Assembly: GCF_017565645.3 (NCBI RefSeq)
Contig: NZ_CP086136.1
Span: 4,261,501-4,325,500 of the forward strand
Direction of reading: 5' to 3'
Length of the DNA stretch: 64,000 nt
From: Bradyrhizobium barranii subsp. barranii
GTDB taxonomy: Bacteria; Pseudomonadota; Alphaproteobacteria; Rhizobiales; Xanthobacteraceae
Part shown: positions 1-64,000 of the stretch, piece by piece
How positions within the stretch are numbered: the stretch's first letter is position 1
How the letters are laid out: each line of letters starts with the position of its first letter
Translations under genes and position numbers: made by a program
Notes under the pieces: model-generated
Database searches by the model: none
What the model was told of the DNA's origin: nothing
What the model saw: the letters and a program-made list of their open reading frames with translations, nothing else

Positions 1-1
1 C

Positions 2-238
2 AATCCCGTCGAAAATCAAATCAGGCCGCTGACTCTGACGCGTAAAAATAGTTTATTTGCTGGTCACGACGAAGGTGGTCGTTCATGGGCGCGCATAGCT
101 TCGCTCATCGCCACCTGCAAAATCAACAGCGTGGAGCCCTACGTCTGGATGAAAGCGACGCTCAAAGCGATCGCAACCGGTCACCCGCAGTCCCGGATCG
201 ACGAGCTCCTGCCCTGGTCGTTCGGCCGCACCTCGTAA
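2..238 (+). CDS. IS66-family transposase (TnpC), C-terminal fragment
   Basis: This frame is open from the window edge and ends at TAA 236-238. It carries the conserved C-terminal end of IS66 transposases: RKNSLFAGHDEGGRSWARIA, then the SLIATCKINSVEPY stretch, and a SRIDELLPW finish. The stop and the final residues match the normal end of the family, so the C-terminus is intact and only the 5' part is cut by the window. The DDE catalytic core lies upstream of what is visible. Its product would move the IS66 element that interrupts the next gene. Confidence 0.88.
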   Translation, partial: NPVENQIRPLTLTRKNSLFAGHDEGGRSWARIASLIATCKINSVEPYVWMKATLKAIATGHPQSRIDELLPWSFGRTS

Positions 239-328
239 TTCTCCGTCGTTGCCGCCTCCATACCCCCCGCCAACGATTTGCAAACACGTTGATCAACAGA
301 CTGCAATCCCCACGCCAAACCTTTGCGA

Positions 329-350
329 GTGGGACGCGAACGTCGCTTAC
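329..350 (+). repeat. IS66 right terminal inverted repeat
   Basis: Read on the minus strand from 350, this segment starts GTAAGCGACGTTCGCGTCCC. The GTAAGCG beginning is typical of IS66-family termini. The partner left repeat is outside the window, so the exact boundary (within a base or two) rests on the family pattern. Confidence 0.7.
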
Positions 351-352
351 AC

Positions 353-1411
353 CAAATTCGCCGTATCCTCTCGTGTTCAGTCCCACCGATAAATGCCCCG
401 CGTTTTGGTCCGGATTGGGCAGGAAGCATGAGCAGGGCTCTGACCAGCTTCGTCATGGATCCCAAGAACTATCTGCATTTATGGGACCCATCGACCATGG
501 TGAATGCCTTCAGGGATTCTATGTCGCTCTGGTTCCCTCAACAGAAGTTCACGATCCCGGACGACGGAGACATCAACAGATGGATCCTTAATCAGGTTCT
601 GGCACCCAATCCCTTCGTTCGCTATCTCACGTCAATGATGTACTTGTCCCATGTCACTGGACTCTCCAAGATCAACTATCCGAATAGCCAGTTCATGAAG
701 AGCATTAAGTTCGAAGCGCTCAAAGAGCCTGGAAAGCCCGTCATATTTCACAACGCCTGGAATCTTGATGACCATAAGCTCGCGTTGTTTTCCAACCGAC
801 CAATGATCCAGCAAGCCGACAAGAAAGAGTACAAAGGGCCAATCAGCGCGTCCAGCCTATGTGCGTGCTCAGCTCTTCCCTTTATCGAAGAAACGGTAGA
901 GATCGACGAGGTTACATACTGCGAAGGAGCGCTGGTCGACACCGTCAACTTCGAGAGCTTGCTCCTGGAGCACCATAACCCACCGGACGATACGCTGGAC
1001 GAAGTATGGGTCAGCAGGATCGTTGATTCAAAGCAGGTCCGCAAACCGAAAGACCTTCATGATGCCCTGGCGAATCTCTGTCAGTTATTCGCAGCGACCG
1101 TTGGCGAAGATGACGTCAGGATCTTCAAATATCACGTGCAGTACGACGAACCCAAATGGGAAGGCATAATCGTCGAGATCCAGGTGCCGGGGCACATCAA
1201 TTTCAAATGGAATCACAGCAACCTCTATAACGGGCGAGTGTTGGGAAGAGCCGCTGCGGAACAAGCAATCAAGAGGTATCACGCACATGCAGACCTCGAC
1301 CCGCATGAAGGGCCACACTTCATAAATGAGCATCCAGAGAAGAACGACAAGGAGGGATGGCAAAAGGTGAAAGATACGTATCGTAGATGCCAAGAGCGAG
1401 CGGATGCCTAG
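353..1411 (+). pseudogene. patatin-like phospholipase, 5'-truncated by IS66
   Basis: About 350 residues are open, with no start codon of their own beyond a TTG that lies inside the IS end. The C-terminal half resembles patatin-like phospholipases: a strand and loop around KPVIFHNAWNLDD, ISASSLCACSALPFIEE, then YCEGALVDTVNF at the place of the catalytic Asp motif (normally DGG/DGA, here EGA). It ends with a NFKWNHSNLYNGRVLG segment. The N-terminal glycine-rich loop and the GxSxG nucleophile motif are absent, because they would lie 5' of the insertion at about 350. The change of catalytic Asp to Glu is a second sign of decay or an unusual variant. GC is visibly lower than in the catabolic islands. 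Function is probably lost. Confidence 0.65.
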
Positions 1412-1474
1412 TGCCAAAGGCAAGTAGCTCTGCGACCGCTGAACCAGACTCCAATATCTGTGATCCAGGCAAAA

Positions 1475-4400
1475 TTACTGCAGTCGATCGAGCAGTGCCT
1501 TCGCTTGCTTTAGATCCTGCGTTTCAAAACCCTCGGCGAAGCCGGCGTAGATGGGCGCGAGCAGATTGAGCGCGTCCTTGCGTCTGCCCTGATCGACCCA
1601 CAAGGCGCCGAGGTCCACTGCAACTCGAAGTTCAAGGGCCTTGGCGTGTTGGCTTCTTGCAGTTGTCAGTGCGCGCTCGAACAGTGATTGCGCCTCGGTG
1701 CCGGCTCCCGGTACGTCATCGAAGAGCAGCGCGCGCGCCTTCAGTCGGTACAGTTCGGCCTCAAATATCCGCTCGCTATTGCGGCTGGTTGTGGCAAGAC
1801 CCTGTTCGATCAGCTCGAGCGTGGCTTCGCGCTGACGGCTCGACAATAGGGCCGGGCTCAGGAGCACGTATAGGGCCGTGATGCCGAGCTGATAGCCCGC
1901 GTTGCGATATTCGTTCATCGCACCCTGGATTTCCGCGAGCGCGGCGGACGAAGGATCAAGAAAGGTGGCACTTATCCCCCGGACGGCGCGCGCCAATCCT
2001 CTCCATTGCCGGAATCCGTGCTCCTCCGACAAGGCAAGACAGCGTTCCGCATAGCCGTGCGCAGTCAGGAACTCGCCCCGAAGAGCGTGGAGAATAGACG
2101 CATAGTAACATCCATAGGCCTGCGAATGCGGATGACCAATGGCGTCGGCACGCCGAATGGCGGTATCCAGTCGTGCGAGCGCGGTATCGGGGCGGCCCAG
2201 CAGCCAGAGCACCCATGACATCAGGGCAAGGTCGGCCACGCCCGCATCCTGGCCGGCGGCACGCGCCGCCAATCTGTCCTGCTCGTTGCTTGCCTCGAAC
2301 GCTTCGAAGGCCCGTACGATCACTTCGTGGGCTCCTTCGAGATGTCCCATGAAAAGTCGAATCATGCCTTGTCCACGCATCGCGTTGAGCAATGTTGGTC
2401 GATCGCCGCGCGCCTCCGCGAGTTCGAGCAGCGCCGAGATCATTTCCTCGGCGACCGGCAACTCACCACGAATGACGCTCGCGGTGGTCAACCAGAACAT
2501 GATTTGTAGTTGCTCGGGGGGGGGCTTCGAGGCGCTGGCACAGCTCGCGCGCGCGAGCGAAGATCGCCACCGCATGTGGCGATGCCGGTCCCTGGGTAGC
2601 GATCAGGCATGGTCCCAGCGCGAACTGGAAATCAAGCTCTCGTCTGTCCTTCCGAGCACCGTCGGCCAAATGGGCCAACACCTCGATGCCCTTCCGCAGG
2701 TGTGCGATAGCTTCGAGGTTGGCGGAGCGCATGGCCGCCTTCCTTCCCGCCTGAAGCCAATATTCTCCTGCCTTTTCGAACAGTCCCGCCTCCGTTAGGT
2801 GGAGCGCGAGAGTCTCGGGTTGAGCCTCCACGATTTCCGGGAACTGTTGCTCGAACACGTCCGCGATGGTGGCGTGCAGCGTAGCGCGTCGGCTCTTCAG
2901 AAGCCCGGATTCGGCAGCGTCGCGTACCAGCGCATGCTTGAAAGTATAGACCGCCCGGGGTATCTCGCCCCGGCAGAATATCAGCTCCGCCCTGACAAGC
3001 TGGGCAAGCGCCTCCTCCAGCGTCTGCCTTGGCAACTCGGCAACGGCGCTCAGTAGTTCGTAGGAGAACTCGCGCCCCACGACGGCGCCGATCTGAGCCA
3101 CGTATTTCACCGGAGCCAATCGGTCGAGCCTGGCCATCAGCGATGCGCTCAACGTCGTCGGAATCGCCATCGACGGTAGCGGACGGCTGAGCGTGTAGTG
3201 GTCGTCCCGCTCCTGCAACAGCCCGGTTTCGAGCACGGCCTTCGTCAGTTCCTCGACGAACAAGGGTACGCCATCGGTACGGGCGAGGATTTGGTGCATG
3301 ACCTCCTCGGGGAGCGTCTTGCCGGCGGTGACGCGCTCGACCAATGCCGCCCCGTTGCGCCGACTGAGACGCGTGAACGAGATCGTCGTCACATGGGCAT
3401 GACCAGGCCAGGGCGGGGCGAACTCCGGTCTCGCCGTGATCAGCAGCAGTACGCGAAGCCGCGGCAGCTTTTCCAGTGTAATCGCGAGCAGTTCCAGCGA
3501 CGTCGGATCCGCCCAATGGGCATCCTCGAATATCACGAACACCGGCTGACGCGCCGCCAATGCTTCGAGCTGGGCCAGGAACGCCGCCAGCGTCATGTCC
3601 TTGCGGGTCTGCGGAGTCATTTCGGGAAGGCGATAGCGGTCGCAGAGCGGAAGCGACAGAAGATTGGCCAGGGCCGGCACCACGCGGTCTGCATCGGCGC
3701 CAAACCGCAAGAGCAGAGCTTCAAGCTTGGCAAACTTCTCCGTCGGCGTCTCGCCTCGTTCGAACCGGGCGGCACGTTCGAGGTTGACGATGAATGGATA
3801 CAGCGCACTGTTGGCGTGGTGCGCCGAGCAGAAGTGCCGTACCGTAATGTGTGGTTCGGCCTGGAGCCGCTCTTGAAGCGCCAGCGCGATATGCGACTTA
3901 CCGATACCCGGCTCTCCAGTTAGAACCACGACGCAGCCTTCGCCTGACGCGGCATGCCGCCAGCGCCGCAACAGCAGTTCGATCTCCTCGTCACGCCCGA
4001 TTAGCGATGTCAACCGCGTCTTGTGCTGCGCCTCGAAGCGGCTTTCCGCTCCACTGATCCCGAGCACCTGCCAGGCAGGTATTGGTTCCGCCCATCCTTT
4101 GAGCGCGACAGGGCCGAGATCGCGGTACTCGAAATGTCCATCGGTGAGCTGGTGTGTGCTCTCGGAAATCAGCACCATACCGGGCTCGGCGAACTGCTGC
4201 AGGCGAGCGGCCAGGTTCGGTGTCTCACCAATGACCGCGTGCTCCTTGGCGGCGCCTTCGCCGGTCAGATCACCCACGACGACCATTCCGGTGGCGATGC
4301 CAACGCGGACCTGTAGTCTCGTGCCGATATCTGTCTGGAGGTTGGCCACGGCATCGACCAGTGTCAGTCCCGCGCGTGTCGCCTGCTCGGCGTCGTCCTC

Positions 4401-4835
4401 GTGGGCCTGGGGATAGCCGAAATAGGCAAGCACGCCATCCCCCATGTACCGCGCGATGACGCCCTCATTCCGGGCGATAACACCCGCGATGCAGTCGTGA
4501 TAGGCACCGATTACCGAGCGCAAGTCCTCTGGATCCAGTCGGGCCGCAAGTGCCGACGAGTCCACCAGATCGCAAAACATGACCGTCAGTTGGCGCCGCT
4601 CGGCGCTGTCCCGCGGCGCCGGTTTGGCGGCCGTTCGGACTGATACGAGGACTTCACTCTTGAGTTCTGCAATTGCGCGCAGAAGTTTGCGCCGGTGCCC
4701 AAGCAGGACGCCAAGGTCCTTGAGGTCCTGCTCCGTGAGATCGCTAACGACCGAGAAATCGATGGCGTTCTCGGCGAAACGCTGGGCGTACTCCCCCAAA
4801 CCGATCGATGCGAGCCACTCTGCAGTACCTGTCAT
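1475..4835 (-). pseudogene. SAM-domain/class III cyclase/AAA ATPase/TPR regulator, frameshifted
   Basis: The N-terminal frame begins MTGTAEWLASIGL. It contains a SAM domain (about residues 1-60), a class III adenylate/guanylate cyclase domain (about 75-250, with metal-binding FCDLVDS and YMGDGVLAYFGYP), a helical linker, and an AAA/NB-ARC-like ATPase with Walker A GEPGIGKS and Walker B-like VFVIFEDAHWAD. The frame then stops early near 2463. The remaining roughly 350 residues of TPR-like helices continue in another frame down to 1475. The break lies at a run of nine G (nine C in the coding sense) at 2516-2524. Eight C would read LEAPPEQLQIM straight through and give about 1,130 residues, the usual size of this family. 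Likely role: a cytoplasmic signalling ATPase or cyclase. ATG at 4833-4835 is preferred because SAM homology starts right there. Sequencing error, slippage-based switching and real decay are all possible. Confidence 0.8.
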
Positions 4836-5478
4836 GGGATACCTATGGCCTATGCGATAAGAATAGCACATTGGAATAGCCAGCGAAGGCGCATCTATCG
4901 CCGGAAGCGCAGATCGCCGGACCTCTCGCCCAGTTGAAAGGGCTCCGGCGAAAACTGGATGCTGCCAAGCGATGTCGCAGTTGGGTCAAAAGCCGACATC
5001 AAGCAGACGGCCACGATAGGTCTGCCATGAGCCAATAGCGGTCCTCGGCGAGGCCGGACGTAATATGCACTTTGTGCCAAAATGCGGATTCAAGATGGAG
5101 CGCAACTGATGTTCGATTTATCGCGCCGATTAGAGCAACATTGATCAGCCTTTGCTGTGGCCCAAGATGTGGGCGCGCAAGCGGCGCCATTTCATCGGGT
5201 GATGGTATGCTCCACCGTTCCCAATCGTCGCGGGCGGGCTTTAGCTTGCTGATCCCCTAGTAACTGGGATGTCCGAGTTGGCGATGGAAGCCATCGACTA
5301 TCCATGGGCAGCGATGATGGCATTGTGCCACTGTGTTGCCCGACGGATCAAGTTTTTTTCGAAAAATCCGCAGTTGCTGGGTATCAAGCCATTGATATCG
5401 CTGCCGCCAGCTACTGTGCATGGGGTTGTTTTTCGATATTTTTGTTGTGCGGCTCGCCGAGCCTGATCCCGGCTCGCT
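4836..5478. other. intergenic, no supported gene
   Basis: About 640 bp lie between the divergently oriented cyclase start and the livF stop. Only short open frames without codon-use support or recognisable motifs are present. The stretch resembles degenerate non-coding filler of the kind common in Bradyrhizobium-type genomes. There is a T-rich tract at about 5352-5360 but no convincing terminator stem beside it. Confidence 0.5.
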
Positions 5479-6192
5479 CTAGTGTCCACCTAGATAGGCC
5501 GTGATCAGCCGGGGATCGTGGATGAGATCCTTGGCCGGGCCCGACTGCACGACCTCGCCGGTCTCGAGCACATAGCCGTAGTCGGCCGTCTCGAGCGCGG
5601 CGCGGGCGTTCTGCTCGACCAGCAGGATGGACACGCCGAGGTCGCGTAGCGACGCGATGGTGCGAAAGATCTCGCGCACGATCAGCGGCGCGAGGCCGAG
5701 GCTCGGCTCGTCCAGCATGAGCAGTTTCGGCTTGGCCATCAGCGCGCGGCCGAGCGCGAGCATCTGGCGCTCGCCGCCGGAGAGCGTGCCTGCCGCCTGG
5801 CGCTGCCGCTCCTTCAGGCGGGGGAAGCGATCATAGACCTCGTCCAGCGTCTTCTGGACGCCCGAGCGGTCGCGCAGGCTGTAGGAGCCGAGCAGAAGGT
5901 TGTCCGCGACCGTCATGTCGGAGAACAGCTCGCGCTTCTCCGGCACCAGGCACAGCCGGCGCTCGACGCGATCTTCGACCGACATCCTGCCGATGTCGTG
6001 ACCCTGGAAGACCATGCGCCCGCGAGAGGCCAGCAGGCCGATGGCCGCCATCAGCAGCGTGGTCTTGCCGGCACCGTTCGGGCCGATGACGGTGACGATC
6101 TGACCTTCCTCGACCGACAGCGACACGTTGCGGACCGCTTCGACATTGTCGTAGCAGACCGTCACATCCGTCATGGACAGCATCTCGCTCAC
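5479..6192 (-). CDS. livF: branched-chain-type ABC transporter ATPase, LivF family
   Basis: This 237-residue cytoplasmic ATPase powers import through the LivH/LivM permeases encoded just upstream. It has Walker [10 protein letters not shown], signature [16 protein letters not shown], Walker [14 protein letters not shown] and the switch His in [12 protein letters not shown]. The [14 protein letters not shown] segment is typical of LivF. The start is GTG at 6190-6192, and its GTGA overlaps the stop of the preceding LivMG gene (4-bp coupling). It is the last gene of the minus-strand operon binding protein-livH-livMG-livF. The genes that diverge from this operon encode aromatic acyl-CoA catabolism, so the cargo is more likely an aromatic or related carboxylate than leucine; that is inference. 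Confidence 0.9.
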
Positions 6193-7954
6193 GCGACGCC
6201 TCCGAGATAGGCCTCTTGCACCCGCTCGTCGCTGCGGATCGCGGCTGGCGCGCCTTCGCAGAGTTTTGAGCCGAAATCGAGCACCACGATGCGGTCGACC
6301 AGCGACATCACGAACTCCATGTCATGCTCGACGATCAGGATCGTCAGATGGTCTGCCCGCAGCGAGCGGAGCAGTTCCGCAAGCCGCAGCTTCTCCTGGC
6401 GGCGAAGGCCGGCGGCGGGCTCGTCCAGCACCAGCAGCGCAGGGTCGGCGGCGAGCGCGCGCGCGATCTCAAGGATGCGCTGGTTGCCGAGCGGCAGATT
6501 GCCCGCGAGCTCGAACGGCTTGTCACCAAGCCCGACGCGTTCGAGCTGCATCAGCGCCTCGTGCCGGGTACTGGCTTCCTCAGGCCCGTTGAGGCGGAAG
6601 GCGCCGGCGAACAGGCCGGTGCGCGTGCGGGCATAGGTGCCGAGCATCACGTTTTCCAAGAGGCTCATGCGCGGCCTCAGCTTCACATGCTGGAAGGTTC
6701 GCGCGACGCCGGCCTTGGCGATGCGGGACTGCGCATCATGCGTGATCGGTCGCCCCGCAAAGACGATCTCACCCTTGTTGACCCGGAGCGCGCCGGTCAG
6801 GCAGTTGAACATCGTGCTCTTGCCGGCGCCGTTGGGGCCGATGACGGCAAGGATTTCGCCAGCGCGGACCTCGAAACATTGTTGACCGCGACGAGGCCGC
6901 CGAACCGGCGCTCGGCACCATCCACTTTCAGAAGCAGCTCCCCGGGCGTCGGTTGCGCGCGACGGGGCAGGGGCGGCGCCGGTTGAGGTCGCTCGCGTTT
7001 GGCCTTGGGCAGATAGCGGGCGACGAAGGGAACGATGCCTTGCCGTGCCCATTGCAGGAACAGGATGAACAATGCGGAGAAGGCGACGATCTCGAGCTGG
7101 CCGGAGGCACCCTTGGCGATCAGCGGCAGATAATCCTGCACGCTGTTCTTGAGCAGCGTGACGACCGCGGCCCCCACGACGCCGCCGAGCAGGCTGCCGG
7201 CGCCGCCGACCATCGACATCATCAGATATTCGATGCCCATGCCGGCGTCGAACGGACCCGGGCTGATGAAGCGGCTCATATGTGCGTAGAGCCAGCCGGA
7301 GAGCGAGGCGAGGAAGGCCGCGATCACGAAGGTCACGAGCTTGATGCGGAAAGCGTTGATGCCGAGGCTCTCGACCAGCGTATTGCCGCCGCGGAGCGCG
7401 CGCATGGCGCGGCCGAGCCGGGAGTCCAGCAGGTTGTAGCCGAGGAAAAGCACCGCGGCGACGATGCCCCAGATCAGGAAATAGATCTGGGCGCTCGTGA
7501 CCAGCGCAATCGAACCGAAGCTGATCGGCGGGATCGACGAGATGCCGTTGAAGCGGCCGAGCCCCTCGACATTGCCGAACAGGAAGCCGATAGCGAGGCC
7601 CCAGGCGACAGTCGAGAGCGACAGGAAATGGCCCTGAAGTCGCAGGGTGACGACGCCGAGAACGGTTGCGACGCCGCAGGTCAGCGCCACGCCGAACACG
7701 AGGCCGAGCCACGGGGAGTACCCGTTCAACGCAGAGACCCACGCGGTTGCATAGGCCGCGACGCCGACGAACGCCGCCTGTCCGAACGACACGATACCGC
7801 CGACGCCGGTGAGGAGTGCAAGACCAATGGCGACCAGCGAATAGATGCCGATATAGTTCATCAGCGTGATGCTGAACGGACTGAGCACGAAGGGAGCCAC
7901 CGCGAGACACAGCACGGCGAGGACCGCGGCAAGCTGGATGTGGAGGCGCGTCAT
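6189..7954 (-). pseudogene. livM: LivM permease-LivG ATPase fusion, frameshifted at about 6875
   Basis: The first 320 or so residues form a LivM-type permease ([31 protein letters not shown] and eight or more hydrophobic segments). A Pro-rich linker leads directly into a LivG ATPase with no stop or restart, so this is a true fusion gene of about 590 codons. The frame changes between VAVNNV and [20 protein letters not shown] near 6870-6877, consistent with loss of one or four bases. The LivG part is otherwise complete: Walker [22 protein letters not shown] in place of the LSGGQ signature as usual in LivG, Walker [12 protein letters not shown] and [10 protein letters not shown]. Start ATG 7952-7954 overlaps the livH stop by 4 bp. 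As written the ATPase half cannot be made, which would cripple the transporter unless the indel is a sequence error. Confidence 0.82.
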
Positions 7955-8994
7955 TCCTCGATCTCCTCCTCGGAATGCAGCGAGGCGAGGGATCGCCAGA
8001 TCAGGATCGGGATCAGCAGCGAAAAGACGATGACGTCCTTGAGTGCGCTGCTCTCGAAGGAGGCGAAGCTTTCGAGGATGCCGACGCCGACGGCGCCGAT
8101 CGCCGCACCGGGATAGCTGGTCATGCCACCGACGATGGCGCCGACGAAGGCCTTGAGGCCGATCAGGAAGCCGGAATCGTAGAAGACGGTGTTCACCGGC
8201 GCGATCAGGATGCCGGATACGCCGGCCATCAGCGATCCCAGCAGGTAAGCGATCGTGCCGGCGCGGGCGGGGCGTATTCCCATCAGCCGGGAGCCGGTCC
8301 GGTTCACGGCCGTGGCGCGTAGCGATTTTCCGACCAGCGTGAAGTCGAAGAAGAGGTAGAGGAGGCCGCTGAAAACGAGGGCCGCGATCACGATCAGCAT
8401 GGTTTGCCCCGAGATCAGCACGCCCGCGAACTCGGTCGAGAGCGAGGTCAGCGGCTCGGTTCGGACCCCTTCGGGCCCGAAGAACAACAGGCCAAGGCCG
8501 ACCAGCGCGAAATGCAGCGCCACGGACACCGTCAGCAACAACAGCACGGTGCCGTCAGCGATGGGACGGAAGACGATCCGATCCAGAAGCGGGGAGATCG
8601 GCGTGATCAGCATCAGCGCCAGCACGAGCCTGACGGCAAGCGGCGGGTCCAGGCGCATGACAAGCCAGGCTGCACCGACCACGGCGAGCGGAAGCAGGAG
8701 ATAGAAGGACAGCGCGCGGGGCAGCAGCCGGAGTTCGCCGGAGCGCACCAGCGAGATGATCTCGATCAGGGTCGCAAGACAGGCCAGGATCACAACCAGC
8801 GCTCCCGTGCCGGGAAAGCGCTTCGCGTCGAGGGCGGCAAGCGTCAGCGCGGTGAAGGCCGCGATGTCGCCGAAGGGAATGAAGATGACTCGCGTCACCG
8901 TGAAGATCAGGACGGTCCCGATCGCCACCAGGGCATAGACGGCCCCGGTGGCGATCCCGTCGATCGCGAGAATGGCTGCAATGTCGCTCGTCAT
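7951..8994 (-). CDS. livH: branched-chain-type ABC permease, LivH family
   Basis: A 347-residue inner-membrane permease with a typical LivH start ([16 protein letters not shown]) and the conserved cytoplasmic loop [20 protein letters not shown] that contacts the ATPase. It ends [19 protein letters not shown] followed by a final membrane span. About eight to nine hydrophobic segments are visible. It is longer than the usual 290-300 residues because of an extra hydrophobic stretch at about 65-135. It lies 43 bp after the binding-protein gene and overlaps livMG by ATGA, so the genes are cotranscribed. It pairs with the LivM half of the next gene to form the channel. Confidence 0.9.
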
Positions 8995-9037
8995 TGAGAC
9001 GTCGTTGCTCCCTGTGATGCCGGGGCCATTGATCCGG

Positions 9038-10186
9038 TTATGGCGCGTACTTCCAGGCGCCGCCGGTCAGGCGCACCACGACGAGCGAGCGCTCGTCGAC
9101 ACCGGTGACCGCACCGGGCTTGAAATTGTAGACGGCATGCACGCCCGGCAGCTCCTTGGTGCTGAGGATCGCGTCCCGCAGCGCCGTGCGGAATTCCGCC
9201 GTTCCGGGCTTGGCGGTCTTCAACGCGCGCTCGGCGGCGTTGGCGAAGATCAGCCAGGCGTCGAAGGAATAGGCGGAGAAGCCGTCGGTGGTCGGGATGT
9301 TATGCGTCTTCTGGTATACGCTGCGGAAATCCAGCGCGATCTTCTTGGCAAAGTGCTCGTCGGGAAGCTGCTCGGCGACGATCACGGGACCCGCGGAGAC
9401 CTGAATGCCGTCGGCCGCCTTGCCGCCGACGTTGACGAAGTCCGGATTGACGAGTGCCACCGTGCCGTAGGTGTTTCCCTTGAAGCCCCGCTCGGCGAGC
9501 GTGATGAGCGGCAGCGCGCCTTGCGTACCCGAGCCGCCGTCCAGCACGGCGTCGGGACGTGCGGCCATCACCTTGAGAATCTGCGCGGTGACCGAGGTGT
9601 CGGTGCGGGCATAGCGCTCGTTGGTCTGAATCTTGATGTCGCCGGCGGCCTCGGCGGCCTTGGCGCCGTTGTAGACGAGGTCGCCCCAGGCATCGGAGAA
9701 GCCGACATAGCCGATGTTCTTCATGCCGTCGCGCTTCATGCGGTCGGCGACGATCTTGACGAGGAGAGAGGCCGGCTGCGGCACCGACACCACCCACTGC
9801 TCCGGCGTATCCGGCAGCTTGCCGATCGGCGAGACCGCGATCATCGGCACTTTCAGCTCGCTCGCCACCGCCGCCATGGCGATGGTCGAGGGCGCCGTGG
9901 CCGTGCCGATCAGGAGGTCCACCTTCTCTTCTTCCACCAGCTTGCGCGCATTGCGGGTCGCGGCCGACGGGTCGGAGCCGTCGTCGAGCTGGATCAGGCG
10001 AATGGTCTCGCCGTTGATGGTCTTCCTGTATTCATAGGCGGCATTGATGCCGCGCCCATAGGGGATTCCGATCGACGAGCCGTTGCCGCTCAGCGAGGTG
10101 ACGAAGCCGATGGTGATGTCGGCCTGCGCAGCCGGCGCTGCGAAGAGTCCGGCGACAAGTGCGAGTAGGCTCAGAGTCTTGCGCAT
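9038..10186 (-). CDS. periplasmic ligand-binding protein, LivK/Peripla_BP_6 type
   Basis: A 382-residue secreted receptor of the LivFGHM-type transporter. The Sec signal peptide (MRKTLSLLALVAGLFAAPAAQA) is followed directly by the mature start DITIGFVTSLSG. The fold continues with ARKLVEEEKVDLLIG, a short SPIG motif and a C-terminal GVHAVYNFKPG, as in aromatic- and amide-binding members. A strong GGAGG lies just before ATG 10184-10186. It leads the minus-strand operon and diverges from the catabolic operon at 10806. A second homologous binding protein is encoded at 15348-16504 (shared GFVTxLSG, ARKLVExEKVD and AVSPI motifs), so one transporter may use two receptors. Confidence 0.9.
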   Translation of the reverse strand: MRKTLSLLALVAGLFAAPAAQADITIGFVTSLSGNGSSIGIPYGRGINAAYEYRKTINGETIRLIQLDDGSDPSAATRNARKLVEEEKVDLLIGTATAPSTIAMAAVASELKVPMIAVSPIGKLPDTPEQWVVSVPQPASLLVKIVADRMKRDGMKNIGYVGFSDAWGDLVYNGAKAAEAAGDIKIQTNERYARTDTSVTAQILKVMAARPDAVLDGGSGTQGALPLITLAERGFKGNTYGTVALVNPDFVNVGGKAADGIQVSAGPVIVAEQLPDEHFAKKIALDFRSVYQKTHNIPTTDGFSAYSFDAWLIFANAAERALKTAKPGTAEFRTALRDAILSTKELPGVHAVYNFKPGAVTGVDERSLVVVRLTGGAWKYAP

Positions 10187-10540
10187 ACGCGTTCTCCTCC
10201 GTTGGTGCTGGATAGGAATGCCTCGAAGCTGCCGTGCGGGGAGCCCGAACGACGAATGAACCGATTGAAAACATTGCTGCAGCGCCGAAATCCGGGCGCG
10301 ACCGAAGAGGGTTTGCTCGGCCGGATCTCAGCGGCCATGGCGCTGGTTGCCGCTCGAACGACAGGCCCATCGGCAGATGCGGGCGGGAATTTCCTGAAGC
10401 AACGAAAGGCTGTTGGCCCGGCCGCGATGCGCGGCCGGCGATGCTGTTGCTGCCGGCTGTTCGAGCACGGCGACTGTCCACACGATCGAGTCTCTCAAAA
10501 TCGGTGCCCTGCAACATCCACCGGTCCCTGGCCGGTGAGG

Positions 10541-10560
10541 AATTACTTAAAGCCTAAAGT
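10541..10560 (-). promoter_or_regulatory. putative MarR-family operator, copy 1
   Basis: Read on the minus strand this is ACTTTAGGCTTTAAGTAATT. It matches the motif at 18916-18935 in 16 of 20 positions. It lies 355 bp upstream of the minus-strand transporter operon and about 250 bp from the plus-strand operon start. The 10187-10805 gap holds no gene; besides this motif and copy 2 nothing else was recognised in it. Confidence 0.5.
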
Positions 10561-10734
10561 ATTGTTGGTGGAGCCGTCAACACGTGTCACGGCTCCGTCA
10601 GAAAAAATGTTGTTGCATACAATTTCGCCAGAGTGCGGCGCCTCAGTGCCGATCGAGCGTACAAAATGGCCGGGCTTCCCTTGCGGTGGCGGTGGCCGTC
10701 GGCGGCGACGCCGAGCGCATTTGACGCGTGAATT

Positions 10735-10754
10735 AGTTTATGATTGAAATATAT
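10735..10754 (+). promoter_or_regulatory. putative MarR-family operator, copy 2
   Basis: The sequence AGTTTATGATTGAAATATAT matches the 18916 copy in 15 of 20 positions and shares the core TTTATG-TT-AAATA. It lies 52 bp upstream of ATG 10806, in an AT-rich island inside GC-rich sequence, where an operator or promoter element would sit. Confidence 0.5.
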
Positions 10755-10805
10755 TTATCGGCCGTCGACGACCGATCCTCCGATCACCGCCTGAGGAGAA
10801 GGACG

Positions 10806-11588
10806 ATGCGCATCTTCTGGCAGAGCTTCGTTGATGCGAGCGTGAACGCGCCCTACATGGCGCGGCTGTCGGAATACCTCAACAACATCGCTGCATCAGG
10901 CACGACAGTTCACGTCGAGGGCATTTCGCCGCCCGACCGGGAGTTCGGACGGCTCGCGGAATTGCGCTGTGCCGTCCAGGCGATCGACAACGGCATCACG
11001 GCCGAGGAGGGCGGGTTCGACGCCTTCGTGATGGGACATTTCCAGGATTCCGGACTCTACGAATTGCGTTCGACGCTCGACATTCCGGTGATCGGGACCG
11101 GCGAGGCGACGTTGCTGGCGGCCTCTCAGCTCGGCCGGAGGCTCGGCCTTGTGACGCTCGATCCCGTCTTCGAGGTCTGGCACTACGAGCAGGCCGAGCG
11201 TTATGGCCTCGGCGATCGCGTGGTCCACGTGACCGGCCTTGGCTGCAAGCCGGCGGATTTCGCCGATGCCTTTGACGGAGATCAGGCCGCGCAAGCCCGC
11301 ATGATCAAGGACTTCGTCGCCTGCGCACGCCCGCTGGTCGAGCACGGCGCCGACGTCGTGATCCCCGCCGGTGTACTGCCGGGCCTTCTGATCGGAAGGG
11401 AGCATGGCCTGAAAGTCGGGCACGCGCCGGTGGTCAATTGCGCGGCGGTGGCGCTGAAAAGTGCCGAGATGTGGGTCCAGCTCCGGCAGCTCAATGGCAC
11501 CGAGCCCAGCCGCGGGCCGAGCTTCAAGCGGGCCAGCGCCCAGGCGCGCGACGATTTCCGCGCACTGCTTGCTCGCAACAGCCGCTAG
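10806..11588 (+). CDS. Asp/Glu/hydantoin racemase-fold protein lacking both cysteines
   Basis: A 260-residue cytoplasmic protein of the Asp/Glu racemase superfamily, starting MRIFWQSF and alternating Rossmann-like strands. Racemases place one Cys after the first conserved Gly (GCFGDPG in hydantoin racemases) and one in a LGC motif. Here these are GHFQDSG (His78) and PAGVLPG (187-193), so neither catalytic Cys is present. The protein is therefore unlikely to be a two-base cysteine racemase. It could be an isomerase, decarboxylase or lyase variant of the fold. The start is fixed by GAGGAGAAGG just upstream of ATG 10806; a longer frame from 10740 runs through the operator motif and is rejected. 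It is the first gene of the plus-strand catabolic operon. Confidence 0.72.
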   Translation: MRIFWQSFVDASVNAPYMARLSEYLNNIAASGTTVHVEGISPPDREFGRLAELRCAVQAIDNGITAEEGGFDAFVMGHFQDSGLYELRSTLDIPVIGTGEATLLAASQLGRRLGLVTLDPVFEVWHYEQAERYGLGDRVVHVTGLGCKPADFADAFDGDQAAQARMIKDFVACARPLVEHGADVVIPAGVLPGLLIGREHGLKVGHAPVVNCAAVALKSAEMWVQLRQLNGTEPSRGPSFKRASAQARDDFRALLARNSR

Positions 11589-11601
11589 GACTGGAGAGTG
11601 A

Positions 11602-12015
11602 ATGATGATGACTCCCGAAAAGATCCTGTACGAGACCGAGGTGACGGCGATCGGCGGCCGGGACGGCAAGGCCGCCAGCGCCGACGGCCTGTTGTCGGTA
11701 TCGCTGTCCGTGCCGAAATCGCTGGGCGGTCCCGGGGGCGAAGGCACCAACCCCGAACAGCTCTTTGCGGCCGGCTACGCCGCGTGCTTTCTCGGTGCGG
11801 TCAAGCTCGTCGCGCGTACCCGGAAGGTCGTCCCATCCGCTGAGCCGTCGGTGACCGCGAAGGTTGCGATGGGTCCGGTTCCCGTCGGATATGCGCTCGC
11901 CGTCGAACTGAAGGTCGATCTGCCCGGTGTCGAGAGGTCGATGGCCGAGGAGGTCGTCGCGGGCGCGCACGAGCGCTGTCCCTTTCGAATGCAACTCGCG
12001 GCAATATTGCCGTGA
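11602..12015 (+). CDS. ohr: organic hydroperoxide resistance protein, Ohr/OsmC family
   Basis: A 137-residue Ohr-type thiol peroxidase that reduces organic hydroperoxides with lipoyl/thiol electron donors. Both redox cysteines are visible in the usual settings, GYAACFLGA and HERCPFRMQ, and the N-terminal LYETEV and DGLLSV strands are typical. It lies 13 bp after the racemase-like gene with a GGAGAG site, so it is part of the operon. Placed beside a flavin monooxygenase pathway, it may detoxify peroxides formed by uncoupled turnover; that is inference. Confidence 0.9.
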   Translation: MMMTPEKILYETEVTAIGGRDGKAASADGLLSVSLSVPKSLGGPGGEGTNPEQLFAAGYAACFLGAVKLVARTRKVVPSAEPSVTAKVAMGPVPVGYALAVELKVDLPGVERSMAEEVVAGAHERCPFRMQLAAILP

Positions 12016-12053
12016 AGCTGACGGTCATCTGAGACAATGAACGAGGCGGGCGG

Positions 12054-13235
12054 TTGGTGACCAATACCTTGCGCACACCGTACGACGGCGTCGTGATTGC
12101 GGCGCCCGTCACGATTCCCTATGTGCGCTACTCCATCGAGAGTGCGCAGTGGTGGATCGGGCGGGCACTGAGCACGCTCGTTGCGCAGGCCGGCATCAAG
12201 GCTTCCGACATCGACGGTCTGTGCGTCTCCAGCTTCACCATGGGCACCGACAGCGGGATCGGGCTGACGCAGCATTTCGGGCTCTGCGTGCGATGGCTGG
12301 ATACGATTCCGCTCGGTGGCGCCAGCGCCATCGCAGGCTTGCGAAAAGCGGCGCGCGCGGTTCAGGCGCGCGACGCCGACATCGTGGCGTGCATCGCCGG
12401 CGATACCAACCACGTCGATTCCTTCCGGCTGACGCTGGAGAACTTCTCGCGCTTCAACCAGGATGCCGTCTATCCCTATGGCGCCGGTGGCGCCAATGCG
12501 AGCTTCGCGCTGATCGCCCGCAACTACATGCGGACCTTCGGCGTCACGCGTGAGGATGTCGGCAGGATCGCCGTCGCCCAGCGCGCCAATGCCCTGCGCA
12601 ACCCGCATGCGCTGATGAAGACGCCGCTGACGATGGAGCAATATCTGGCGGCCCGGCCGATCTCAGATCCCATCCATCTCTTCGACTGCGTGATGCCATG
12701 CGCCGGCGCCGAAGCCTTCCTGGTGATGCGGGACGAGACCGCGGCTTCGCTCGGGCTGACAGCAGCACGGCTGCTTTCGACGATCGAGCGGCACAACGCC
12801 TTTGCCGACGATCCGATGCAGGTCCGCGGCGGCTGGGCCATGGACGTCGGTGAGCTCTACGCGATGGCCGGCGTGAGGCCCGACGATCTCGATGTCGTGC
12901 AGACCTATGACGACTACCCCGTCATCACGATGATGCAGTTCGAGGATCTCGGCTTCTGCAACAAGGGGGAGGGGGCCGAGTTCGTGCGTCAGCACGATCT
13001 CACCATCGACGGCGACTTTCCGCACAACACGTCGGGCGGACAGCTCTCGGCCGGACAGGCCGGCGCCGCCGGCGCCTATCTCGGTCTCGTCGAGGGACTT
13101 CGACAGGTTCTGGGGACTGCAGGCCCCACGCAGGTCGGGAACGCGAGCCTCGCCTTGGCCTCGGGGTTCGGTATGATCAACTATGACCGTGGTCTCGCCT
13201 CGGGCGCCGCGATCTTTGCAGGGCCGTCGCGATGA
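12054..13235 (+). CDS. thiolase-fold protein without catalytic cysteines, Ltp2-like aldolase candidate
   Basis: A 393-residue thiolase-superfamily protein of the SCP-x/Ltp2 type. The thiolase nucleophile Cys position reads LGGAS (about 87-91). The GHP histidine motif reads GQAG after NTSGG (325-336), and the C-terminal Cys motif reads LASGFGM (368-374). All three thiolase catalytic residues are thus missing. A YDDYPV segment (285-290) followed by FEDLGFCNKGEG matches the region where steroid retro-aldolases (Ltp2) carry catalytic tyrosines. The next gene begins with a DUF35 domain and overlaps by ATGA, as in Ltp2-ChsH2 pairs. Most likely it cleaves or forms a C-C bond on an acyl-CoA rather than doing thiolysis. 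Start is TTG 12054 or GTG 12057. Confidence 0.75.
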   Translation: MVTNTLRTPYDGVVIAAPVTIPYVRYSIESAQWWIGRALSTLVAQAGIKASDIDGLCVSSFTMGTDSGIGLTQHFGLCVRWLDTIPLGGASAIAGLRKAARAVQARDADIVACIAGDTNHVDSFRLTLENFSRFNQDAVYPYGAGGANASFALIARNYMRTFGVTREDVGRIAVAQRANALRNPHALMKTPLTMEQYLAARPISDPIHLFDCVMPCAGAEAFLVMRDETAASLGLTAARLLSTIERHNAFADDPMQVRGGWAMDVGELYAMAGVRPDDLDVVQTYDDYPVITMMQFEDLGFCNKGEGAEFVRQHDLTIDGDFPHNTSGGQLSAGQAGAAGAYLGLVEGLRQVLGTAGPTQVGNASLALASGFGMINYDRGLASGAAIFAGPSR

Positions 13236-14473
13236 TAGAGCCGATCAAGCCGCCCCGGCGCAAGAACCCGCTGCTGCGGACGCGGCTGCCTGCTTCGCCG
13301 CCGCGACCGCGCAGCAGGACGTCGCATGGGTTTACGCGGGCAGCCGCCGAGGGCCGCTTCATGCTGCAATGCTGTGACGCCTGCGGTTCTTTTGCTTATC
13401 CGGCGCGGGAGGCCTGTCCGTCTTGCCTGTCGGCCGGCCTTGCCTTCGTCGATGCGCCACGACGAGGTATTCTCCTTGCCGAAACGACTGCGCGCGTGCC
13501 GAGCGATGTCTATTTCCGCGAACGGGCGCCCTGGCGCATCGGCCTCGTGAAGATGGAATGCGGTCCGACGATTGTGACGCACCTCCATGCCGACTGCGTG
13601 GAGAGGGCACCGGTCCGCATGTCGTTTCAACTCGACAAGAGCGGCCAGGCAGTGGCCTTTGCCCATCCCGAGGGGGAGACTCCCAACATGGCAGACGACA
13701 AGCAATGGCGGGAAATGACGGCCGATCCGAAATTCCGGCGCGTGCTGGTGACCAACGGTCGGAGCGTGATCGGTCAGGAGGCCGTCGCCGCCTTGAAGGC
13801 CGCAGGCGCCAAGACGGTGTTCGTCGGGGTTGCCGAACCGTGGCGGCCTTTCGCCGGCGAGCAGCTGCTGCGCGGCCAGGACGGAATCGAGATCGTGACC
13901 CTTGACGCCGCCGACGAGAAATCTGCGGCCGATCTCGCGGCCGACATCGGCGGCAAGGTCGATATCCTCGTCAACACGACGGAGTATGTGCGGCCGGGCG
14001 GCCTGCTCGACCGCAGGGGCACGAGCGTCGCGCGCGACGAGATCGACCAGGCCTATCTCGGCTTCATCAACCTCGCACAGGCCTTCGGTCCCGCCATGCG
14101 AATGCGGGGTGCCGATGGCACCAACAACAGCGCCGCGTGGGTCAACATTCTCTCGGTCCATGCGCTGGCGAACTGGCCTGCCTTTGGCGCCTACTCGGCC
14201 TCGCAAGCGGCGTGCCTGTCGCTCTCGCACTGCCTCCGCGCCGAGCTCAGGCCCGGCGGCGTCAGGGTGATGAATCTGTTCACCGGGCCCGTCGACACCG
14301 AGTGGTTCCAGACCGTGCCGCCGCCGAAGGTCGCGCCGCGCGCCATCGCGCAGGCGATCGTGTCGGGGCTGAGAGGCGGGCTCGAGGAGATGTATGTCGG
14401 GGATGTCGCCGAAGAGATCAGGCAACGTCTCGCGGCCAATCCGAAAGCGCTCGAGCGCGAGCTCGACAGGTGA
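13232..14473 (+). CDS. DUF35 zinc-ribbon/OB-fold protein fused to a degenerate SDR
   Basis: A 413-residue fusion. Residues about 40-150 form a DUF35 unit: a zinc ribbon (C48-x2-C51 and C62-x2-C65), then an OB-fold with the APWRIGLVKMECG strand. Residues about 168-400 are short-chain dehydrogenase-like (VLVTNGRSVIG, DILVNTTEY, VNILSVHA, AYSASQAACLSLSHCLRAEL). The cofactor loop lacks the normal TGxxxGxG, and the catalytic YxxxK reads Y321-SAS-Q325, so the Lys is replaced by Gln. The SDR half may bind a ligand or act structurally rather than as a dehydrogenase. DUF35 proteins usually bind a thiolase-like partner, which is the gene immediately upstream (ATGA overlap). This fusion is uncommon to me, and its substrate is unknown. 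Confidence 0.78.
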   Translation: MIEPIKPPRRKNPLLRTRLPASPPRPRSRTSHGFTRAAAEGRFMLQCCDACGSFAYPAREACPSCLSAGLAFVDAPRRGILLAETTARVPSDVYFRERAPWRIGLVKMECGPTIVTHLHADCVERAPVRMSFQLDKSGQAVAFAHPEGETPNMADDKQWREMTADPKFRRVLVTNGRSVIGQEAVAALKAAGAKTVFVGVAEPWRPFAGEQLLRGQDGIEIVTLDAADEKSAADLAADIGGKVDILVNTTEYVRPGGLLDRRGTSVARDEIDQAYLGFINLAQAFGPAMRMRGADGTNNSAAWVNILSVHALANWPAFGAYSASQAACLSLSHCLRAELRPGGVRVMNLFTGPVDTEWFQTVPPPKVAPRAIAQAIVSGLRGGLEEMYVGDVAEEIRQRLAANPKALERELDR

Positions 14474-14507
14474 GATTGGGATTTCAACCAAGCCGGAGGA
14501 CGTGACG

Positions 14508-15290
14508 ATGCAGAGCAACAATCTCCTGGAGCTGGCGGGTGCGGTTTCTTCCGGCGCGGTGCGCGTCGTCGATCTGACATTTACGCTTAGTCCGGATTTT
14601 CCGGTCATCGTGCTGCCGCCCGAGTTCGGCCAGGCCGCGCCGGTCCGTATCCAGGAAATCTCGCGATACGATGGTCGCGGCCCGGCCTGGTACTGGAACA
14701 ACGTCACGTTCGGTGAGCACACCGGCACGCATTTCGACGCGCCGATTCACTGGTTCACCGGCAAGAACCTGCCGAACAATGCCGTCGACACGATGCCGAC
14801 CAAGGACATGATCGCACCGGCCTGCGTGATCGACTGCTCCGCCCAGGCGGCGCAGGATCCCGATTTCCTGCTGACGGTCCCGCTCGTCGAGGCCTGGGAA
14901 GCAAAGCACGGCCGGATCCCCGAGCGGAACTGGGTGCTGCTCAGGACCGACTGGTCGAAGAAGGGCTGGCGCGACTACTCCAATCTCAGGGATGACGGCG
15001 CACATACGCCCGGCCCCAACGCGGCCGTCATGAAGTGGCTGGTGGAGGAGCGCGGCGTCATCGGGTTCGGCACCGAGACCATCGGTACGGATGCGGGGCA
15101 GGCCGGTCATTTCGAGCCGCCTTATCCGGCGCATCACTTCCTGCACGGCGCGGGCCGCTACGGCCTGCAATGCCTGTGCAACCTGGATCAGCTTCCACCC
15201 ACCGGGGCGGTCATCGTGGCCTCGCCGCTGAAGATCCAGAACGGCTCAGGCAGTCCGCTTCGCGTTATCGCGCTGGTTGCGTCAACCTGA
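14508..15290 (+). CDS. cyclase-family hydrolase (kynurenine formamidase fold)
   Basis: A 260-residue metal-dependent hydrolase of the cyclase/KynB family. The signature HTGTHFDAPIHW supplies zinc or manganese ligands, and a second ligand cluster lies near GTETIGTDAG and PYPAHHFLHGAG. ATG 14508 has a GGAGGA site just upstream; an earlier in-frame start inside the preceding gene is rejected. Members hydrolyse formyl-kynurenine, cyclic amides or other ring compounds. In this operon a ring-opening hydrolysis of a dearomatised CoA thioester or a deformylation are both plausible, and the sequence does not decide between them. Confidence 0.82.
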   Translation: MQSNNLLELAGAVSSGAVRVVDLTFTLSPDFPVIVLPPEFGQAAPVRIQEISRYDGRGPAWYWNNVTFGEHTGTHFDAPIHWFTGKNLPNNAVDTMPTKDMIAPACVIDCSAQAAQDPDFLLTVPLVEAWEAKHGRIPERNWVLLRTDWSKKGWRDYSNLRDDGAHTPGPNAAVMKWLVEERGVIGFGTETIGTDAGQAGHFEPPYPAHHFLHGAGRYGLQCLCNLDQLPPTGAVIVASPLKIQNGSGSPLRVIALVAST

Positions 15291-15347
15291 ATCCAATCCA
15301 TGGCGCTTGCCAATCGGAACAAGACATCCTCACGAAAGACAGGTGCC

Positions 15348-16504
15348 ATGAACTTGATCAAGAGCCTGCTGGCTTCCACCGCATTGCTTCTCGCCGTCCC
15401 GCAACTTGCGCAGGCCGAGATCCTCGTCGGCTTCGTCACCGGTCTCAGCGGGCCGGTATCCTCGATCGGCATCCCGAATGCGAAGGGCATCGCCGCGGGA
15501 GAGGCCTATGTCGGTGAGATCGGCGGCGAGAAGGTCCGCGTCATCCAACTCGACGACGCTTCCGATGCCACCGCCTCGGCGCGCAACGCGCGCAAGCTCG
15601 TCGAGCAGGAGAAGGTCGATATCCTGATCGGAACGTCGGGCGCGCCGCAGACCCTGGCGATGGCGACCGCCGCGATCGAGATGAAAGTGCCGATGATCGC
15701 GGTGTCTCCGATCGCGCCGGTGCCGCCGGGCGACGGCGGCCCCTGGGTCGTCCAGACGCCCCAGCCGACGCCGCTTCTGGTGCAAGGCATCGTCGATCAC
15801 ATGAAGGCGAAGGGCCTGAAGACCGTTGCCTTCATCGGCTTCTCCGATGCGTTCGGCGACCTCATGTACAACTCGCTCGAGCAGAGTGTGAAGACGACCG
15901 ACATCAAGATCATTGCCAACGAACGCTACGCCAGATCGGATTCTTCGGTGACGGCTCAGGTGCTGCGCGCACTCGCCGCACGTCCCGACGCCATCATGCT
16001 CGGCGGCACTGGAACGCCCGGCGCGCTGCCGGTCATCGCCTTGTCCGAGCGCGGATATAAAGGGCCGCTATACGGCAATCATGGGCTGATCAGCGCCGAT
16101 TTCCTGCGTCTCGCCGGCAAGGCCGCCAACGGCATCATCTGCCCGACTGGACCCGTGACCGCGGCGGAGCAGCTCCCGTCCGGCAATCCGATCCAGAACG
16201 TGGCCCTGGATTTCCGCTCTGCCTTCGAGAAGGCGAACGGCGAGGCGCCGACGGATTCATTTCGTCCTATTCCTTCGACGGCTGGCTCGTGTTCGCCGAT
16301 GCCGCCAAGCGCGCGATGGCAACCGGTGCCAAGCCCGGCACGCCGGAATTCCGCACCGCGCTTCGTCAGGCGCTGTTCACGACCAAGGAGGTCGTCGGGA
16401 CGCAGGGCGTCTACACCTATACGCCGGCGGATCGGCACGGCGTCGACGATCGCTCGCGCGTCATGGTCCAGATCGAGAACGGCAAGTACAAGCTGTTGCC
16501 CTGA
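15348..16504 (+). pseudogene. second LivK-type binding protein, frameshifted near 16260
   Basis: Signal peptide MNLIKSLLASTALLLAVPQL ending at AQA, then mature EILVGFVTGLSG. It is parallel to the binding protein at 9038-10186 through most of its length. Near 16256-16265, after APTD, the frame shifts. The true continuation SSYSFDGWLVFADAAKRAM and the tail GTQGVYTYTPADRHG lie in the next frame and end at 16504, where the normal C-terminus would be. With one base restored the protein would be about 385 residues, equal to its paralogue. It sits in the catabolic operon without its own permease and would rely on the LivHMGF set. As written it would make an aberrant tail that runs on to 16517. Confidence 0.82.
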
Positions 16505-16513
16505 GACGGGAGC

Positions 16514-18175
16514 ATGATCGTGACGGAGAACGCGCCGGTGAACGTCAGCGACGCGGTCGGCCAGGAGAACGTGACGCCGGCCTGGGCGTGTGCAGTGACG
16601 TCGTTTCCGCCGTCGGACCGCATCCTCTCAACGATCCTCACCCGGCAGGCCGAGCGCTATGGCGAGCGCGTGCTGCTTGTCGCCGGTGAGACGCGCTGGA
16701 GCTTTGGGCAGACCGCGGCGATCGCGGCCGCGTCGGCCCAGGCGCTCGTCGACGCCGGGATCAGGCCGGGCGATCGGGTCGCGCTGATGTGTTCGAACCG
16801 TCCGGAGTTCCTGCAGGTCTATCTCGGCTGCGCATGGCTTGGCGCCATCGCAGTCCCGATCAATACCGCGCTACGCGGCTTCCAGCTCTCCCACATCTTC
16901 CGCAACTCGCGTCCCGCGCTCCTCGTCGTCGAGGCTCAGTTCGTCGACGCGATCGAGAGTGTCGAGGCGGGTGTCGACCTGCCACCTCGCACCTGGATCG
17001 TCGGAGCTGCCGCCGGTGCAGTCGACGCCAGGCTTTCCGCGGTACCGTTGCCGGCACTGGGAGCCGCGGCCCCGGCGGGTGCCGTGCGTCCCGGCGACAC
17101 CGTTGCGATCCTCTACACGTCGGGCACGACGGGGCCAGCGAAGGGCGTGTGCTGTCCGCAGGCGCAGCTGTTCTGGTGGGGCATTTATTCGGCGCGGGCG
17201 CTTGGCATCCGCGAGGGCGATGTGCTGTTCACGACACTGCCGCTGTTCCACACCAACGCGCTCAATGCGTTCTATCAGGCGCTCCTGAACGGCTGCACCT
17301 ACGTGCTGGAGCCGAAATTCTCCGCGTCCGGATTCTGGGCGGCCGCGCAACGGCACAATGCGACGGTCGGCTATCTGCTCGGCGCGATGGCGTCGATGCT
17401 GCTGGCGCAGCCGACGAATGCGAACGATAAGGCGCATCGTCTTCGCGTTGCGCTTGGAGGCGGCGTGCCGCCGCAAATCCACGGTCCGTTCCTTCAGCGG
17501 TTTGGCGTGCCGCTGGTTGACGGCTACGGGTCGACCGAGACCAATTTCGTGTTCGCGGGCACGATCCCGTCGGATCGTCCGGGAACGATGGGCTATCTGG
17601 CCGACGGAATCGAGGCGCGGATCGTCGATGAAGACGATTCAGCGCTTCCTGACGGGCAGGCCGGCGAGCTCGTGCTTCGCGCCGGAGAACCCTTTGCTTT
17701 CGCCACCGGCTATTTCGGCATGCCGGAGAAGACGGTCGAGGCCTGGCGAAATCTGTGGTTCCATTCGGGCGATCGGGTCGTTCGGGATGCTGACGGACAT
17801 TATCGCTTCATCGACCGCATGAAGGATTCGATCCGCAGGCGCGGCGAGAACGTATCCTCATGGGAGGTCGAGCAGACCATCCAGTCCCATCCCGCGGTCG
17901 CCGCCTGCGCGATCTACCCGCTGCCGTCGGAGCTGGGCGAGGACGAGGTTGCGGCTGCGATCCTGCTGGAGCCGGGCCAATCGCTGGAGCCCTTCGACAT
18001 CGTCAGGCATTGCGAAGGCCAGATCGCCTATTTCGCCATCCCGCGCTATGTGCGCATTCTGAGCCAGATGCCGTTGACTGAGAACGGCAAGATCAAGAAG
18101 GGCGTGCTGCGTGAGGCGGGCATCACCACGGATACGTGGGATCGCGAGGCGGCCGAAGTGAAGGTGCGGCGCTGA
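16514..18175 (+). CDS. acyl-CoA ligase (AMP-binding, CaiC-like)
   Basis: A 553-residue ANL-superfamily ligase that would activate the pathway acid to its CoA thioester through an acyl-adenylate. The P-loop-like motif is LYTSGTTGPAKGV, the A5 motif DGYGSTETN, and the hinge IDRMKDSIRRRGENVSSWEVE. The C-terminal catalytic Lys is in ENGKIKKGVL. It resembles crotonobetaine/carnitine-CoA ligases and related organic-acid ligases more than benzoate ligases, so the acid is not fixed by sequence. The start at 16514 lies 9 bp after the preceding stop. It is the last gene of the plus-strand operon and supplies the CoA substrate for the hydroxylase encoded at 18982. Confidence 0.88.
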   Translation: MIVTENAPVNVSDAVGQENVTPAWACAVTSFPPSDRILSTILTRQAERYGERVLLVAGETRWSFGQTAAIAAASAQALVDAGIRPGDRVALMCSNRPEFLQVYLGCAWLGAIAVPINTALRGFQLSHIFRNSRPALLVVEAQFVDAIESVEAGVDLPPRTWIVGAAAGAVDARLSAVPLPALGAAAPAGAVRPGDTVAILYTSGTTGPAKGVCCPQAQLFWWGIYSARALGIREGDVLFTTLPLFHTNALNAFYQALLNGCTYVLEPKFSASGFWAAAQRHNATVGYLLGAMASMLLAQPTNANDKAHRLRVALGGGVPPQIHGPFLQRFGVPLVDGYGSTETNFVFAGTIPSDRPGTMGYLADGIEARIVDEDDSALPDGQAGELVLRAGEPFAFATGYFGMPEKTVEAWRNLWFHSGDRVVRDADGHYRFIDRMKDSIRRRGENVSSWEVEQTIQSHPAVAACAIYPLPSELGEDEVAAAILLEPGQSLEPFDIVRHCEGQIAYFAIPRYVRILSQMPLTENGKIKKGVLREAGITTDTWDREAAEVKVRR

Positions 18176-18187
18176 CTGTCGGTCCGC

Positions 18188-18691
18188 TCAAGGTTTTTGC
18201 AGGGCGTCCTTGACGGCAGCCTTGAGGTCATCGAGCTCGCCGATCAATCCGTCGAACCGGTCCGCCGGGAAATCCGCCAGCAGCTCGGCAAGCCACGCGC
18301 CGTGGCTCTTGGCCATCCGCCTGAAGGTCTTGCGGCCTTCGACCGTCATGCAGACAATCTGCACGCGGCGGTCGAGGTTCGACGGCGTGCGCGTGATGTA
18401 TCCGTCCTCGACCAGGCGGTCCACGATCGGCGTGAGGTTCCCGGCCGAGACCATCAGGCGCTTGGGCAACTCTCCCAGCACAAGCCCGCTCGGTTCGCGG
18501 TCGAGCTGGGCCAGAACATCGAAGCGGGGCATCGTGAAATCGAACTCTTCGCGAAACCGGCGCCGCAACTCGCCTTCGATCAGGGTCGTGCAGGCGAGCA
18601 GCCGGAGCCAGACCCGCGTTTGAGCCCTGTACTCGGCGTCCTGATCCGCCCCATTCTTTGAAACAGGCGTGGACTCCTTCGCGAGTGCCAA
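18188..18691 (-). CDS. MarR-family transcriptional regulator
   Basis: A 167-residue winged-helix regulator. The dimer helix is followed by FDVLAQLDREPSGLVLGELPKRLMVSAGNLTPIVDRL and the wing ITRTPSNLDRRVQIVCMT. The start is TTG 18689-18691, supported by GGGAG six bases upstream; no ATG is better placed. It diverges from the monooxygenase gene at 18982 and is convergent with the ligase operon. Family members that control aromatic catabolism usually repress and are released by the CoA thioester; that is a family expectation. The repeated AT-rich motifs at 10541, 10735 and 18916 are its best candidate sites, and an inverted repeat at 18746-18767 may serve autoregulation. Confidence 0.88.
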   Translation of the reverse strand: MALAKESTPVSKNGADQDAEYRAQTRVWLRLLACTTLIEGELRRRFREEFDFTMPRFDVLAQLDREPSGLVLGELPKRLMVSAGNLTPIVDRLVEDGYITRTPSNLDRRVQIVCMTVEGRKTFRRMAKSHGAWLAELLADFPADRFDGLIGELDDLKAAVKDALQKP

Positions 18692-18745
18692 TCGAATCTC
18701 CCGGGCTTGGTGGCCTGACGAAAGCCGGCGCAGCTGTCGTGGTCA

Positions 18746-18767
18746 TTGGCAAGATAGTTCGTGCCAA
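18746..18767. promoter_or_regulatory. inverted repeat upstream of marR-type gene
   Basis: TTGGCA and TGCCAA arms are separated by 10 bp. The repeat begins 55 bp upstream of the regulator start, at a spacing that fits a dimeric winged-helix site. It does not match the AT-rich motif at 18916 and may be a distinct operator. Confidence 0.4.
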
Positions 18768-18915
18768 AAGTAAATTCAAGGCTGCGCCCGAACGGCTCGG
18801 AATCGGCGCTGCCGTGTGTCCAATTTACACTGAATCTCCAGATCGACGCCGCGGAGATCAGCCCGTGGGCCGGGTCTTTGCAGAACCGCCTTGACAAGAC
18901 GCACGCCGAGGAAAT

Positions 18916-18935
18916 ATTTTATGCTTAAAATAATT
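18916..18935 (+). promoter_or_regulatory. putative MarR-family operator, copy 3
   Basis: ATTTTATGCTTAAAATAATT contains an ATTTTA-TGCT-TAAAAT inverted repeat, the most symmetric of the three copies. It lies 46 bp upstream of the monooxygenase ATG and on the divergent side of the regulator gene. Confidence 0.55.
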
Positions 18936-18981
18936 TGGGTGAAAGCTCGGCACACGGCGCGACGCGCGAAAGCGAGGGATC

Positions 18982-21300
18982 ATGCGCATAGTCTGTATCG
19001 GCGGCGGCCCGGCCGGTCTCTATCTGGGCCTGCTGATGAAGCGCCGGCACCCGGAGCATGTCATCACGGTCGTCGAGCGCAACAAGCCCTACGACACGTT
19101 CGGCTGGGGCGTCGTGTTCTCGGATGCCATGATGTCCGCGATGCGCCTTGCCGACCCCGAGAGCGCGGCCGAGATCGAGGACGCCTTCAATCACTGGGAC
19201 GACATCGAGCTCGTCTTCAAGGGGACGCGCCAGCGCACGACGGGCCATGGCTTCATCGGTATCGGGCGCAAGCATCTGCTCAATATTCTTCAGCGGCGCT
19301 GTGAAGCGCTGGGTGTCGAGCTCGTCTTCGAGCGCGAGGTCGAATCCGATCTCGAATACCCCGACGCCGACCTGATCGTCGCCTGTGACGGCGTCAATTC
19401 CAGGATCCGCGCTCGCTATGCCGAGCAATTCCAGCCCGACATGGTGATCCGGCCCAACCGCTTCATCTGGCTCGGCACCAAGAAGGCGTTCGACGCCTTT
19501 ACATTTGATTTTCAGAAGACCGAGCACGGCTGGTTCCAGGCGCACATCTACAAGTTTGATGCGGAGACCTCGACCTTCATTGTCGAGACCACGGAAGAAG
19601 CCTACAACGCCCACGGGCTTGGCGAGCTCGATCAGCAGGCCTCGATCGAGTTCTGCGAAAAAATCTTCGCCGAGACGCTCGATGGCGCGAAGCTCCTGAC
19701 CAATGCGCGCCATCTGCGCGGCTCGTCCTGGCTCAATTTCAGCCGCCTGATCTGCGGCAAATGGAGCGTGTTCAACGGCAAGTCTCATGTCGTGCTGATG
19801 GGGGACGCCGCGCATACCGCGCATTTCGCGATCGGCTCGGGCACCAAGCTCGCGCTCGACGACGCCATCGAGCTTGCCAACCAGTTCGATCGCCATGGTC
19901 ACGGTCGCGCCGGCATCGAAACCGTGCTGGACGCGTACGAGGAGGTGCGCCGCGTCGACGTGGCGCGCATCCAGAATGCGGCGCGCAACGCCATGGAATG
20001 GTTCGAGGTGGTCGGCCACCGCTATGCCGATACGCTCGAGCCGCCGCAATTCTTCTATTCGATGCTGACGCGCTCACAGCGCATCAGCCACGAAAACCTT
20101 CGCCTGCGTGATCGCACCTGGCTGGAAGGTTTTGAGCGCTGGTTCGCCGCGCGGTCGGGCATTGCGGTCAAGGATGGCGAGCGGGTGCCGCCGCCGATGT
20201 TGACACCGCACCGTGTGCGCGGCCTTTCGCTTGCGAACCGGATCATGGTCTCGCCGATGGCGATGTATTCGGCGCAGAACGGACTCATCGACGACTTCCA
20301 CATCGCCCATCTCGGCGCGCGCGCCATGGGCGGCGCCGCGCTGGTCTTCGCCGAGATGACCTGCGTCTCGCCCGATGCGCGGATCACGCCGGGCTGCCTC
20401 GGGCTCTGGAACGATGCGCAGGCGGCGCAGTGGCGCCGCTTGGTCGAACTCGTCCATGGCGTCGGGCATGCCAAGGTGGGGATTCAGCTCGGCCACGCCG
20501 GCCGCAAGGGTGCGACCAGGGTGCCCTGGGAAGGGATCGATCAACCCCTTGAATCCGGAGACTGGCCGCTGATCTCGGCCTCGGCCCTGCCGTATCTGCC
20601 CCACAGCCAGTTGCCGCGGGCGATGGACCGCAGCGACATGGAACGCGTGCGCGACGATTTTGTCGCGGCAACACGTCGTGCCGCTGCCGCCGGCGTCGAA
20701 TGGCTCGAGCTCCATTGCGCGCACGGTTATCTGCTGTCGAGCTTCCTGTCGCCGCTGACCAACCGGCGCACGGATGAATACGGCGGCAGCCATGAAAACC
20801 GCGCGCGCTTTCCGCTGGAGGTGTTCAAGGCGATGCGCGCGGTGTGGCCGTCCGACCGGCCGATGTCGGTGCGCCTGTCCTGCCATGATTGGACCGACGG
20901 CGGTAACATTCCGGCCGATGCGGCGGTCTTCGCTGCGATGTTCAAGGAGGCCGGGGCGGACCTGATCGATTGTTCGTCGGGGCAGGTCTGGAAGGACGAG
21001 CGGCCGATCTATGGACGCCTGTTCCAGACGCCGTTCGCCGACCTGATCCGCAACGAGGTCGGCATTGAGACCATCGCAGTCGGTGCGATCTCCGAGGCCG
21101 ATCACGCCAATTCGATTCTCGCGGCCGGCCGCGCGGATCTCTGCGCCATCGCGCGGCCGCACCTTGCCGACCCGGCCTGGACGCTGCACGAAGCCGCGCG
21201 AATCGGCATCACAAAGGTCGAGTGGCCGAAGCAGTATCTGTCCGCCAAGGGACAATACGAAACCAATCTGGCGCGCGCCGCGGCAGCTAGCGCGCAATGA
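18982..21300 (+). CDS. bifunctional salicylyl-CoA/2-aminobenzoyl-CoA-type monooxygenase-reductase
   Basis: A 772-residue two-domain flavoprotein. Residues about 1-390 are a group A FAD monooxygenase ([12 protein letters not shown] near the N-terminus, a mid-domain DxxxxADGxNS-like segment [12 protein letters not shown], and [11 protein letters not shown] for FAD). Residues about 400-772 are an old-yellow-enzyme-type FMN reductase ([44 protein letters not shown]). This architecture is that of salicylyl-CoA 5-hydroxylase/oxidoreductase and of 2-aminobenzoyl-CoA monooxygenase/reductase, which hydroxylates and partly reduces the ring of anthraniloyl-CoA. Sequence alone does not separate the two substrates. 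ATG 18982 has a GAGGG site. It heads an operon with an acyl-CoA dehydrogenase and RidA, and the RidA neighbour favours an aminated intermediate. Confidence 0.9.
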
Positions 21301-21316
21301 GCGGAGGAGGGATCAG

Positions 21317-22495
21317 ATGAGCTCCACGGCGAAAGTGATCCGACGCGAATGGCTCGACTGGCCGTTTTTCGAGCCGCGTCATCATGCGGTCGGCGAGGCG
21401 CTCGATCGCTTCGTGCAGTCGGGGGCTCTCGACACAATCGATCACACTGATGTCGATGTCGCCTGCCGCAAGCTGGTGCGCGCGATGGGCGAGGCGGGGG
21501 TGCTCGATTGCGCCGTAGCGGCGCCCGACGGCGATGCGACGACGATCGATTCCCGCTCGATCTGCCTGTCGCGGGAGTCGCTGGCCTATGCCGATGGCCT
21601 CGCCGATTTCGCCTTCGCCATGCAGGGGCTCGGCTCCGGCGCGATCGCGCTCGGCGGCTCGGCGGACCTGCGCAAAGCTGTGCTGCCGAAAGTTCGCACC
21701 GGCGAATGGCTGGCGGCCTTCGCGCTGTCCGAGAAGGAGGCAGGATCGGACGTCGCGGCGATGTCCTGCACGGCACGGGCCGACGGCAACGACTACGTCA
21801 TCGACGGTGAGAAGACCTGGATCTCCAACGGCGGGATTGCCGACGTCTACACGCTGTTTGCGCGAACGGGCGAGGCGCCGGGCGCCCGCGGCATCTCGGC
21901 CTTTGTCGTTTTCCCGGATGATCCCGGCTTCGGCATCGCCGACCGCATCGACGTCATCGCGCCGCATCCGCTGGCGACGCTGCGCTTCACCAATTGCCGG
22001 ATTCCGGCGAGCCGTCGCCTCGGCGCGCCGGGCGGTGGGTTCAAGCTCGCGATGCAGACCCTGGATATTTTCCGCGCATCGGTCGCGGCCGCAGCCCTCG
22101 GCTTTGCGCGGCGTGCACTGGACGAAGCGCTGTCGCACGCGCGCAGCCGGCATATGTTCGGTGCGACGCTGGGAGATCTCCAGCTGACCCAGGCCGCGCT
22201 CGGCGACATGGCGACGGAGACTGACGCCGCCGCGCTCCTGACCTACCGCGCGGCCTGGCGCCGCGACGTCCAGAAGCTTACGACGACGCGCGAAGCTGCC
22301 ATGGCGAAGCTGACGGCAACCGAGACCGCGCAGCGCGTCATCGACCGCGCCGTCCAGATGTTCGGCGGCCGCGGCGTGCGCAAGGGTGAGATCGTCGAAA
22401 GCCTCTACCGCGAAATCCGCGCGCTGCGCATCTACGAAGGTGCGACCGAAGTTCAGAAACTGACTGTGGCGCGCGATCTCCTGAAGCCGCGCTGA
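21317..22495 (+). CDS. acyl-CoA dehydrogenase
   Basis: A 392-residue FAD-dependent acyl-CoA dehydrogenase. Typical blocks are [38 protein letters not shown], and [35 protein letters not shown], which places the catalytic Glu in YEGATEV. Start ATG 21317 follows GGAGGAGG; a longer in-frame extension into the preceding gene is rejected. It lies 16 bp after the monooxygenase-reductase stop. Likely role: oxidation of the dearomatised or ring-opened CoA thioester in a beta-oxidation-like sequence. Confidence 0.9.
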
Positions 22496-22513
22496 GAGGA
22501 TCGAGAATTCCGC

Positions 22514-22945
22514 ATGAGTACGATGATAAAATCAGAAGCCGCCGCGACCAGCGGTCTGCAAGTGCTTCAGCCCGGCGGCTGGCCGCAGCCGAAGGGGTAC
22601 GCGAACGGCATGATGGCCGAAGGACGTCTCGTTGTGACGGGTGGTGTCGTCGGCTGGGATATCGCAGGTCGATTCGCCGACGGGTTTGTCGCGCAGGTTC
22701 GGCAGACGCTCGAAAACATCGTTGCGATCCTGGCGGAAGGCGGCGCCCGGCCGGATCATCTCGTGCGCCTGACATGGTATGTCGTCGACATGGATGAATA
22801 CACCACGAATCTGAAGGCGCTCGGCAAGGCCTATCGCGAGGTGGTCGGCACCCACTACCCCAGCATGGCGCTCGTGCAGGTGGTGCGCCTCGTCGAGCCA
22901 TCCGCGCGCGTCGAGATCGAAGCGACTGCCGTCGTCCCGCGCTGA
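22514..22945 (+). CDS. RidA/YjgF-family protein
   Basis: A 143-residue member of the RidA family, whose archetype hydrolyses reactive enamines and imines to ketones and ammonia. The family blocks are visible: VVTGGVVGWD, QVRQTLENIVAILAEGGA, LVRLTWYVVDMDEY, and the Arg of the active site in PSARVEIEATAV. It is the last gene of the operon starting at 18982. The 2-aminobenzoyl-CoA route yields a cyclic enamine, so a RidA enzyme here would make chemical sense; this link is inference. Confidence 0.88.
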   Translation: MSTMIKSEAAATSGLQVLQPGGWPQPKGYANGMMAEGRLVVTGGVVGWDIAGRFADGFVAQVRQTLENIVAILAEGGARPDHLVRLTWYVVDMDEYTTNLKALGKAYREVVGTHYPSMALVQVVRLVEPSARVEIEATAVVPR

Positions 22946-22983
22946 TGAGGGTGCTGCCGCCCGTCGCGCGGGCTCATGGGCCG

Positions 22984-23820
22984 CTACGCGACCGGAATGA
23001 ACGCGTATCCTTGCCCTTCTTCGACCACTCTGCCGATGCCTGGTCGACCCAGATGAGCGCCGGCCAGCCACGTCTGCGCATTTGCTGTGTCCGGGAGCAA
23101 CCTGATCCGGGTAGCCCTCGCCACGGCTTCGTCATCGTCATAGGCCCAGGTAAGCTCGGGACGGGCAAACTGTGCGGCGGGAACGTGGATAAGGTCGCCG
23201 CAGAACAAGACATCGTCCTCGTCAGTGTTGAGGAGATAACCCATATGGCCTCGAGCGTGCCCAGGTATATCCACCGCCAGTAAATGATCGGCCAGCCGAT
23301 CTCCACCGTTAACGGGGGCAAGGAGCGAACGAAACTGCTCCAGCACGGGCTCGGCAAGAAACTCCTCGATGGCGTCTGCCCCTATCACGATCTTCCTCAG
23401 GCCATTAAATGCTCGTCGACCGTCAGGCATCAGGAGACCATTGATGTGGTCGCCATGAGCATGAGTGAGGGCGATCATCGTGATCGATGACGTGTCGATG
23501 CCTGCCTCCGCCATCGCCTCCGCGAGGTGACCCATGGACGGATCCCAACTCCCGCCCGCTCCACAATCGATCAAGACGCGATCCATGCCAGAGCGATCGA
23601 ATAGGAAGCAGTTGACCGATAATCGAACCAGCGAAGCGTCCCGCTGAGGCGGTTCGGTCTGCCTGCCTACTTTGTCGTTTGGATACTTGAGGGATTCGGC
23701 GGGCAGGTCGACATATCCATCAGAGAGTGACCAAATCCTCCATGATCCCGAAGCGCAGCCCAAGGTGTTGGCGCTTTGTGACAGAGCTTTCACGGACAAC
23801 CTGACAAGCGTTTGATTCAC
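22984..23820 (-). CDS. MBL-fold metallo-hydrolase
   Basis: A 278-residue metallo-beta-lactamase fold hydrolase with two-metal ligands. THAHGDHINGL gives HxHxDH, PGHARGHMGYLL the third His, FCGDLIH the bridging Asp, and LAGAHLGRPG the last His. There is no signal peptide, so it is probably cytoplasmic. Start GTG 23818-23820 is the only start giving the full N-terminal beta strand. It is convergent with the RidA operon, and its GC is lower than that of the island. The substrate is unknown: lactone, thioester and glyoxalase-like activities all occur in this fold. Confidence 0.82.
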   Translation of the reverse strand: MNQTLVRLSVKALSQSANTLGCASGSWRIWSLSDGYVDLPAESLKYPNDKVGRQTEPPQRDASLVRLSVNCFLFDRSGMDRVLIDCGAGGSWDPSMGHLAEAMAEAGIDTSSITMIALTHAHGDHINGLLMPDGRRAFNGLRKIVIGADAIEEFLAEPVLEQFRSLLAPVNGGDRLADHLLAVDIPGHARGHMGYLLNTDEDDVLFCGDLIHVPAAQFARPELTWAYDDDEAVARATRIRLLPDTANAQTWLAGAHLGRPGIGRVVEEGQGYAFIPVA

Positions 23821-23844
23821 TTTCTCAAAACGACCAAGAAGCCG

Positions 23845-24228
23845 TCAGAGCTTCGAAGTCATCACTTTCTGAGCGATCTTCCACGTTCCGTCGACCTTCA
23901 AGCACGACAACATGTCGGTGAAGTAGCGCGGCGGAATTTGCAATTTCAGCTTCAGAAGCGCGAGCTCTCCTTCAACGTCAATTGAGAGGATCTGATCTTG
24001 GCGCTCCAGGCCCTGCTGATTCGGAGCTTTCAAATTGCGGACAGCTGCCAGCCACGTCGCAATTGGCGTCACGCTCACGTTGCCGTCGTCGCCGACCTTG
24101 GTCACGGAACTCGAGTGATGGAATATAGAGGCGAATTTGTCGGCATCCATTTCATAGGCACTGTCGAAATAGGTCTGCGCCAGGGAGCGCAAGGCACGAG
24201 CATCGGTATCCATAGGCCTGTTATCCAT
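23845..24228 (-). CDS. NTF2-like (putative lumazine-binding/SnoaL-type) protein
   Basis: About 127 residues with the cone-shaped NTF2-like pattern: LAQTYFDSAYEMDADKFASI, an acidic GDDGNV turn, then beta strands LSIDVEGELALLKLKLQI and YFTDMLSCLKVDGTWKIAQK. It lies 24 bp upstream of, and on the same strand as, the MBL gene, so the two are probably cotranscribed. The start is uncertain: ATG 24226-24228 or ATG 24211-24213, both 5' of the conserved helix. Function is unknown; relatives are ligand-binding or small-molecule isomerases. It diverges from the broken LysR gene, which may have controlled it. Confidence 0.65.
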   Translation of the reverse strand: MDNRPMDTDARALRSLAQTYFDSAYEMDADKFASIFHHSSSVTKVGDDGNVSVTPIATWLAAVRNLKAPNQQGLERQDQILSIDVEGELALLKLKLQIPPRYFTDMLSCLKVDGTWKIAQKVMTSKL

Positions 24229-24372
24229 AACGTTTGGAACGGGAAGAAACTGCGCGTGGCTGGAAAGTTTCGTCTCCGGCCGCAACCTGCAGAAGGTTGC
24301 CTCAAGTCTTCCTTGCTGACCGAACCTAGGACAAAGTAGCTTATGAGGATAGGCGTGTTGAATAACATGGGC

Positions 24373-24391
24373 TTATGAGGAATATTCATAA
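24373..24391. promoter_or_regulatory. LysR-type operator candidate
   Basis: TTATGAGGAATATTCATAA is an interrupted palindrome with TTATGA/TCATAA arms, just before the LysR start and in the divergent promoter region. A second TTATGA half-site lies at 24341. This fits LysR-type recognition plus activation sites. Confidence 0.45.
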
Positions 24392-24394
24392 ATC

Positions 24395-25276
24395 ATGAGA
24401 AACGAGCTGAACGAACTCGCTAGTTTGCAATCGTCGCCAGGGAGCGAAGCTTCACGCGGGCTGCGGCAAAGATCGGTGTGTCGCAGTCTGCCCTGAGCCA
24501 CACGATCCGGGGACTTGAGCAACGGCTCGAGCTGCAGCTTCTTGCTCGAACGACTAAGAGCGTCGCACCCACCGCCGCAGGGGCAGCTCTCTTGAAGGAA
24601 TTGTCTCCGGCACTCGAGCAGATTGCTCGTGCCATCAACGAAGCCCGAAACGTTCGGCACCGGCCGGCAGGGCGCCTTCGGATTGTAATGTCCCGGTCGG
24701 CTGCCGTGATGGTATTGTTGCCGCGGCTCACGGCATTCGCGGAAGCTTACCCCGACATCGTTCTTGACGTCGTTACTGTCACTGGCCCCGTCGACCTCGT
24801 CGCGGGTGAGTTCGACGCCGGTATTCAACTTGGCGAGTACATTCAGAAAGACATGATCGCGGTGCGGATCACCCAGGAGTTGCGATTGAGCGGTGGTCGG
24901 ATCGCCCAGCTATTTGTCATCACGAAGCATCCCCCGGAAACCCAAGGATCTAAATGACCATCGATGCATAAGCCTGCGTCTTCCGGGCGGTCCATACAGG
25001 TGGGAATTCGAGAAAGGACGAAAGGCGGTCACGGTCGGCGTCAATGGCCCGCTCATCATCGATGACACCCACCTGGTGATTCAGGCGGCACTCGCTGGCG
25101 CCGGCCTGGGGCTCGCATTCGAAGAGCAGGTCGCGGAGCATGTTGCGAAACGTCGCCTTATCCGTGTGCTGGAAGATTGGACGCCGCCAATTCCCGGCTT
25201 CTTCATGTATTACCCCAGTCGTCAGCATCAGCCGGCTGCGCTGTCTGCGCTAACGAACGCACTGCGAGCCTCTTAA
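24395..25276 (+). pseudogene. LysR-family regulator with two frameshifts
   Basis: Three consecutive pieces of one LysR protein sit in alternating frames. The first is MRNELNELAS from ATG 24395. From about 24427 a second frame reads AIVARERSFTRAAAKIG and the helix-turn-helix SQSALSHTIRGLEQRL, then the effector domain as far as VRITQELRL. From about 24889 the first frame resumes with VVGSPSYLSSRSI and continues to the normal C-terminus at 25276. One base is missing near 24424-24427 (SF/SL junction) and one extra base is present near 24889. Restored, it would be about 293 residues, normal for the family. Because it lies beside a palindromic operator and the divergent NTF2-MBL operon, it was probably their regulator. 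Confidence 0.8.
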
Positions 25277-25477
25277 CCACAATTCGACGCGACGAACCGT
25301 ATAGTGGCGCCGTCGCTGAAATCGAATCCGAACGCCATCAGGGCCCGCGTGGGTCGCGATGCAGTCGTCGACAATCCGTCGAGCGTTCAACGCCGGGATG
25401 TCCGGAAGCCACCCAGACCCGACCGCCGATGGCGACGACGACCGTCGTGCTCTTTCAGGAGGCTTGCCTCGGGCTTT

Positions 25478-25503
25478 AGAGCTGGCCCCGCAAATTCGGA
25501 CAG
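25478..25503 (+). repeat. IS3 element left inverted repeat
   Basis: The core TGGCCCCGCAAATTCGGACA (from 25483) pairs with the right end, which on the opposite strand reads TGGCCCCGGTTGTTTGGACA. The outer AGAGC is also shared by both ends. Confidence 0.85.
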
Positions 25504-25565
25504 TAGCTTGAGTGGATTTTCTGCCTGACAGCGGCGAGGATTCTTGCTGCGAATCAGGAGCGAAG

Positions 25566-25871
25566 ATGACGAAGAAGAGCCGCCGGACGCATTCTCCGGC
25601 ATTCAAGGCGAAGGTTGCTTTGGCTGCGGTCAAAGGCGACAAGACACTGGCGGAGCTGGCGCAACTGTTTGATGTTCATCCGAACCAGATCACGATCTGG
25701 AAAAACCAGCTCCTGGAAGGCGCCGCCGGCGTGTTTGGGCATGACAAGACATCGGCCGAGACGCCGGTCGATTTGAAGGCGTTACATGCCAAGATCGGCG
25801 AGCTGGCGTTGGAAAACGATTTTTTGTCCGGCGCGCTCACCAAGGCGGGCCTGCTGAGCGCAAAGCGATGA
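25566..25871 (+). CDS. IS3-family transposase OrfA
   Basis: A 101-residue DNA-binding subunit. A helix-turn-helix (TLAELAQLFDVHPNQITIWK) follows the basic KKSRRTHSPAFKAKVALAA start, and a C-terminal leucine-rich segment (ALHAKIGELALENDFLSGAL) mediates association with OrfB. ATG 25566 is preferred over an upstream in-frame ATG because homology starts at MTKKSRRTHS. The gene overlaps orfB by ATGA, so OrfB can be made by coupling or frameshifting. Confidence 0.92.
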   Translation: MTKKSRRTHSPAFKAKVALAAVKGDKTLAELAQLFDVHPNQITIWKNQLLEGAAGVFGHDKTSAETPVDLKALHAKIGELALENDFLSGALTKAGLLSAKR

Positions 25872-26695
25872 TCGACCGCGATCATGATCTTTCTATCGTG
25901 CGCCAGGCGAAGGTCCTGAAGCTGGCTCGCAGCACGGTCTACTATGAACCTCGGCCAGTTTCGGCCGAGGACCTTGCCTTGATGCGTCGGCTCGATGAGC
26001 TGCATCTCGATTATCCCTTCGCGGGAGCGCGTATGCTGCGATCGTTGCTGCGGCGGGAGGGCGTATACGCCGGTCGCCGCCACATCGCGACGCTGATGAA
26101 GCGCATGGGGATCGAGGCGGTCTATCGTCGCCCGAACACGAGCAAGCCGGCTCCGGGTCACAAGATCTACCCGTACCTGTTGCGCGGATTGAAGATCGAG
26201 CGGCCCGACCATGCGTGGGCAATGGACATCACCTACATTCCGATGCGGCGTGGCTTCGTCTATCTCGCGGCGGTCGTCGATGTGTTCAGCCGACGGGTCC
26301 TGGCCCATCGCGTCTCGATCACAATGGAGGCGGCCTTCTGCGTCGAAGCGGTCCAGGAGGCGTTGGCGAAGCACGGCAGGCCCGAGATTTTCAACACGGA
26401 TCAGGGCAGCCAGTTCACCAGCCTCGAGTTCACCGATGTGCTGCTGGACGCGAAGATCGCCATCAGCATGGACGGCAAGGGCGCCTGGCGCGACAACGTG
26501 TTTGTCGAGCGGCTCTGGCGCACGGTCAAATACGAAGAAGTTTATCTCCGCGCCTACGACAGCGTGTCCGAGGCGCGAGCGTCAATTGCCAAGTATCTGG
26601 CCTTCTACAATCAGGGACGCCCTCACTCGAGCCTTGACGGGCGCACGCCCGACGAGGCTTACTTCGGCACGCAAGCTATGGTGATGGCCGCATGA
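25868..26695 (+). CDS. IS3-family transposase OrfB, DDE integrase
   Basis: A 275-residue rve-type integrase. An HTH_21 region (ELHLDYPFAGARMLRSLLRR) precedes the catalytic core with D in WAMDITYIP, D in FNTDQGSQF and E in NVFVERLWRTVKYE. Exactly 35 residues separate the last two, giving DD35E, and the KYE after the Glu is also standard. All catalytic residues are present and the frame is intact, so this copy may still be active. Confidence 0.93.
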   Translation: MIDRDHDLSIVRQAKVLKLARSTVYYEPRPVSAEDLALMRRLDELHLDYPFAGARMLRSLLRREGVYAGRRHIATLMKRMGIEAVYRRPNTSKPAPGHKIYPYLLRGLKIERPDHAWAMDITYIPMRRGFVYLAAVVDVFSRRVLAHRVSITMEAAFCVEAVQEALAKHGRPEIFNTDQGSQFTSLEFTDVLLDAKIAISMDGKGAWRDNVFVERLWRTVKYEEVYLRAYDSVSEARASIAKYLAFYNQGRPHSSLDGRTPDEAYFGTQAMVMAA

Positions 26696-26704
26696 CCGTC
26701 GCCG

Positions 26705-26761
26705 ACGGTTTTGTCGTCGCTCTGGTCGGGCTACGCCCTCCCGACGCAACGACAAAACCGT
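26705..26761. terminator. long hairpin at 3' end of IS3 element
   Basis: The 13-bp perfect arms ACGGTTTTGTCGT (26705-26717) and ACGACAAAACCGT (26749-26761) enclose an inner GTCGGG/CCCGAC stem. There is no T-tract after it, so it may act as a transcription shield or bidirectional terminator rather than a classic Rho-independent terminator. Confidence 0.5.
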
Positions 26762-26815
26762 AAAGCCCCGCGTTCAGCATAACCCGGCAGGAATCCACTT
26801 AAATCCAGCGGGGCG

Positions 26816-26841
26816 CTGTCCAAACAACCGGGGCCAGCTCT
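26816..26841 (-). repeat. IS3 element right inverted repeat
   Basis: Reverse complement begins AGAGCTGGCCCCGG and ends TTTGGACAG, pairing with the left end at 25478-25503. Confidence 0.85.
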
Positions 26842-26958
26842 CACCACGCACTCCAATCCAACCAGAAACGAGAGGATTTGCGGCGCCGTCGTCTAAGGAT
26901 GCCTCGGTTCGCGATCTGTCAATTCGTCGCGTGGAATTGGCTCGTCTTTTGTTGGCTC

Positions 26959-27468
26959 TTATTCCACGGCAATCGGCGGCACTGGCAGCGCCGTGATCGA
27001 CTTGATCTTCTCCATCGCGAAGCGCGAGGTGACGTTCTTGAGCGGGACGGCGTGGATCAGCTTCTTGTAGAACACGTCGTAGCTCGGCATGTCCGGAATG
27101 ACGACGCGCAGCATGTAGTCGACGTCGCCGGCCATCCGGTAAAATTCCATCACCTCTGGCATTGCGCTGACTGCTGAGGCGAAACGCTTCAGCCAGACGT
27201 CGGAGTGATCCGCGCTCTCCACCGAGACGAACACCGAAAGGCCGAGGCCGATCTTGTTCTGGTCCACCAGCGCAACGCGCTTGAGGATGACACCGTCGGC
27301 TTCGAGCCGCTGAATGCGCTTCCAGCAGGGCGTGGACGACAGGCCGACCCGGTCGCCGATTTCGGCCACCGAGAGCGAAGCATCCTCCTGAAGCACCGTC
27401 AGGATCTTGCGGTCGATGGCGTCGAGGCGGCGGCCAGTCTCGGCGAGCTGCAACGCAGCGTCGGTCAT
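26959..27468 (-). CDS. Lrp/AsnC-family transcriptional regulator
   Basis: A 169-residue regulator. The N-terminal winged helix (LDAIDRKILTVLQEDASLSVAEIGDRVGLSSTPCWKRIQRLEADGVI) is followed by a RAM/AsnC ligand-binding domain (MPEVMEFYRMAGDVDYMLRVVIPDM). These proteins sense amino acids or related small molecules and form octamers. It is encoded at the left edge of the organosulfur island, on the same strand as the MetQ-type gene, and could respond to sulfur amino acids; the target is not shown by the sequence. Confidence 0.9.
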   Translation of the reverse strand: MTDAALQLAETGRRLDAIDRKILTVLQEDASLSVAEIGDRVGLSSTPCWKRIQRLEADGVILKRVALVDQNKIGLGLSVFVSVESADHSDVWLKRFASAVSAMPEVMEFYRMAGDVDYMLRVVIPDMPSYDVFYKKLIHAVPLKNVTSRFAMEKIKSITALPVPPIAVE

Positions 27469-27513
27469 GTCATAAACCTCAGTGTGATGAAAAGTTGGAC
27501 GCGTTGCCGGGCG

Positions 27514-27666
27514 TCAGCCGTGGGGCCCGAACAGGAAGATCTCGTAGAGATCGTCCTGCGTGTTGTCCGAGCCGCCTGTCCGTGGCCGCAGCGAGCGCCG
27601 GAACCATCCACGTGCCTGTTCGATCAAACGAGCGAAGCCTGAATGCAGCGAGATGACGTAGCTCAT
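27514..27666 (-). CDS. small hypothetical protein
   Basis: A possible 50-residue protein starting MSYVISLHSGFARLIEQ. It has an amphipathic basic N-terminal helix and an acidic middle (DNTQDDLYEIF). GGAG lies six bases before ATG 27664-27666, which is the main support. It has no motif I recognise. It lies 45 bp upstream of, and on the same strand as, the Lrp gene and might be its leader gene. Confidence 0.35.
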   Translation of the reverse strand: MSYVISLHSGFARLIEQARGWFRRSLRPRTGGSDNTQDDLYEIFLFGPHG

Positions 27667-27879
27667 GTTCACTCCGGACGACGGTGTAGGACGAGAACCC
27701 GGAAAAGCTATCACGGCGGGGGTGGAATTGAACATTGCTACACACTCGTCGGAATCAGTTTGGTTGAATCATGCTGGCGTCGTCGCGAGCGCGGCTGGAA
27801 AATTCCACGATGCTCGGCTGAGATGGATGATTTTGATATCCATCGCCGCGCCGAAAGCATGGAAGGCATAGTCTTGCCG
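27667..27879. other. intergenic, no gene seen
   Basis: About 210 bp between two minus-strand genes. No open frame with family similarity and no clear stem-loop were found. It probably contains the promoter of the small gene and the Lrp gene. Confidence 0.4.
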
Positions 27880-28206
27880 CTAGTCGGCCGTCAGTAGCGC
27901 AAGCACTTCAGCCTGCCGGAGCCGCGGCAGGGAACCGAGGTTCGATGGCCTGCGACAGGACTCCGATGCGGGATAGAGCATGGGCATACCCGTGCCCCCC
28001 GACACGAGATACGGCAAAGCGTGGTTTGCTCGTCTGTTCAAATGAGCTCCTGTCATGATGCCCAGTGCGAACAGGAAGATGATCAGCAAGACCAGCGGGA
28101 GGACGAAAGCCTCCTGGAAACGAAGCTTACTGGTCATCGCTCGCGCGTCGATCGCGCGCTCGGCGGTGGAACGGCGGCTGGCCCATTCAAGCGTGAAATC
28201 GAACAT
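27880..28206 (-). CDS. short membrane protein, possible truncated ABC permease start
   Basis: 108 residues with a single strong membrane span (FVLPLVLLIIFLFALGIMTGAH) after a charged N-terminal segment. The rest is low-complexity and without family pattern. The start ATG 28204-28206 has a GAGGG site and lies 9 bp after the MetQ-type gene, exactly where metI (permease) is expected. It is therefore either a remnant of a permease whose body has been lost or an unrelated small membrane protein. No metN or metI follows in this window. Confidence 0.4.
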   Translation of the reverse strand: MFDFTLEWASRRSTAERAIDARAMTSKLRFQEAFVLPLVLLIIFLFALGIMTGAHLNRRANHALPYLVSGGTGMPMLYPASESCRRPSNLGSLPRLRQAEVLALLTAD

Positions 28207-28215
28207 GCGATTCCC

Positions 28216-29031
28216 TCACTTCATGTAATCGGGCAAAGTGAACCCGTCATAGAACCGGTCGGCCCGGATTGCCGTCTTGAACGTCGGCGACTTGTAACCG
28301 GCGACGATGTCCTGGGCCCATTCGGCATTGGCGTTAGCCTTCTTCACCGCGAGCACGTTGATGTAGGGCGTGGTCATCTTCTCCAGCGCAAAGGCATTGG
28401 TCAGCTTCAGCCCGCTGAAGATCGCGAAATTGCCCTGTACGGCGGCGAAATCGACGTCGTCGAGCGCCCGTGGCGCCTGTGCGGCCTCGAGCGGCACGAT
28501 CTTGATGCCGCCGGGATTTTTGATGACATCGAGCTCGGTGACGTCGACCGACTTGCTATCACGGATCTCGATCAGGCCGAGGTCACGCAGCACCCACAGC
28601 GCGCGCTGCAGATTGACCGGATCGTTCGGCACGGCGACGCTCGAGCCCGGCTTGATCGGCGTGCCCAGCGGATGCTTCTTCGAATAGAGGCCCATCGGCG
28701 GGGTGGGGACGTGGACGATGCCGACGAGATCGGTCGTCTGCCGCTCGTTGTAGGAATCGAGAAAGATCGTGTGTTGCATCACATTGGCGTCGATCTCGGA
28801 TTTGAATACCGCATTGTTGGCTTCAAGGCCGGTCGAGAACTCGACATAGCGGATCTTGTAGCCCTTCTTCTTCAGCTCGGGCTCGACGCCGATCTTGAAC
28901 TCGTCGATATACGGTCCCGGCACGAAGCCGACCCGGAGCTCCGGCTTCGCGGGCTGCTGTGCCAAGGCGTCTTCGGCGGCGAAAGGGGAAAGAGCCAAAA
29001 GGCCGGAGAGGAGAAACAACGCTGTCTTCAT
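28216..29031 (-). CDS. MetQ/NlpA-family ABC substrate-binding protein
   Basis: 271 residues. A Sec-type signal (MKTALFLLSGLLALSPFAAE...ALAQ) lacks a lipobox Cys, so the protein is probably free in the periplasm. The mature part is of NlpA type: LRVGFVPGPYIDEF, DANVMQHTIFLDSYNE, VPNDPVNLQRALWVLRDLGLIEI, and C-terminal DRFYDGFTLPDYMK. Archetypes bind methionine. It lies between a luciferase-like monooxygenase (45 bp upstream) and a short membrane ORF (9 bp downstream). With no ATPase or permease nearby, uptake would need partners encoded elsewhere. Confidence 0.85.
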   Translation of the reverse strand: MKTALFLLSGLLALSPFAAEDALAQQPAKPELRVGFVPGPYIDEFKIGVEPELKKKGYKIRYVEFSTGLEANNAVFKSEIDANVMQHTIFLDSYNERQTTDLVGIVHVPTPPMGLYSKKHPLGTPIKPGSSVAVPNDPVNLQRALWVLRDLGLIEIRDSKSVDVTELDVIKNPGGIKIVPLEAAQAPRALDDVDFAAVQGNFAIFSGLKLTNAFALEKMTTPYINVLAVKKANANAEWAQDIVAGYKSPTFKTAIRADRFYDGFTLPDYMK

Positions 29032-29076
29032 GTCTTCTTACTGGTCTCGAGTTGGGATGTCAGTGCGGAAGCGGTG

Positions 29077-30420
29077 TCAGGCGATCGCCTTGACCGCGTT
29101 GGAGTAGATGCTGGCGGGACGCGCCAGGCCGTAATGCTCGCGCAGGGTCGTTCCGGTGTAGTCCTCGCGGAACAGGCCGCGCTTGCGCAGGATCAGGACG
29201 ACCTGCTCGGCGAAGACGTCGAAGCCGCCGGGCAGCCAGGGTGGCATCACGTTGAATCCGTCCGCCGCACCGCCCTCGAACCAGCTCTGGATGTTGTCGG
29301 CGATCTTTTCCGGCGTGCCCGCAATGACCCAATGGCCGCGCGCGCCGGCGAGGCGCTGCACCAGCTGGCGGATGGTCGGCTTCTCGCGGTCGACGATGTC
29401 GACCACCAGCTTGAAGCGGCTTGCAACGCCGCGCGCGCTCGCGGTGTCGATGAGATGGCGCGGGACGGGGCCGTCGAGATCATAGCCGGAGAGATCAACG
29501 CCGATCATTTGGCGCAGCTGGGTCAGGGAATATTCCGGTTGGATCAGCGCGTTGAATTCGTCCTGGAGGCGATCCGCCTCCTTTTGCGTGCTGCCGATGA
29601 AGGGACTGATACCGGGCAGGATTCTGATCTCGTCAGGACTACGGTCGAAGGAGCGGGCCTGGCGCTTGATGTCCGCATAGAAAGCCTGAGCCGAGTCCAG
29701 GGTCTGGTGCGCGGTGAAGATTGCCTCCGCGAAACGGGCGGCGAAGGCACGACCGTCGTCGGAGGCGCCGGCCTGCACATAGACCGGCCGGCCTTGCGGC
29801 ACGCGCGAAATGTTGAGCGGGCCGCGCACGCGAAAGTGTTTGCCGACATGGTCGAGCGTGTGGATCTTGCTGGTATCGGCAAAAATGCCCGAGATGGGGT
29901 CGTTGACGAGCGCGTCATCCTCCCAGCTGTCCCAGAGCCGCGAGATCACGTCGAGATATTCGCGGGCGCGCTCGTAGCGTTCGTGATGCGGGGGGTGTTC
30001 GGGCAGGCCAAAGTTCTGCGCTGCTTGTGGCGCACTGGTCGTCACGATATTCCAGCCGGCGCGGCCCTGGCTCAGATGGTCGAGCGAGGCGAACAGGCGC
30101 GCGAGGTTGTAAGGCTCGGTATAGGTCGTCGATGCCGTTGCGATCAGGCCGATGCGCTTGGTCACCGCGGCGATAGCCGCGAGCCATGTGATCGGCTCGA
30201 AGCGAAAGCGCTGGGCGTAACGGACATTGTCCGCCAGCGCCGGTCCGTCGGCAAAGAAGATGGCGTCGAACTTGCTGGCTTCGGCGCGCTGCGCAAGCTC
30301 TTGATAGTGGGTGATGTCGAGAATGCGATCTGGTTCAGATCCCTTGTAGCGCCACGCGGCTTCGTGATGGCCGCCGGGATAGATGAAGAGGTTGAGAACA
30401 AGCTGCCGTTGATTGCCCAT
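29077..30420 (-). CDS. LLM flavin-dependent monooxygenase, NtaA/SnaA/DszA family
   Basis: A 447-residue two-component FMNH2-dependent monooxygenase. The family start is LVLNLFIYPGGHHEAAWR, followed by ATASTTYTEPYNLARLFASLDHLSQGRAGWNIVT, NFG, PVYVQAGASDDGRAFAARFAEAIF and the C-terminal GFNVMPPWLPGGFDVFAEQVV. Members cleave C-S or C-N bonds (DszA on dibenzothiophene sulfone, NtaA on nitrilotriacetate). The setting among sulfonate transporters favours an organosulfur substrate. It needs reduced FMN, which the reductase at 38028-38600 could supply. A paralogue lies at 43842-45182. Confidence 0.9.
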   Translation of the reverse strand: MGNQRQLVLNLFIYPGGHHEAAWRYKGSEPDRILDITHYQELAQRAEASKFDAIFFADGPALADNVRYAQRFRFEPITWLAAIAAVTKRIGLIATASTTYTEPYNLARLFASLDHLSQGRAGWNIVTTSAPQAAQNFGLPEHPPHHERYERAREYLDVISRLWDSWEDDALVNDPISGIFADTSKIHTLDHVGKHFRVRGPLNISRVPQGRPVYVQAGASDDGRAFAARFAEAIFTAHQTLDSAQAFYADIKRQARSFDRSPDEIRILPGISPFIGSTQKEADRLQDEFNALIQPEYSLTQLRQMIGVDLSGYDLDGPVPRHLIDTASARGVASRFKLVVDIVDREKPTIRQLVQRLAGARGHWVIAGTPEKIADNIQSWFEGGAADGFNVMPPWLPGGFDVFAEQVVLILRKRGLFREDYTGTTLREHYGLARPASIYSNAVKAIA

Positions 30421-30456
30421 GGTTCGAATGTCCAGATGCGAGAAGAGGCGGAGCGG

Positions 30457-31293
30457 CTACGAGACGGAAGTGACGGTGCGTGACCTCGGCTTTCGCGCGA
30501 AGGCGAAACGCAGATATCGCTCCAGGCGAAGGCCCTCCGGAGTGCGCTTCGCCTCGACGAGCGCGGCAAAGGCAGCGTCAATCGCTGCCCGTTCTTCCGA
30601 GGAGAAGCTGCCAAGGAAGTTGCCGAATGCGCTGGCTTCGGACCGTCCGAGCACCGAGTCCACGTCGTCGTGGAGATCGATGAGCGAGCGCAGATCGCTT
30701 CGGTAATCGACGAAGCCCGCCTCGGCAAACAGAGCCTTTAGCTCGTCCTCAGTCGATCCGAGCACGCGATGCGACTCGCTGCTTCTCTCGCCGAAGCCGG
30801 CCTGTTCGATCGCCTGGCGGAGCAGGGTTCGCGACTCGTGAGGTTTGGTCGGATCCTGAACGTTCAGCCCGATCCGGCCGCCCGGCCTGAGGACGCGTTC
30901 GATCTCGCGCAGCGCCTGCCGCTTGTCCGCGATCCAGTGGAAGACGCTGTTGAGGTAGACGGCGTCGAATTCCGCGGGTCCAAAGCGCGAAAGGTCCTCG
31001 GCACGGCCGACATCGAAGGTCAGCGTCCCCGAGGCGCGCAGACGCGCGATGGCGACCCGGTTCTCCAACGGGTCGATGCCGATCACGCGCCCGGTCGGGC
31101 CGACAAGTCCCGCGACGAATTCGGTCAGGCGGCCGGTGCCGGCACCGATATCGAGCACGCGATCCCCTGACTTCAAAGCCAGCGGTCCAATGAGAAATTT
31201 GCCATGGTGAAACTGGAGGATGCCGGCTTGCTCGTAGGTCCGTGCAAGCTCGGGCGTGTCCCGTTCAAGGCTGATGACGCCGGCGGTCGACAT
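30457..31293 (-). CDS. class I SAM-dependent methyltransferase
   Basis: 278 residues. Motif I is VLDIGAGTGRLTEF, the acidic residue at the end of the second strand is in VIGIDPLENRV, then DAVYLNSVFHWIADKRQALREIERVLRPGGRIGL, the methyltransf_11 pattern. The C-terminal domain is helical. ATG 31291-31293 is preferred over one 21 bp upstream because it keeps a GGA site. It lies 36 bp upstream of the monooxygenase gene. The substrate is unknown; a thiol or sulfide acceptor would suit the neighbourhood but is not shown. Confidence 0.85.
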   Translation of the reverse strand: MSTAGVISLERDTPELARTYEQAGILQFHHGKFLIGPLALKSGDRVLDIGAGTGRLTEFVAGLVGPTGRVIGIDPLENRVAIARLRASGTLTFDVGRAEDLSRFGPAEFDAVYLNSVFHWIADKRQALREIERVLRPGGRIGLNVQDPTKPHESRTLLRQAIEQAGFGERSSESHRVLGSTEDELKALFAEAGFVDYRSDLRSLIDLHDDVDSVLGRSEASAFGNFLGSFSSEERAAIDAAFAALVEAKRTPEGLRLERYLRFAFARKPRSRTVTSVS

Positions 31294-31666
31294 CGTGCTT
31301 TCCAAAATCTCCAACGAGCCGTCGAGACGGCTTGATCGAGACGAACTCTATGTTGCCGGGGTGAGAAAAGTCGATGAAATGGATTTGCGTTGTTCGGTGC
31401 GATGCGAGCATGAATCTAGTGGCGGGAGCGCATTCAGTAGATGACGTCGCGAACCGATCGTCTCAACTGAAAGTCGATCTGGCGAGCGAATGGCCGGTCG
31501 TGTCTTCTGGCTCGCGCCGCTGTCGGCGCAAATCTTTCAACGCCGCGTGACCTCGCGGTCTGTTCGTTGTTCAGGCCGCAAAACAAAGCCAATTCCATTT
31601 CATTGACTGAGCACCGTTGGCTTCTACGATTTGGTCGCATCTGATGCAGACAAATCCGGGGGCAAC
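31294..31666. other. divergent intergenic region
   Basis: About 370 bp between the minus-strand methyltransferase operon and the plus-strand flavoprotein gene. It should contain both promoters. No supported gene, palindrome or sigma-54 motif was recognised. Confidence 0.4.
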
Positions 31667-33106
31667 ATGTTTCAGTCTGATGTCGATGACGCGGCTCGAG
31701 AAACCCTGCGTCTGATTGGTCCAGATCCGCAGAACTGGGTTCCGGATCGTCACGGGGGCGACCACAACGTCGCCATCATCGGGGGCGGGCAATCCGGAAG
31801 CGCTTTCGCCTTTGCATTGCGCCGTGCCGGCATCGGCAAGGTCACGGTGATCGATGCATCACATGACGCGGCGTCGTCCGGTCCATGGCTGAGCAGCGCG
31901 CGCGTGCACAAGCTGCGCACGCCGAAGAGCTTGCCCGGACCCGAGCTCGGCCTACCCGGACTGAGCTTCCAGTCCTGGTATGAGGCCCGCCACGGCGCGG
32001 CCGCGTATGAAGCGATCGATCGCATTGCTCGCGTGGATTGGGCCGCCTACCTCGATTGGTACCGCAAGACTCTTGGTATTGAGGTGCGCTACCGGGCGAA
32101 GCTTCTCCGCATCGAGCCGGCGGGGGATCATTTGCGGCTTCATCTCGACGTCGCCGGTGAGGCAAGGATCGAGACCGCCCGCAAGATTATCCTGGCCGGC
32201 GGCTTCCCAAGTAACGGCGGCCCCGTCGTTCCCGACGTGCTCTCGCGCAGTCTGCCAAAGGAGCTTTACGCGCATACGTTGGAGCCGATCGATTTCGACA
32301 GGCTCCGCGACAAGTCGGTCGCGGTGCTGGGCAGCGCGGCCTCCGCGTTCGATGCCGCGGCTGTTGCGCTCGAAGCAGGGGCGAGGGAGGTGCATCTCTT
32401 TGCACGACGCGGCAGGGTGGCCTCGGAGCCTGTGATCAGGACGCGTGGATATCCGGGCGCATACGACAATTACGGGGTGCTCCCGGACGCGGTGCGCTGG
32501 CATCAGGCCGTTCGCTTCCGTCGCGCGGGATCGACGCCGCCGCCCGATGCAATCGCGCGTGCGGTCAAGTTCCCCAACTTCCACCTTCATCTGGCAGCGT
32601 CGTGGACGTCAGCCAAGCCGTTCGGACGTCGGCTGCTCGCGACCACGACGGAGGGCGACATCGCATTCGATTTCGTCATCGCCGGTACGGGCTACCACGT
32701 CGATCTGGCGAAGCGGCCTGAGCTCGCCGCCTTTTCCGACGAGATCCTGCTATGGCGCGACCGCTATTCTCCGGCCGCGGACGAGCAGGACGAGGCCCTG
32801 GGCGCACACCCTTATCTCGGTGCGGGCCATGAATTCCTGGAGAAGGATCCCGGCCGTGCGCCTTACTTGCGGAACATCCACGTGTTCAACCCCGCGGCAT
32901 TCGTCAGCTTCGGCCTGCCGATTGGGGACGTGCCGAGCTTCAAGCGCGATATTCCGGGCGTCGTGGCGCGGATCAGCAGGGATCTGTTCCTTGACGACCT
33001 TCCGGCGCACGAGGCGCGGATCAACGGGCCGATCGCCGACGACTTCGAGCCGGCCCTTTACGCGTCGGCCGTCTGGCGGTCGCCGAATATCGTCGCGGCA
33101 GAATAG
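31667..33106 (+). CDS. FAD/NAD(P)-binding monooxygenase-like flavoprotein
   Basis: 479 residues with two dinucleotide folds. The FAD loop is VAIIGGGQSGSAFAFALRRAG near residue 35, and an NAD(P)-type loop VAVLGSAASAFDAAAVALEAGA lies near 225. The C-terminal ATG-like motif DFVIAGTGYHVDLAKRPEL is typical of flavin-containing and L-ornithine-type N-monooxygenases. ATG 31667 follows a G-rich site; an upstream in-frame start at 31631 lacks one. It lies alone 300 bp before the TauD operon. It may oxygenate a sulfur or nitrogen compound; the substrate is unknown. Confidence 0.82.
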   Translation: MFQSDVDDAARETLRLIGPDPQNWVPDRHGGDHNVAIIGGGQSGSAFAFALRRAGIGKVTVIDASHDAASSGPWLSSARVHKLRTPKSLPGPELGLPGLSFQSWYEARHGAAAYEAIDRIARVDWAAYLDWYRKTLGIEVRYRAKLLRIEPAGDHLRLHLDVAGEARIETARKIILAGGFPSNGGPVVPDVLSRSLPKELYAHTLEPIDFDRLRDKSVAVLGSAASAFDAAAVALEAGAREVHLFARRGRVASEPVIRTRGYPGAYDNYGVLPDAVRWHQAVRFRRAGSTPPPDAIARAVKFPNFHLHLAASWTSAKPFGRRLLATTTEGDIAFDFVIAGTGYHVDLAKRPELAAFSDEILLWRDRYSPAADEQDEALGAHPYLGAGHEFLEKDPGRAPYLRNIHVFNPAAFVSFGLPIGDVPSFKRDIPGVVARISRDLFLDDLPAHEARINGPIADDFEPALYASAVWRSPNIVAAE

Positions 33107-33224
33107 AGCAGAGCGCAAGTAGCAACTGGACACGCCATGATCGTGGATGCGCCTGTTTCTTAACGGCCTCGAACTTTGGAAGCTATTTCCGAAGTCCTTG
33201 AGTTAGCATCCTGTGACTGAACAA

Positions 33225-33246
33225 GGGGCTGCATCGATGCAGCCCC
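33225..33246. repeat. perfect 22-bp palindrome
   Basis: GGGGCTGCATC followed by its exact reverse complement, centred between 33235 and 33236. No T-tract follows on either strand. It lies 119 bp after the flavoprotein stop and 158 bp before the dioxygenase start. It could be a terminator-like stem or an operator for the TauD-ABC operon. The rest of 33107-33403 holds no gene. Confidence 0.55.
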
Positions 33247-33403
33247 TGGGGAAGATCCCGCCAGACGCGATTGTCGTCAGAGCAGACGGCGGTCTCGCAA
33301 GAGGATCGATCGCAACATCACTGCCTTTCACTCCGCCATCGCAGCAGCGATCGGCGAACGGCGGAGCCTTGTCCAAATGGATCGCGGTCTCGGGGAAGAT
33401 GAC

Positions 33404-34330
33404 ATGACAGACGGAATCAACATCGACAACGTCATTCCGCGTTCGGATATCGTCAAGCGATCGGCCCGTATCGGCGCCGAAATCAGGAACATCAAGCTTT
33501 CGGGCGATCTTCCGGATCGGACGATTGCGACGATCAACCAGGTGCTGCTCGAGCACAAAGTCATCTTCTTCCGTGACCAGAATCATCTCGACGATGCCGA
33601 GCAGGAGCGTTTTGCCCATCGGCTCGGAAAGCTGGTGCCACATCCCACGGTCGGCGCCACCAAGGGAACGGCCTCGATCCTCGAACTTGACTCCGCGCGC
33701 GGAGGCGGGCGCGCCGACCAGTGGCACACCGACGTCACATTCGTCGACGCTTATCCGAAGATCTCAGTCTTGCGCGGCGTCGTGATCCCCGAGTTCGGCG
33801 GCGACACGATCTGGTCGAACACGGCGGCGTCCTATCTGGATCTGCCGGCTCCGCTGCGCAAGCTCGCGGACGAGTTGTGGGCGGTGCACAGCAATGCCTA
33901 CGACTATGCAGTCAAGACCCGTGCGAGCGAGGCTGACCGGAAGCAATTCGAGGAGGTCTTCACGGCGACCGTCTACGAGACCGAGCATCCCGTCGTTCGC
34001 GTCCATCCCGAAACCGGGGAACGGACGCTGGTGCTCGGCAATTTCGTCCAGCGCTTTGTCGGCCTGTCGAAATACGACAGCCAGAAACTGTTCGACCTGT
34101 TCCAGTCGCACATCACCGCACCCGAGAACACCGTGCGCTGGAGCTGGCGGCAAGGTGACGTGGTGATCTGGGACAATCGCGCGACCCAGCACTACGCGGT
34201 CAACGATTACGGCGACCAGCACCGCGTGGTCCGGCGTGCCACCATCGATGGCGAGGTGCCGGTCAGCATCGACGGCCGCAGCAGCGTGACCCGCGTCAAG
34301 GCGGCGAAGCCCCAGGCGAAGGCCGCCTGA
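33404..34330 (+). CDS. TauD/TfdA-family 2-oxoglutarate dioxygenase
   Basis: 308 residues of the Fe(II)/2-oxoglutarate family that in TauD releases sulfite from taurine. Iron ligands are visible in DQWHTDVTFV (HxD) and the distal His in WDNRATQHYAVNDYG. The 2-oxoglutarate Arg is in HRVVRRATI, and NFVQRFVGL is also typical. ATG 33404 has GGGGAAG eight bases upstream. It is followed after 22 bp by a sulfonate-type binding protein, ATPase and permease, an order that supports alkylsulfonate or sulfate-ester use. Confidence 0.9.
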   Translation: MTDGINIDNVIPRSDIVKRSARIGAEIRNIKLSGDLPDRTIATINQVLLEHKVIFFRDQNHLDDAEQERFAHRLGKLVPHPTVGATKGTASILELDSARGGGRADQWHTDVTFVDAYPKISVLRGVVIPEFGGDTIWSNTAASYLDLPAPLRKLADELWAVHSNAYDYAVKTRASEADRKQFEEVFTATVYETEHPVVRVHPETGERTLVLGNFVQRFVGLSKYDSQKLFDLFQSHITAPENTVRWSWRQGDVVIWDNRATQHYAVNDYGDQHRVVRRATIDGEVPVSIDGRSSVTRVKAAKPQAKAA

Positions 34331-34352
34331 ACCGAGCAATGGAGTGAACACA

Positions 34353-35411
34353 ATGAAGATCGCTATCTCTGCGTTGCGTCGTCTGGTTGCCGGCCTGCGG
34401 GCAAGAGGGCGGCAACTCGGTCTGGCCGGCCTCGGCCTGACGGCTCTCGCCAGCAGTGCCATGGCCGAGGCGCAGCTCGAAAAGACCGAGATTCGTTACC
34501 AGGGCTGGGCCGGGCAGGTGACGTTCATCGAACTGGCCGACGATCTCGGCTATCTCGCGCCGCTCAAGCTCAAATGGGTCGGCAACACCATCAGCGGTCC
34601 GCAGGACATCCAGACCGTCGTCACCGGCGACATCGATATCGGCGGCGCGTTCTATGGCGCGATCATCAAGCTGATCGCAGCCAGGGCGCCGATCAAGGCT
34701 GTTGTCGGCTATTACGGCTCGGACGACAACACCTACAACGGCTACTACGTGAAGGAGGACAGTCCGATTAAGACCGCGCGCGACCTGATCGGCAAGAAGG
34801 TCGCGGTGAACACGCTGGGGGCGCATCTCGAATTCGTGCTGCGCGAGTATCTGGCCCGCAATGGCCTGACGCCGGCGGAGGCGAAGCAGGTGACGCTGGT
34901 TGCGATCCCGCCGGTCACCGGTGAGCAGGCGCTGCGGCAGGGGCAGGTCGAGGTCAGCACGCTGAACGGCGTGCTGCGCGACAAGGCGCTGGAGCGCGGC
35001 GGCATCCGCAGGCTGTTCGCGGACTCTGACATCTTCGGAAACTTCACCGGCGGGTCCTATGTGCTGCGGGACAAGTTCATCAAGGACAATCCCAACGCGT
35101 CCCGCAAGCTGATCGAGGGCGTGTCCCGTGCCATCGCCTGGGCGCAGACGACGCCGCCCGAGGAGGTCCGCGCCCGCTTCGAACGCATCATTGCCGATCG
35201 CAAGCGCAACGAGGACGCAACACCCATCAAATACTGGAAGAGCACGGGTGTCGCGACCAGGGGCGGGGTGATCGGCGATGCTGAGCTCCAGGTGTGGATC
35301 GACTGGCTGGTCAAGGACGGTCTGTTGAAGCAGGACCAGCTCAAGCCATCGGACATCTATACCAACGAGTTCAACCATTTCCGCCCCGGCAAGACCGCGG
35401 AGGCCAAATGA
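34353..35411 (+). CDS. sulfonate/taurine-type ABC substrate-binding protein
   Basis: 352 residues of the SsuA/TauA/NMT1 type. A long signal region ends with LGLTALASSAMA. The mature protein has IRYQGWAGQVTFIELADDLGYLAPLKLKWVG, a TGDIDIGGAFYGAIIKLIAA ligand-cleft strand and KTARDLIGKKVAVNTLGAH. ATG 34353 is preferred to GTG 34344 because of spacing from GGAG. It overlaps the ATPase gene by ATGA, so it belongs to the dioxygenase-binding protein-ATPase-permease operon. Confidence 0.87.
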   Translation: MKIAISALRRLVAGLRARGRQLGLAGLGLTALASSAMAEAQLEKTEIRYQGWAGQVTFIELADDLGYLAPLKLKWVGNTISGPQDIQTVVTGDIDIGGAFYGAIIKLIAARAPIKAVVGYYGSDDNTYNGYYVKEDSPIKTARDLIGKKVAVNTLGAHLEFVLREYLARNGLTPAEAKQVTLVAIPPVTGEQALRQGQVEVSTLNGVLRDKALERGGIRRLFADSDIFGNFTGGSYVLRDKFIKDNPNASRKLIEGVSRAIAWAQTTPPEEVRARFERIIADRKRNEDATPIKYWKSTGVATRGGVIGDAELQVWIDWLVKDGLLKQDQLKPSDIYTNEFNHFRPGKTAEAK

Positions 35412-36265
35412 CCATGGCCAAGATCCGCTTCGAGCACGTCCGCAAGGAGTTCCTGGTCCGCGGCAAGGATGGCGGGCCGGCGCAGAGCTTCACTGCGCTC
35501 GATGATATCACGCTGGATGTTCGTGCCGGCGAATTCCTGGCGCTGGTCGGGCCGAGCGGCTGCGGCAAGTCGACCTTGCTGGATCTGCTCGGCGGACTGA
35601 CGGCGCCGAGCAGCGGACGCATCCTGCTCGATGGCAACGCCATCGAGGGCCCGGCGCGCGACCGCGGCATCGTGTTCCAGCAATATGCGCTGTTTCCCTG
35701 GCGCACAGCCGCGCAGAACGTCGAGTTCGGGCTCGACATCGCGGGTCTCAAAGCCAGGGAGCGGCGCGAGCGGGCTCTGCATTATCTCGATCTGGTCGGA
35801 CTGTCCGGCTTTGCCGACCGCTATCCGCACGAACTCTCCGGCGGCATGAAGCAACGCGTCGCAATCGCGCGAAGCCTTGCCTACGATCCGGAGGTGCTGC
35901 TGATGGACGAGCCCTTTGCCGCGCTCGACGCACAGACGCGTGAGACGCTGCAAGGCGAGCTGCTGCGGATCTGGCGCAGGACCGGGAAAACCATCCTGTT
36001 CATCACGCACGGCATCGACGAGGCCGTCGTGCTCGGCCAGCGCGTGGCCGTGATGACCTCGCGCCCCGGCCGGATCAAGCAGATTGTCGATATTCCCGCC
36101 GAGCTGCACAGCGAGACCGAGGACGTCCGCTCGCTGCCCCAGTTCGGGCAGGTCAGGCACGAGGTGTGGTCCTTGCTGCGCGACGAAGTGTTGAAGGCGC
36201 AGGGCTCCCAGGTGCCCGCGCCGGACGGCGAGCGCGCAGGAAAGAAGGAGTTGGCTCATGTCTAA
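35408..36265 (+). CDS. sulfonate/taurine-type ABC ATPase
   Basis: 285 residues, SsuB/TauB-like. Walker A GPSGCGKST, Q-loop FQQYALFPWRTAAQNVEFGL, signature LSGGMKQRVAIARSL, Walker B VLLMDEPFAALDAQTRE and switch FITHGIDEAVVLG. A C-terminal tail of about 40 residues extends beyond the core, as in TauB-like proteins. It overlaps the next permease gene by 8 bp, a sign of tight coupling. It energises the transporter with the proteins encoded at 34353 and 36258. Confidence 0.92.
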   Translation: MTMAKIRFEHVRKEFLVRGKDGGPAQSFTALDDITLDVRAGEFLALVGPSGCGKSTLLDLLGGLTAPSSGRILLDGNAIEGPARDRGIVFQQYALFPWRTAAQNVEFGLDIAGLKARERRERALHYLDLVGLSGFADRYPHELSGGMKQRVAIARSLAYDPEVLLMDEPFAALDAQTRETLQGELLRIWRRTGKTILFITHGIDEAVVLGQRVAVMTSRPGRIKQIVDIPAELHSETEDVRSLPQFGQVRHEVWSLLRDEVLKAQGSQVPAPDGERAGKKELAHV

Positions 36266-37124
36266 TCTGGAAATCCTGACGTTGCTGGAGCTAGCCGAGG
36301 GGAGTCCGAAAGACCGGGCCAGACCACGCGCCGGCGCGGTTGCCGCCGCGACGGGCAGCCTGGTGCGATGGTTCGGCATCATCGGGCAACGATCCCTGCC
36401 GCTGCTGGTGTTCCTGGCTGTCTGGGAGACGACGCCGCGCCTCGGGTTGATCGACGTGACGTTCCTGCCGCCGTTCTCCGAGGTGATCGCCGCTGGCTGG
36501 CAGCTCGCGCAGAGCGGTGAACTCTATGACGACGTCTGTGCAAGCCTGCTTCGAGCCCTGAGCGGCTTCCTGATCGCCATTGTCCTCTTCGTGCCGTTGG
36601 GTGTGCTGACGGGATGGTACGCCCGGCTCGGCGACTTCTTGAACCAGATCATCGAGATCGCGCGCAACACGGCGCCACTTGCGCTGCTCCCTGTTTTCAT
36701 CCTGCTGCTCGGCATTGGTGAGCTCTCGAAGGTCACCATGGTGGTTTATAGCTGCGCTTGGCCGTTACTTCTCAATACGATCGCAGCCGTGCGCCAGGTC
36801 GATCCGCTGCTGGTCAAGTCAGCGCGGACGATGGGCGCGACACCGAGCCAGTTGTTCCGGAAGGTGATCCTGCCGGCATCATTGCCGACGATCTTCGTCG
36901 GCATCCGTCTGGCGAGCGCATCCGCGATGCTGGTCCTGGTGGCGTCAGAAATGGTCGGCGCGAAATCGGGGCTCGGCTATCTCATCATCAACAGCCAATA
37001 CAGCTTCCTGATCCCCCAGATGTATTTTGGCATCCTGGGCATTACCGTGATCGGCCTCGTCTTCAACGCGATCCTCGAGACGCTGGAACGCCGCCTGATG
37101 CGCTGGAAGGCGCCGGCCGCCTAA
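36258..37124 (+). CDS. sulfonate/taurine-type ABC permease
   Basis: A 288-residue BPD_transp_1 permease with about six membrane spans. The EAA-like loop is around VKSARTMGATPSQLFRKVILPASLPTIFVGIRLASA. Its C-terminus, FNAILETLERRLMRWK, is typical of SsuC/TauC. It is the last gene of the plus-strand operon. Its stop overlaps the stop of the convergent serine acetyltransferase gene by a few bases, leaving no room for a terminator between the two operons. Confidence 0.92.
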   Translation: MSNLEILTLLELAEGSPKDRARPRAGAVAAATGSLVRWFGIIGQRSLPLLVFLAVWETTPRLGLIDVTFLPPFSEVIAAGWQLAQSGELYDDVCASLLRALSGFLIAIVLFVPLGVLTGWYARLGDFLNQIIEIARNTAPLALLPVFILLLGIGELSKVTMVVYSCAWPLLLNTIAAVRQVDPLLVKSARTMGATPSQLFRKVILPASLPTIFVGIRLASASAMLVLVASEMVGAKSGLGYLIINSQYSFLIPQMYFGILGITVIGLVFNAILETLERRLMRWKAPAA

Positions 37125-38038
37125 CCCTGCTTGTTGCGGGCGGTGGCCTGCGTCACGATGCTGTTCGGCGGCACGTCCTGGGTGACCCAGACGTTGCCGC
37201 CGATCGTCGCGCCTCGGCCGATCGTGATCCGCCCGAGGATGGTTGCGCCGGCATAAATCACGACGTCGTCCTCGACGATCGGATGCCGTGCATCGCCCTT
37301 GATCAGATGGCCATCGTCGTCGGTTGGAAAGTGGCGCGCGCCGAGCGTCACGGCCTGATAGATCCGGACATTGTCGCCGATGATTGCGGTCTCCCCGATG
37401 ACCACACCGGTCCCGTGATCAATGAAGAAGCCGGATCCGATGCTGGCGCCGGGGTGAATGTCGATCCCGGTTCTCGTATGAGCGATCTCCGCGACAAGTC
37501 GGGCGATCAAGCGCGCATTGAGCCCATCAAGGATATGTGCCAGCCGGTGATGGATGATCGCCGTCATGCCCGGATATCCGATCAGGATCTCCGGAAAGTT
37601 CCTGGCTGCGGGATCGCCGACGAAGGCGGCTCTCAGATCGGAGATCAGGAGTCCACGCACCACCGGCAGGCGCTCGCCGAACTGCCGCGTCAGCTCGACC
37701 GCGTCCTCGCGCCGGTAGCCCGGGATCAGCTCGTCACCGACGAATCGTGCGCCGCGGTGGATCTGGTCGCAAAGGCCGTCGAGGGCGATGCTCAGGCGAT
37801 TGCCGACGAAATAGTCGATATTCTCGCCGTCGAGGTCGAACTGACCGTAATGCCTCGGAAACAGCGCCTCGGTGAGGCCATCCAGAATGGCCTGAAGCGC
37901 CTCGCGCGAGGGAGCGCGTCGCGCCTCTCCGTCGCGCCTTATGCTGTGTGTTTCTTCGCGCGAGAGGCGAAGCTCGGCGACAATCCCGTCAAGCTGCCAG
38001 CGCCCGCCGCTGGGCGATTCCGGCGGGTTATCTGACAT
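37121..38038 (-). CDS. serine O-acetyltransferase, EpsC/CysE type
   Basis: 305 residues. A long helical N-terminal domain (FPEILIGYPGMTAIIHHRLAHIL) precedes a left-handed parallel beta helix with hexapeptide repeats. The catalytic segment is FFIDHGTGVVIGETAIIGDNVRIYQ. The enzyme makes O-acetylserine, the carbon acceptor for sulfide in cysteine synthesis. ATG 38036-38038 overlaps the end of the flavin reductase gene; an in-frame start at 38086 would overlap further. Encoding it directly behind a desulfonation flavin reductase suggests that release of sulfite is coordinated with cysteine formation. Confidence 0.9.
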   Translation of the reverse strand: MSDNPPESPSGGRWQLDGIVAELRLSREETHSIRRDGEARRAPSREALQAILDGLTEALFPRHYGQFDLDGENIDYFVGNRLSIALDGLCDQIHRGARFVGDELIPGYRREDAVELTRQFGERLPVVRGLLISDLRAAFVGDPAARNFPEILIGYPGMTAIIHHRLAHILDGLNARLIARLVAEIAHTRTGIDIHPGASIGSGFFIDHGTGVVIGETAIIGDNVRIYQAVTLGARHFPTDDDGHLIKGDARHPIVEDDVVIYAGATILGRITIGRGATIGGNVWVTQDVPPNSIVTQATARNKQG

Positions 38039-38600
38039 GGGCCAACGGAATACTGATCTCGGCGAGGAGGTCGAGGTCGAAGTCATGGGTGATCCTGATG
38101 TACTGGCCGTTCCAGTACACCAGGCCCGACAGTTCGCGGGACAGCTCGAAGCTCAACAGGCTGCCGATGATGATGCCATGCGAGTGCCGTTCGATGATTT
38201 CCTCGACCTTGCATTCGATGGTTGCGAGAGTGTCGCCAAGCAGCGGCACGCCGGCCGCCCCCGCGGACCATCTGATCCCGTCGAAGCGCTCGTGGCCCTT
38301 CAAGCTTTTGTCGCTGAAGCGCCCGGCGAGGGCCTGCTGATCCGATCCCAGAATGCTGACGCCGAATACGCCGTAGCGCGCGATTCGAGCAAAGGACGAG
38401 GCCTGCCGGTTGACGCTGACTAGTAGCCGGGGCGGACTGGCGCTGAGCGATGTCAGGGACGTCACCGTCATGCCGGTGATGTCCTCGTCGCGACCGGCCG
38501 TGATGATGGTGACGCCGCCGGCCAGGCGCCGCATCACGGCTCGAAACTGATGCTCGACCTCGTCATCGCCGCTGACAAGATGAATGTCGGACTTTCCCAT
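38028..38600 (-). CDS. flavin reductase (FMN-binding split barrel)
   Basis: 190 residues of the flavin_reduct/HpaC-DszD family: FRAVMRRLAGGVTIITAG, GMTVTSLTSLSASPPRLLVSVN, FGVSILGSDQQALAGRFS and HGIIIGSLLSFELS. It reduces FMN or FAD with NAD(P)H and passes it to partner monooxygenases. Candidate partners in the window are the LLM enzymes at 29077, 42737 and 43842 and the SfnB/DszC-like protein at 38645, whose gene lies 44 bp upstream on the same strand. It overlaps the downstream serine acetyltransferase gene by 11 bp. Confidence 0.9.
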   Translation of the reverse strand: MGKSDIHLVSGDDEVEHQFRAVMRRLAGGVTIITAGRDEDITGMTVTSLTSLSASPPRLLVSVNRQASSFARIARYGVFGVSILGSDQQALAGRFSDKSLKGHERFDGIRWSAGAAGVPLLGDTLATIECKVEEIIERHSHGIIIGSLLSFELSRELSGLVYWNGQYIRITHDFDLDLLAEISIPLAHVR

Positions 38601-38644
38601 CTGTCGCTCCTCGCATCGGACGCCGTGGATCGGCCTGTTCGCTC

Positions 38645-39877
38645 TCAGAAAAAGCCCTTCGCGGGCAACGGCGTGCCGTTGATCTCGTGTTCGCCGATCG
38701 AACGCGCCTTGTAGGTGGTCGGATTGTGCGAAGAGAGCGTGCGCGCATTGCGCCAGTGACGGTCGAAGTTGGTGACCTTCTTGGTCGCCGATGCGCCGCC
38801 GACATCGAACAGCAGGCTGCCACCTCGGATGGCGAAATCATCGGCGATGATCTTGGCCTTTGCCGAGAGCAGCGCGGCGGTGTGCGCCGCCTCTGTAGCG
38901 TTCGCCGCGCCGGCGTCGAACGCATCGGTTGCAAGGTCGAGCGCCTCGACGGCCGCGAGCACCACCGTCTCGGCCGCAAAAGCGCCGCTGGCGATCTGGC
39001 CGACCGTCTGTTGCAGGAGCGGATCGTCGGTCGGGATCTCGGTGGGCGCGTAGTAAAACGTACGCTTGCGCGAGCGGACCAGGGCTGTCGCATCGCGCAG
39101 CGTCGCGCGTGCAATGCCGGCAACGACCGCCGTCAGGAAGAGCTGTGCAAACGTGTTGGAATAGGGCACGCCATAACCGCCGTCCGGCGTATCGAACACC
39201 ACTTCCTCGCGCCTGACCTTGACGTTACGGAAGTGCGTCGTGCCGGTTGCGGTAAGTCGCTGCCCGAGCCCGTCCCAGTCGTCGACCAGCTCGATTCCCT
39301 CGCGCTTGATCGGCACGATCGTGGCGCCCGTCGCTCCGGACGGATCGGCCGCGCGCACCAGCACATAATCCGAGTACAACGTGCCTGTGCTGTAGTATTT
39401 GGTGCCGTTCAGCAGATAATCGCCGTTCCCGTCGGGCGTGAACGTCGTCCCGGGCGTGACATTGCCGACGCGCGGGCTTTCAAGCTCGGTCGTCGCAAGT
39501 CCGATGATGGCGCCCTCGGCGACCGCCTTCTGCCATTGCCGGCTCTGCTCGTCCTTGGGGGAACGCACCAGGCGCTCGACCACGCTGAAATGGTTGCGCA
39601 GGATATGCGCGACATTGGCGTCGGCCTCGCCGAGGCGAATGACGAAGGCGAAGAGATCGCGGATCGTGCTGCCGGCGCCACCGGCGTCCAACGGCAGCCG
39701 CAACGCGCCAAGGCGAGCCCGGCGAATGAGATCGATGACCTCGAACGGCAGGATGCGGTCGCGCTCGCGGTCACTGGCGCCCTCGGCGATCTGGTTAAGG
39801 AGCGCCTCCAGCTCCGGCGAGCCGGTCTTGAGCGGTTCGGGTGTGCCGAGGGAGGGGGCGGACACGGTCTTGTTCAT
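38645..39877 (-). CDS. SfnB/DszC-like acyl-CoA dehydrogenase-fold monooxygenase
   Basis: 410 residues with the acyl-CoA dehydrogenase fold in its flavin monooxygenase branch. Segments include LPLDAGGAGSTIRDLFAFVIRLGEADANVAHILRNHF, LNGTKYYSTGTLYSDYVLVRA and the C-terminal DVGGASATKKVTNFDRHWRNARTLSSHNPTTYK, typical of SfnB and DszC. The catalytic Glu of dehydrogenases is not evident at its C-terminal position, in line with oxygenase chemistry. It lies in an operon: binding protein, this gene, flavin reductase, serine acetyltransferase. The likely role is sulfoxidation or desulfurisation of an organosulfur compound. Confidence 0.88.
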   Translation of the reverse strand: MNKTVSAPSLGTPEPLKTGSPELEALLNQIAEGASDRERDRILPFEVIDLIRRARLGALRLPLDAGGAGSTIRDLFAFVIRLGEADANVAHILRNHFSVVERLVRSPKDEQSRQWQKAVAEGAIIGLATTELESPRVGNVTPGTTFTPDGNGDYLLNGTKYYSTGTLYSDYVLVRAADPSGATGATIVPIKREGIELVDDWDGLGQRLTATGTTHFRNVKVRREEVVFDTPDGGYGVPYSNTFAQLFLTAVVAGIARATLRDATALVRSRKRTFYYAPTEIPTDDPLLQQTVGQIASGAFAAETVVLAAVEALDLATDAFDAGAANATEAAHTAALLSAKAKIIADDFAIRGGSLLFDVGGASATKKVTNFDRHWRNARTLSSHNPTTYKARSIGEHEINGTPLPAKGFF

Positions 39878-39892
39878 AGTGTTGGCCTGTTA

Positions 39893-40897
39893 TTAGAGCT
39901 GGGCGAGATGGTCGGTCACCTTGACCGGCTCGGGTAGAACCTTGCGGGCCGCGAGCCAGTCGGCGGCCTTTTGCAGCTCGCTGATGAAGCGCTCGTCGTT
40001 GACCGCGAAGTAGCGGTATTTGCGGTTCATCGCGATGAACTGGTCGCGGACCTGATCGCTGTATTTCCCCGCCTTCTGGGCGATGTACTCGGCATCCCTG
40101 CTGTTCTCCGAAATCCACTTGCCTTCGGCGCGGAAGGCGTCGTTCACCGCGCGGACGAGGGCGGGATTGTCGGTCGCGAATTTGCGGGTGGTCAGATAGG
40201 ACGTGTAGTCGATCTGGAATTCGAGATCGCGGCCTTCCAGAAAGATGTCGTGCGCCTTGTATTCGAGCCGGGCGATGTCGACGCCAGGGCTCCACATCGA
40301 CCAGGCGTCGACCTTGCCGGAGGCGAGCGCCGGCGCCGCATCAGGAGGATTGAGATAGACGAACTTCACCGCGGAGCGGTCGACCTTGTGTTTCTCGAGC
40401 GCCGCGACCAGCAGGAACTCGCCGAGGCCTGAGCGATTAACCGCGACCGACTTGCCGACGAGGTCTTCGACCTTGTCGATGCCGGACCCGTCTTTGGCGA
40501 TGATCGCCGTGGTGCGGGGCTCGTAGACCACGAACTGGGTGAACACCAGCGGCGAGCCGGCGATGATAGCGGCGAGCGCAGGCGTGGTGCTGCCGCCGAA
40601 GCTGAAATCTGCGCTGCCGCCGGTCACCGCCTGCAAGGTTGGCGCATGATTAGGGAAGGGGCCGAGCCATTCGACCTTGATGCCATCCTTGGCCAGCACC
40701 TTCTCGAACTCGCCGCGCTCCTTGGCGATCAGATTGAGGCCGCTCAGGCCCCAGGTCAGGCGGACCGTGTCGGTGGTACGGCCAGGCGCGGCCTGGGCGA
40801 ATTCGCTGATATTCATGCCGGCGAGCGCGCCAATGCCAAAAGCTGCGGAGCCGAGGAAGCTGCGCCGGGATGGTTTGGCGATCGATGAGTCGGACAT
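39893..40897 (-). CDS. aliphatic sulfonate-type ABC substrate-binding protein
   Basis: 334 residues with a Tat-type signal (SRRSFLGSAAFGIGAL ... AQA). The mature protein is SsuA-like: RLTWGLSGLNLIAKERGEFEKVL, APTLQAVTGGSADFSFGGSTTPALAA, VEDLVGKSVAVNRSGLGEF and KVDAWSMWSPGVDIAR. ATG 40895-40897 gives the correct twin-arginine start; an upstream in-frame ATG at 40990 lies inside the ATPase gene end. It is 19 bp downstream of the ATPase. The Tat signal suggests export in a folded state. Confidence 0.9.
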   Translation of the reverse strand: MSDSSIAKPSRRSFLGSAAFGIGALAGMNISEFAQAAPGRTTDTVRLTWGLSGLNLIAKERGEFEKVLAKDGIKVEWLGPFPNHAPTLQAVTGGSADFSFGGSTTPALAAIIAGSPLVFTQFVVYEPRTTAIIAKDGSGIDKVEDLVGKSVAVNRSGLGEFLLVAALEKHKVDRSAVKFVYLNPPDAAPALASGKVDAWSMWSPGVDIARLEYKAHDIFLEGRDLEFQIDYTSYLTTRKFATDNPALVRAVNDAFRAEGKWISENSRDAEYIAQKAGKYSDQVRDQFIAMNRKYRYFAVNDERFISELQKAADWLAARKVLPEPVKVTDHLAQL

Positions 40898-40916
40898 TTT
40901 TTGCCTTCCGGATGAC

Positions 40917-41645
40917 CTAGCTGGGAGAATGGGAGACCACGCCAAGCTCGCTAAGGAGTTCGGCGCGCGAGATGGATGCCGAGCTTCCACGCCCGGCGCG
41001 ATGCTCGAAGGCGATTGCGCCGTCGCGCATCACGAGGATGCGATCGGCCAGCGCGATGGCTTCGTCGACATCGTGGGTGACGAGCAGGACGCCGGGCTGA
41101 TGATTGGCCACCAGCTCGCGGACCAGCTCGTGCATGCGGATACGGGTGAGCGCATCGAGCGCGGCAAACGGCTCGTCGAGCAGCAGAAGCTCGGGCTGCT
41201 GCACCAGCGCGCGGGCGAGCGCGACGCGCTGGGCTTGTCCGCCGGACAGATTGCGCGGCCAGTCGTCGAGCCTGTCGCCGAGGCCGACCTCGGTGAGCGC
41301 TTCGGCGGCGCGTTCGCGAGGATCCGGAACCTGCAAGCCGAGCGCCACATTGCGCCAGAGATTGTCCCAGGGCAGCAGCCGATGCTCCTGAAACACCACG
41401 GCCGGCCGGCGGGGCGCCGCGATACGGCCACCCTGGATGGGATCCAACCCGGCCAGCGCCCGCAACAATGTTGTCTTGCCGCACCCGCTCTCGCCGAGCA
41501 GGGCGACGAATTCGCCGCGATCGATGCGCAGGTTCAGCTTCTCGATCACGACGCGGCTGCCGTAGCTGCGGACGAGGTTGCTGACAACGACGGCCGGTCC
41601 GGATTCGAACGGCGCGGAAGGCTGCGGAGCGACGTGCACGTTCAC
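40917..41645 (-). CDS. aliphatic sulfonate-type ABC ATPase, SsuB-like
   Basis: 242 residues. Walker A GESGCGKTT, Q-loop FQEHRLLPWDNLWRNVALGL, signature LSGGQAQRVALARALVQQ, Walker B LLLLDEPFAALDALTRI and switch VTHDVDEAIALAD. The short size and the EHRLLPW segment are characteristic of SsuB. ATG overlaps the stop of the permease gene (4 bp). It is the second ATPase for a sulfonate-type system in the window; the first is at 35408. Confidence 0.92.
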   Translation of the reverse strand: MNVHVAPQPSAPFESGPAVVVSNLVRSYGSRVVIEKLNLRIDRGEFVALLGESGCGKTTLLRALAGLDPIQGGRIAAPRRPAVVFQEHRLLPWDNLWRNVALGLQVPDPRERAAEALTEVGLGDRLDDWPRNLSGGQAQRVALARALVQQPELLLLDEPFAALDALTRIRMHELVRELVANHQPGVLLVTHDVDEAIALADRILVMRDGAIAFEHRAGRGSSASISRAELLSELGVVSHSPS

Positions 41646-42514
41646 CTTGCTGCTCCGTAATTCGGATGCCAGGCGAGGAGGCGCTGTTCGAGAAAGCGCG
41701 CAATGGCGTCGGCCGCGACGCCGATCAGCGCGTAGATTGCGATCGTCAGGACGATCACATCGGTGCGCAGGAATTCGCGCGCATCCATCGCGAGAAAGCC
41801 GATCCCCGACTGCGCGCCGATGGTTTCAGCCACGACCAGCGCGAGCCAAGCCGTGGCAAGAGCATAACGAACGCCGGTCAGGATCGACGGCAGCGCGCCG
41901 GGAAGAATGATGCGGCGGATCAGTTGGAGCGAGCTCAGGCCCTGGACTCGTCCCAGCTCGAGCAGCTTGGGATCAACCTGGCGGATGCCGAGCACGGTAT
42001 TGATGTAGATCGGGAACGTGACGCCGAGCGCGACAAGGAAGATTTTTTGCGTCTCGCCGACGCCCAGCCAGACGATGACCAGAGGGAGTGCGGCGAGAAA
42101 AGGGATGGCCCTGATCATCTGCACGCTGCGGTCGATCGCGGCTTCCGCGATCCGTGAGAAGCCGACAAGGATGCCGAGCGTGGCGCCGACCGCAGACCCG
42201 ATCGCAAAGCCCGCCGCGGCACGCAGCAGGCTGACGCCGAGATCGTTCAACAGGGTCCCGGTGGTTACGAGCTTGTACGCCGTTCGGATCACCTTGCTTG
42301 GTGCAGGCAGCACCTGCGGCGAAAGCCATCCCGCCTGTGCAAGTGCTTCCCAAACGACAACGAGCAGCAGGGGTGCAACCCAGGACAGAAGCTGGAGGCC
42401 GCGAGCGCCAAGCTTGCTTGCCGCCGCAGGCGATTTCATGCTGCCTTGCGATGACGGCGCGTTGTCAGCGACGATTGTCGTGCGGTCGATTTGGCTCAGT
42501 TCGATATTGCTCAA
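41642..42514 (-). CDS. aliphatic sulfonate-type ABC permease, SsuC-like
   Basis: A 290-residue permease with about six membrane spans. The coupling loop is LLELGRVQGLSSLQLIRRIILPGALPSILTGVRYA and the end IGVAADAIARFLEQRLLAWHPNY, as in SsuC. It is the first gene of the minus-strand operon permease-ATPase-binding protein-SfnB-like-reductase-SAT. It diverges from the monooxygenase gene at 42737 across a palindrome at 42564-42581. Confidence 0.92.
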   Translation of the reverse strand: MSNIELSQIDRTTIVADNAPSSQGSMKSPAAASKLGARGLQLLSWVAPLLLVVVWEALAQAGWLSPQVLPAPSKVIRTAYKLVTTGTLLNDLGVSLLRAAAGFAIGSAVGATLGILVGFSRIAEAAIDRSVQMIRAIPFLAALPLVIVWLGVGETQKIFLVALGVTFPIYINTVLGIRQVDPKLLELGRVQGLSSLQLIRRIILPGALPSILTGVRYALATAWLALVVAETIGAQSGIGFLAMDAREFLRTDVIVLTIAIYALIGVAADAIARFLEQRLLAWHPNYGAAR

Positions 42515-42563
42515 GACGTGAAACCTTGTTCAGCGCAAAATGTCCCATGAAATCGTGCCGACA

Positions 42564-42581
42564 GAAATAGAGCGCTATTTC
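42564..42581. promoter_or_regulatory. operator candidate in divergent sulfonate promoter
   Basis: GAAATAGAGCGCTATTTC: 7-bp perfect arms GAAATAG/CTATTTC around AGCG. It lies 50 bp upstream of the permease start and 156 bp upstream of the monooxygenase start, centred between two sulfonate operons that should be coregulated by sulfur limitation. Confidence 0.5.
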
Positions 42582-42736
42582 AATTGTCGTTCGCTCCGGA
42601 GTGATCTGCTGTCGCCACGGTGCCGCTGCGCGACAAAGAAAATCTTTTGAGGCGGATGTGCTTGATCTTGCGTCAGGCCTTGGCGAGAACAGGCGACGAT
42701 CGAGAACTTGACGAGAGAAAGTCACAGGAGAGCACG

Positions 42737-43828
42737 ATGGCGACTGCACCTCTTCGCTTCGGCATTTGGGCGCTGGTGCATGGGCCGCGCGCGGCGCATC
42801 AGGCTCCCGAAGAGCCCTATGATGCGTCCTGGGAGCGCAATCGCGATCTCATCCTTGCAGCCGAAGAGCTCGGTTATGATTCAACGCTGATCGCGCAGCA
42901 CACCATCAACCCGCATCAGGAAGACCTCGATCAGCTCGAGGCCTGGAGTGCCGCGGCAGCGATCGCGGCGCTGACCAAGCGCATCGAGATCATTGCTGCG
43001 ATCAAGCCCTATCTCTATCACCCCGTGGTGCTGGCGAAGCTCGCACTCGGGATCGAGAACATCAGCGGTGGCCGGTTTGCGATCAATCTGGTCAATGCCT
43101 GGAACCGTCCCGAACTGGAGAAGGCCGGGATCGGCTTCCCGGACCATGACGCTCGCTATGCCTACGGCCGCGAGTGGATATCTGTCGTCTCGCGCCTCAT
43201 GGAAGGCGAACGTCTCAATTATGCGGGCGAGCATTTCAACGTCACGGACTATGCCCTGCGCCCGACCAGCCTGTATCGCAAGCGTCCGGCCATCTATGTC
43301 GGCGGTGAGTCCGAGCCGGCGCGCGGCCTCGTTGCAGGCCATGGCGACGTCTGGTTTATCAATGGCCAGCCGCTGGAGGATGTGGCCGGGTTGATTGCCG
43401 ATGTCGCAGTGCGCCCGCGCGATGCCGCGCCGCCGCTCCGTTTCGGCTTGTCGGCCTTCGTCGTCGCACGCGAAACCCGGGAGCTGGCGCAGGCCGCTTA
43501 CGAGCGGTTGCTGAGCCTCGCCGCAAAGGATGCGCCGATGAAGGCGATCCAGAAGCACAACACCGACCCCAAGGTCGTGATGATGCAGACCATGCAGAAG
43601 ACGCCGCGCGTTGGCAGCAATGGCGGTACCGCCGCGGGGCTGGTCGGGAGCTATGACGAGGTGGCGGAGCGCATCGAGGCGTTCCATGCGGCCGGCATCG
43701 AGCTCTTCATGCTGCAATTCCAGCCGTTCGAGGCCGAGATGCGGCGATTTGCACTCGACGTAATTCCGCGCGTGCGGGCCAGGCGATCGGCCAAGCCCGC
43801 CGACGGGCGGGCTCGATCTCTGGGATAG
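42737..43828 (+). CDS. SsuD/SfnG-like LLM alkanesulfonate or sulfone monooxygenase
   Basis: 363 residues of the luciferase-like F420/FMN barrel: EELGYDSTLIAQH, IEIIAAIKPYLYHPVVLAKLALGIENISGGRFAINLVNAWNRPEL, RYAYGREWI, and RPAIYVGGESEPARGLVAGHGDVWFINGQ. The size and the GGRFAINLV...FxxxG spacing are like SfnG and SsuD, which use FMNH2 and oxygen to release sulfite from sulfones or alkanesulfonates. ATG 42737 has CAGGAG upstream; longer in-frame extensions are rejected. It is transcribed away from the sulfonate transporter, which should deliver its substrate. Confidence 0.85.
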   Translation: MATAPLRFGIWALVHGPRAAHQAPEEPYDASWERNRDLILAAEELGYDSTLIAQHTINPHQEDLDQLEAWSAAAAIAALTKRIEIIAAIKPYLYHPVVLAKLALGIENISGGRFAINLVNAWNRPELEKAGIGFPDHDARYAYGREWISVVSRLMEGERLNYAGEHFNVTDYALRPTSLYRKRPAIYVGGESEPARGLVAGHGDVWFINGQPLEDVAGLIADVAVRPRDAAPPLRFGLSAFVVARETRELAQAAYERLLSLAAKDAPMKAIQKHNTDPKVVMMQTMQKTPRVGSNGGTAAGLVGSYDEVAERIEAFHAAGIELFMLQFQPFEAEMRRFALDVIPRVRARRSAKPADGRARSLG

Positions 43829-43841
43829 ATAGTCGGGACAG

Positions 43842-45182
43842 CTAGGCTGATGCGACCTCCAGCGACCGCTTCGCATATCGGCTCACTGGTCGCTGCAGGC
43901 CAAGATGATCGCGCAGCGTCGAGCCGGCGTACTCGGTGCGGAACAGCCCGCGACTCTGTAGGATGGGCACGACGGTATCGACGAAGGTCTCCAGACCGGA
44001 CGGCAGTACGTCTGGCATGAGGTTGAAACCGTCGGCGGCACCCGCCTTGAACCAAGCCTCGATGTCGTCGGCGATCTGCTCCGGCGTGCCGACGATGATG
44101 CGATGTCCGACGCCGCCTCCGAGCGCGCGGATCAGCTGTCGGACTGTGAGATTGCCACGCCGTGCGATATTCACGGTGCCTTGGAACATGGTGTGGTTGG
44201 CATTGACCGGAAGCGGCAGGGGATCCGGCAGGGGCTTGTCGAGCTCGAGGAGGGTAGGGTCGATCTGAAGCGTGCCGGCCAACCGCGCCAGGCTGTATTC
44301 GATCGGCACCAGTTCCCAGAGCTCGTCCTGTCGCCGCTTGGCTTCGGCCTCGGTGCTGCCGATGACGGTGGCGAGCCCGGGCAGAATCACGATGGAATCG
44401 CCGGAACGACGATAGGACGCGGCGCGTGCGCGCAGATCGCGCGCATACGCGACGCCTTCCTCGATGCTCTGCGCCAGCGTGAATACGGCTTCTGCATAGG
44501 CTGCCGCGAAATCGCGCCCGTCATTCGAGCCACCCGCCTGCACCGTGACCGGTCGCCCCTGTGGTGAGCGTGGGACGTTCAGCGGTCCTGCCACCGAGTA
44601 ATGCGGGCCGCGGTGCGCGATCGGGTGCACTTTCGACGTATCAACAAATCGCGCGCTCGCCTTGTCGCCCACAAAGGCGTCGTCCTCCCAGCTGTCGAAC
44701 AATGCGTGGACGACTTCCGTGAACTCCTTGGCGCGTTCGTAGCGTGCCTTGTGTTCCGTTACCGACGACAGACCGAAATTGCGGCCTGAAGCGGCATCTG
44801 CCGTGGTGACCGCGTTCCATCCCGAGCGGCCGCCGCTGGCGTGGTCGAGCGTCACGAAACGGCGTGCGATGTTGTAGGGCTCGTTGTAGGTCGTCGACAC
44901 CGTTCCAATCAGACCGACGTGCCTGGTCGTTGCGGCAACTGTTGCCAGCACGATGGTCGGCTCCATCGACGTGAACGACCGGTAGTCGATGCGGTCGTTC
45001 ACGGCTGGCGAGTCCGCCAGAAAGATTGCGTCAAACTTGCCGCGCTCGGCAATCTGAGCCACGCGCACATAATGACCGAGATCGAAGAAGGCGCGTGGAT
45101 CGCTGTCGGGCAGTCGCCAGGCTGACGGATATACGCCGGAGTGAAGCAGGTTGACGTTCAGGTGCAATTGGCGTGGCGACAT
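43842..45182 (-). CDS. LLM flavin-dependent monooxygenase, NtaA/SnaA/DszA family (paralogue 2)
   Basis: 446 residues, same family as the protein at 29077. Segments are LHLNVNLLHSGVYPSAWRLPDSDPRAF, STTYNEPYNIARRFVTLDHASGGRSGWNAVTT, RNFGLSS, RPVTVQAGGSNDGRDFAAAYAEAVFT and the C-terminal DGFNLMPDVLPSGLETFVDTVVPIL. It is convergent with the SsuD/SfnG-like gene (13 bp apart) and diverges from a peptide-type binding-protein gene at 45505. Substrate is probably an organosulfur or aminopolycarboxylate compound; it requires an external flavin reductase. Confidence 0.9.
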   Translation of the reverse strand: MSPRQLHLNVNLLHSGVYPSAWRLPDSDPRAFFDLGHYVRVAQIAERGKFDAIFLADSPAVNDRIDYRSFTSMEPTIVLATVAATTRHVGLIGTVSTTYNEPYNIARRFVTLDHASGGRSGWNAVTTADAASGRNFGLSSVTEHKARYERAKEFTEVVHALFDSWEDDAFVGDKASARFVDTSKVHPIAHRGPHYSVAGPLNVPRSPQGRPVTVQAGGSNDGRDFAAAYAEAVFTLAQSIEEGVAYARDLRARAASYRRSGDSIVILPGLATVIGSTEAEAKRRQDELWELVPIEYSLARLAGTLQIDPTLLELDKPLPDPLPLPVNANHTMFQGTVNIARRGNLTVRQLIRALGGGVGHRIIVGTPEQIADDIEAWFKAGAADGFNLMPDVLPSGLETFVDTVVPILQSRGLFRTEYAGSTLRDHLGLQRPVSRYAKRSLEVASA

Positions 45183-45504
45183 GGGGATTCCAAAGCTCAG
45201 CTGGTTGTCGGGTCACGATGCGCAACGATCGTGCAGCATCGAATTGTCGGATTGGCGTTCGATGTCGTCGATTTCATCCACCGTCGGCGTGAGGGCTCGA
45301 ATAATTGTTCAAACTTCATGTGCAGCCGTCGTCGCGACCGTTTGCATGTTGCGTTTGCGCGCGACGACGAATTACATCGCGATGCAACAAGAGATAACGC
45401 CTCGTGCAGATCGGATGAAGCGCGAACGTACGTCATCCTTCAATTGATGATGTTCGATGCGCCGATTGCAGGGGCAACAGCAGAAACGATTGCGAGTGAC
45501 GCGG
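45183..45504. other. divergent intergenic region
   Basis: About 320 bp between the minus-strand monooxygenase and the plus-strand peptide-type transporter. Alternating AT-rich and GC-rich segments suggest promoters, but no palindrome or sigma-54 element was recognised, and no gene. Confidence 0.4.
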
Positions 45505-47114
45505 ATGAAGAAGAATAATTTGCTGGTGAGCGGCGTGGCGATTGCCTTGCTTGCGTCGAATGTAGCGTATGCCGAAGACAAGCCGGTTTCCGGAGGCGCG
45601 TTGCGGTGGGGCGTGACGACCGAGCCATCATGCTTCGATCCGCATTATTCGTCACAGCAGGCCGCGTTCTTCGTGGCCCGCAATTACATCGACTCGCTGA
45701 TCGCGAAGAAGGCGGATGGCACGTTCGCACCCTGGCTTGCGACCGAGTGGTCGATTTCGACCGACGGCAAGGAATACACATACAAACTGAGGGAAGACGT
45801 CGTCTTCCACGACGGCGAGAAGTTCGACGCTGCAGCGGTCAAGGCCAACTACGATTTCGTCAAGAAGCCCGAGACGCGGTCACCGCGGTCTCGCTGCTCC
45901 AGGCCTACGATCGTGCCGAAGTGGTCTCGCCCTATGTGGTCAAACTGGTGTTGTCGACGCCGGATTCGAGTTTCCTGGAGTCGACCTCGAATGTGAAGCT
46001 CGGCCTGATCTCGCCGAAATCGCTGGCGAAGGGTGATCTCTGCGGAGGTGGACGCGGGTTGGCCGGCACCGGACCGTTCGTGTTCGAGAGCTACACGCGC
46101 GGCCAGTCCGCGGTGTTCGCGCGCAACGCGGCCTATAATTGGGCGCCTGGCAATGCCGCGCATAACGGACCTGCTCATCTGGACCGCGTCACTCTCCGCT
46201 TCCTCCCCGAATATGCCGTTCGCACGGGCGCATTGACCTCGGGGCAGGTGGATCTGATCGAGGGCGTGCAGCCGACCGATGCGCCGCTGTTCGCGGAGCA
46301 GCCGGGCTTCAAGCTGCTGACCGGCCCGTCCGGCGCCAGCACGTCCTTCACCTTCAACATCAACTACACGCGCCCGCCGGCGGACGATGTTCGCGTGCGC
46401 CGCGCGCTGCGCGACGGTTTCGATCTGGAGCCGATCGTGAAGCAGGTCTATCTCGGCACCGTGCCGCGCGCCTGGTCGATCATCGGCCCGGCCAATCCCG
46501 CCTATAACAAGGCACTGGTCGGTTCCTGGGGCAACGACATTGCTGGCGCCAACAAGCTGCTCGACGAAGCCGGCTGGACTGGCCGCGATTCCGAAGGCTT
46601 CCGCACCAAGGACGGCAAGCGCCTCTCGATCGAGGTCGGCTATCCGCAGCCCTATGTGCGCGACAATCGCGACATCCTTATCCAGGGCGTCCAGGCGGCG
46701 TTGCGCAAGAATGTCGGCCTCGATCTCAACCTGCGCCTGATCACGGCGGGCGAATACGCCAAGAACAACGCCAACGGCACCTGGGTGATCTATCCCAATA
46801 CGGACAATCCGTCCGATCCTGCCCGCGAGCTCTGGGACATGCTGGGATCGAAGGGCTTCCTCTATTCCAACATTCCCAATCCAGACCAGGAGATCACGAG
46901 CCAGATCGACGAGTCGTTGCGGACGACCGATCCCGTCCGCAAGCGGCAGCTCACCGACGCGATTCAGAAGCGGGGTGTGGACCAGGCCTTCATCGTGCCG
47001 TTGTTCGCGCCGAGCTGGTTCCTGGCGGCGAAGAGCAACGTCAACGGTCTGGGCTTCGAGGCCGGCCTCGACTCGCCGTCCAGCGCCTACGATTTCTGGA
47101 TCGCGAAGAAGTAG
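45505..47114 (+). pseudogene. peptide-type (SBP_bac_5) binding protein, frameshifted near 45874
   Basis: Signal peptide MKKNNLLVSGVAIALLASNV ending at AYA, then PVSGGALRWGVTTEPSCFDPHYSS and the family motif YKLREDVVFHDGEKFDAAAVKANYDFV. After KKPET (45870-45878) the frame shifts. The continuation DAVTAVSLLQAYDRAEVVSPYVV and the rest, with GTGPFVFESYTRGQSAVFARNAAYN and C-terminal SAYDFWIAKK, run in the next frame to 47114. Restored length is about 536 residues, normal for the DppA/OppA class. It begins an operon with DppB-like and DppC-like permeases, the latter also broken. Confidence 0.85.
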
Positions 47115-47117
47115 GCC

Positions 47118-48035
47118 ATGTGGTCTCGCATCGTCTCCAGGCTGTTCACCAGCCTGGTGGTGGCCTGGGCGAGCGTGACAGCAACGTTTCTCGCGTTGCA
47201 TGCGCTGCCCGGCCGCATTCAGGACATCCTCGCCGGTGACGTCGAATATCCCGGTCTCCGTGAGGCGATCGCAGCCGAATGGGGCCTCGATCGCTCGTTG
47301 CCCGAGCAGTACGTCGAGTTCTTGTCGCGCATCCTCCGCGGCGATTTCGGCACGTCCTATGTGCTGCGCCAGCCGGTGATCGAGGTCGTCGGATCGCAGC
47401 TTCTGCCGACCGTCGAGCTTGCGCTCACGGCCGGCGTGCTTGCGATCGTGATTGCCGGCTTCATTGCGCTGCTGACTGCGGGGCGAGGGCGGTTCTCGCG
47501 CGAGCTGGCCTCGTTCGTCGAACTGGTGTTCGCCTCGACGCCCGTCTTCTGGCTCGGCATCCTCCTGCTGATGGCATTCTCGTTCAATCTGCGCTGGTTT
47601 CCGGTATCGGGCGCGGAGGGGTGGAATTCCCTCGTGCTGTCGGCGATCACCCTGGCATTGCCGACCGCCGGCCTGCTGACGCAGGTTCTGCGTGAAGCCA
47701 TGGAGAAGACGCTCGACCAGCCCTTCGTGACGACCGTGCGGTCGCGCGGCGTCGGCGAACTCGTCATTCGCTGGCGTCACGTGTTGCGGCACGCTCTTTT
47801 GCCGGCGGTGACGTTAGGCGGTTGGCTGATCGGCGGCCTGCTCGGCGGTGCGGTCATCACCGAGAAGGTGTTCGGCCGGCCAGGCCTCGGCACGGTAACG
47901 TTGGGCGCGGTGCTGACCCACGACGTACCGGTCGTGCTCACCGTCGTGCTGCTCGCAGCCTTCATCCACGTTGCCGCGTCCACGCTGCTCGACATCCTCT
48001 ATGTGCTGATCGACCCGAGATTGAGGGCCCAATGA
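47118..48035 (+). CDS. peptide-type ABC permease, DppB-like
   Basis: 305 residues: N-terminal membrane span, then a GLDRSLPEQYVEFLSRILRGDFGTSYVLRQPV periplasmic segment, about five more spans, and the coupling loop TVRSRGVGELVIRWRHVLRHALLPAVTLGGW followed by GGAVITEKVFGRPGLGTVTLGAVLTHD. All are DppB hallmarks. It lies 3 bp after the binding-protein stop and overlaps the next permease by ATGA. This gene is intact, but both neighbours are damaged, so the transporter as a whole is probably not functional. Confidence 0.9.
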   Translation: MWSRIVSRLFTSLVVAWASVTATFLALHALPGRIQDILAGDVEYPGLREAIAAEWGLDRSLPEQYVEFLSRILRGDFGTSYVLRQPVIEVVGSQLLPTVELALTAGVLAIVIAGFIALLTAGRGRFSRELASFVELVFASTPVFWLGILLLMAFSFNLRWFPVSGAEGWNSLVLSAITLALPTAGLLTQVLREAMEKTLDQPFVTTVRSRGVGELVIRWRHVLRHALLPAVTLGGWLIGGLLGGAVITEKVFGRPGLGTVTLGAVLTHDVPVVLTVVLLAAFIHVAASTLLDILYVLIDPRLRAQ

Positions 48036-48634
48036 CCGCGCCGTCGCATCGCTCCTTCGACACGGCCGTACCGCTCGAGGCCCCGCAAGACCTCGTTGGC
48101 TTCGAGGCGTCACATCTGGCTGCAATCGCTGTTCGGCGCCGTCTGCCGTTCGCGCTCGTCCTGTCCTTCGTCTTCGTCGCGCTCCTGATCGCGGCGTCGA
48201 TCGCGCCTTCGCTGTTCACGCACTTCGATCCGCTCGTCGGCGATTTCAGCGAGGGCCTGAAGCCGCCGGGCTGGGCGCATCTGTTCGGGACCGATCGGCT
48301 CGGCCGCGACGTCTTCGCGCGGACTGTCTTCGGCACGCGCTACTCGCTCCTGATCGGGTCCGGCGGTGTTGCGGTCGGACTCGGAGCAGGCATTGTCCTC
48401 GGCATCATCGCGGGCCAGCGCAATCGCATTCTGGATGAGGCCGTGTCGCGCCTGTTCGATATGCTGTCGTCATTTCCCGGCGTGCTGCTCGCCATGCTGA
48501 TCGTGACCTTCCTCGGCCAAGGCATGCTCAACATCGCCATCGCGGTCGGCATCGCCGGCATCCCGAAATTTGGTCGCGTGGTGCGGGCGCAGACTCAGCT
48601 GATACGCGATGCCGATTACGTGACGCACGCGGCC
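48032..48634 (+). pseudogene. peptide-type ABC permease, DppC-like, 3'-truncated
   Basis: About 200 residues of DppC-like sequence: N-terminal span, HLFGTDRLGRDVFARTVFGTRYSLLIG, LGIIAGQRNRILDEAVSRLFDMLSSFPGVLLAML, and GIPKFGRVVRAQTQLIRDADYVTHAA. Homology stops abruptly after VTHAA near 48634, before the coupling loop and last spans. The frame then runs 53 codons through unrelated sequence to 48793. The join looks like a deletion or rearrangement, not a point frameshift, because an unrelated gene fragment begins at once. No ATPase gene follows, so the dpp-type operon lost its end. Confidence 0.82.
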
Positions 48635-48636
48635 GA

Positions 48637-48822
48637 GGACTTTTTGAGCGACTACTCTCGGATCTCGCGTTTGCGCGAAGGGAGACGGACCGCCAGTTTG
48701 TCGCAGATCGCTTGGCGCACCACGGCATCGTTACCACCACAATTCGCCAAGCCTTGTTCGAATGGGCGGTGGTTCTCGATGATCCGGCGATGACACACAG
48801 GATCCGGCAGTTGCTGCCTTGA
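48637..48822 (+). pseudogene. orphan C-terminal gene fragment
   Basis: A 61-codon open stretch ending at TGA 48820-48822. It has protein-like composition (GLFERLLSDLAFARRETDRQ ... HHGIVTTTIRQALFEWAV) and no start. It is fused by rearrangement to the truncated DppC gene. I do not recognise the parent family. It marks the breakpoint at about 48635. Confidence 0.35.
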
Positions 48823-49539
48823 TTGGGCGCCCTCGCAAGCGTTCGCTTGCTGGCCGGGCTCTCGTGAACCGAGCCCTGTCCGGTCTCGGCCTTCCGGCTT
48901 CGATCCCTGACGCCAAGGTCCGCGCCAACCGGACGCGTGCGACGTTTGTGCTGAAGAGTATTTTCGAACGATGTGGACCTCGTTCGAACGAGAAACGAGT
49001 CGGAGGCAAAATCTGAGCTCACGACCAAACCGCATTAGTATCTGAGCCGAAAACGACGTGTGAAATGCCTTCTGGCAGGGCTGGCCGCAAACAGCCCATT
49101 AAGTTGCTCCTAAAGGCGGGGGCGGCGCTCCCGTATTGTCCCGAACCGGAAGGCAGCAAGCGCGCCCCTGTCAGCTCCTTGTGAACACTGTGTGCTTGGC
49201 GCGATCCTCTACTTTCGCTTCGGCCGCGCCGGTACAGCCTGCCTCTGGCGCTCGGGGCTGTCCGGTCGCTCTTCGACGCACGCGCTATACGATCTGTCTG
49301 CGGTCTTAACGCGACCTGAGCGATCAGGGGGCGGGCTGTATACAAGCCATGGCGCCTTCTTATGCGCGTTGCCAAAAGCTGATGCAGCAGACAAATCCAT
49401 TAGCCGCGTTTATGCGGCGAATATTTACTTCCAATTTTACTTCGCGAAATCCCGTCAATAGCCTTGAGCGCAATTGATCACATCGCAGCCGGTCAATGGC
49501 GATCGGTGCGGGCGTTCATCGTAACCAATGAGGGTTGCC
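48823..49539. other. gene-poor breakpoint region
   Basis: About 700 bp with only weak open frames, the largest being 65 codons at 48819-49016 (basic, start TTG, no motif). Composition drops in GC towards 49440, where the promoter of the polyamine-type operon should lie. It probably consists of remnants of the sequence that replaced the end of the dpp-type operon. Confidence 0.4.
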
Positions 49540-50886
49540 ATGCTTGACAGGGATAAGCGGACATCGACTTCCGATCCGGCGGGAACGGAAGTGAAGTCTT
49601 CGAAAAAGCTGAGCCGGCGCACGCTGTTGAGGGGTGCTGCGGCAGTTGCGGGCGCAGCTGTGGGTTCGGATGCGATCCGCGGATTCCCGACCATCTGGGC
49701 GCAGGAGATCAAGGACATTGAGCTCCGTCATGTCGGCGTCTCCTATTCGGTGGTGAAGGCGATCGGCGACCAGGCGGCCAAGGATCTCGGCTTCAAGGTG
49801 ACGATGCAGAACCTTGATACCTCCGCTGCCATCAATCGCTTCATAAGCCAGCCAAATACGGTCGATATCGCCGATCTTGAAGGCTGGCAGGCCAAACTCG
49901 CCGCCAAGCGCAGCGTGATCCAGGGCATCGAGGTCAAGAAAATCAAGGAGTTCGACAACATCCTGCCGATCTTCACCAAGGGCGAGATCGACGGTCACAA
50001 GATCCCGCGCCAGGGCGTTTCGCCCTACGAGGCGATGTATATCTCCAAGCCCGACTCCACCGATCTGCATGACGGCGTCACGGAATGGGCGACCTTCCTG
50101 CCGCAGGTCTACAACGCCGATTCCATCGGCTATCGGCCCGACCTTGTCGGCCATGAAGTAACCGAGTGGAAGGACCTGATCGATCCGAAGTTCAAGGGCA
50201 AGGCGGCGATTCTCGACGTGCCCGCGATCGGCATCATGGATGCTGCGCTCTGCTTCGAAAGCGCCGGGCTGATCAAGTACGGCAACAAGGGCAACATGAC
50301 CAAGGAGGAGATAGACTTTACCTGCAACAAGCTGATCGAGCTGAAGAAGCAGGGCCAGTTCCGAGCGACCTGGACCACCTTCGACCAGTCGGTGCAGTTG
50401 ATGGCGGCGGGTGAGGTGGTCATCCAGTCCATGTGGTCGCCGGCGGTCGCCGCCGTGCGCGTCAAGGAAATCCCCTGCGTCTACGCGCCGGTTAACGTCA
50501 AGAACGGCAAGGAAGGCTATCGCGGCTGGTGTAACGGCATGGGCCTGATGAAGCACCTGTCCGGCAAGAAGCTCGACGCGACCTACGAATATCTCAACTG
50601 GTATCTCTCGGGCTGGCAGGGCGGCTTCGTTGCGCGCTACGGCTATTACAGCCCGGTCCCGTCGACCGCGAAGAAGTTCCTCACACCGGCGGAATGGGCG
50701 TTCTGGTACGAGGGCCAGCCAGCGCCCGAGGTGGTCAACGATCCCTATGGCGTGCCGATGGAGCAGACCGGTACCAAGCGTGACGGCGGCTCGTTCCTGG
50801 ACCGCGTCAAGAACATCTCGTGCTGGAATACGCTGGACGAGGCCGCGTACATGAACAAGCGCTGGAACGATTTCAAGGTGGCCTGA
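49540..50886 (+). CDS. polyamine-type ABC substrate-binding protein (PotD-like)
   Basis: 448 residues with a Tat signal (SKKLSRRTLLRGAAAVAGAA). The mature part follows the SBP_bac_8/PotD pattern: ISQPNTVDIADLEGWQ, GVSPYEAMYISKPDS, a GHEVTEWKDLIDPKFKGKAA loop typical of PotD-like receptors, and ISCWNTLDEAAYMNKRWNDFK. ATG 49540 is chosen over ATG 49528 because GAGGG sits at the right distance before it. It leads an operon with two permeases and an ATPase. The molybdenum hydroxylase and amidase downstream suggest that the ligand is an N-heterocycle or amide rather than a plain polyamine. Confidence 0.87.
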   Translation: MLDRDKRTSTSDPAGTEVKSSKKLSRRTLLRGAAAVAGAAVGSDAIRGFPTIWAQEIKDIELRHVGVSYSVVKAIGDQAAKDLGFKVTMQNLDTSAAINRFISQPNTVDIADLEGWQAKLAAKRSVIQGIEVKKIKEFDNILPIFTKGEIDGHKIPRQGVSPYEAMYISKPDSTDLHDGVTEWATFLPQVYNADSIGYRPDLVGHEVTEWKDLIDPKFKGKAAILDVPAIGIMDAALCFESAGLIKYGNKGNMTKEEIDFTCNKLIELKKQGQFRATWTTFDQSVQLMAAGEVVIQSMWSPAVAAVRVKEIPCVYAPVNVKNGKEGYRGWCNGMGLMKHLSGKKLDATYEYLNWYLSGWQGGFVARYGYYSPVPSTAKKFLTPAEWAFWYEGQPAPEVVNDPYGVPMEQTGTKRDGGSFLDRVKNISCWNTLDEAAYMNKRWNDFKVA

Positions 50887-50962
50887 AACCTGCTTTCCGC
50901 GACCTGACGACGGCATCGGCGCGGTCGCGCGCCGATGCGAGAAGACCGAGTTCGAGGCCGAT

Positions 50963-51853
50963 ATGCAGCCGAGTTCAATTTCAACTCAAGCTCCGCCACG
51001 CGACAATCTCGCCGGCTGGCTCTATGTGTCGCCGCTGGTCCTGGTGCTCGTGCCGTTCTTCGTGGCGCCGATCTTGGTCGTGCTGGCGGCGAGCTTCTTC
51101 GCCACTGACGGTTTTGGCGGCCTCACGCCCGACTTCACGCTGGCGAGCTACATCGATGTGCTGCATTCGGCGCTGACGCTGAAGCTGTATCTGGCGACCA
51201 TCAAGTTCACGGTGCTGACCTGGATCTTCACGCTGATTATCGGCTTTTTTGTCGCCTATTTTCTGGTCTTCCACGTTCGTAATCAGCTGCTTGCGATCGG
51301 CCTGTTCCTGCTGTGCACGGTGCCGTTCTGGACCTCGAACATCATTCGGATGATCTCCTGGATTCCTCTGCTCGGCAAGGAAGGCCTGATTAACCAGGCG
51401 CTATTGGCGCTAGGCGTAATCCGCCAGCCGCTTGAGGTGTTGCTGTTCTCCGACCTTGCGGTGGTCATCGCCTATGTCCACCAGCTCACGATCTTCATGA
51501 TCGTGCCAATCTTCAACTCCATGGCGCGGATCGACAAGAGGCTGATCGAGGCCGCGATCGACGCCGGCGCCAGCCGTTTCGACATCATGCGTCTGATCGT
51601 GGTGCCGATGTCCAAGAGTGGCATCGCGCTCGGCACCATCTTCGTGGTCTCGATCGTAATGGGCGACTTCTTTGTGGTGAAAGTGATGTCCGGCGGCGGC
51701 TCGGCCTCGGTGGTCAGCGCGTTCTACGAGGACGTGGGCGTGCTGCAATATCCGACCGCGGCGGCGAGCGCTGTACTGCTGACTCTCGTGCTGGTCGCGA
51801 TCGTCTCGTTGATCCTACGTACGGTTGATATCCGGCAGGAGATCACGCGATGA
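50963..51853 (+). CDS. polyamine-type ABC permease, PotB-like
   Basis: 296 residues, about six spans. WLYVSPLVLVLVPFFVAPILVVLAASFF opens the protein; the periplasmic GFGGLTPDFTLASYIDVL and the coupling loop LIEAAIDAGASRFDIMRLIVVPMSKSGIALG are as in PotB. ATG 50963 has GAGG upstream. It overlaps the next permease gene by ATGA. It partners with the protein encoded at 51850 to form the channel. Confidence 0.92.
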   Translation: MQPSSISTQAPPRDNLAGWLYVSPLVLVLVPFFVAPILVVLAASFFATDGFGGLTPDFTLASYIDVLHSALTLKLYLATIKFTVLTWIFTLIIGFFVAYFLVFHVRNQLLAIGLFLLCTVPFWTSNIIRMISWIPLLGKEGLINQALLALGVIRQPLEVLLFSDLAVVIAYVHQLTIFMIVPIFNSMARIDKRLIEAAIDAGASRFDIMRLIVVPMSKSGIALGTIFVVSIVMGDFFVVKVMSGGGSASVVSAFYEDVGVLQYPTAAASAVLLTLVLVAIVSLILRTVDIRQEITR

Positions 51854-52741
51854 GCGCCGCTCTCGCCGACATGCCCGAAACGGCCGCGCCCGCGACCAGG
51901 AAGGCGATCGCACCGAGCAAGGGCGGCCGGCCCTGGACCTTCTACGTTCTTGCGACGCTATTCGGGTTCTACGTGATCGCGCTCTACGGGCCGATGTTCT
52001 GCATTTATGTCCTGTCGTTTCAGGATATCCGCGGCGGCCTCGTGTTCCCGATGAAGGGCCACTCGCTGCATTGGTTCGTCGATCTCTTCACGCAGGTGCG
52101 GACCGGCGACGTCAAGGGCTCATTCGACCGCTCGATCAAGCTTGCGGTCATCGTCACCGTGATCACAGTGGTGGTGTCCTTTCTGGCAGGGCTCGGCTTC
52201 CGCAAGCGCTTTCGAGGCGACACCGTCGTGTTCTACATGATGATTGGTAGCCTTGTTGCGCCCGGGCTGGTGCTCGGTCGTGGCACCGGCCTGCTGTTTC
52301 AGGCGCTCGGACTGAACGCCAGCTGGTACACCTCGGCGCTCGGCGCGCAGCTGTCCTGGACGCTGCCGTTCGGCGTGCTCGTGATGTTCGCGGTGATGTC
52401 GCGCTTCAATCACGTCTGGGAGGAAGCGGCCTATGATCTCGGCGCCAGTCGCTGGCAGTCGATCTGGCTGGTGATGATACCGGTGCTGGTGCCCGGCATC
52501 GTCGCGGTGGCGCTGTTCGGCTTTACGCTCTCCTACGACGAGTTCGCGCGCAGCCTCCAGACGGCGGGCTCGCTGAACACGCTGCCGCTGGAAATCTGGA
52601 GCATGACGCTGAAATGTCACCTCGCCCTCGCTCTACGCGCTCGGCACGGTGACGACCATCGTCTCATTCATCGTCATTGGCGCGAGCCTGGGCAGCATCG
52701 TGCTGATCCAGAAGAGGCGCGGCAGCAGCGCAAAGGGCTGA
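51850..52741 (+). pseudogene. polyamine-type ABC permease, PotC-like, frameshifted near 52613
   Basis: Six-span permease: YVLATLFGFYVIALYGPMFCIYVLSFQD, VVFYMMIGSLVAPGLVLG, and coupling loop EEAAYDLGASRWQSIWLVMIPVLVPGIVAVALFGFTLSYDEF. After LPLEIWSMTL the frame shifts at AAATGTCAC (52612-52619). Removing one A gives LNVTSPSLYALGTVTTIVSF and a normal end VLIQKRRGSSAKG at TGA 52739-52741. Unedited, the frame runs on into the ATPase gene and looks like a 668-residue permease-ATPase fusion, which I regard as an artefact of the indel. Without repair the last membrane span is lost. Confidence 0.85.
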
Positions 52742-52749
52742 GCTGGAAT

Positions 52750-53856
52750 ATGAAGAGCGATCGCGGTGATATCGAACTGGCTGGCGTCGGCAAGAGTTTT
52801 GACGGAGCGACCTACGTGGTCGACGGCGTCAACCTCAAGATCGCCGACGGAGCCTATTGCTGCTTCATCGGCCCCTCAGGCTGCGGCAAGACCACGATTC
52901 TGCGCATGATTGCGGGCCATGAGGACCCGACCGCGGGCGAGATCGTGATCGGTGGCCAGAACGTCGTGGGGCTTGCGCCGGCCCAGCGGCGCACGGCGAT
53001 GATGTTCCAGTCCTACGCGCTGTTCCCGCATCTCACCGTGCGCGACAACATAGCCTTTGCGTTGCGCGTGCGCGGGATGTCGAAGACCGATCGCCTGCGT
53101 GCCGCCGACGTCATGATCGAGAAGGTCCGGCTGACGCAATTCGCTGACCGCCTGCCGGCGCAACTTTCTGGCGGCCAGCAGCAGCGTGTGGCGCTGGCGC
53201 GCGCGGCGATCACAGAGCCGCGCGTGCTGCTGCTCGACGAGCCGCTCTCCGCGCTCGACGAGCAGCTACGCGTACAGATGCGCCAAGAGCTCAGGCGGAT
53301 GCAGCGAGAGCTCGGCATCACCTTCATCCATGTCACCCACACCCAGCTCGAAGCGATTGCGCTCGCCGATCTCGTGGTGGTGATGGAGCAGGGCAAGATC
53401 AAGCAGGCGGGGGCCGCACGCGACGTATACGCCCACCCGCACGACCGTTATGTCGCCGAATTCATGGGCGGTCAGAATGTGCTGTCGGGGCGGGTGGAGA
53501 AGGTCAACGGTGCAAGCTTTACACTCGCACAGGCCGCGCCTTCAGGAATCGAAGTGCCACTCCAGGCGCGCTCGACTGTCTCCGTGGGCGACAAGGTTGA
53601 TATCGCTGTGCGCCGTGACGACGTCGCGCTGGTCAGGCCGGGCCGGGAGTTACCGCCCGGCTGCAGCACGTCGCTGCCGAGCCGCGTGCTCGCGATCGAA
53701 TATCAGGGCTATTTCGTCAAGGTCATGCTCGACACCGGGCCGGACGACGAGTTCGTGGCTTATGTGCCGGAAAAGACCTTCTTCGCAGATCCGTTCATCG
53801 TCGGCGATGTCGTCATGGCCACATGGGCCACCGGCAGCGCACTTCCACTAGCCTGA
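52750..53856 (+). CDS. polyamine-type ABC ATPase, PotA-like
   Basis: 368 residues. Walker A GPSGCGKTT, FQSYALFPHLTVRDNIAFALRVRG, signature LSGGQQQRVALARAAI, Walker B LLLDEPLSALDEQLR, switch VTHTQLEAIALAD, and a C-terminal TOBE regulatory domain of about 120 residues (NVLSGRVEKVNG ... RVLAIEYQGYFVKVML). ATG 52750 lies 8 bp after the true permease stop and starts MKSDRGDIELAGVGKSF, where homology begins. It supplies energy to the PotB/PotC-like channel. Confidence 0.92.
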   Translation: MKSDRGDIELAGVGKSFDGATYVVDGVNLKIADGAYCCFIGPSGCGKTTILRMIAGHEDPTAGEIVIGGQNVVGLAPAQRRTAMMFQSYALFPHLTVRDNIAFALRVRGMSKTDRLRAADVMIEKVRLTQFADRLPAQLSGGQQQRVALARAAITEPRVLLLDEPLSALDEQLRVQMRQELRRMQRELGITFIHVTHTQLEAIALADLVVVMEQGKIKQAGAARDVYAHPHDRYVAEFMGGQNVLSGRVEKVNGASFTLAQAAPSGIEVPLQARSTVSVGDKVDIAVRRDDVALVRPGRELPPGCSTSLPSRVLAIEYQGYFVKVMLDTGPDDEFVAYVPEKTFFADPFIVGDVVMATWATGSALPLA

Positions 53857-53878
53857 AGACCCCATCGCGCACAGGAGT

Positions 53879-54370
53879 ATGACCGTGCAGATATCCTTCA
53901 CTCTCAACGACCGGCCAACCACCGTTGACGTCGAACCGGCGACGCTCGTCGCCGAGCTGCTGCGCGAGCAGCTCAATCTGACCGGCACGCATATCGGTTG
54001 TGACACCAGCCAGTGCGGGGCCTGCGTGGTGCATCTCGACGGCCTCCCGGTGAAGAGTTGCACGCTGCTCGCGCCTGCGCTCGACGGCGCGACGCTGCTG
54101 ACGATCGAAGGGCTGAGGAGTGAACCCGGCTCGAATCGGATGCATCCGATGCAGGAGGCGTTTCGCGAACATCACGGCCTCCAGTGCGGATTCTGCACGC
54201 CCGGTATGCTGATGACGGCGGTGGCGCTCGCCACTGAGAAGCCAACGCTGACGGAGGCGGACGTCCGCCACGGCCTCGAGGGCAATATCTGCCGTTGCAC
54301 CGGATACCAGAACATCGTCGTCTCAGTGATGGCCGGCGCTGCCGCCATGAACGCTGCCAAGGGAGAGTGA
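53879..54370 (+). CDS. molybdenum hydroxylase small subunit, [2Fe-2S] (CoxS-like)
   Basis: 163 residues with two [2Fe-2S] domains. The plant-type N-terminal cluster is in [12 protein letters not shown] with a fourth Cys in KSCTLL; the C-terminal cluster is in [10 protein letters not shown] and NICRCTGYQ. It passes electrons from the Mo site to FAD. It lies 22 bp after the ATPase gene and 2 bp before the large-subunit gene, so transport and oxidation are in one operon. Confidence 0.93.
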
Positions 54371-54372
54371 CC

Positions 54373-56760
54373 ATGGGCAATGTGATTGGCATTGGCGCCT
54401 CACCGAAGCGCAAGGAGGACCAGCGGTTCCTGACCGGCCGCGGCAATTACGTCTCCGACATCAAGCGTCCCGGCATGACCGCGGGCGTGTTCGTGCGCTC
54501 TCCGCATGGCCACGCGATTCTGCGCGGCGTCGATAAGAGTGCGGCGCTGGCTTCGCCCGGGGTCATTGCTGTCCTGACCGGCGACGACGTCAAGACTGAC
54601 GGACTGGGTTCGTTGCCCTGCGGTTGGGGCATCTCGGACGCCAAGGGCGTGCCGATGAAGGAGCCGCCGTTCCCGATGCTGGCTCAGGGCAAGGTGCGCT
54701 TCGTCGGCGACATGGTCGCCTTCGTTATCGCCGATACGCCGGAGCAGGCCAATGCGGCAGCGGAACTATTGACCGTCGACTACGAGGTCCTGCCGTCCGT
54801 AGTGGGCGTGCTCGAGGCGGTCCGGCCGGGCGCACCCCAACTGTTTGATGATGTGCCGAACAACATCTGCTGCGACTGGGAGCTCGGCGACAAGGCCGCG
54901 GTCGAGACCGCCTTCCGCAAGGCCGCGCATGTTGCAAAGCTGAGCCTGGTCAACAACCGCCTGATCGGCAACCCGATGGAGCCGCGTGCCGCGATCGCCG
55001 AGTATGAGCCGGGCACCGACCGCTTCACGTTGTGGACCACCAGCCAGTTCCCCCATGTCGTGCGCTTCCTGATGGGCGCTCTGGTCCTGAACATTCCCCA
55101 GCACAAGCTGCGCGTGGTCGCTCCGGATGTTGGCGGCGGTTTTGGTGTCAAGCAGTTCCACTACGGCGAAGAGGCCGTCATCACCTGGGCCGCCAAGCGG
55201 GTGATGCGGCCGATCAAATGGGTCGCGAGCCGCTCGGAGGGCTACGTTTCCGATCGTCACGGCCGCGATCACGTCACCGAGGCCGAACTCGCGCTCGACG
55301 AGACCGGCAAATTCCTGGCGTTCCGCGTCAACACGCTTGCCAATATGGGCGGCTATCTCTCGACGTTCGGGCCGAACATCCCGACCAATCTTTATGGGCC
55401 CTTGCTCGGCGGTGTCTACACCACGCCCGCGATCTACTGCAATGTGAAGGTGGTGTTCACCAACACCGTGCCGGTCGACGCCTATCGCGGCGCGGGCCGA
55501 CCCGAGGCGACGTTCGTGCTGGAACGCATCGTCGATGTCGCAGCCAGCGAGATGGGCATCGACCGCGTTGAGATCCGCCGCCGTAACATGATTCCGAAAG
55601 AGGCCTATCCGTACCAGACGCCGGTGCTGGTGCAGTACGATTCCGGCGATCCGATGGGGTGCCTCGACGGCGCGCTGATCGCGGCCGACGTCAAGAATTT
55701 CGGCATCCGTAAGGCGGCCTCGGCCAGCAAGGGAAAATTCCGCGGGCTCGGCTACTCGACCTATGTTGAGGCCTGCGGCCTCGCGCCGTCGCGTTTTGCG
55801 GGACGGCTCGGCGCGCGCGGTGGCCTCTATGAGAGCGCCACGGTGCGCGTGCATCCGACTGGCCAGGTGACGGTCATGATCGGCACGCACAATCACGGCC
55901 AGGGCCATGAGACGACGTTCGCGCAGATCGTCTCGGAAAAGCTCGGCGTGTCCTTTGAGAATGTCGATATCGTGTTCGGGGATACCGATCGCGTGCAGTT
56001 CGGCATGGGCACCTACGGTTCGCGTTCGCTGGTGGTCGGCGGCGCCGCGCTGTCAAAGGCAACCGACAAGGTGGTCGCGAAAGGCAAGAAGATCGCGGCG
56101 CATCTGCTCGAGGCTTCCGAAGTCGATATCCAGTTCGAGGCCGGAAACTTCTCAGTCGCGGGTACGGACCGCATCAAGTCGTTCGAGGAGATCGCGGGCG
56201 CTGCCTATGTGCCGCATAATTATCCGCTGGAAGTGCTGGAACCAGGGCTAGAGGAGCAGGCCTACTACGATCCCGTCAACTTCACCTATCCCGGCGGCTG
56301 CCACATCGCCGAGGTCGAGGTCGATCCGGAAACTGGCACGGTGACACTGGTCAACTACACGGCCGTGGATGACGTCGGCACGGTGATCAATCCGATGATC
56401 GTCGAAGGCCAGTTGCACGGCGGCATCGTCCAGGGTGTCGGTCAGGCGCTGTTCGAGAGCGCGGTCTATGACGAGGGCTCAGGCCAGCTCCTGTCTGGTT
56501 CGCTAATGGATTATTGCATGCCACGGGCCGACCACATGCCGATGATGAAGGTTGCGACCCACTCCACGCTCTGCACGCACACGCCGATGGGTGTGAAGGG
56601 CTGCGGCGAAGTCGGGACCATCGGCTCGCCGGCAGCCGTCATCAACGCGGTGGTCGATGCGCTGTCGCATCTGGGTGTGACCCATGTCGACATGCCGGCG
56701 ACGCCGAACCGGATCTGGCGCCTGCTGCAAAATGCGTCGCTGCCGGTCGCGGCGGAATAG
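54373..56760 (+). CDS. molybdenum hydroxylase large subunit, form II (CoxL-like)
   Basis: 795 residues binding the molybdopterin cytosine dinucleotide cofactor. Visible elements are [29 protein letters not shown], the active-site loop [10 protein letters not shown] near residue 370, [15 protein letters not shown], and the catalytic Glu in [14 protein letters not shown] near the C-terminus. The AYRGAGR loop marks form II proteins; genuine CO dehydrogenases have AYxCSFR. It is therefore an aldehyde, purine or N-heterocycle hydroxylase rather than a CO dehydrogenase. The real ATG is 54373; an earlier in-frame start overlaps the small-subunit gene. Confidence 0.92.
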
Positions 56761-56771
56761 GGAGAACAACA

Positions 56772-57569
56772 ATGAAATCGTTTGCCTATCACCAGCCGGC
56801 CGAGATTCCCGACGCGGCACGATTGCTGACCTCGATTGAGGACAGCAAGCTCGTAGCTGGCGGGATGACACTGATTCCGACCCTGAAACAGCGGCTGGCC
56901 AGTCCCGTCGCGCTGGTCGACCTGTCGAAGCTCGGATCTCTCAAGGGCATCAACGATGACGGCGCCACCGTCACGATCGGCGCGATGACGCCGCACGCCG
57001 TTGTGGCTGCCTCGAGACTGGTGCAGGCAAAGATCCCCGGGCTTGCGGCGCTGGCCGCGATGATCGGCGATCCTGCGGTACGCAGCCGCGGCACCATCGG
57101 CGGTTCGGTCGCGAACAACGATCCGGCTGCCGATTATCCCGCCGGCGTGCTCGGCCTCGGCGCGACCATCGTCACCAGCACGCGCGACATCGCGGCTGAC
57201 GATTTCTTCCTCGGCCTGTTCGAGACCGCGCTCGAACCGGGCGAGATCATCACTGCGATCCGCCTTCCAGTGCCGCTCAAGGCAGGTTATGCAAAATTCA
57301 AGGCGCCGGCGTCGCGCTATGCGCTGGTTGGCGTGTTCGTCGCTAAATTTTCCGACGGCGTTCGCGTGGCTGTGACTGGAGCAGGGTCGGGTGTGTTCCG
57401 CGTGCCGCCGATGGAAGAAGCGCTGTCGCAAAAGTTCGATCCGTCCGCGATCGCGGCGATCAAGGTCGACACCGACGGCCTCACCTCCGACATCCATGCC
57501 GAAGCCGACTACCGTGCGCATCTCGTCACGGTCATGGCCAAACGTGCCGTCGACGCGGCGCTCAGCTAG
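56772..57569 (+). CDS. molybdenum hydroxylase medium subunit, FAD-binding (CoxM-like)
   Basis: 265 residues of the FAD-binding_5/CO_deh_flav_C type. FAD contacts are in LVAGGMTLIPTLKQRLASP and the IGDPAVRSRGTIGGSVANNDPAADYPA segment. A C-terminal domain begins around AGYAKFKAPASRYALVGVF. It accepts electrons from the small subunit and passes them to an acceptor. It lies 11 bp after the large subunit, completing an S-L-M operon order. Confidence 0.92.
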   Translation: MKSFAYHQPAEIPDAARLLTSIEDSKLVAGGMTLIPTLKQRLASPVALVDLSKLGSLKGINDDGATVTIGAMTPHAVVAASRLVQAKIPGLAALAAMIGDPAVRSRGTIGGSVANNDPAADYPAGVLGLGATIVTSTRDIAADDFFLGLFETALEPGEIITAIRLPVPLKAGYAKFKAPASRYALVGVFVAKFSDGVRVAVTGAGSGVFRVPPMEEALSQKFDPSAIAAIKVDTDGLTSDIHAEADYRAHLVTVMAKRAVDAALS

Positions 57570-57582
57570 CTTTTTAGGGTTG

Positions 57583-59076
57583 ATGATGACTGATGGTTCC
57601 GGCCGAACGGCCTTCCCGCCAGCGCCGACTGGCCTTGGCGCGCTTTCTGCAACCGAGATCATGGCCGGCTATCGGCGCAAGACGTTTACTCCGCGTGATG
57701 TCGTGGACGATACGATAGCTGCGCTCGAAGCGACGCATGAGGCTTGCAATGCGGTGGTGACGCCGATGTACGGGCAGGCGAGGGCGGAAGCCGACCGCGT
57801 CACCAAGGAGATGCGCGCGGGCGAGGCCAAGGGGCCACTCGCCGGCGTACCGGTCACCATTAAAGACCTCGTCTTTGTTGCGGGCGTGCCAGCCTATGCC
57901 GGCTCGCCGATGAACAAGACGTTCGTGCCCGACGTGGATGCCGCGGTGGTGTCGGCGCTGAAGGCATCGGGCGCGATCATCACCTGCAAGACTACGACTT
58001 GCGAGTCCGGCTACAAGCTGACGGCCGACAGTCCGGTCACGGGTACCACGCGAAATCCCTGGAATCCCGGTCGCACCAGCGGCGGCTCGAGCGGCGGCGC
58101 GGCCGCGGGCGTTGCCGCGGGCTGCGGCCCGATCGCGATCGGCACCGACGGCGTCGGATCGATCCGTGTTCCATCATCCTTCTGCGGCGTGTTCGGGCTG
58201 AAGCCGACCTTTGGCCTCGTGCCGCGCTCGCCCGGTTTCTCGCCGCCATCCTGGGCCTCGCTCGCGCACACCGGACCGATCACGCGGACGGTCGCGGATG
58301 CCGCGCTCACGCTGGAAATTATCGCCGGCTACGACATGCGCGATGCCGCAAGTCTGCCCGTGCCATCCCGTCGCTTCGACACCAACGCTGTTCCGTTGAA
58401 TGGCGTTCGTATCGGCGCCAGCGCCGATCTCGGCTACGCCGCGGTCAGCACCGATGTGCGCGCAGCGTTCAACAAGGCGATCGCCGTTCTCGATGCCTGC
58501 GGTGCACAGGTCACTATCGATGGTCCGGGCCTCGATGCCGGCATTTTGGAACACACGCTGAAGCCGATCGCCTTCACCGAGCAGGCGGCGGCGGTTGCGA
58601 CGAAGACCACGGCTGATTTGGCCAGCTCGGAAGCCGATTATCGCGACGTCGTTACCGCCGGCCGCCACTACAGTGGCACGGACTATATCGAAGCTAGCTA
58701 TCGGCGCGGCCAGGCGCGCAATGCATTCCTAAAGCTGTTTGAGCGGGTCGATGCGCTAGTGACGCCAACGGTTGCGGTGACCGCGTTCGAAGCCGGCAAG
58801 ATCGGCGTCGGCAAGATCGACGGTAACCAGGTTGATCCGCATCTCGGCTGGTCGCCCTTCACCTGGCCAATCAACCTCGCTGGCCTTCCGGCCGCGACTT
58901 TGCCTTGCGGTTTTGACCGGGATGGCCTGCCGATTGGTCTTCAAATCGTCGCGCCCTGGCTCGACGAGCCCACGATCTTCCGCATCGCTGCGGCGTTCGA
59001 GCAGGCGCAGCCCTGGGCAAAGTTTTGGCCGTCGCTGGCGCTCAACGAGATAGGGCGAACGCGCGCGAAGGCGTAG
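57583..59076 (+). CDS. amidase-signature family hydrolase
   Basis: 497 residues. The Ser-cisSer-Lys triad is visible: Lys in GVPVTIKDLVFV, cis-Ser in GRTSGGSSGGAAA, and nucleophile Ser in IGTDGVGSIRVPSSFCGVFGLKPTFG. The C-terminus, LGWSPFTWPINLAGLPAATLP, is also standard. ATG 57583 with AGGG upstream is preferred; the longer frame into the preceding gene is rejected. It is the last gene of the transporter-hydroxylase operon. It likely hydrolyses an amide formed by, or feeding, the Mo hydroxylase; the substrate is unknown. Confidence 0.9.
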   Translation: MMTDGSGRTAFPPAPTGLGALSATEIMAGYRRKTFTPRDVVDDTIAALEATHEACNAVVTPMYGQARAEADRVTKEMRAGEAKGPLAGVPVTIKDLVFVAGVPAYAGSPMNKTFVPDVDAAVVSALKASGAIITCKTTTCESGYKLTADSPVTGTTRNPWNPGRTSGGSSGGAAAGVAAGCGPIAIGTDGVGSIRVPSSFCGVFGLKPTFGLVPRSPGFSPPSWASLAHTGPITRTVADAALTLEIIAGYDMRDAASLPVPSRRFDTNAVPLNGVRIGASADLGYAAVSTDVRAAFNKAIAVLDACGAQVTIDGPGLDAGILEHTLKPIAFTEQAAAVATKTTADLASSEADYRDVVTAGRHYSGTDYIEASYRRGQARNAFLKLFERVDALVTPTVAVTAFEAGKIGVGKIDGNQVDPHLGWSPFTWPINLAGLPAATLPCGFDRDGLPIGLQIVAPWLDEPTIFRIAAAFEQAQPWAKFWPSLALNEIGRTRAKA

Positions 59077-59078
59077 TG

Positions 59079-59978
59079 CTAGGACAACTCGATCGGTACC
59101 CCGCGGCCGTTGAGCTCTTCGTCGAGGCGCAGATAATGCGCCAGGTAGTCGTGCAGTGCGGTCGCGGCTTTCGAAGTCGCGCCGCTCGATTTGTAGAGCA
59201 GCAGCTCGATCTTCGGCAGCGGCGGCAGGCCCTCGTTGGGACCGATCTGGCGCATCGTCGGCACCAGCGCGCTGCGGCCGAGCACGGTGACGGCCATGCC
59301 GGCGAACGCGGCGGCCTGCAGGCCGCCGACGCTTTCGCTGACGCAGGCGATGCGCCAGCGCAGATTCGCGCGCTCTAGCGTATCGATGGCATAGTCGCGA
59401 TAGATGTTGCCAGGCGGCAAGAGCGCGAGCGGAATCGGGCGCTCCTGGTGCGCGGCGGATTGATCACCGGTCATCCAAACCAACTGCTCGCGCCGCACCA
59501 CCTGGCCCCCGGTGAAATCATTCATCCGTGTGACCAGCGCGATGTCGACATCGCCGCGCTTGACGAGACCGACCAGTGGCGTCGAGAGCGCGCAGTTGAG
59601 CTGGACCTGCACGCGAGGAAAGGATTTTCGGAACACGCTGAGGATCGAGGGGAGCATGAAGGCGGCGTAGAGATCCGGCGTGCCAAGCACGACATGGCCC
59701 TCGATTTCCTGTGACGCAAGTTGCGAAATCAGTTCGTCATGCAGCCTCAGGATGGATCTGGCGTAAGTGAGAACCGTGCTGCCGTCATCGGTCAACGTCA
59801 GCCTGCGGCCGCCATGCTCGAACAACTGCTTGCCGGTGAGCTCCTCCAGCCGCTGCAATTGCAGGGTGATCGCCGGTTGGGTGCGGCCCAGCCGTCGCGC
59901 GGTCTCAGTGATGCTGCCGGTCTCGACCACCGAGATCAGCGACCGGAGCATGCGGATGTCGAGACTGATGAGGTTCAT
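59079..59978 (-). CDS. LysR-family transcriptional regulator
   Basis: 299 residues. N-terminal helix-turn-helix (LRSLISVVETGSITETARRLGRTQPAITLQLQRLEELTGKQLFEHGG), then the periplasmic-binding-like effector domain (GHVVLGTPDLYAAFMLPSILSVF). ATG 59976-59978 begins MNLISLDIRML, the usual family start; an extension to 60020 is unlikely. It is convergent with the amidase gene, whose stop is only 2 bp away. It probably controls the operon that begins at 49540, although no shared site was identified. Confidence 0.9.
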   Translation of the reverse strand: MNLISLDIRMLRSLISVVETGSITETARRLGRTQPAITLQLQRLEELTGKQLFEHGGRRLTLTDDGSTVLTYARSILRLHDELISQLASQEIEGHVVLGTPDLYAAFMLPSILSVFRKSFPRVQVQLNCALSTPLVGLVKRGDVDIALVTRMNDFTGGQVVRREQLVWMTGDQSAAHQERPIPLALLPPGNIYRDYAIDTLERANLRWRIACVSESVGGLQAAAFAGMAVTVLGRSALVPTMRQIGPNEGLPPLPKIELLLYKSSGATSKAATALHDYLAHYLRLDEELNGRGVPIELS

Positions 59979-60356
59979 GCGGCGTCCATGTCGCCCAGAA
60001 TTTATGCAATTTCCATGCAAGCGTAGCTACAGGCAATTGCGATCAGCCGAACCAGAGAAAACGAACAGCCGGGCAGGGTGGAATACCCCTGTGCTTTTGA
60101 AAAAATGCTGTAAGATTTTGTTAACATGTAGGTTTTTTCTCACTAAGCGAGCGGGGCACTCTGCTAAGGTGCCTCTGAAATCCGGAGTGCGGCTTGGCAA
60201 AATGGACCCCAGAGTGGGGATGCGCCACGAAGAAATTTCCGGAAAGACCATCGATGCTCGCCACAACCTTCGGAAACTGAAGAACCGGTTATGGGGCGCC
60301 GCTGTCGCGCTGGTTCTGTGTAAGAATGCCGCACCGATCAAATCCGGAGCAAACTC
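59979..60356. other. intergenic with AT-rich promoter region
   Basis: About 380 bp between the LysR start and the metallophosphoesterase. A strikingly AT-rich tract (about 60095-60140) suggests promoters for both directions. A short open frame around 60200-60360 shows no family pattern and ends within the next gene, so it is not called. Confidence 0.4.
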
Positions 60357-61496
60357 ATTTCTCAATTCTTATTCGGCCTGGTCTATCTCCTTATCCTGAC
60401 CCGCTTCATCTGGCCGCTGCAGTTGCCGCTCTCGATCAAGTTCGCAATGGCAGCGCTTGCATTGGTCGCATTGCAGTTTCACCGGTGGAGCAAGCTCTCG
60501 TCAGGCTCTGTGTTCTCTCCGGAATTCCCGCGACCGGTTGTCGCTATCTTCAACTGGGCTTTCGGCGCGCTCGTTCTGCTGGCGCTGCTTCAAGTGATGC
60601 TCGATGCCGGACTTCTATTAGGGTTGCTGATCCACGGCGGCCCCCTGAGTGCCCCCGACGTTGTCCGCTACGGGTTGGCCGGGTTAGCATCGATTGCGGC
60701 TGCGACCGGCGTCCATCAGGCAATGAGGATTCCGCCGCTGAAGGACGTCGAAGTCCGCGTCTCCGGACTTCCGCGGCAATTCGACGGTTACACCATTCTG
60801 CAACTCACTGATCTTCACATCAGCCGCCTCTTTCCAGCATCATGGGCGCGCGCTGTTGTCGAGCGATCAAACAAGCTCGGCGTGGACTTAATCGCCATCA
60901 CGGGAGATCTGATCGATGGCACGCTCGAAGCGCGACGCGCCGACATCGAGCCGTTGCGGGACTTGAGGGCGCCCGACGGCGTCTACGTGATCTCCGGGAA
61001 TCACGAATACATTTTCGGCTACAGCACATGGATGGCGCACTTCGCCGCGTTGGGACTGCTCTCGCTCGAGAACAGGCACATCGTTCTCGAGCGCAATGGC
61101 GGTAAGTTGGTCCTCGCTGGCATCACCGACCGGGCGTCGCGCCATAGAGGACATCCCGACCGCGATCTCGCTGCGGTCCTTGAAGGCGCTCCAGAAGGTG
61201 CTCCTCTCATTCTGCTCGACCACCAGCCAGGTGACGCACGAAACGCCGCGGCGCTTGGCGTGGCTCTGCAACTGTCCGGACATACGCACGGAGGACTGAT
61301 TCTAGGGCTCGACAGGTTGGCCGCGCGCGCCAACGCGGGTTACGTCTCGGGTCAATACGACGTGGACGGGATGACGCTCTACGTGAATAACGGCACGGCC
61401 CTATGGCCAGGCTTCGCGTTACGGCTCGGTCGACCATCCGAATTGACGCGGATCACGCTCCGCCGGGTAAGGTGCAAGTCAGGCAATGCTGACTGA
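60357..61496 (+). CDS. membrane-anchored metallophosphoesterase
   Basis: The family frame is open from 60324. The predicted protein has N-terminal spans (FLFGLVYLLILTRFIWPL and two more) and a C-terminal calcineurin-like domain with LQLTDLHISR (DxH), AITGDLIDG (GD), ISGNHEYIF (GNHE) and LSGHTHGG. The first span lies 5' of the TTG at 60423, so the true start is probably further upstream. The best placed is ATT 60357, seven bases after CGGAG, which would be a rare start codon. TTG 60423 (357 residues) is the conservative alternative. It probably cleaves a phosphoester at the membrane, as in the UDP-2,3-diacylglucosamine hydrolase-like group, but the substrate is not established. Confidence 0.78.
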   Translation: MSQFLFGLVYLLILTRFIWPLQLPLSIKFAMAALALVALQFHRWSKLSSGSVFSPEFPRPVVAIFNWAFGALVLLALLQVMLDAGLLLGLLIHGGPLSAPDVVRYGLAGLASIAAATGVHQAMRIPPLKDVEVRVSGLPRQFDGYTILQLTDLHISRLFPASWARAVVERSNKLGVDLIAITGDLIDGTLEARRADIEPLRDLRAPDGVYVISGNHEYIFGYSTWMAHFAALGLLSLENRHIVLERNGGKLVLAGITDRASRHRGHPDRDLAAVLEGAPEGAPLILLDHQPGDARNAAALGVALQLSGHTHGGLILGLDRLAARANAGYVSGQYDVDGMTLYVNNGTALWPGFALRLGRPSELTRITLRRVRCKSGNAD

Positions 61497-61980
61497 TCTG
61501 CTCGTAGCCTGTGCCGCAGCTGGCTATCTTGGTTCGCTGGTTATGCGTTGATCGCTAGGTGGAGGCAGATGTCAGTCGGCGTATTGGCGTGTCGTCCGCT
61601 TCGGGTCAACGGGCGCTGTCCTAATCGCCGCCGGTCCCGTCCGATCTGCCGCGACAACCGGGCGATTTCAGAGCCCGTCCGGGCTTCGCGTTCGGGCCAC
61701 AAGTCGACCCAGCAAGTTACCGCTCGCTCACCCGGCCTGTTTAACTTGGCTCGCGGGCCCTTGTCTTGACGGGCAGTCCCTTGAGGCCAAGCGGTTGAAA
61801 TTGGCGAGACCCAAGGTCGCCTGGACGGTAGAAGCCAACGGCTCTCGCTTGTCAGGTCGGGGGCGGGCCTCGCCCGTAGGCGGGCGAAGAGTTCGGTTCG
61901 CCCAACTTCGCCCCAGCATGCTGGTAAATCATGTGATTATGATGCATACACTTCCCGTCCAACTGGCTGGAAAATGTTGC
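61497..61980. other. intergenic, no supported gene
   Basis: About 480 bp of mixed composition. It includes a GC-rich inverted segment near 61860-61890 (GGCCTCGCCCGTAGGCGGGC) and AT-rich sequence just before the regulator start at 61981. No gene was supported. An ATGCAT element at 61942-61947 recurs downstream (62753-62758) and may be part of the regulator's binding site. Confidence 0.4.
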
Positions 61981-62556
61981 GTGAGCTCTGAAAACAACAC
62001 CTTGAATATTGGTCCGCGTATCCGGCGTGCCCGCTTGTCCAAGGGGCTGCGAATGCGAGACCTGGCGCAGGTCGTCGGATGCGACGAGAGCATGATCTCC
62101 AAGATCGAGGCCGGGAAGGTCATGCCGTCGCTGCCGATGCTCGCTAAGATGGTCGACGCGCTCGACCGCGACATGGCCTCGTTCTTTGGCCTGCGGATCG
62201 ACGACTACAAGCTGGTGCAGAAGCCCGAGGATCGGCTCAAGGTGCCTGTTGATGCGCTGCGCGGTGGCACGGGCGTCGTGTATGAGCGCCTGGTGCCGGT
62301 AGCCGCCGGAAATCTGCTCGAAGCCAATGTTCACGTGGTGGCCTCGGGAGGCGAGAAGATCGATCTGATTACCCATCAGGGCGAAGCCGTCGGCTATCTC
62401 GTGTCCGGAACCATCGAGCTCACCATCGACGACACCACCTATCTGATGACTTCAGGCGATTCCTTTTTCTTCAAGGCGTATCTGACCAACAGCTATCGCA
62501 ACGTCGGGCCGGACGAAGCGCGGATCGTCTGGGTCAATACCCCCCAGGTTCACTGA
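61981..62556 (+). CDS. XRE-type helix-turn-helix regulator with cupin domain
   Basis: 191 residues. An XRE helix-turn-helix (IGPRIRRARLSKGLRMRDLAQVVGCDESMISKIEAGKVMPSLPMLAKMVDAL) is followed by a C-terminal cupin_2 barrel (GEKIDLITHQGEAVGYLVSGTIELTIDDTTYLMTSGDSFFFKAYLTNSYRN). These proteins regulate amino acid, polyamine or peptide genes in response to a small ligand. GTG 61981 begins just before homology; ATGs at 61939/61942 would add 13-14 residues. It lies upstream of a peptide-type transporter operon, with a palindrome and a sigma-54 promoter between the two. Confidence 0.82.
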   Translation: MSSENNTLNIGPRIRRARLSKGLRMRDLAQVVGCDESMISKIEAGKVMPSLPMLAKMVDALDRDMASFFGLRIDDYKLVQKPEDRLKVPVDALRGGTGVVYERLVPVAAGNLLEANVHVVASGGEKIDLITHQGEAVGYLVSGTIELTIDDTTYLMTSGDSFFFKAYLTNSYRNVGPDEARIVWVNTPQVH

Positions 62557-62577
62557 GCCGAGCGATCAGGCTCACGG

Positions 62578-62594
62578 TGCATGAATTTCATGCA
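62578..62594. promoter_or_regulatory. palindromic operator candidate
   Basis: TGCATGAATTTCATGCA has perfect 8-bp arms TGCATGAA/TTCATGCA around a single T. It lies 22 bp after the XRE-cupin gene and upstream of the permease operon. Related ATGCAT half-sites occur at 61942 and 62753. Confidence 0.6.
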
Positions 62595-62717
62595 TGTGGC
62601 GAAAACTGTAGCAGGGTGCTTCAAAGCCACTTCATTTCCTGCGCCCGCGCGTGCCTGCTTCACAGTAAAACGCGCTGATCCGCTGGCTCTCGCACCCAAA
62701 GGTTCCGAAAGACAAGC

Positions 62718-62733
62718 TGGCATAACGCTTGCT
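62718..62733 (+). promoter_or_regulatory. sigma-54 (RpoN) -24/-12 promoter
   Basis: TGGCATAACGCTTGCT has GG and GC exactly 12 positions apart, matching the TGGCAC-N5-TTGCW pattern in all but one key position. It lies 128 bp upstream of the permease ATG 62861. It implies an enhancer-binding protein and control by nitrogen or a related signal. Confidence 0.7.
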
Positions 62734-62860
62734 TAAACCCAGACATGACTGTGATGCATGCCAACTGCCCCTGGCTGTATCCGATGTCGATGGGGCCCGA
62801 CCACGTTGATGCGCTCCGGCATGGCCGTCGCACCGGCGAATAACGGCAGGCGAACCGCTG

Positions 62861-63874
62861 ATGGCTTTCGTTTGGAAACGTTTGGTAGGCACCATCCCGA
62901 GTCTGATCGGCGTCGTCGTCCTGACCTTTTTCATCTCCCACGCCCTGCCGGGTGACCCGGCGGCGTATTTCGCCGGCCCCGCCGCGAACGCCGCATCGAT
63001 CGAGAACATCCGCGCCACGCTGGGCCTCGATCGCCCGCTTCCAGTGCAGTTCGTGCACTATGTCGGTGACCTCGCGCAGGGCAACCTCGGCCGTTCGCTC
63101 ACCACGGGACAGCCGGTGTTGACCGATCTGCTCGAGCGGCTGCCTGCATCGCTGGAATTGTCGTCCTTTGCGCTTTTGTTCGCGATCAGCATCGCCATCC
63201 CGATGGGGGTGTGGGCCGCGACCCGCATCAACGGAAGCGTCGATCACGCCTGCCGTGCGCTGGTCACCGTGAGCGCCGCTTTCCCAACGTTCTTCGTCGG
63301 GCTGCTGTTCGTCTACATCTTCTATTTCCTGCTCGGCTGGGCGCCGCAGCCGCTCGGCCGCCTGAACGAGATCGCCTTCTCGCCGCCACCGCACGTCACC
63401 GGGGCCTACACCATCGACGCACTCATCGCGGGCGATTGGCCGGTGCTCCGCGCGTCGTTGTCTCAGCTGATCCTGCCCGCGATATCGCTCGGCCTGTTCG
63501 CGCTGGCGCCGATCGCGCGCATCACGCGCGCGGCCATGTTGGAAGCGCTCGGCAGCGACTTCATCCGTACTGCGCGCGCCAGCGGCTTGCCGGTGCGCAA
63601 GATCCTGATGACCTACGCATTCCGCAACGTGCTGCTGCCGGTCAGCAGCGTGCTCGGTATGGTGTTCTCCTTCCTGCTCGGGTCCAACGTCCTGATCGAA
63701 CAGGTGTTCGGCTGGCAGGGCGTCGGCGCCTACGCGGTCTCGGCCGTCATCGCGTCCGATTACGCAGCGGTTCAGGGCTTCGTCTTAATGATGGCGGTGC
63801 TTTACGTGCTGCTTAATCTCGCCGTCGACATTTTCGCGACGCTGGTCGATCCCCGCGTCCGGTTCGAGGGCTGA
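62861..63874 (+). CDS. peptide-type ABC permease, DppB-like (second system)
   Basis: 337 residues. N-terminal span and HALPGDPAAYFAG, then GLDRPLPVQFVHYVGDLAQGNLGRSLTTGQPV, five further spans, and coupling loop RTARASGLPVRKILMTYAFRNVLLPVSSVLG followed by GSNVLIEQVFGWQGVGAYAVSAVIASDY. All are DppB features. It starts the operon behind the sigma-54 promoter. No binding-protein gene lies between promoter and permease, so the receptor must be encoded downstream or elsewhere. It is only distantly like the DppB protein encoded at 47118. Confidence 0.92.
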   Translation: MAFVWKRLVGTIPSLIGVVVLTFFISHALPGDPAAYFAGPAANAASIENIRATLGLDRPLPVQFVHYVGDLAQGNLGRSLTTGQPVLTDLLERLPASLELSSFALLFAISIAIPMGVWAATRINGSVDHACRALVTVSAAFPTFFVGLLFVYIFYFLLGWAPQPLGRLNEIAFSPPPHVTGAYTIDALIAGDWPVLRASLSQLILPAISLGLFALAPIARITRAAMLEALGSDFIRTARASGLPVRKILMTYAFRNVLLPVSSVLGMVFSFLLGSNVLIEQVFGWQGVGAYAVSAVIASDYAAVQGFVLMMAVLYVLLNLAVDIFATLVDPRVRFEG

Positions 63875-63877
63875 GCG

Positions 63878-64000
63878 ATGAGTATAGTCACGCTCGCCCG
63901 CAACACAGGTTATGCCTTTGGCGAAAACCGCCTGACGCTGATGGCCGTGATCATCCTGGTGCTGCTGGCGCTGTGCGCGATTTTCGGACCTTACATCGCG
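63878..64000 (+). CDS. peptide-type ABC permease, DppC-like, partial
   Basis: The first 41 codons of a permease gene cut by the window end. It opens MSIVTLARNTGYAFGENRLT, and a first hydrophobic span (LMAVIILVLLALCAIFGPYIA) follows. ATG 63878 lies 3 bp after the DppB-like stop, the usual DppB-DppC arrangement. Confidence 0.85.
   Translation, partial: MSIVTLARNTGYAFGENRLTLMAVIILVLLALCAIFGPYIA

Follow-up and report, generated by a model that had tools for sequence, protein, structure and literature searches.

A thiolase-fold protein and its DUF35-SDR partner in Bradyrhizobium barranii correspond to IadG and IadH of auxin degradation and are predicted to catalyze a retro-aldol cleavage

What reaction can a protein with a thiolase fold catalyze when the residues that define a thiolase are missing? 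The question is raised by two genes in a 64,000-nucleotide stretch of DNA from Bradyrhizobium barranii subsp. barranii (here referred to as the window), which belongs to a genome of 11.4 Mb. The first encodes a thiolase-fold protein and the second a DUF35 protein fused to a short-chain dehydrogenase/reductase (SDR) domain, and the original prediction, made from the letters alone, had read them as a candidate retro-aldolase module for a ring-derived acyl-CoA. The reading frames, coordinates and 4-bp overlap (ATGA) given there were confirmed, with GTG at 12057 a likelier start for the first gene than TTG at 12054; starting at 12057, the protein has 392 amino acids, as in most of the relatives listed. 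One relative of this thiolase-fold protein carries the name Blr3429. The motifs quoted for the pair (GGAS, GQAG, LASGFG, YDDYPV, FEDLGFC and Gln325) are likewise all present. The genes relevant here are as follows.

12057..13235, forward strand: iadG, thiolase-fold protein, proposed dioxindole-3-acetyl-CoA aldolase (Pfam Thiolase_C_1)
13232..14473, forward strand: iadH, DUF35 protein with zinc ribbon and OB fold, extended by a predicted pseudo-SDR domain (Pfam zf-ChsH2, OB_ChsH2_C and adh_short)
14508..15290, forward strand: iadI, isatin hydrolase (PF04199; isatin hydrolase A, 5nna, E 8.9e-117)
9038..10186, reverse strand: solute-binding protein belonging to the ABC transporter next to it (5479-8994), with uptake of indole-3-acetic acid (IAA) as the likely role (best PDB match 7ylt, E 2.2e-135; in 69 of 80 loci)
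18188..18691, reverse strand: MarR-family regulator (Pfam MarR; in 53 of 80 loci)

We take 7ylt to be the IAA-binding IadK2 of PMC10374108. The neighborhood was compared across 80 loci, the best 80 of 153 DUF35-SDR relatives (one genome per species), a choice that under-samples distant relatives. Loci that break off before IadG (three) or after IadH (one) were excluded from the counts, and other window genes were scored as present at >50% identity. A thiolase-fold gene lies directly upstream of the DUF35-SDR gene in all 77 readable loci, with an overlap of 4 bp in 71 and 1 bp in 6, so the pairing withstood a survey of other genomes. Directly downstream of iadH, an isatin-hydrolase-like PF04199 gene is found in 79 of 79 readable loci; against kynurenine formamidase in the PDB, the window's IadI reaches an E value of only 1.6e-5. 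Relatives of the window's ligase (60/80), racemase-like gene (67/80) and Ohr-type protein (55/80) are also present, along with an acyl-CoA dehydrogenase relative (26/80) and RidA (22/80). The aromatic CoA operon that had been proposed as the context did not hold up against these counts: the monooxygenase/OYE fusion, of the 2-aminobenzoyl-CoA type, is near iadGH in only 17 of 80 loci. A ring-opening thiolase like BbsAB in an anthraniloyl-CoA pathway was considered as well and was dropped on the same two frequencies, those of the fusion and of the isatin hydrolase.

The pair is, with near certainty, IadG and IadH of the iad pathway for degradation of the auxin IAA, and to that extent it is not the undescribed enzyme that had been suggested. 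The window's proteins are 60% (IadG), 44% (IadH) and 63% (IadI) identical to those of Ruegeria pomeroyi, a species listed among IAA degraders, with its MarR protein counted as an IadR (PMC9613470). Both Roseibium aggregatum and R. pomeroyi carry plasmid-borne operons in the order iadC-D-E-F-G-H-I-J, with genes for a reductase, Rieske alpha, Rieske beta, an AMP-binding protein, a thiolase, DUF35-SDR, a cyclase and an SDR. A Sulfitobacter record that opens at the Rieske alpha gene shows iadD-J in the same order at its edge. The C to J order recurs in a Variovorax-like genome (G434), in which IadH shares 98-99% identity with proteins that carry the name Variovorax, and the published Variovorax gene numbers for iadC to iadJ give this order too. 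For B. japonicum USDA110, an iad locus with a route via dioxindole-3-acetic acid (DOAA) and isatin is described in PMC9613470.

The locus is divided in the window's genome, where 55 kb separate iadCDEFJ from iadGHI. IadD is encoded by the sole PF00848 gene of the genome (position 4219635 of contig C1), with iadC, iadE, iadF and iadJ beside it; the products of these four are 54-75% identical to their R. pomeroyi counterparts. No G, H or I was found in the 56.5 kb upstream of the window, the stretch that holds iadCDEFJ. The genome has a single IadH and five Thiolase_C_1 genes, of which only the window's carries YDDY (the others read YDAF, YDSF, YDSF and HDCF); because of this single IadH and sole YDDY thiolase, the window supplies the steps missing from the iadCDEFJ cluster. 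The window's own ligase (16514-18175) is an NF004808 member that is just 33% identical to R. pomeroyi IadF. We then related IadH to IadD in 51 genomes, 44 of them from the window's genus, in counts uncorrected for relatedness. Within the genus, 18 genomes contain the two proteins together and the other 26 contain neither; they are encoded 8.5 to 55 kb apart on one contig in 17 of the 18, and on two contigs in the draft genome G022. Beyond the genus, G375 and G434 have both and G148 and G345 neither, while G052, G321 and G447, three of the five IadH-positive genomes there, have IadH without IadD. Across the phylum, IadH was detected at E 1e-40 in 8 of 398 genomes, including the window's own.

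The Variovorax counterparts of iadG and iadH have already been knocked out (PMC12633357, a 2025 preprint). On the basis of knockouts and annotation, the preprint assigns a ketothiolase role to IadG and an alcohol dehydrogenase role to IadH. It also describes how iad bacteria remove auxin, protecting root growth, and the ongoing transfer of the pathway to further bacteria of the root. The word "aldol" does not occur in its main text. In the open-licence papers that we searched we found no aldolase role for the DOAA step, and neither an enzyme assay of IadG/IadH nor a tested mechanism for the conversion of DOAA to isatin.

To evaluate the published assignment, we compared IadG with thiolases and with two thiolase-fold aldolases, Sal and Ltp2. 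Conservation was scored in 90 sources (the 80 DUF35-SDR loci, the window and loci L116-L124), of which 87 gave IadG and 90 gave IadH. Sal numbering was derived from our own alignment, in which every site that the Sal paper names is shifted by the same 24 positions; the catalytic roles of Sal and Ltp2 residues are those assigned in PMC12329534. Three motifs of IadG occupy catalytic positions.

12315..12326, forward strand: GGAS, IadG residues 87-90, at the place of the thiolase nucleophile Cys, with the same letters in Sal (alignment with 9myr)
12906..12917, forward strand: YDDY, IadG residues 284-287, in which Tyr284 aligns with the base Tyr302 of Sal and Asp286 with its acid Cys304
13035..13064, forward strand: GGQLSAGQAG, IadG residues 327-336, at the place of the thiolase GHP motif, with Gln329 and Gln334 aligned with Sal Gln347 and Gln352

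The nucleophile Cys of thiolases and the His of GHP are absent from IadG in 87 of 87 loci, while one paralogue in the window's own genome keeps the thiolase Cys, HDCF and GHP. Residues G87, G88, Y284, D285, D286, Y287, Q329 and Q334 are identical in all 87, so that the counterparts of Sal Gly89 (G88), Tyr302, Gln347 and Gln352 are kept throughout. The residue aligned with Sal Cys304 is Asp in every locus, and thus the YDCY pattern of Sal does not occur; the oxyanion Gln161 of Sal aligns with position 146, which is Ala or Pro. IadG keeps the base Tyr294 of Ltp2 and, when aligned with 6ok1, has no Tyr at the place of the acid Tyr344. The description of IadG as Cys-less applies to the thiolase catalytic positions; away from them, C211, C215 and C301 are invariant in the conservation sample.

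In profile searches of the PDB, the top match of IadG was 9myr (Sal, 236 bits), followed by the putative thiolase 4u4e (185), Ltp2 (178), the thiolase 7yvy (168) and BbsB (120). An AlphaFold model of IadG, built from 28 sequences, had a pLDDT of 78.6 and a pTM of 0.84, with values below 50 for residues 120-147 and in some loops. Among the 50 Foldseek matches listed for this model, 9myr and 6ok1 (Ltp2) rank first and thiolases come after; every one of the 50 has an E value of at most 1e-17, which leaves the ranking as the sole informative feature. It is on these profile and Foldseek scores that IadG is placed with Sal and Ltp2 ahead of the thiolases. The likeness to Ltp2 noted in the original prediction stands for the base Tyr, though Sal is closer by profile and fold score even with its acid Cys replaced by Asp. 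IadG combines the traits of a DUF35-dependent acyl-CoA aldolase: a fold nearest to Sal and Ltp2, a base Tyr, no thiolase Cys or His, and an adjacent DUF35 gene. The Tyr-Asp catalytic pair is a prediction from conservation, and we know of no other aldolase of thiolase fold with Asp as the acid. Replacement of the acid Cys of Sal with Ala, Ser or His abolished activity (PMC12329534); Asp was not one of these replacements.

A thiolase that works without Cys could act on a beta-keto substrate instead, for example splitting 2-aminobenzoylacetyl-CoA into anthraniloyl-CoA and acetyl-CoA. PMC8383072 cites an earlier proposal of a 2-aminobenzoylacetate route in B. japonicum, and the monooxygenase/OYE fusion lies nearby. 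We consider this very improbable: IadG lacks the GHP His that BbsB keeps, the fusion is far rarer among the loci than the invariably adjacent isatin hydrolase, and PMC9613470 and PMC8383072 report isatin or isatinate in iad strains.

For IadH, the relevant features are the zinc ribbon and the SDR domain.

13340..13441, forward strand: C4 zinc ribbon, Cys48, 51, 62 and 65 (zf-ChsH2)
13739..14317, forward strand: SDR domain (adh_short, residues 170-362), with the nucleotide motif TNGRSVIG
14192-14206, forward strand: SDR catalytic positions Tyr321 and Gln325

The C4 zinc-ribbon DUF35 start expected for this protein was borne out, with all four Cys present in the 89 loci that cover them. The extra SDR domain with Gln325 in place of the catalytic Lys is also present, and the damage to it goes further than that single change. 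None of the 90 IadH proteins has the Tyr/Lys pair (YxxxK): Tyr321 is kept in 65, and the Lys is found in one, where Phe replaces the Tyr. Two of the three glycines of TGxxxGxG are replaced, position 175 (the first Gly) being Asn or Asp in all 90 and position 179 being Gly in only one. IadJ of the same genome retains TGGNSGIG and YSATK. The model of IadH (pLDDT 82.7) matches SDRs, with 5u4s as the best match. It is conceivable that IadG performs a retro-aldol cleavage and that the SDR domain retains NAD(P) binding or some activity, such as the interconversion of dioxindole and isatin; 5u4s, the nearest solved SDR, binds NADP with Leu aligned at the SDR Tyr, and Ser308 of IadH is kept in 87 of 90 proteins, along with the Tyr frequency given above. 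We regard such a live domain as unlikely, given the losses at positions 175 and 179 and of the Lys, and given that 5u4s, unlike IadH, is seen on alignment to have its glycine motif and Lys intact. Because 5u4s binds NADP despite its Leu, cofactor binding by IadH is judged unlikely rather than excluded. Going by conservation, our preferred reading of the IadH SDR domain is a scaffold without catalytic activity.

We therefore propose, as the probable reaction, that IadG and IadH convert dioxindole-3-acetyl-CoA to isatin and acetyl-CoA by a retro-aldol cleavage that involves no redox chemistry. According to published work or proposals by others, IadCDE and IadJ convert IAA to DOAA, which the ligase IadF would then turn into its CoA thioester. 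DOAA-CoA is a beta-hydroxyacyl-CoA with a tertiary alcohol, its hydroxyl placed as in the substrates of Sal and Ltp2. The DUF35 part of IadH would hold IadG; Tyr284 of IadG would take the proton of the C3-hydroxyl, the C3-CH2 bond would break, and isatin would depart as the ketone, with Asp286 protonating the acetyl-CoA enolate. Isatin, the substrate expected for IadI by family, would then pass to that hydrolase, and the SDR part of IadH would serve as a pseudoenzyme, either a scaffold or a substrate guide. The formulas balance arithmetically, since C10H9NO4 (DOAA) equals isatin (C8H5NO2) plus acetic acid (C2H4O2), with no redox change.

In the mutant results of PMC12633357, deletion of iadF, iadG, iadH or iadI in Variovorax leads to accumulation of C10H9NO4. 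Build-up of DOAA in the iadG and iadH mutants alike is expected if both proteins serve one step, and its build-up in the iadI mutant, which counts against the retro-aldol reading, could reflect reversibility of the aldol step. Without iadI, C8H7NO2 (the formula of dioxindole) was detected, not isatin; it also accumulates with iadCDEFGH plus iadJ and K2, and overexpression of the whole iadC-K2 region yields C8H7NO3, the formula of isatinate, and C7H7NO. These C8H7NO2 results, together with annotation of the two proteins as a thiolase and an SDR, favor the preprint's scheme, in which a ketothiolase IadG and an active alcohol dehydrogenase IadH act with IadF to remove the side chain reductively, giving dioxindole that is processed on. 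We nevertheless strongly doubt this scheme, given the missing thiolase Cys and His in every IadG and the missing Tyr/Lys pair in every IadH, the isatin-hydrolase family of the next enzyme, and the build-up of DOAA instead of a later intermediate without iadH. Under the retro-aldol reading, C8H7NO2 would be dioxindole that other enzymes had made by reducing isatin, and this assumption is its weakest point. The Ala or Pro at the Sal oxyanion position, the invariant Cys residues of IadG and the three genomes with IadH and no IadD also count against it.

The iadG and iadH genes and their knockouts were known already; what is added here is the proposed reading of the pair as a retro-aldolase and a pseudo-SDR. 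Much of the original prediction survives in it, namely a thiolase fold turned likely C-C lyase that acts on a ring-derived acyl-CoA and has a DUF35 partner, like Ltp2 with ChsH2 and Sal with Shy. In its broadest form, which we hold to be reasonably likely, the pair would add a third type to the thiolase-fold acyl-CoA aldolases, one that uses Tyr-Asp where Sal has Tyr-Cys and Ltp2 has Tyr-Tyr and whose DUF35 partner bears a dead SDR. It would release isatin and acetyl-CoA from dioxindole-3-acetyl-CoA as the side-chain step of iad-type degraders generally, with dioxindole as a side product rather than an intermediate. The reduction in the currently proposed route from DOAA finds no support in the IadG and IadH sequences. 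If true, a redox-neutral retro-aldol step would reduce the pathway to a simple series of ligase, aldolase and isatin hydrolase and would predict its products and cofactor needs. It would also add indoles to the steroids as substrates of thiolase-fold aldolases, with a different residue as the acid.

Several known systems resemble the pair. The iad loci of Variovorax paradoxus CL14 and B. japonicum are orthologous, with the same gene order, domain fusion and isatin-hydrolase-type IadI; the window's genome differs in its separation of G, H and I from C, D, E, F and J, and our reading differs from the published roles in assigning a probable retro-aldolase and pseudo-SDR in place of the annotated ketothiolase and alcohol dehydrogenase. 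Sal/Shy, the bile-acid aldolase of Comamonas testosteroni (9myr), shares the thiolase fold, a DUF35 partner, the base Tyr, both Gln residues and GGAS with IadG/IadH, but it has Cys as the acid where IadG has Asp and an oxyanion Gln where IadG has Ala or Pro. In Shy, the DUF35 domain has a Cys3His1 zinc site and is joined to a hydratase, whereas IadH has four Cys and an SDR domain. The steroid retro-aldolase Ltp2/ChsH2 (6ok1) has the same fold, a DUF35 partner and the base Tyr of a YDxx motif and releases a ketone from a tertiary alcohol (PMC12329534), as proposed for IadG; it differs in reading YDHF rather than YDDY, in its acid Tyr344, and in the MaoC domain that ChsH2 carries in place of the SDR of IadH. 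Finally, BbsAB, the benzoylsuccinyl-CoA thiolase (7pxp), likewise joins a thiolase-fold protein to a DUF35 subunit bearing a zinc finger and acts on an aromatic acyl-CoA, but BbsB retains GHP as well as a nucleophile-region Cys (SACSAG), both of which IadG lacks.

The thiolase-fold protein IadG and its DUF35/pseudo-SDR partner IadH also occur apart from the upstream genes that oxidize indole-3-acetic acid (IAA). On a Shinella plasmid (L116:1-16000), genes for an IadF-like ligase, IadG, IadH and the isatin hydrolase IadI are present, while iadCDE were not found within that stretch; this module adjoins genes that encode indolepyruvate oxidoreductase, as well as one for an aldehyde dehydrogenase and one for an FAD-binding oxidoreductase. 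Three genomes from outside the genus (G052, G321 and G447) likewise contain IadH but lack the Rieske dioxygenase alpha subunit IadD. A different front end may supply the IadF-like/G/H/I module.

The following genes accompany the pair in the window:

10740-11588, Asp/Glu racemase family protein (domain family assignment)
11602-12015, Ohr-type peroxiredoxin, flanked by the racemase-like gene and iadG
15300-16517, second solute-binding protein (match to PDB entry 7ylt)
18982-22945, FAD monooxygenase/OYE fusion, acyl-CoA dehydrogenase and RidA, near the pair

Among the 80 best of 153 IadH relatives, the racemase family gene lies upstream of IadG at 67 loci, and the peroxiredoxin gene was found at 55. 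The racemase family includes arylmalonate decarboxylase. At the same 80 loci, the fusion, acyl-CoA dehydrogenase and RidA genes occur 17, 26 and 22 times, respectively. The fusion has the architecture of 2-aminobenzoyl-CoA monooxygenase/reductase, and these genes perhaps serve the use of auxin-derived anthranilate.

Elsewhere in the window, 2463-4871 encodes an 802-aa protein with SAM, adenylate cyclase and AAA ATPase domains, unrelated to the IadG/IadH finding. Beyond the auxin genes, a stretch of short, low-confidence frames holds an integrase-core (rve) transposase-like gene (25868-26695) and likely represents insertion-sequence remains.

The 7ylt match of the second solute-binding protein stops at residue 323 of 405, and the downstream portion of the gene resumes in a different frame, reflecting either a strain-specific frameshift or an assembly error. 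In the near relatives L025 and L026, by contrast, this gene reads through.
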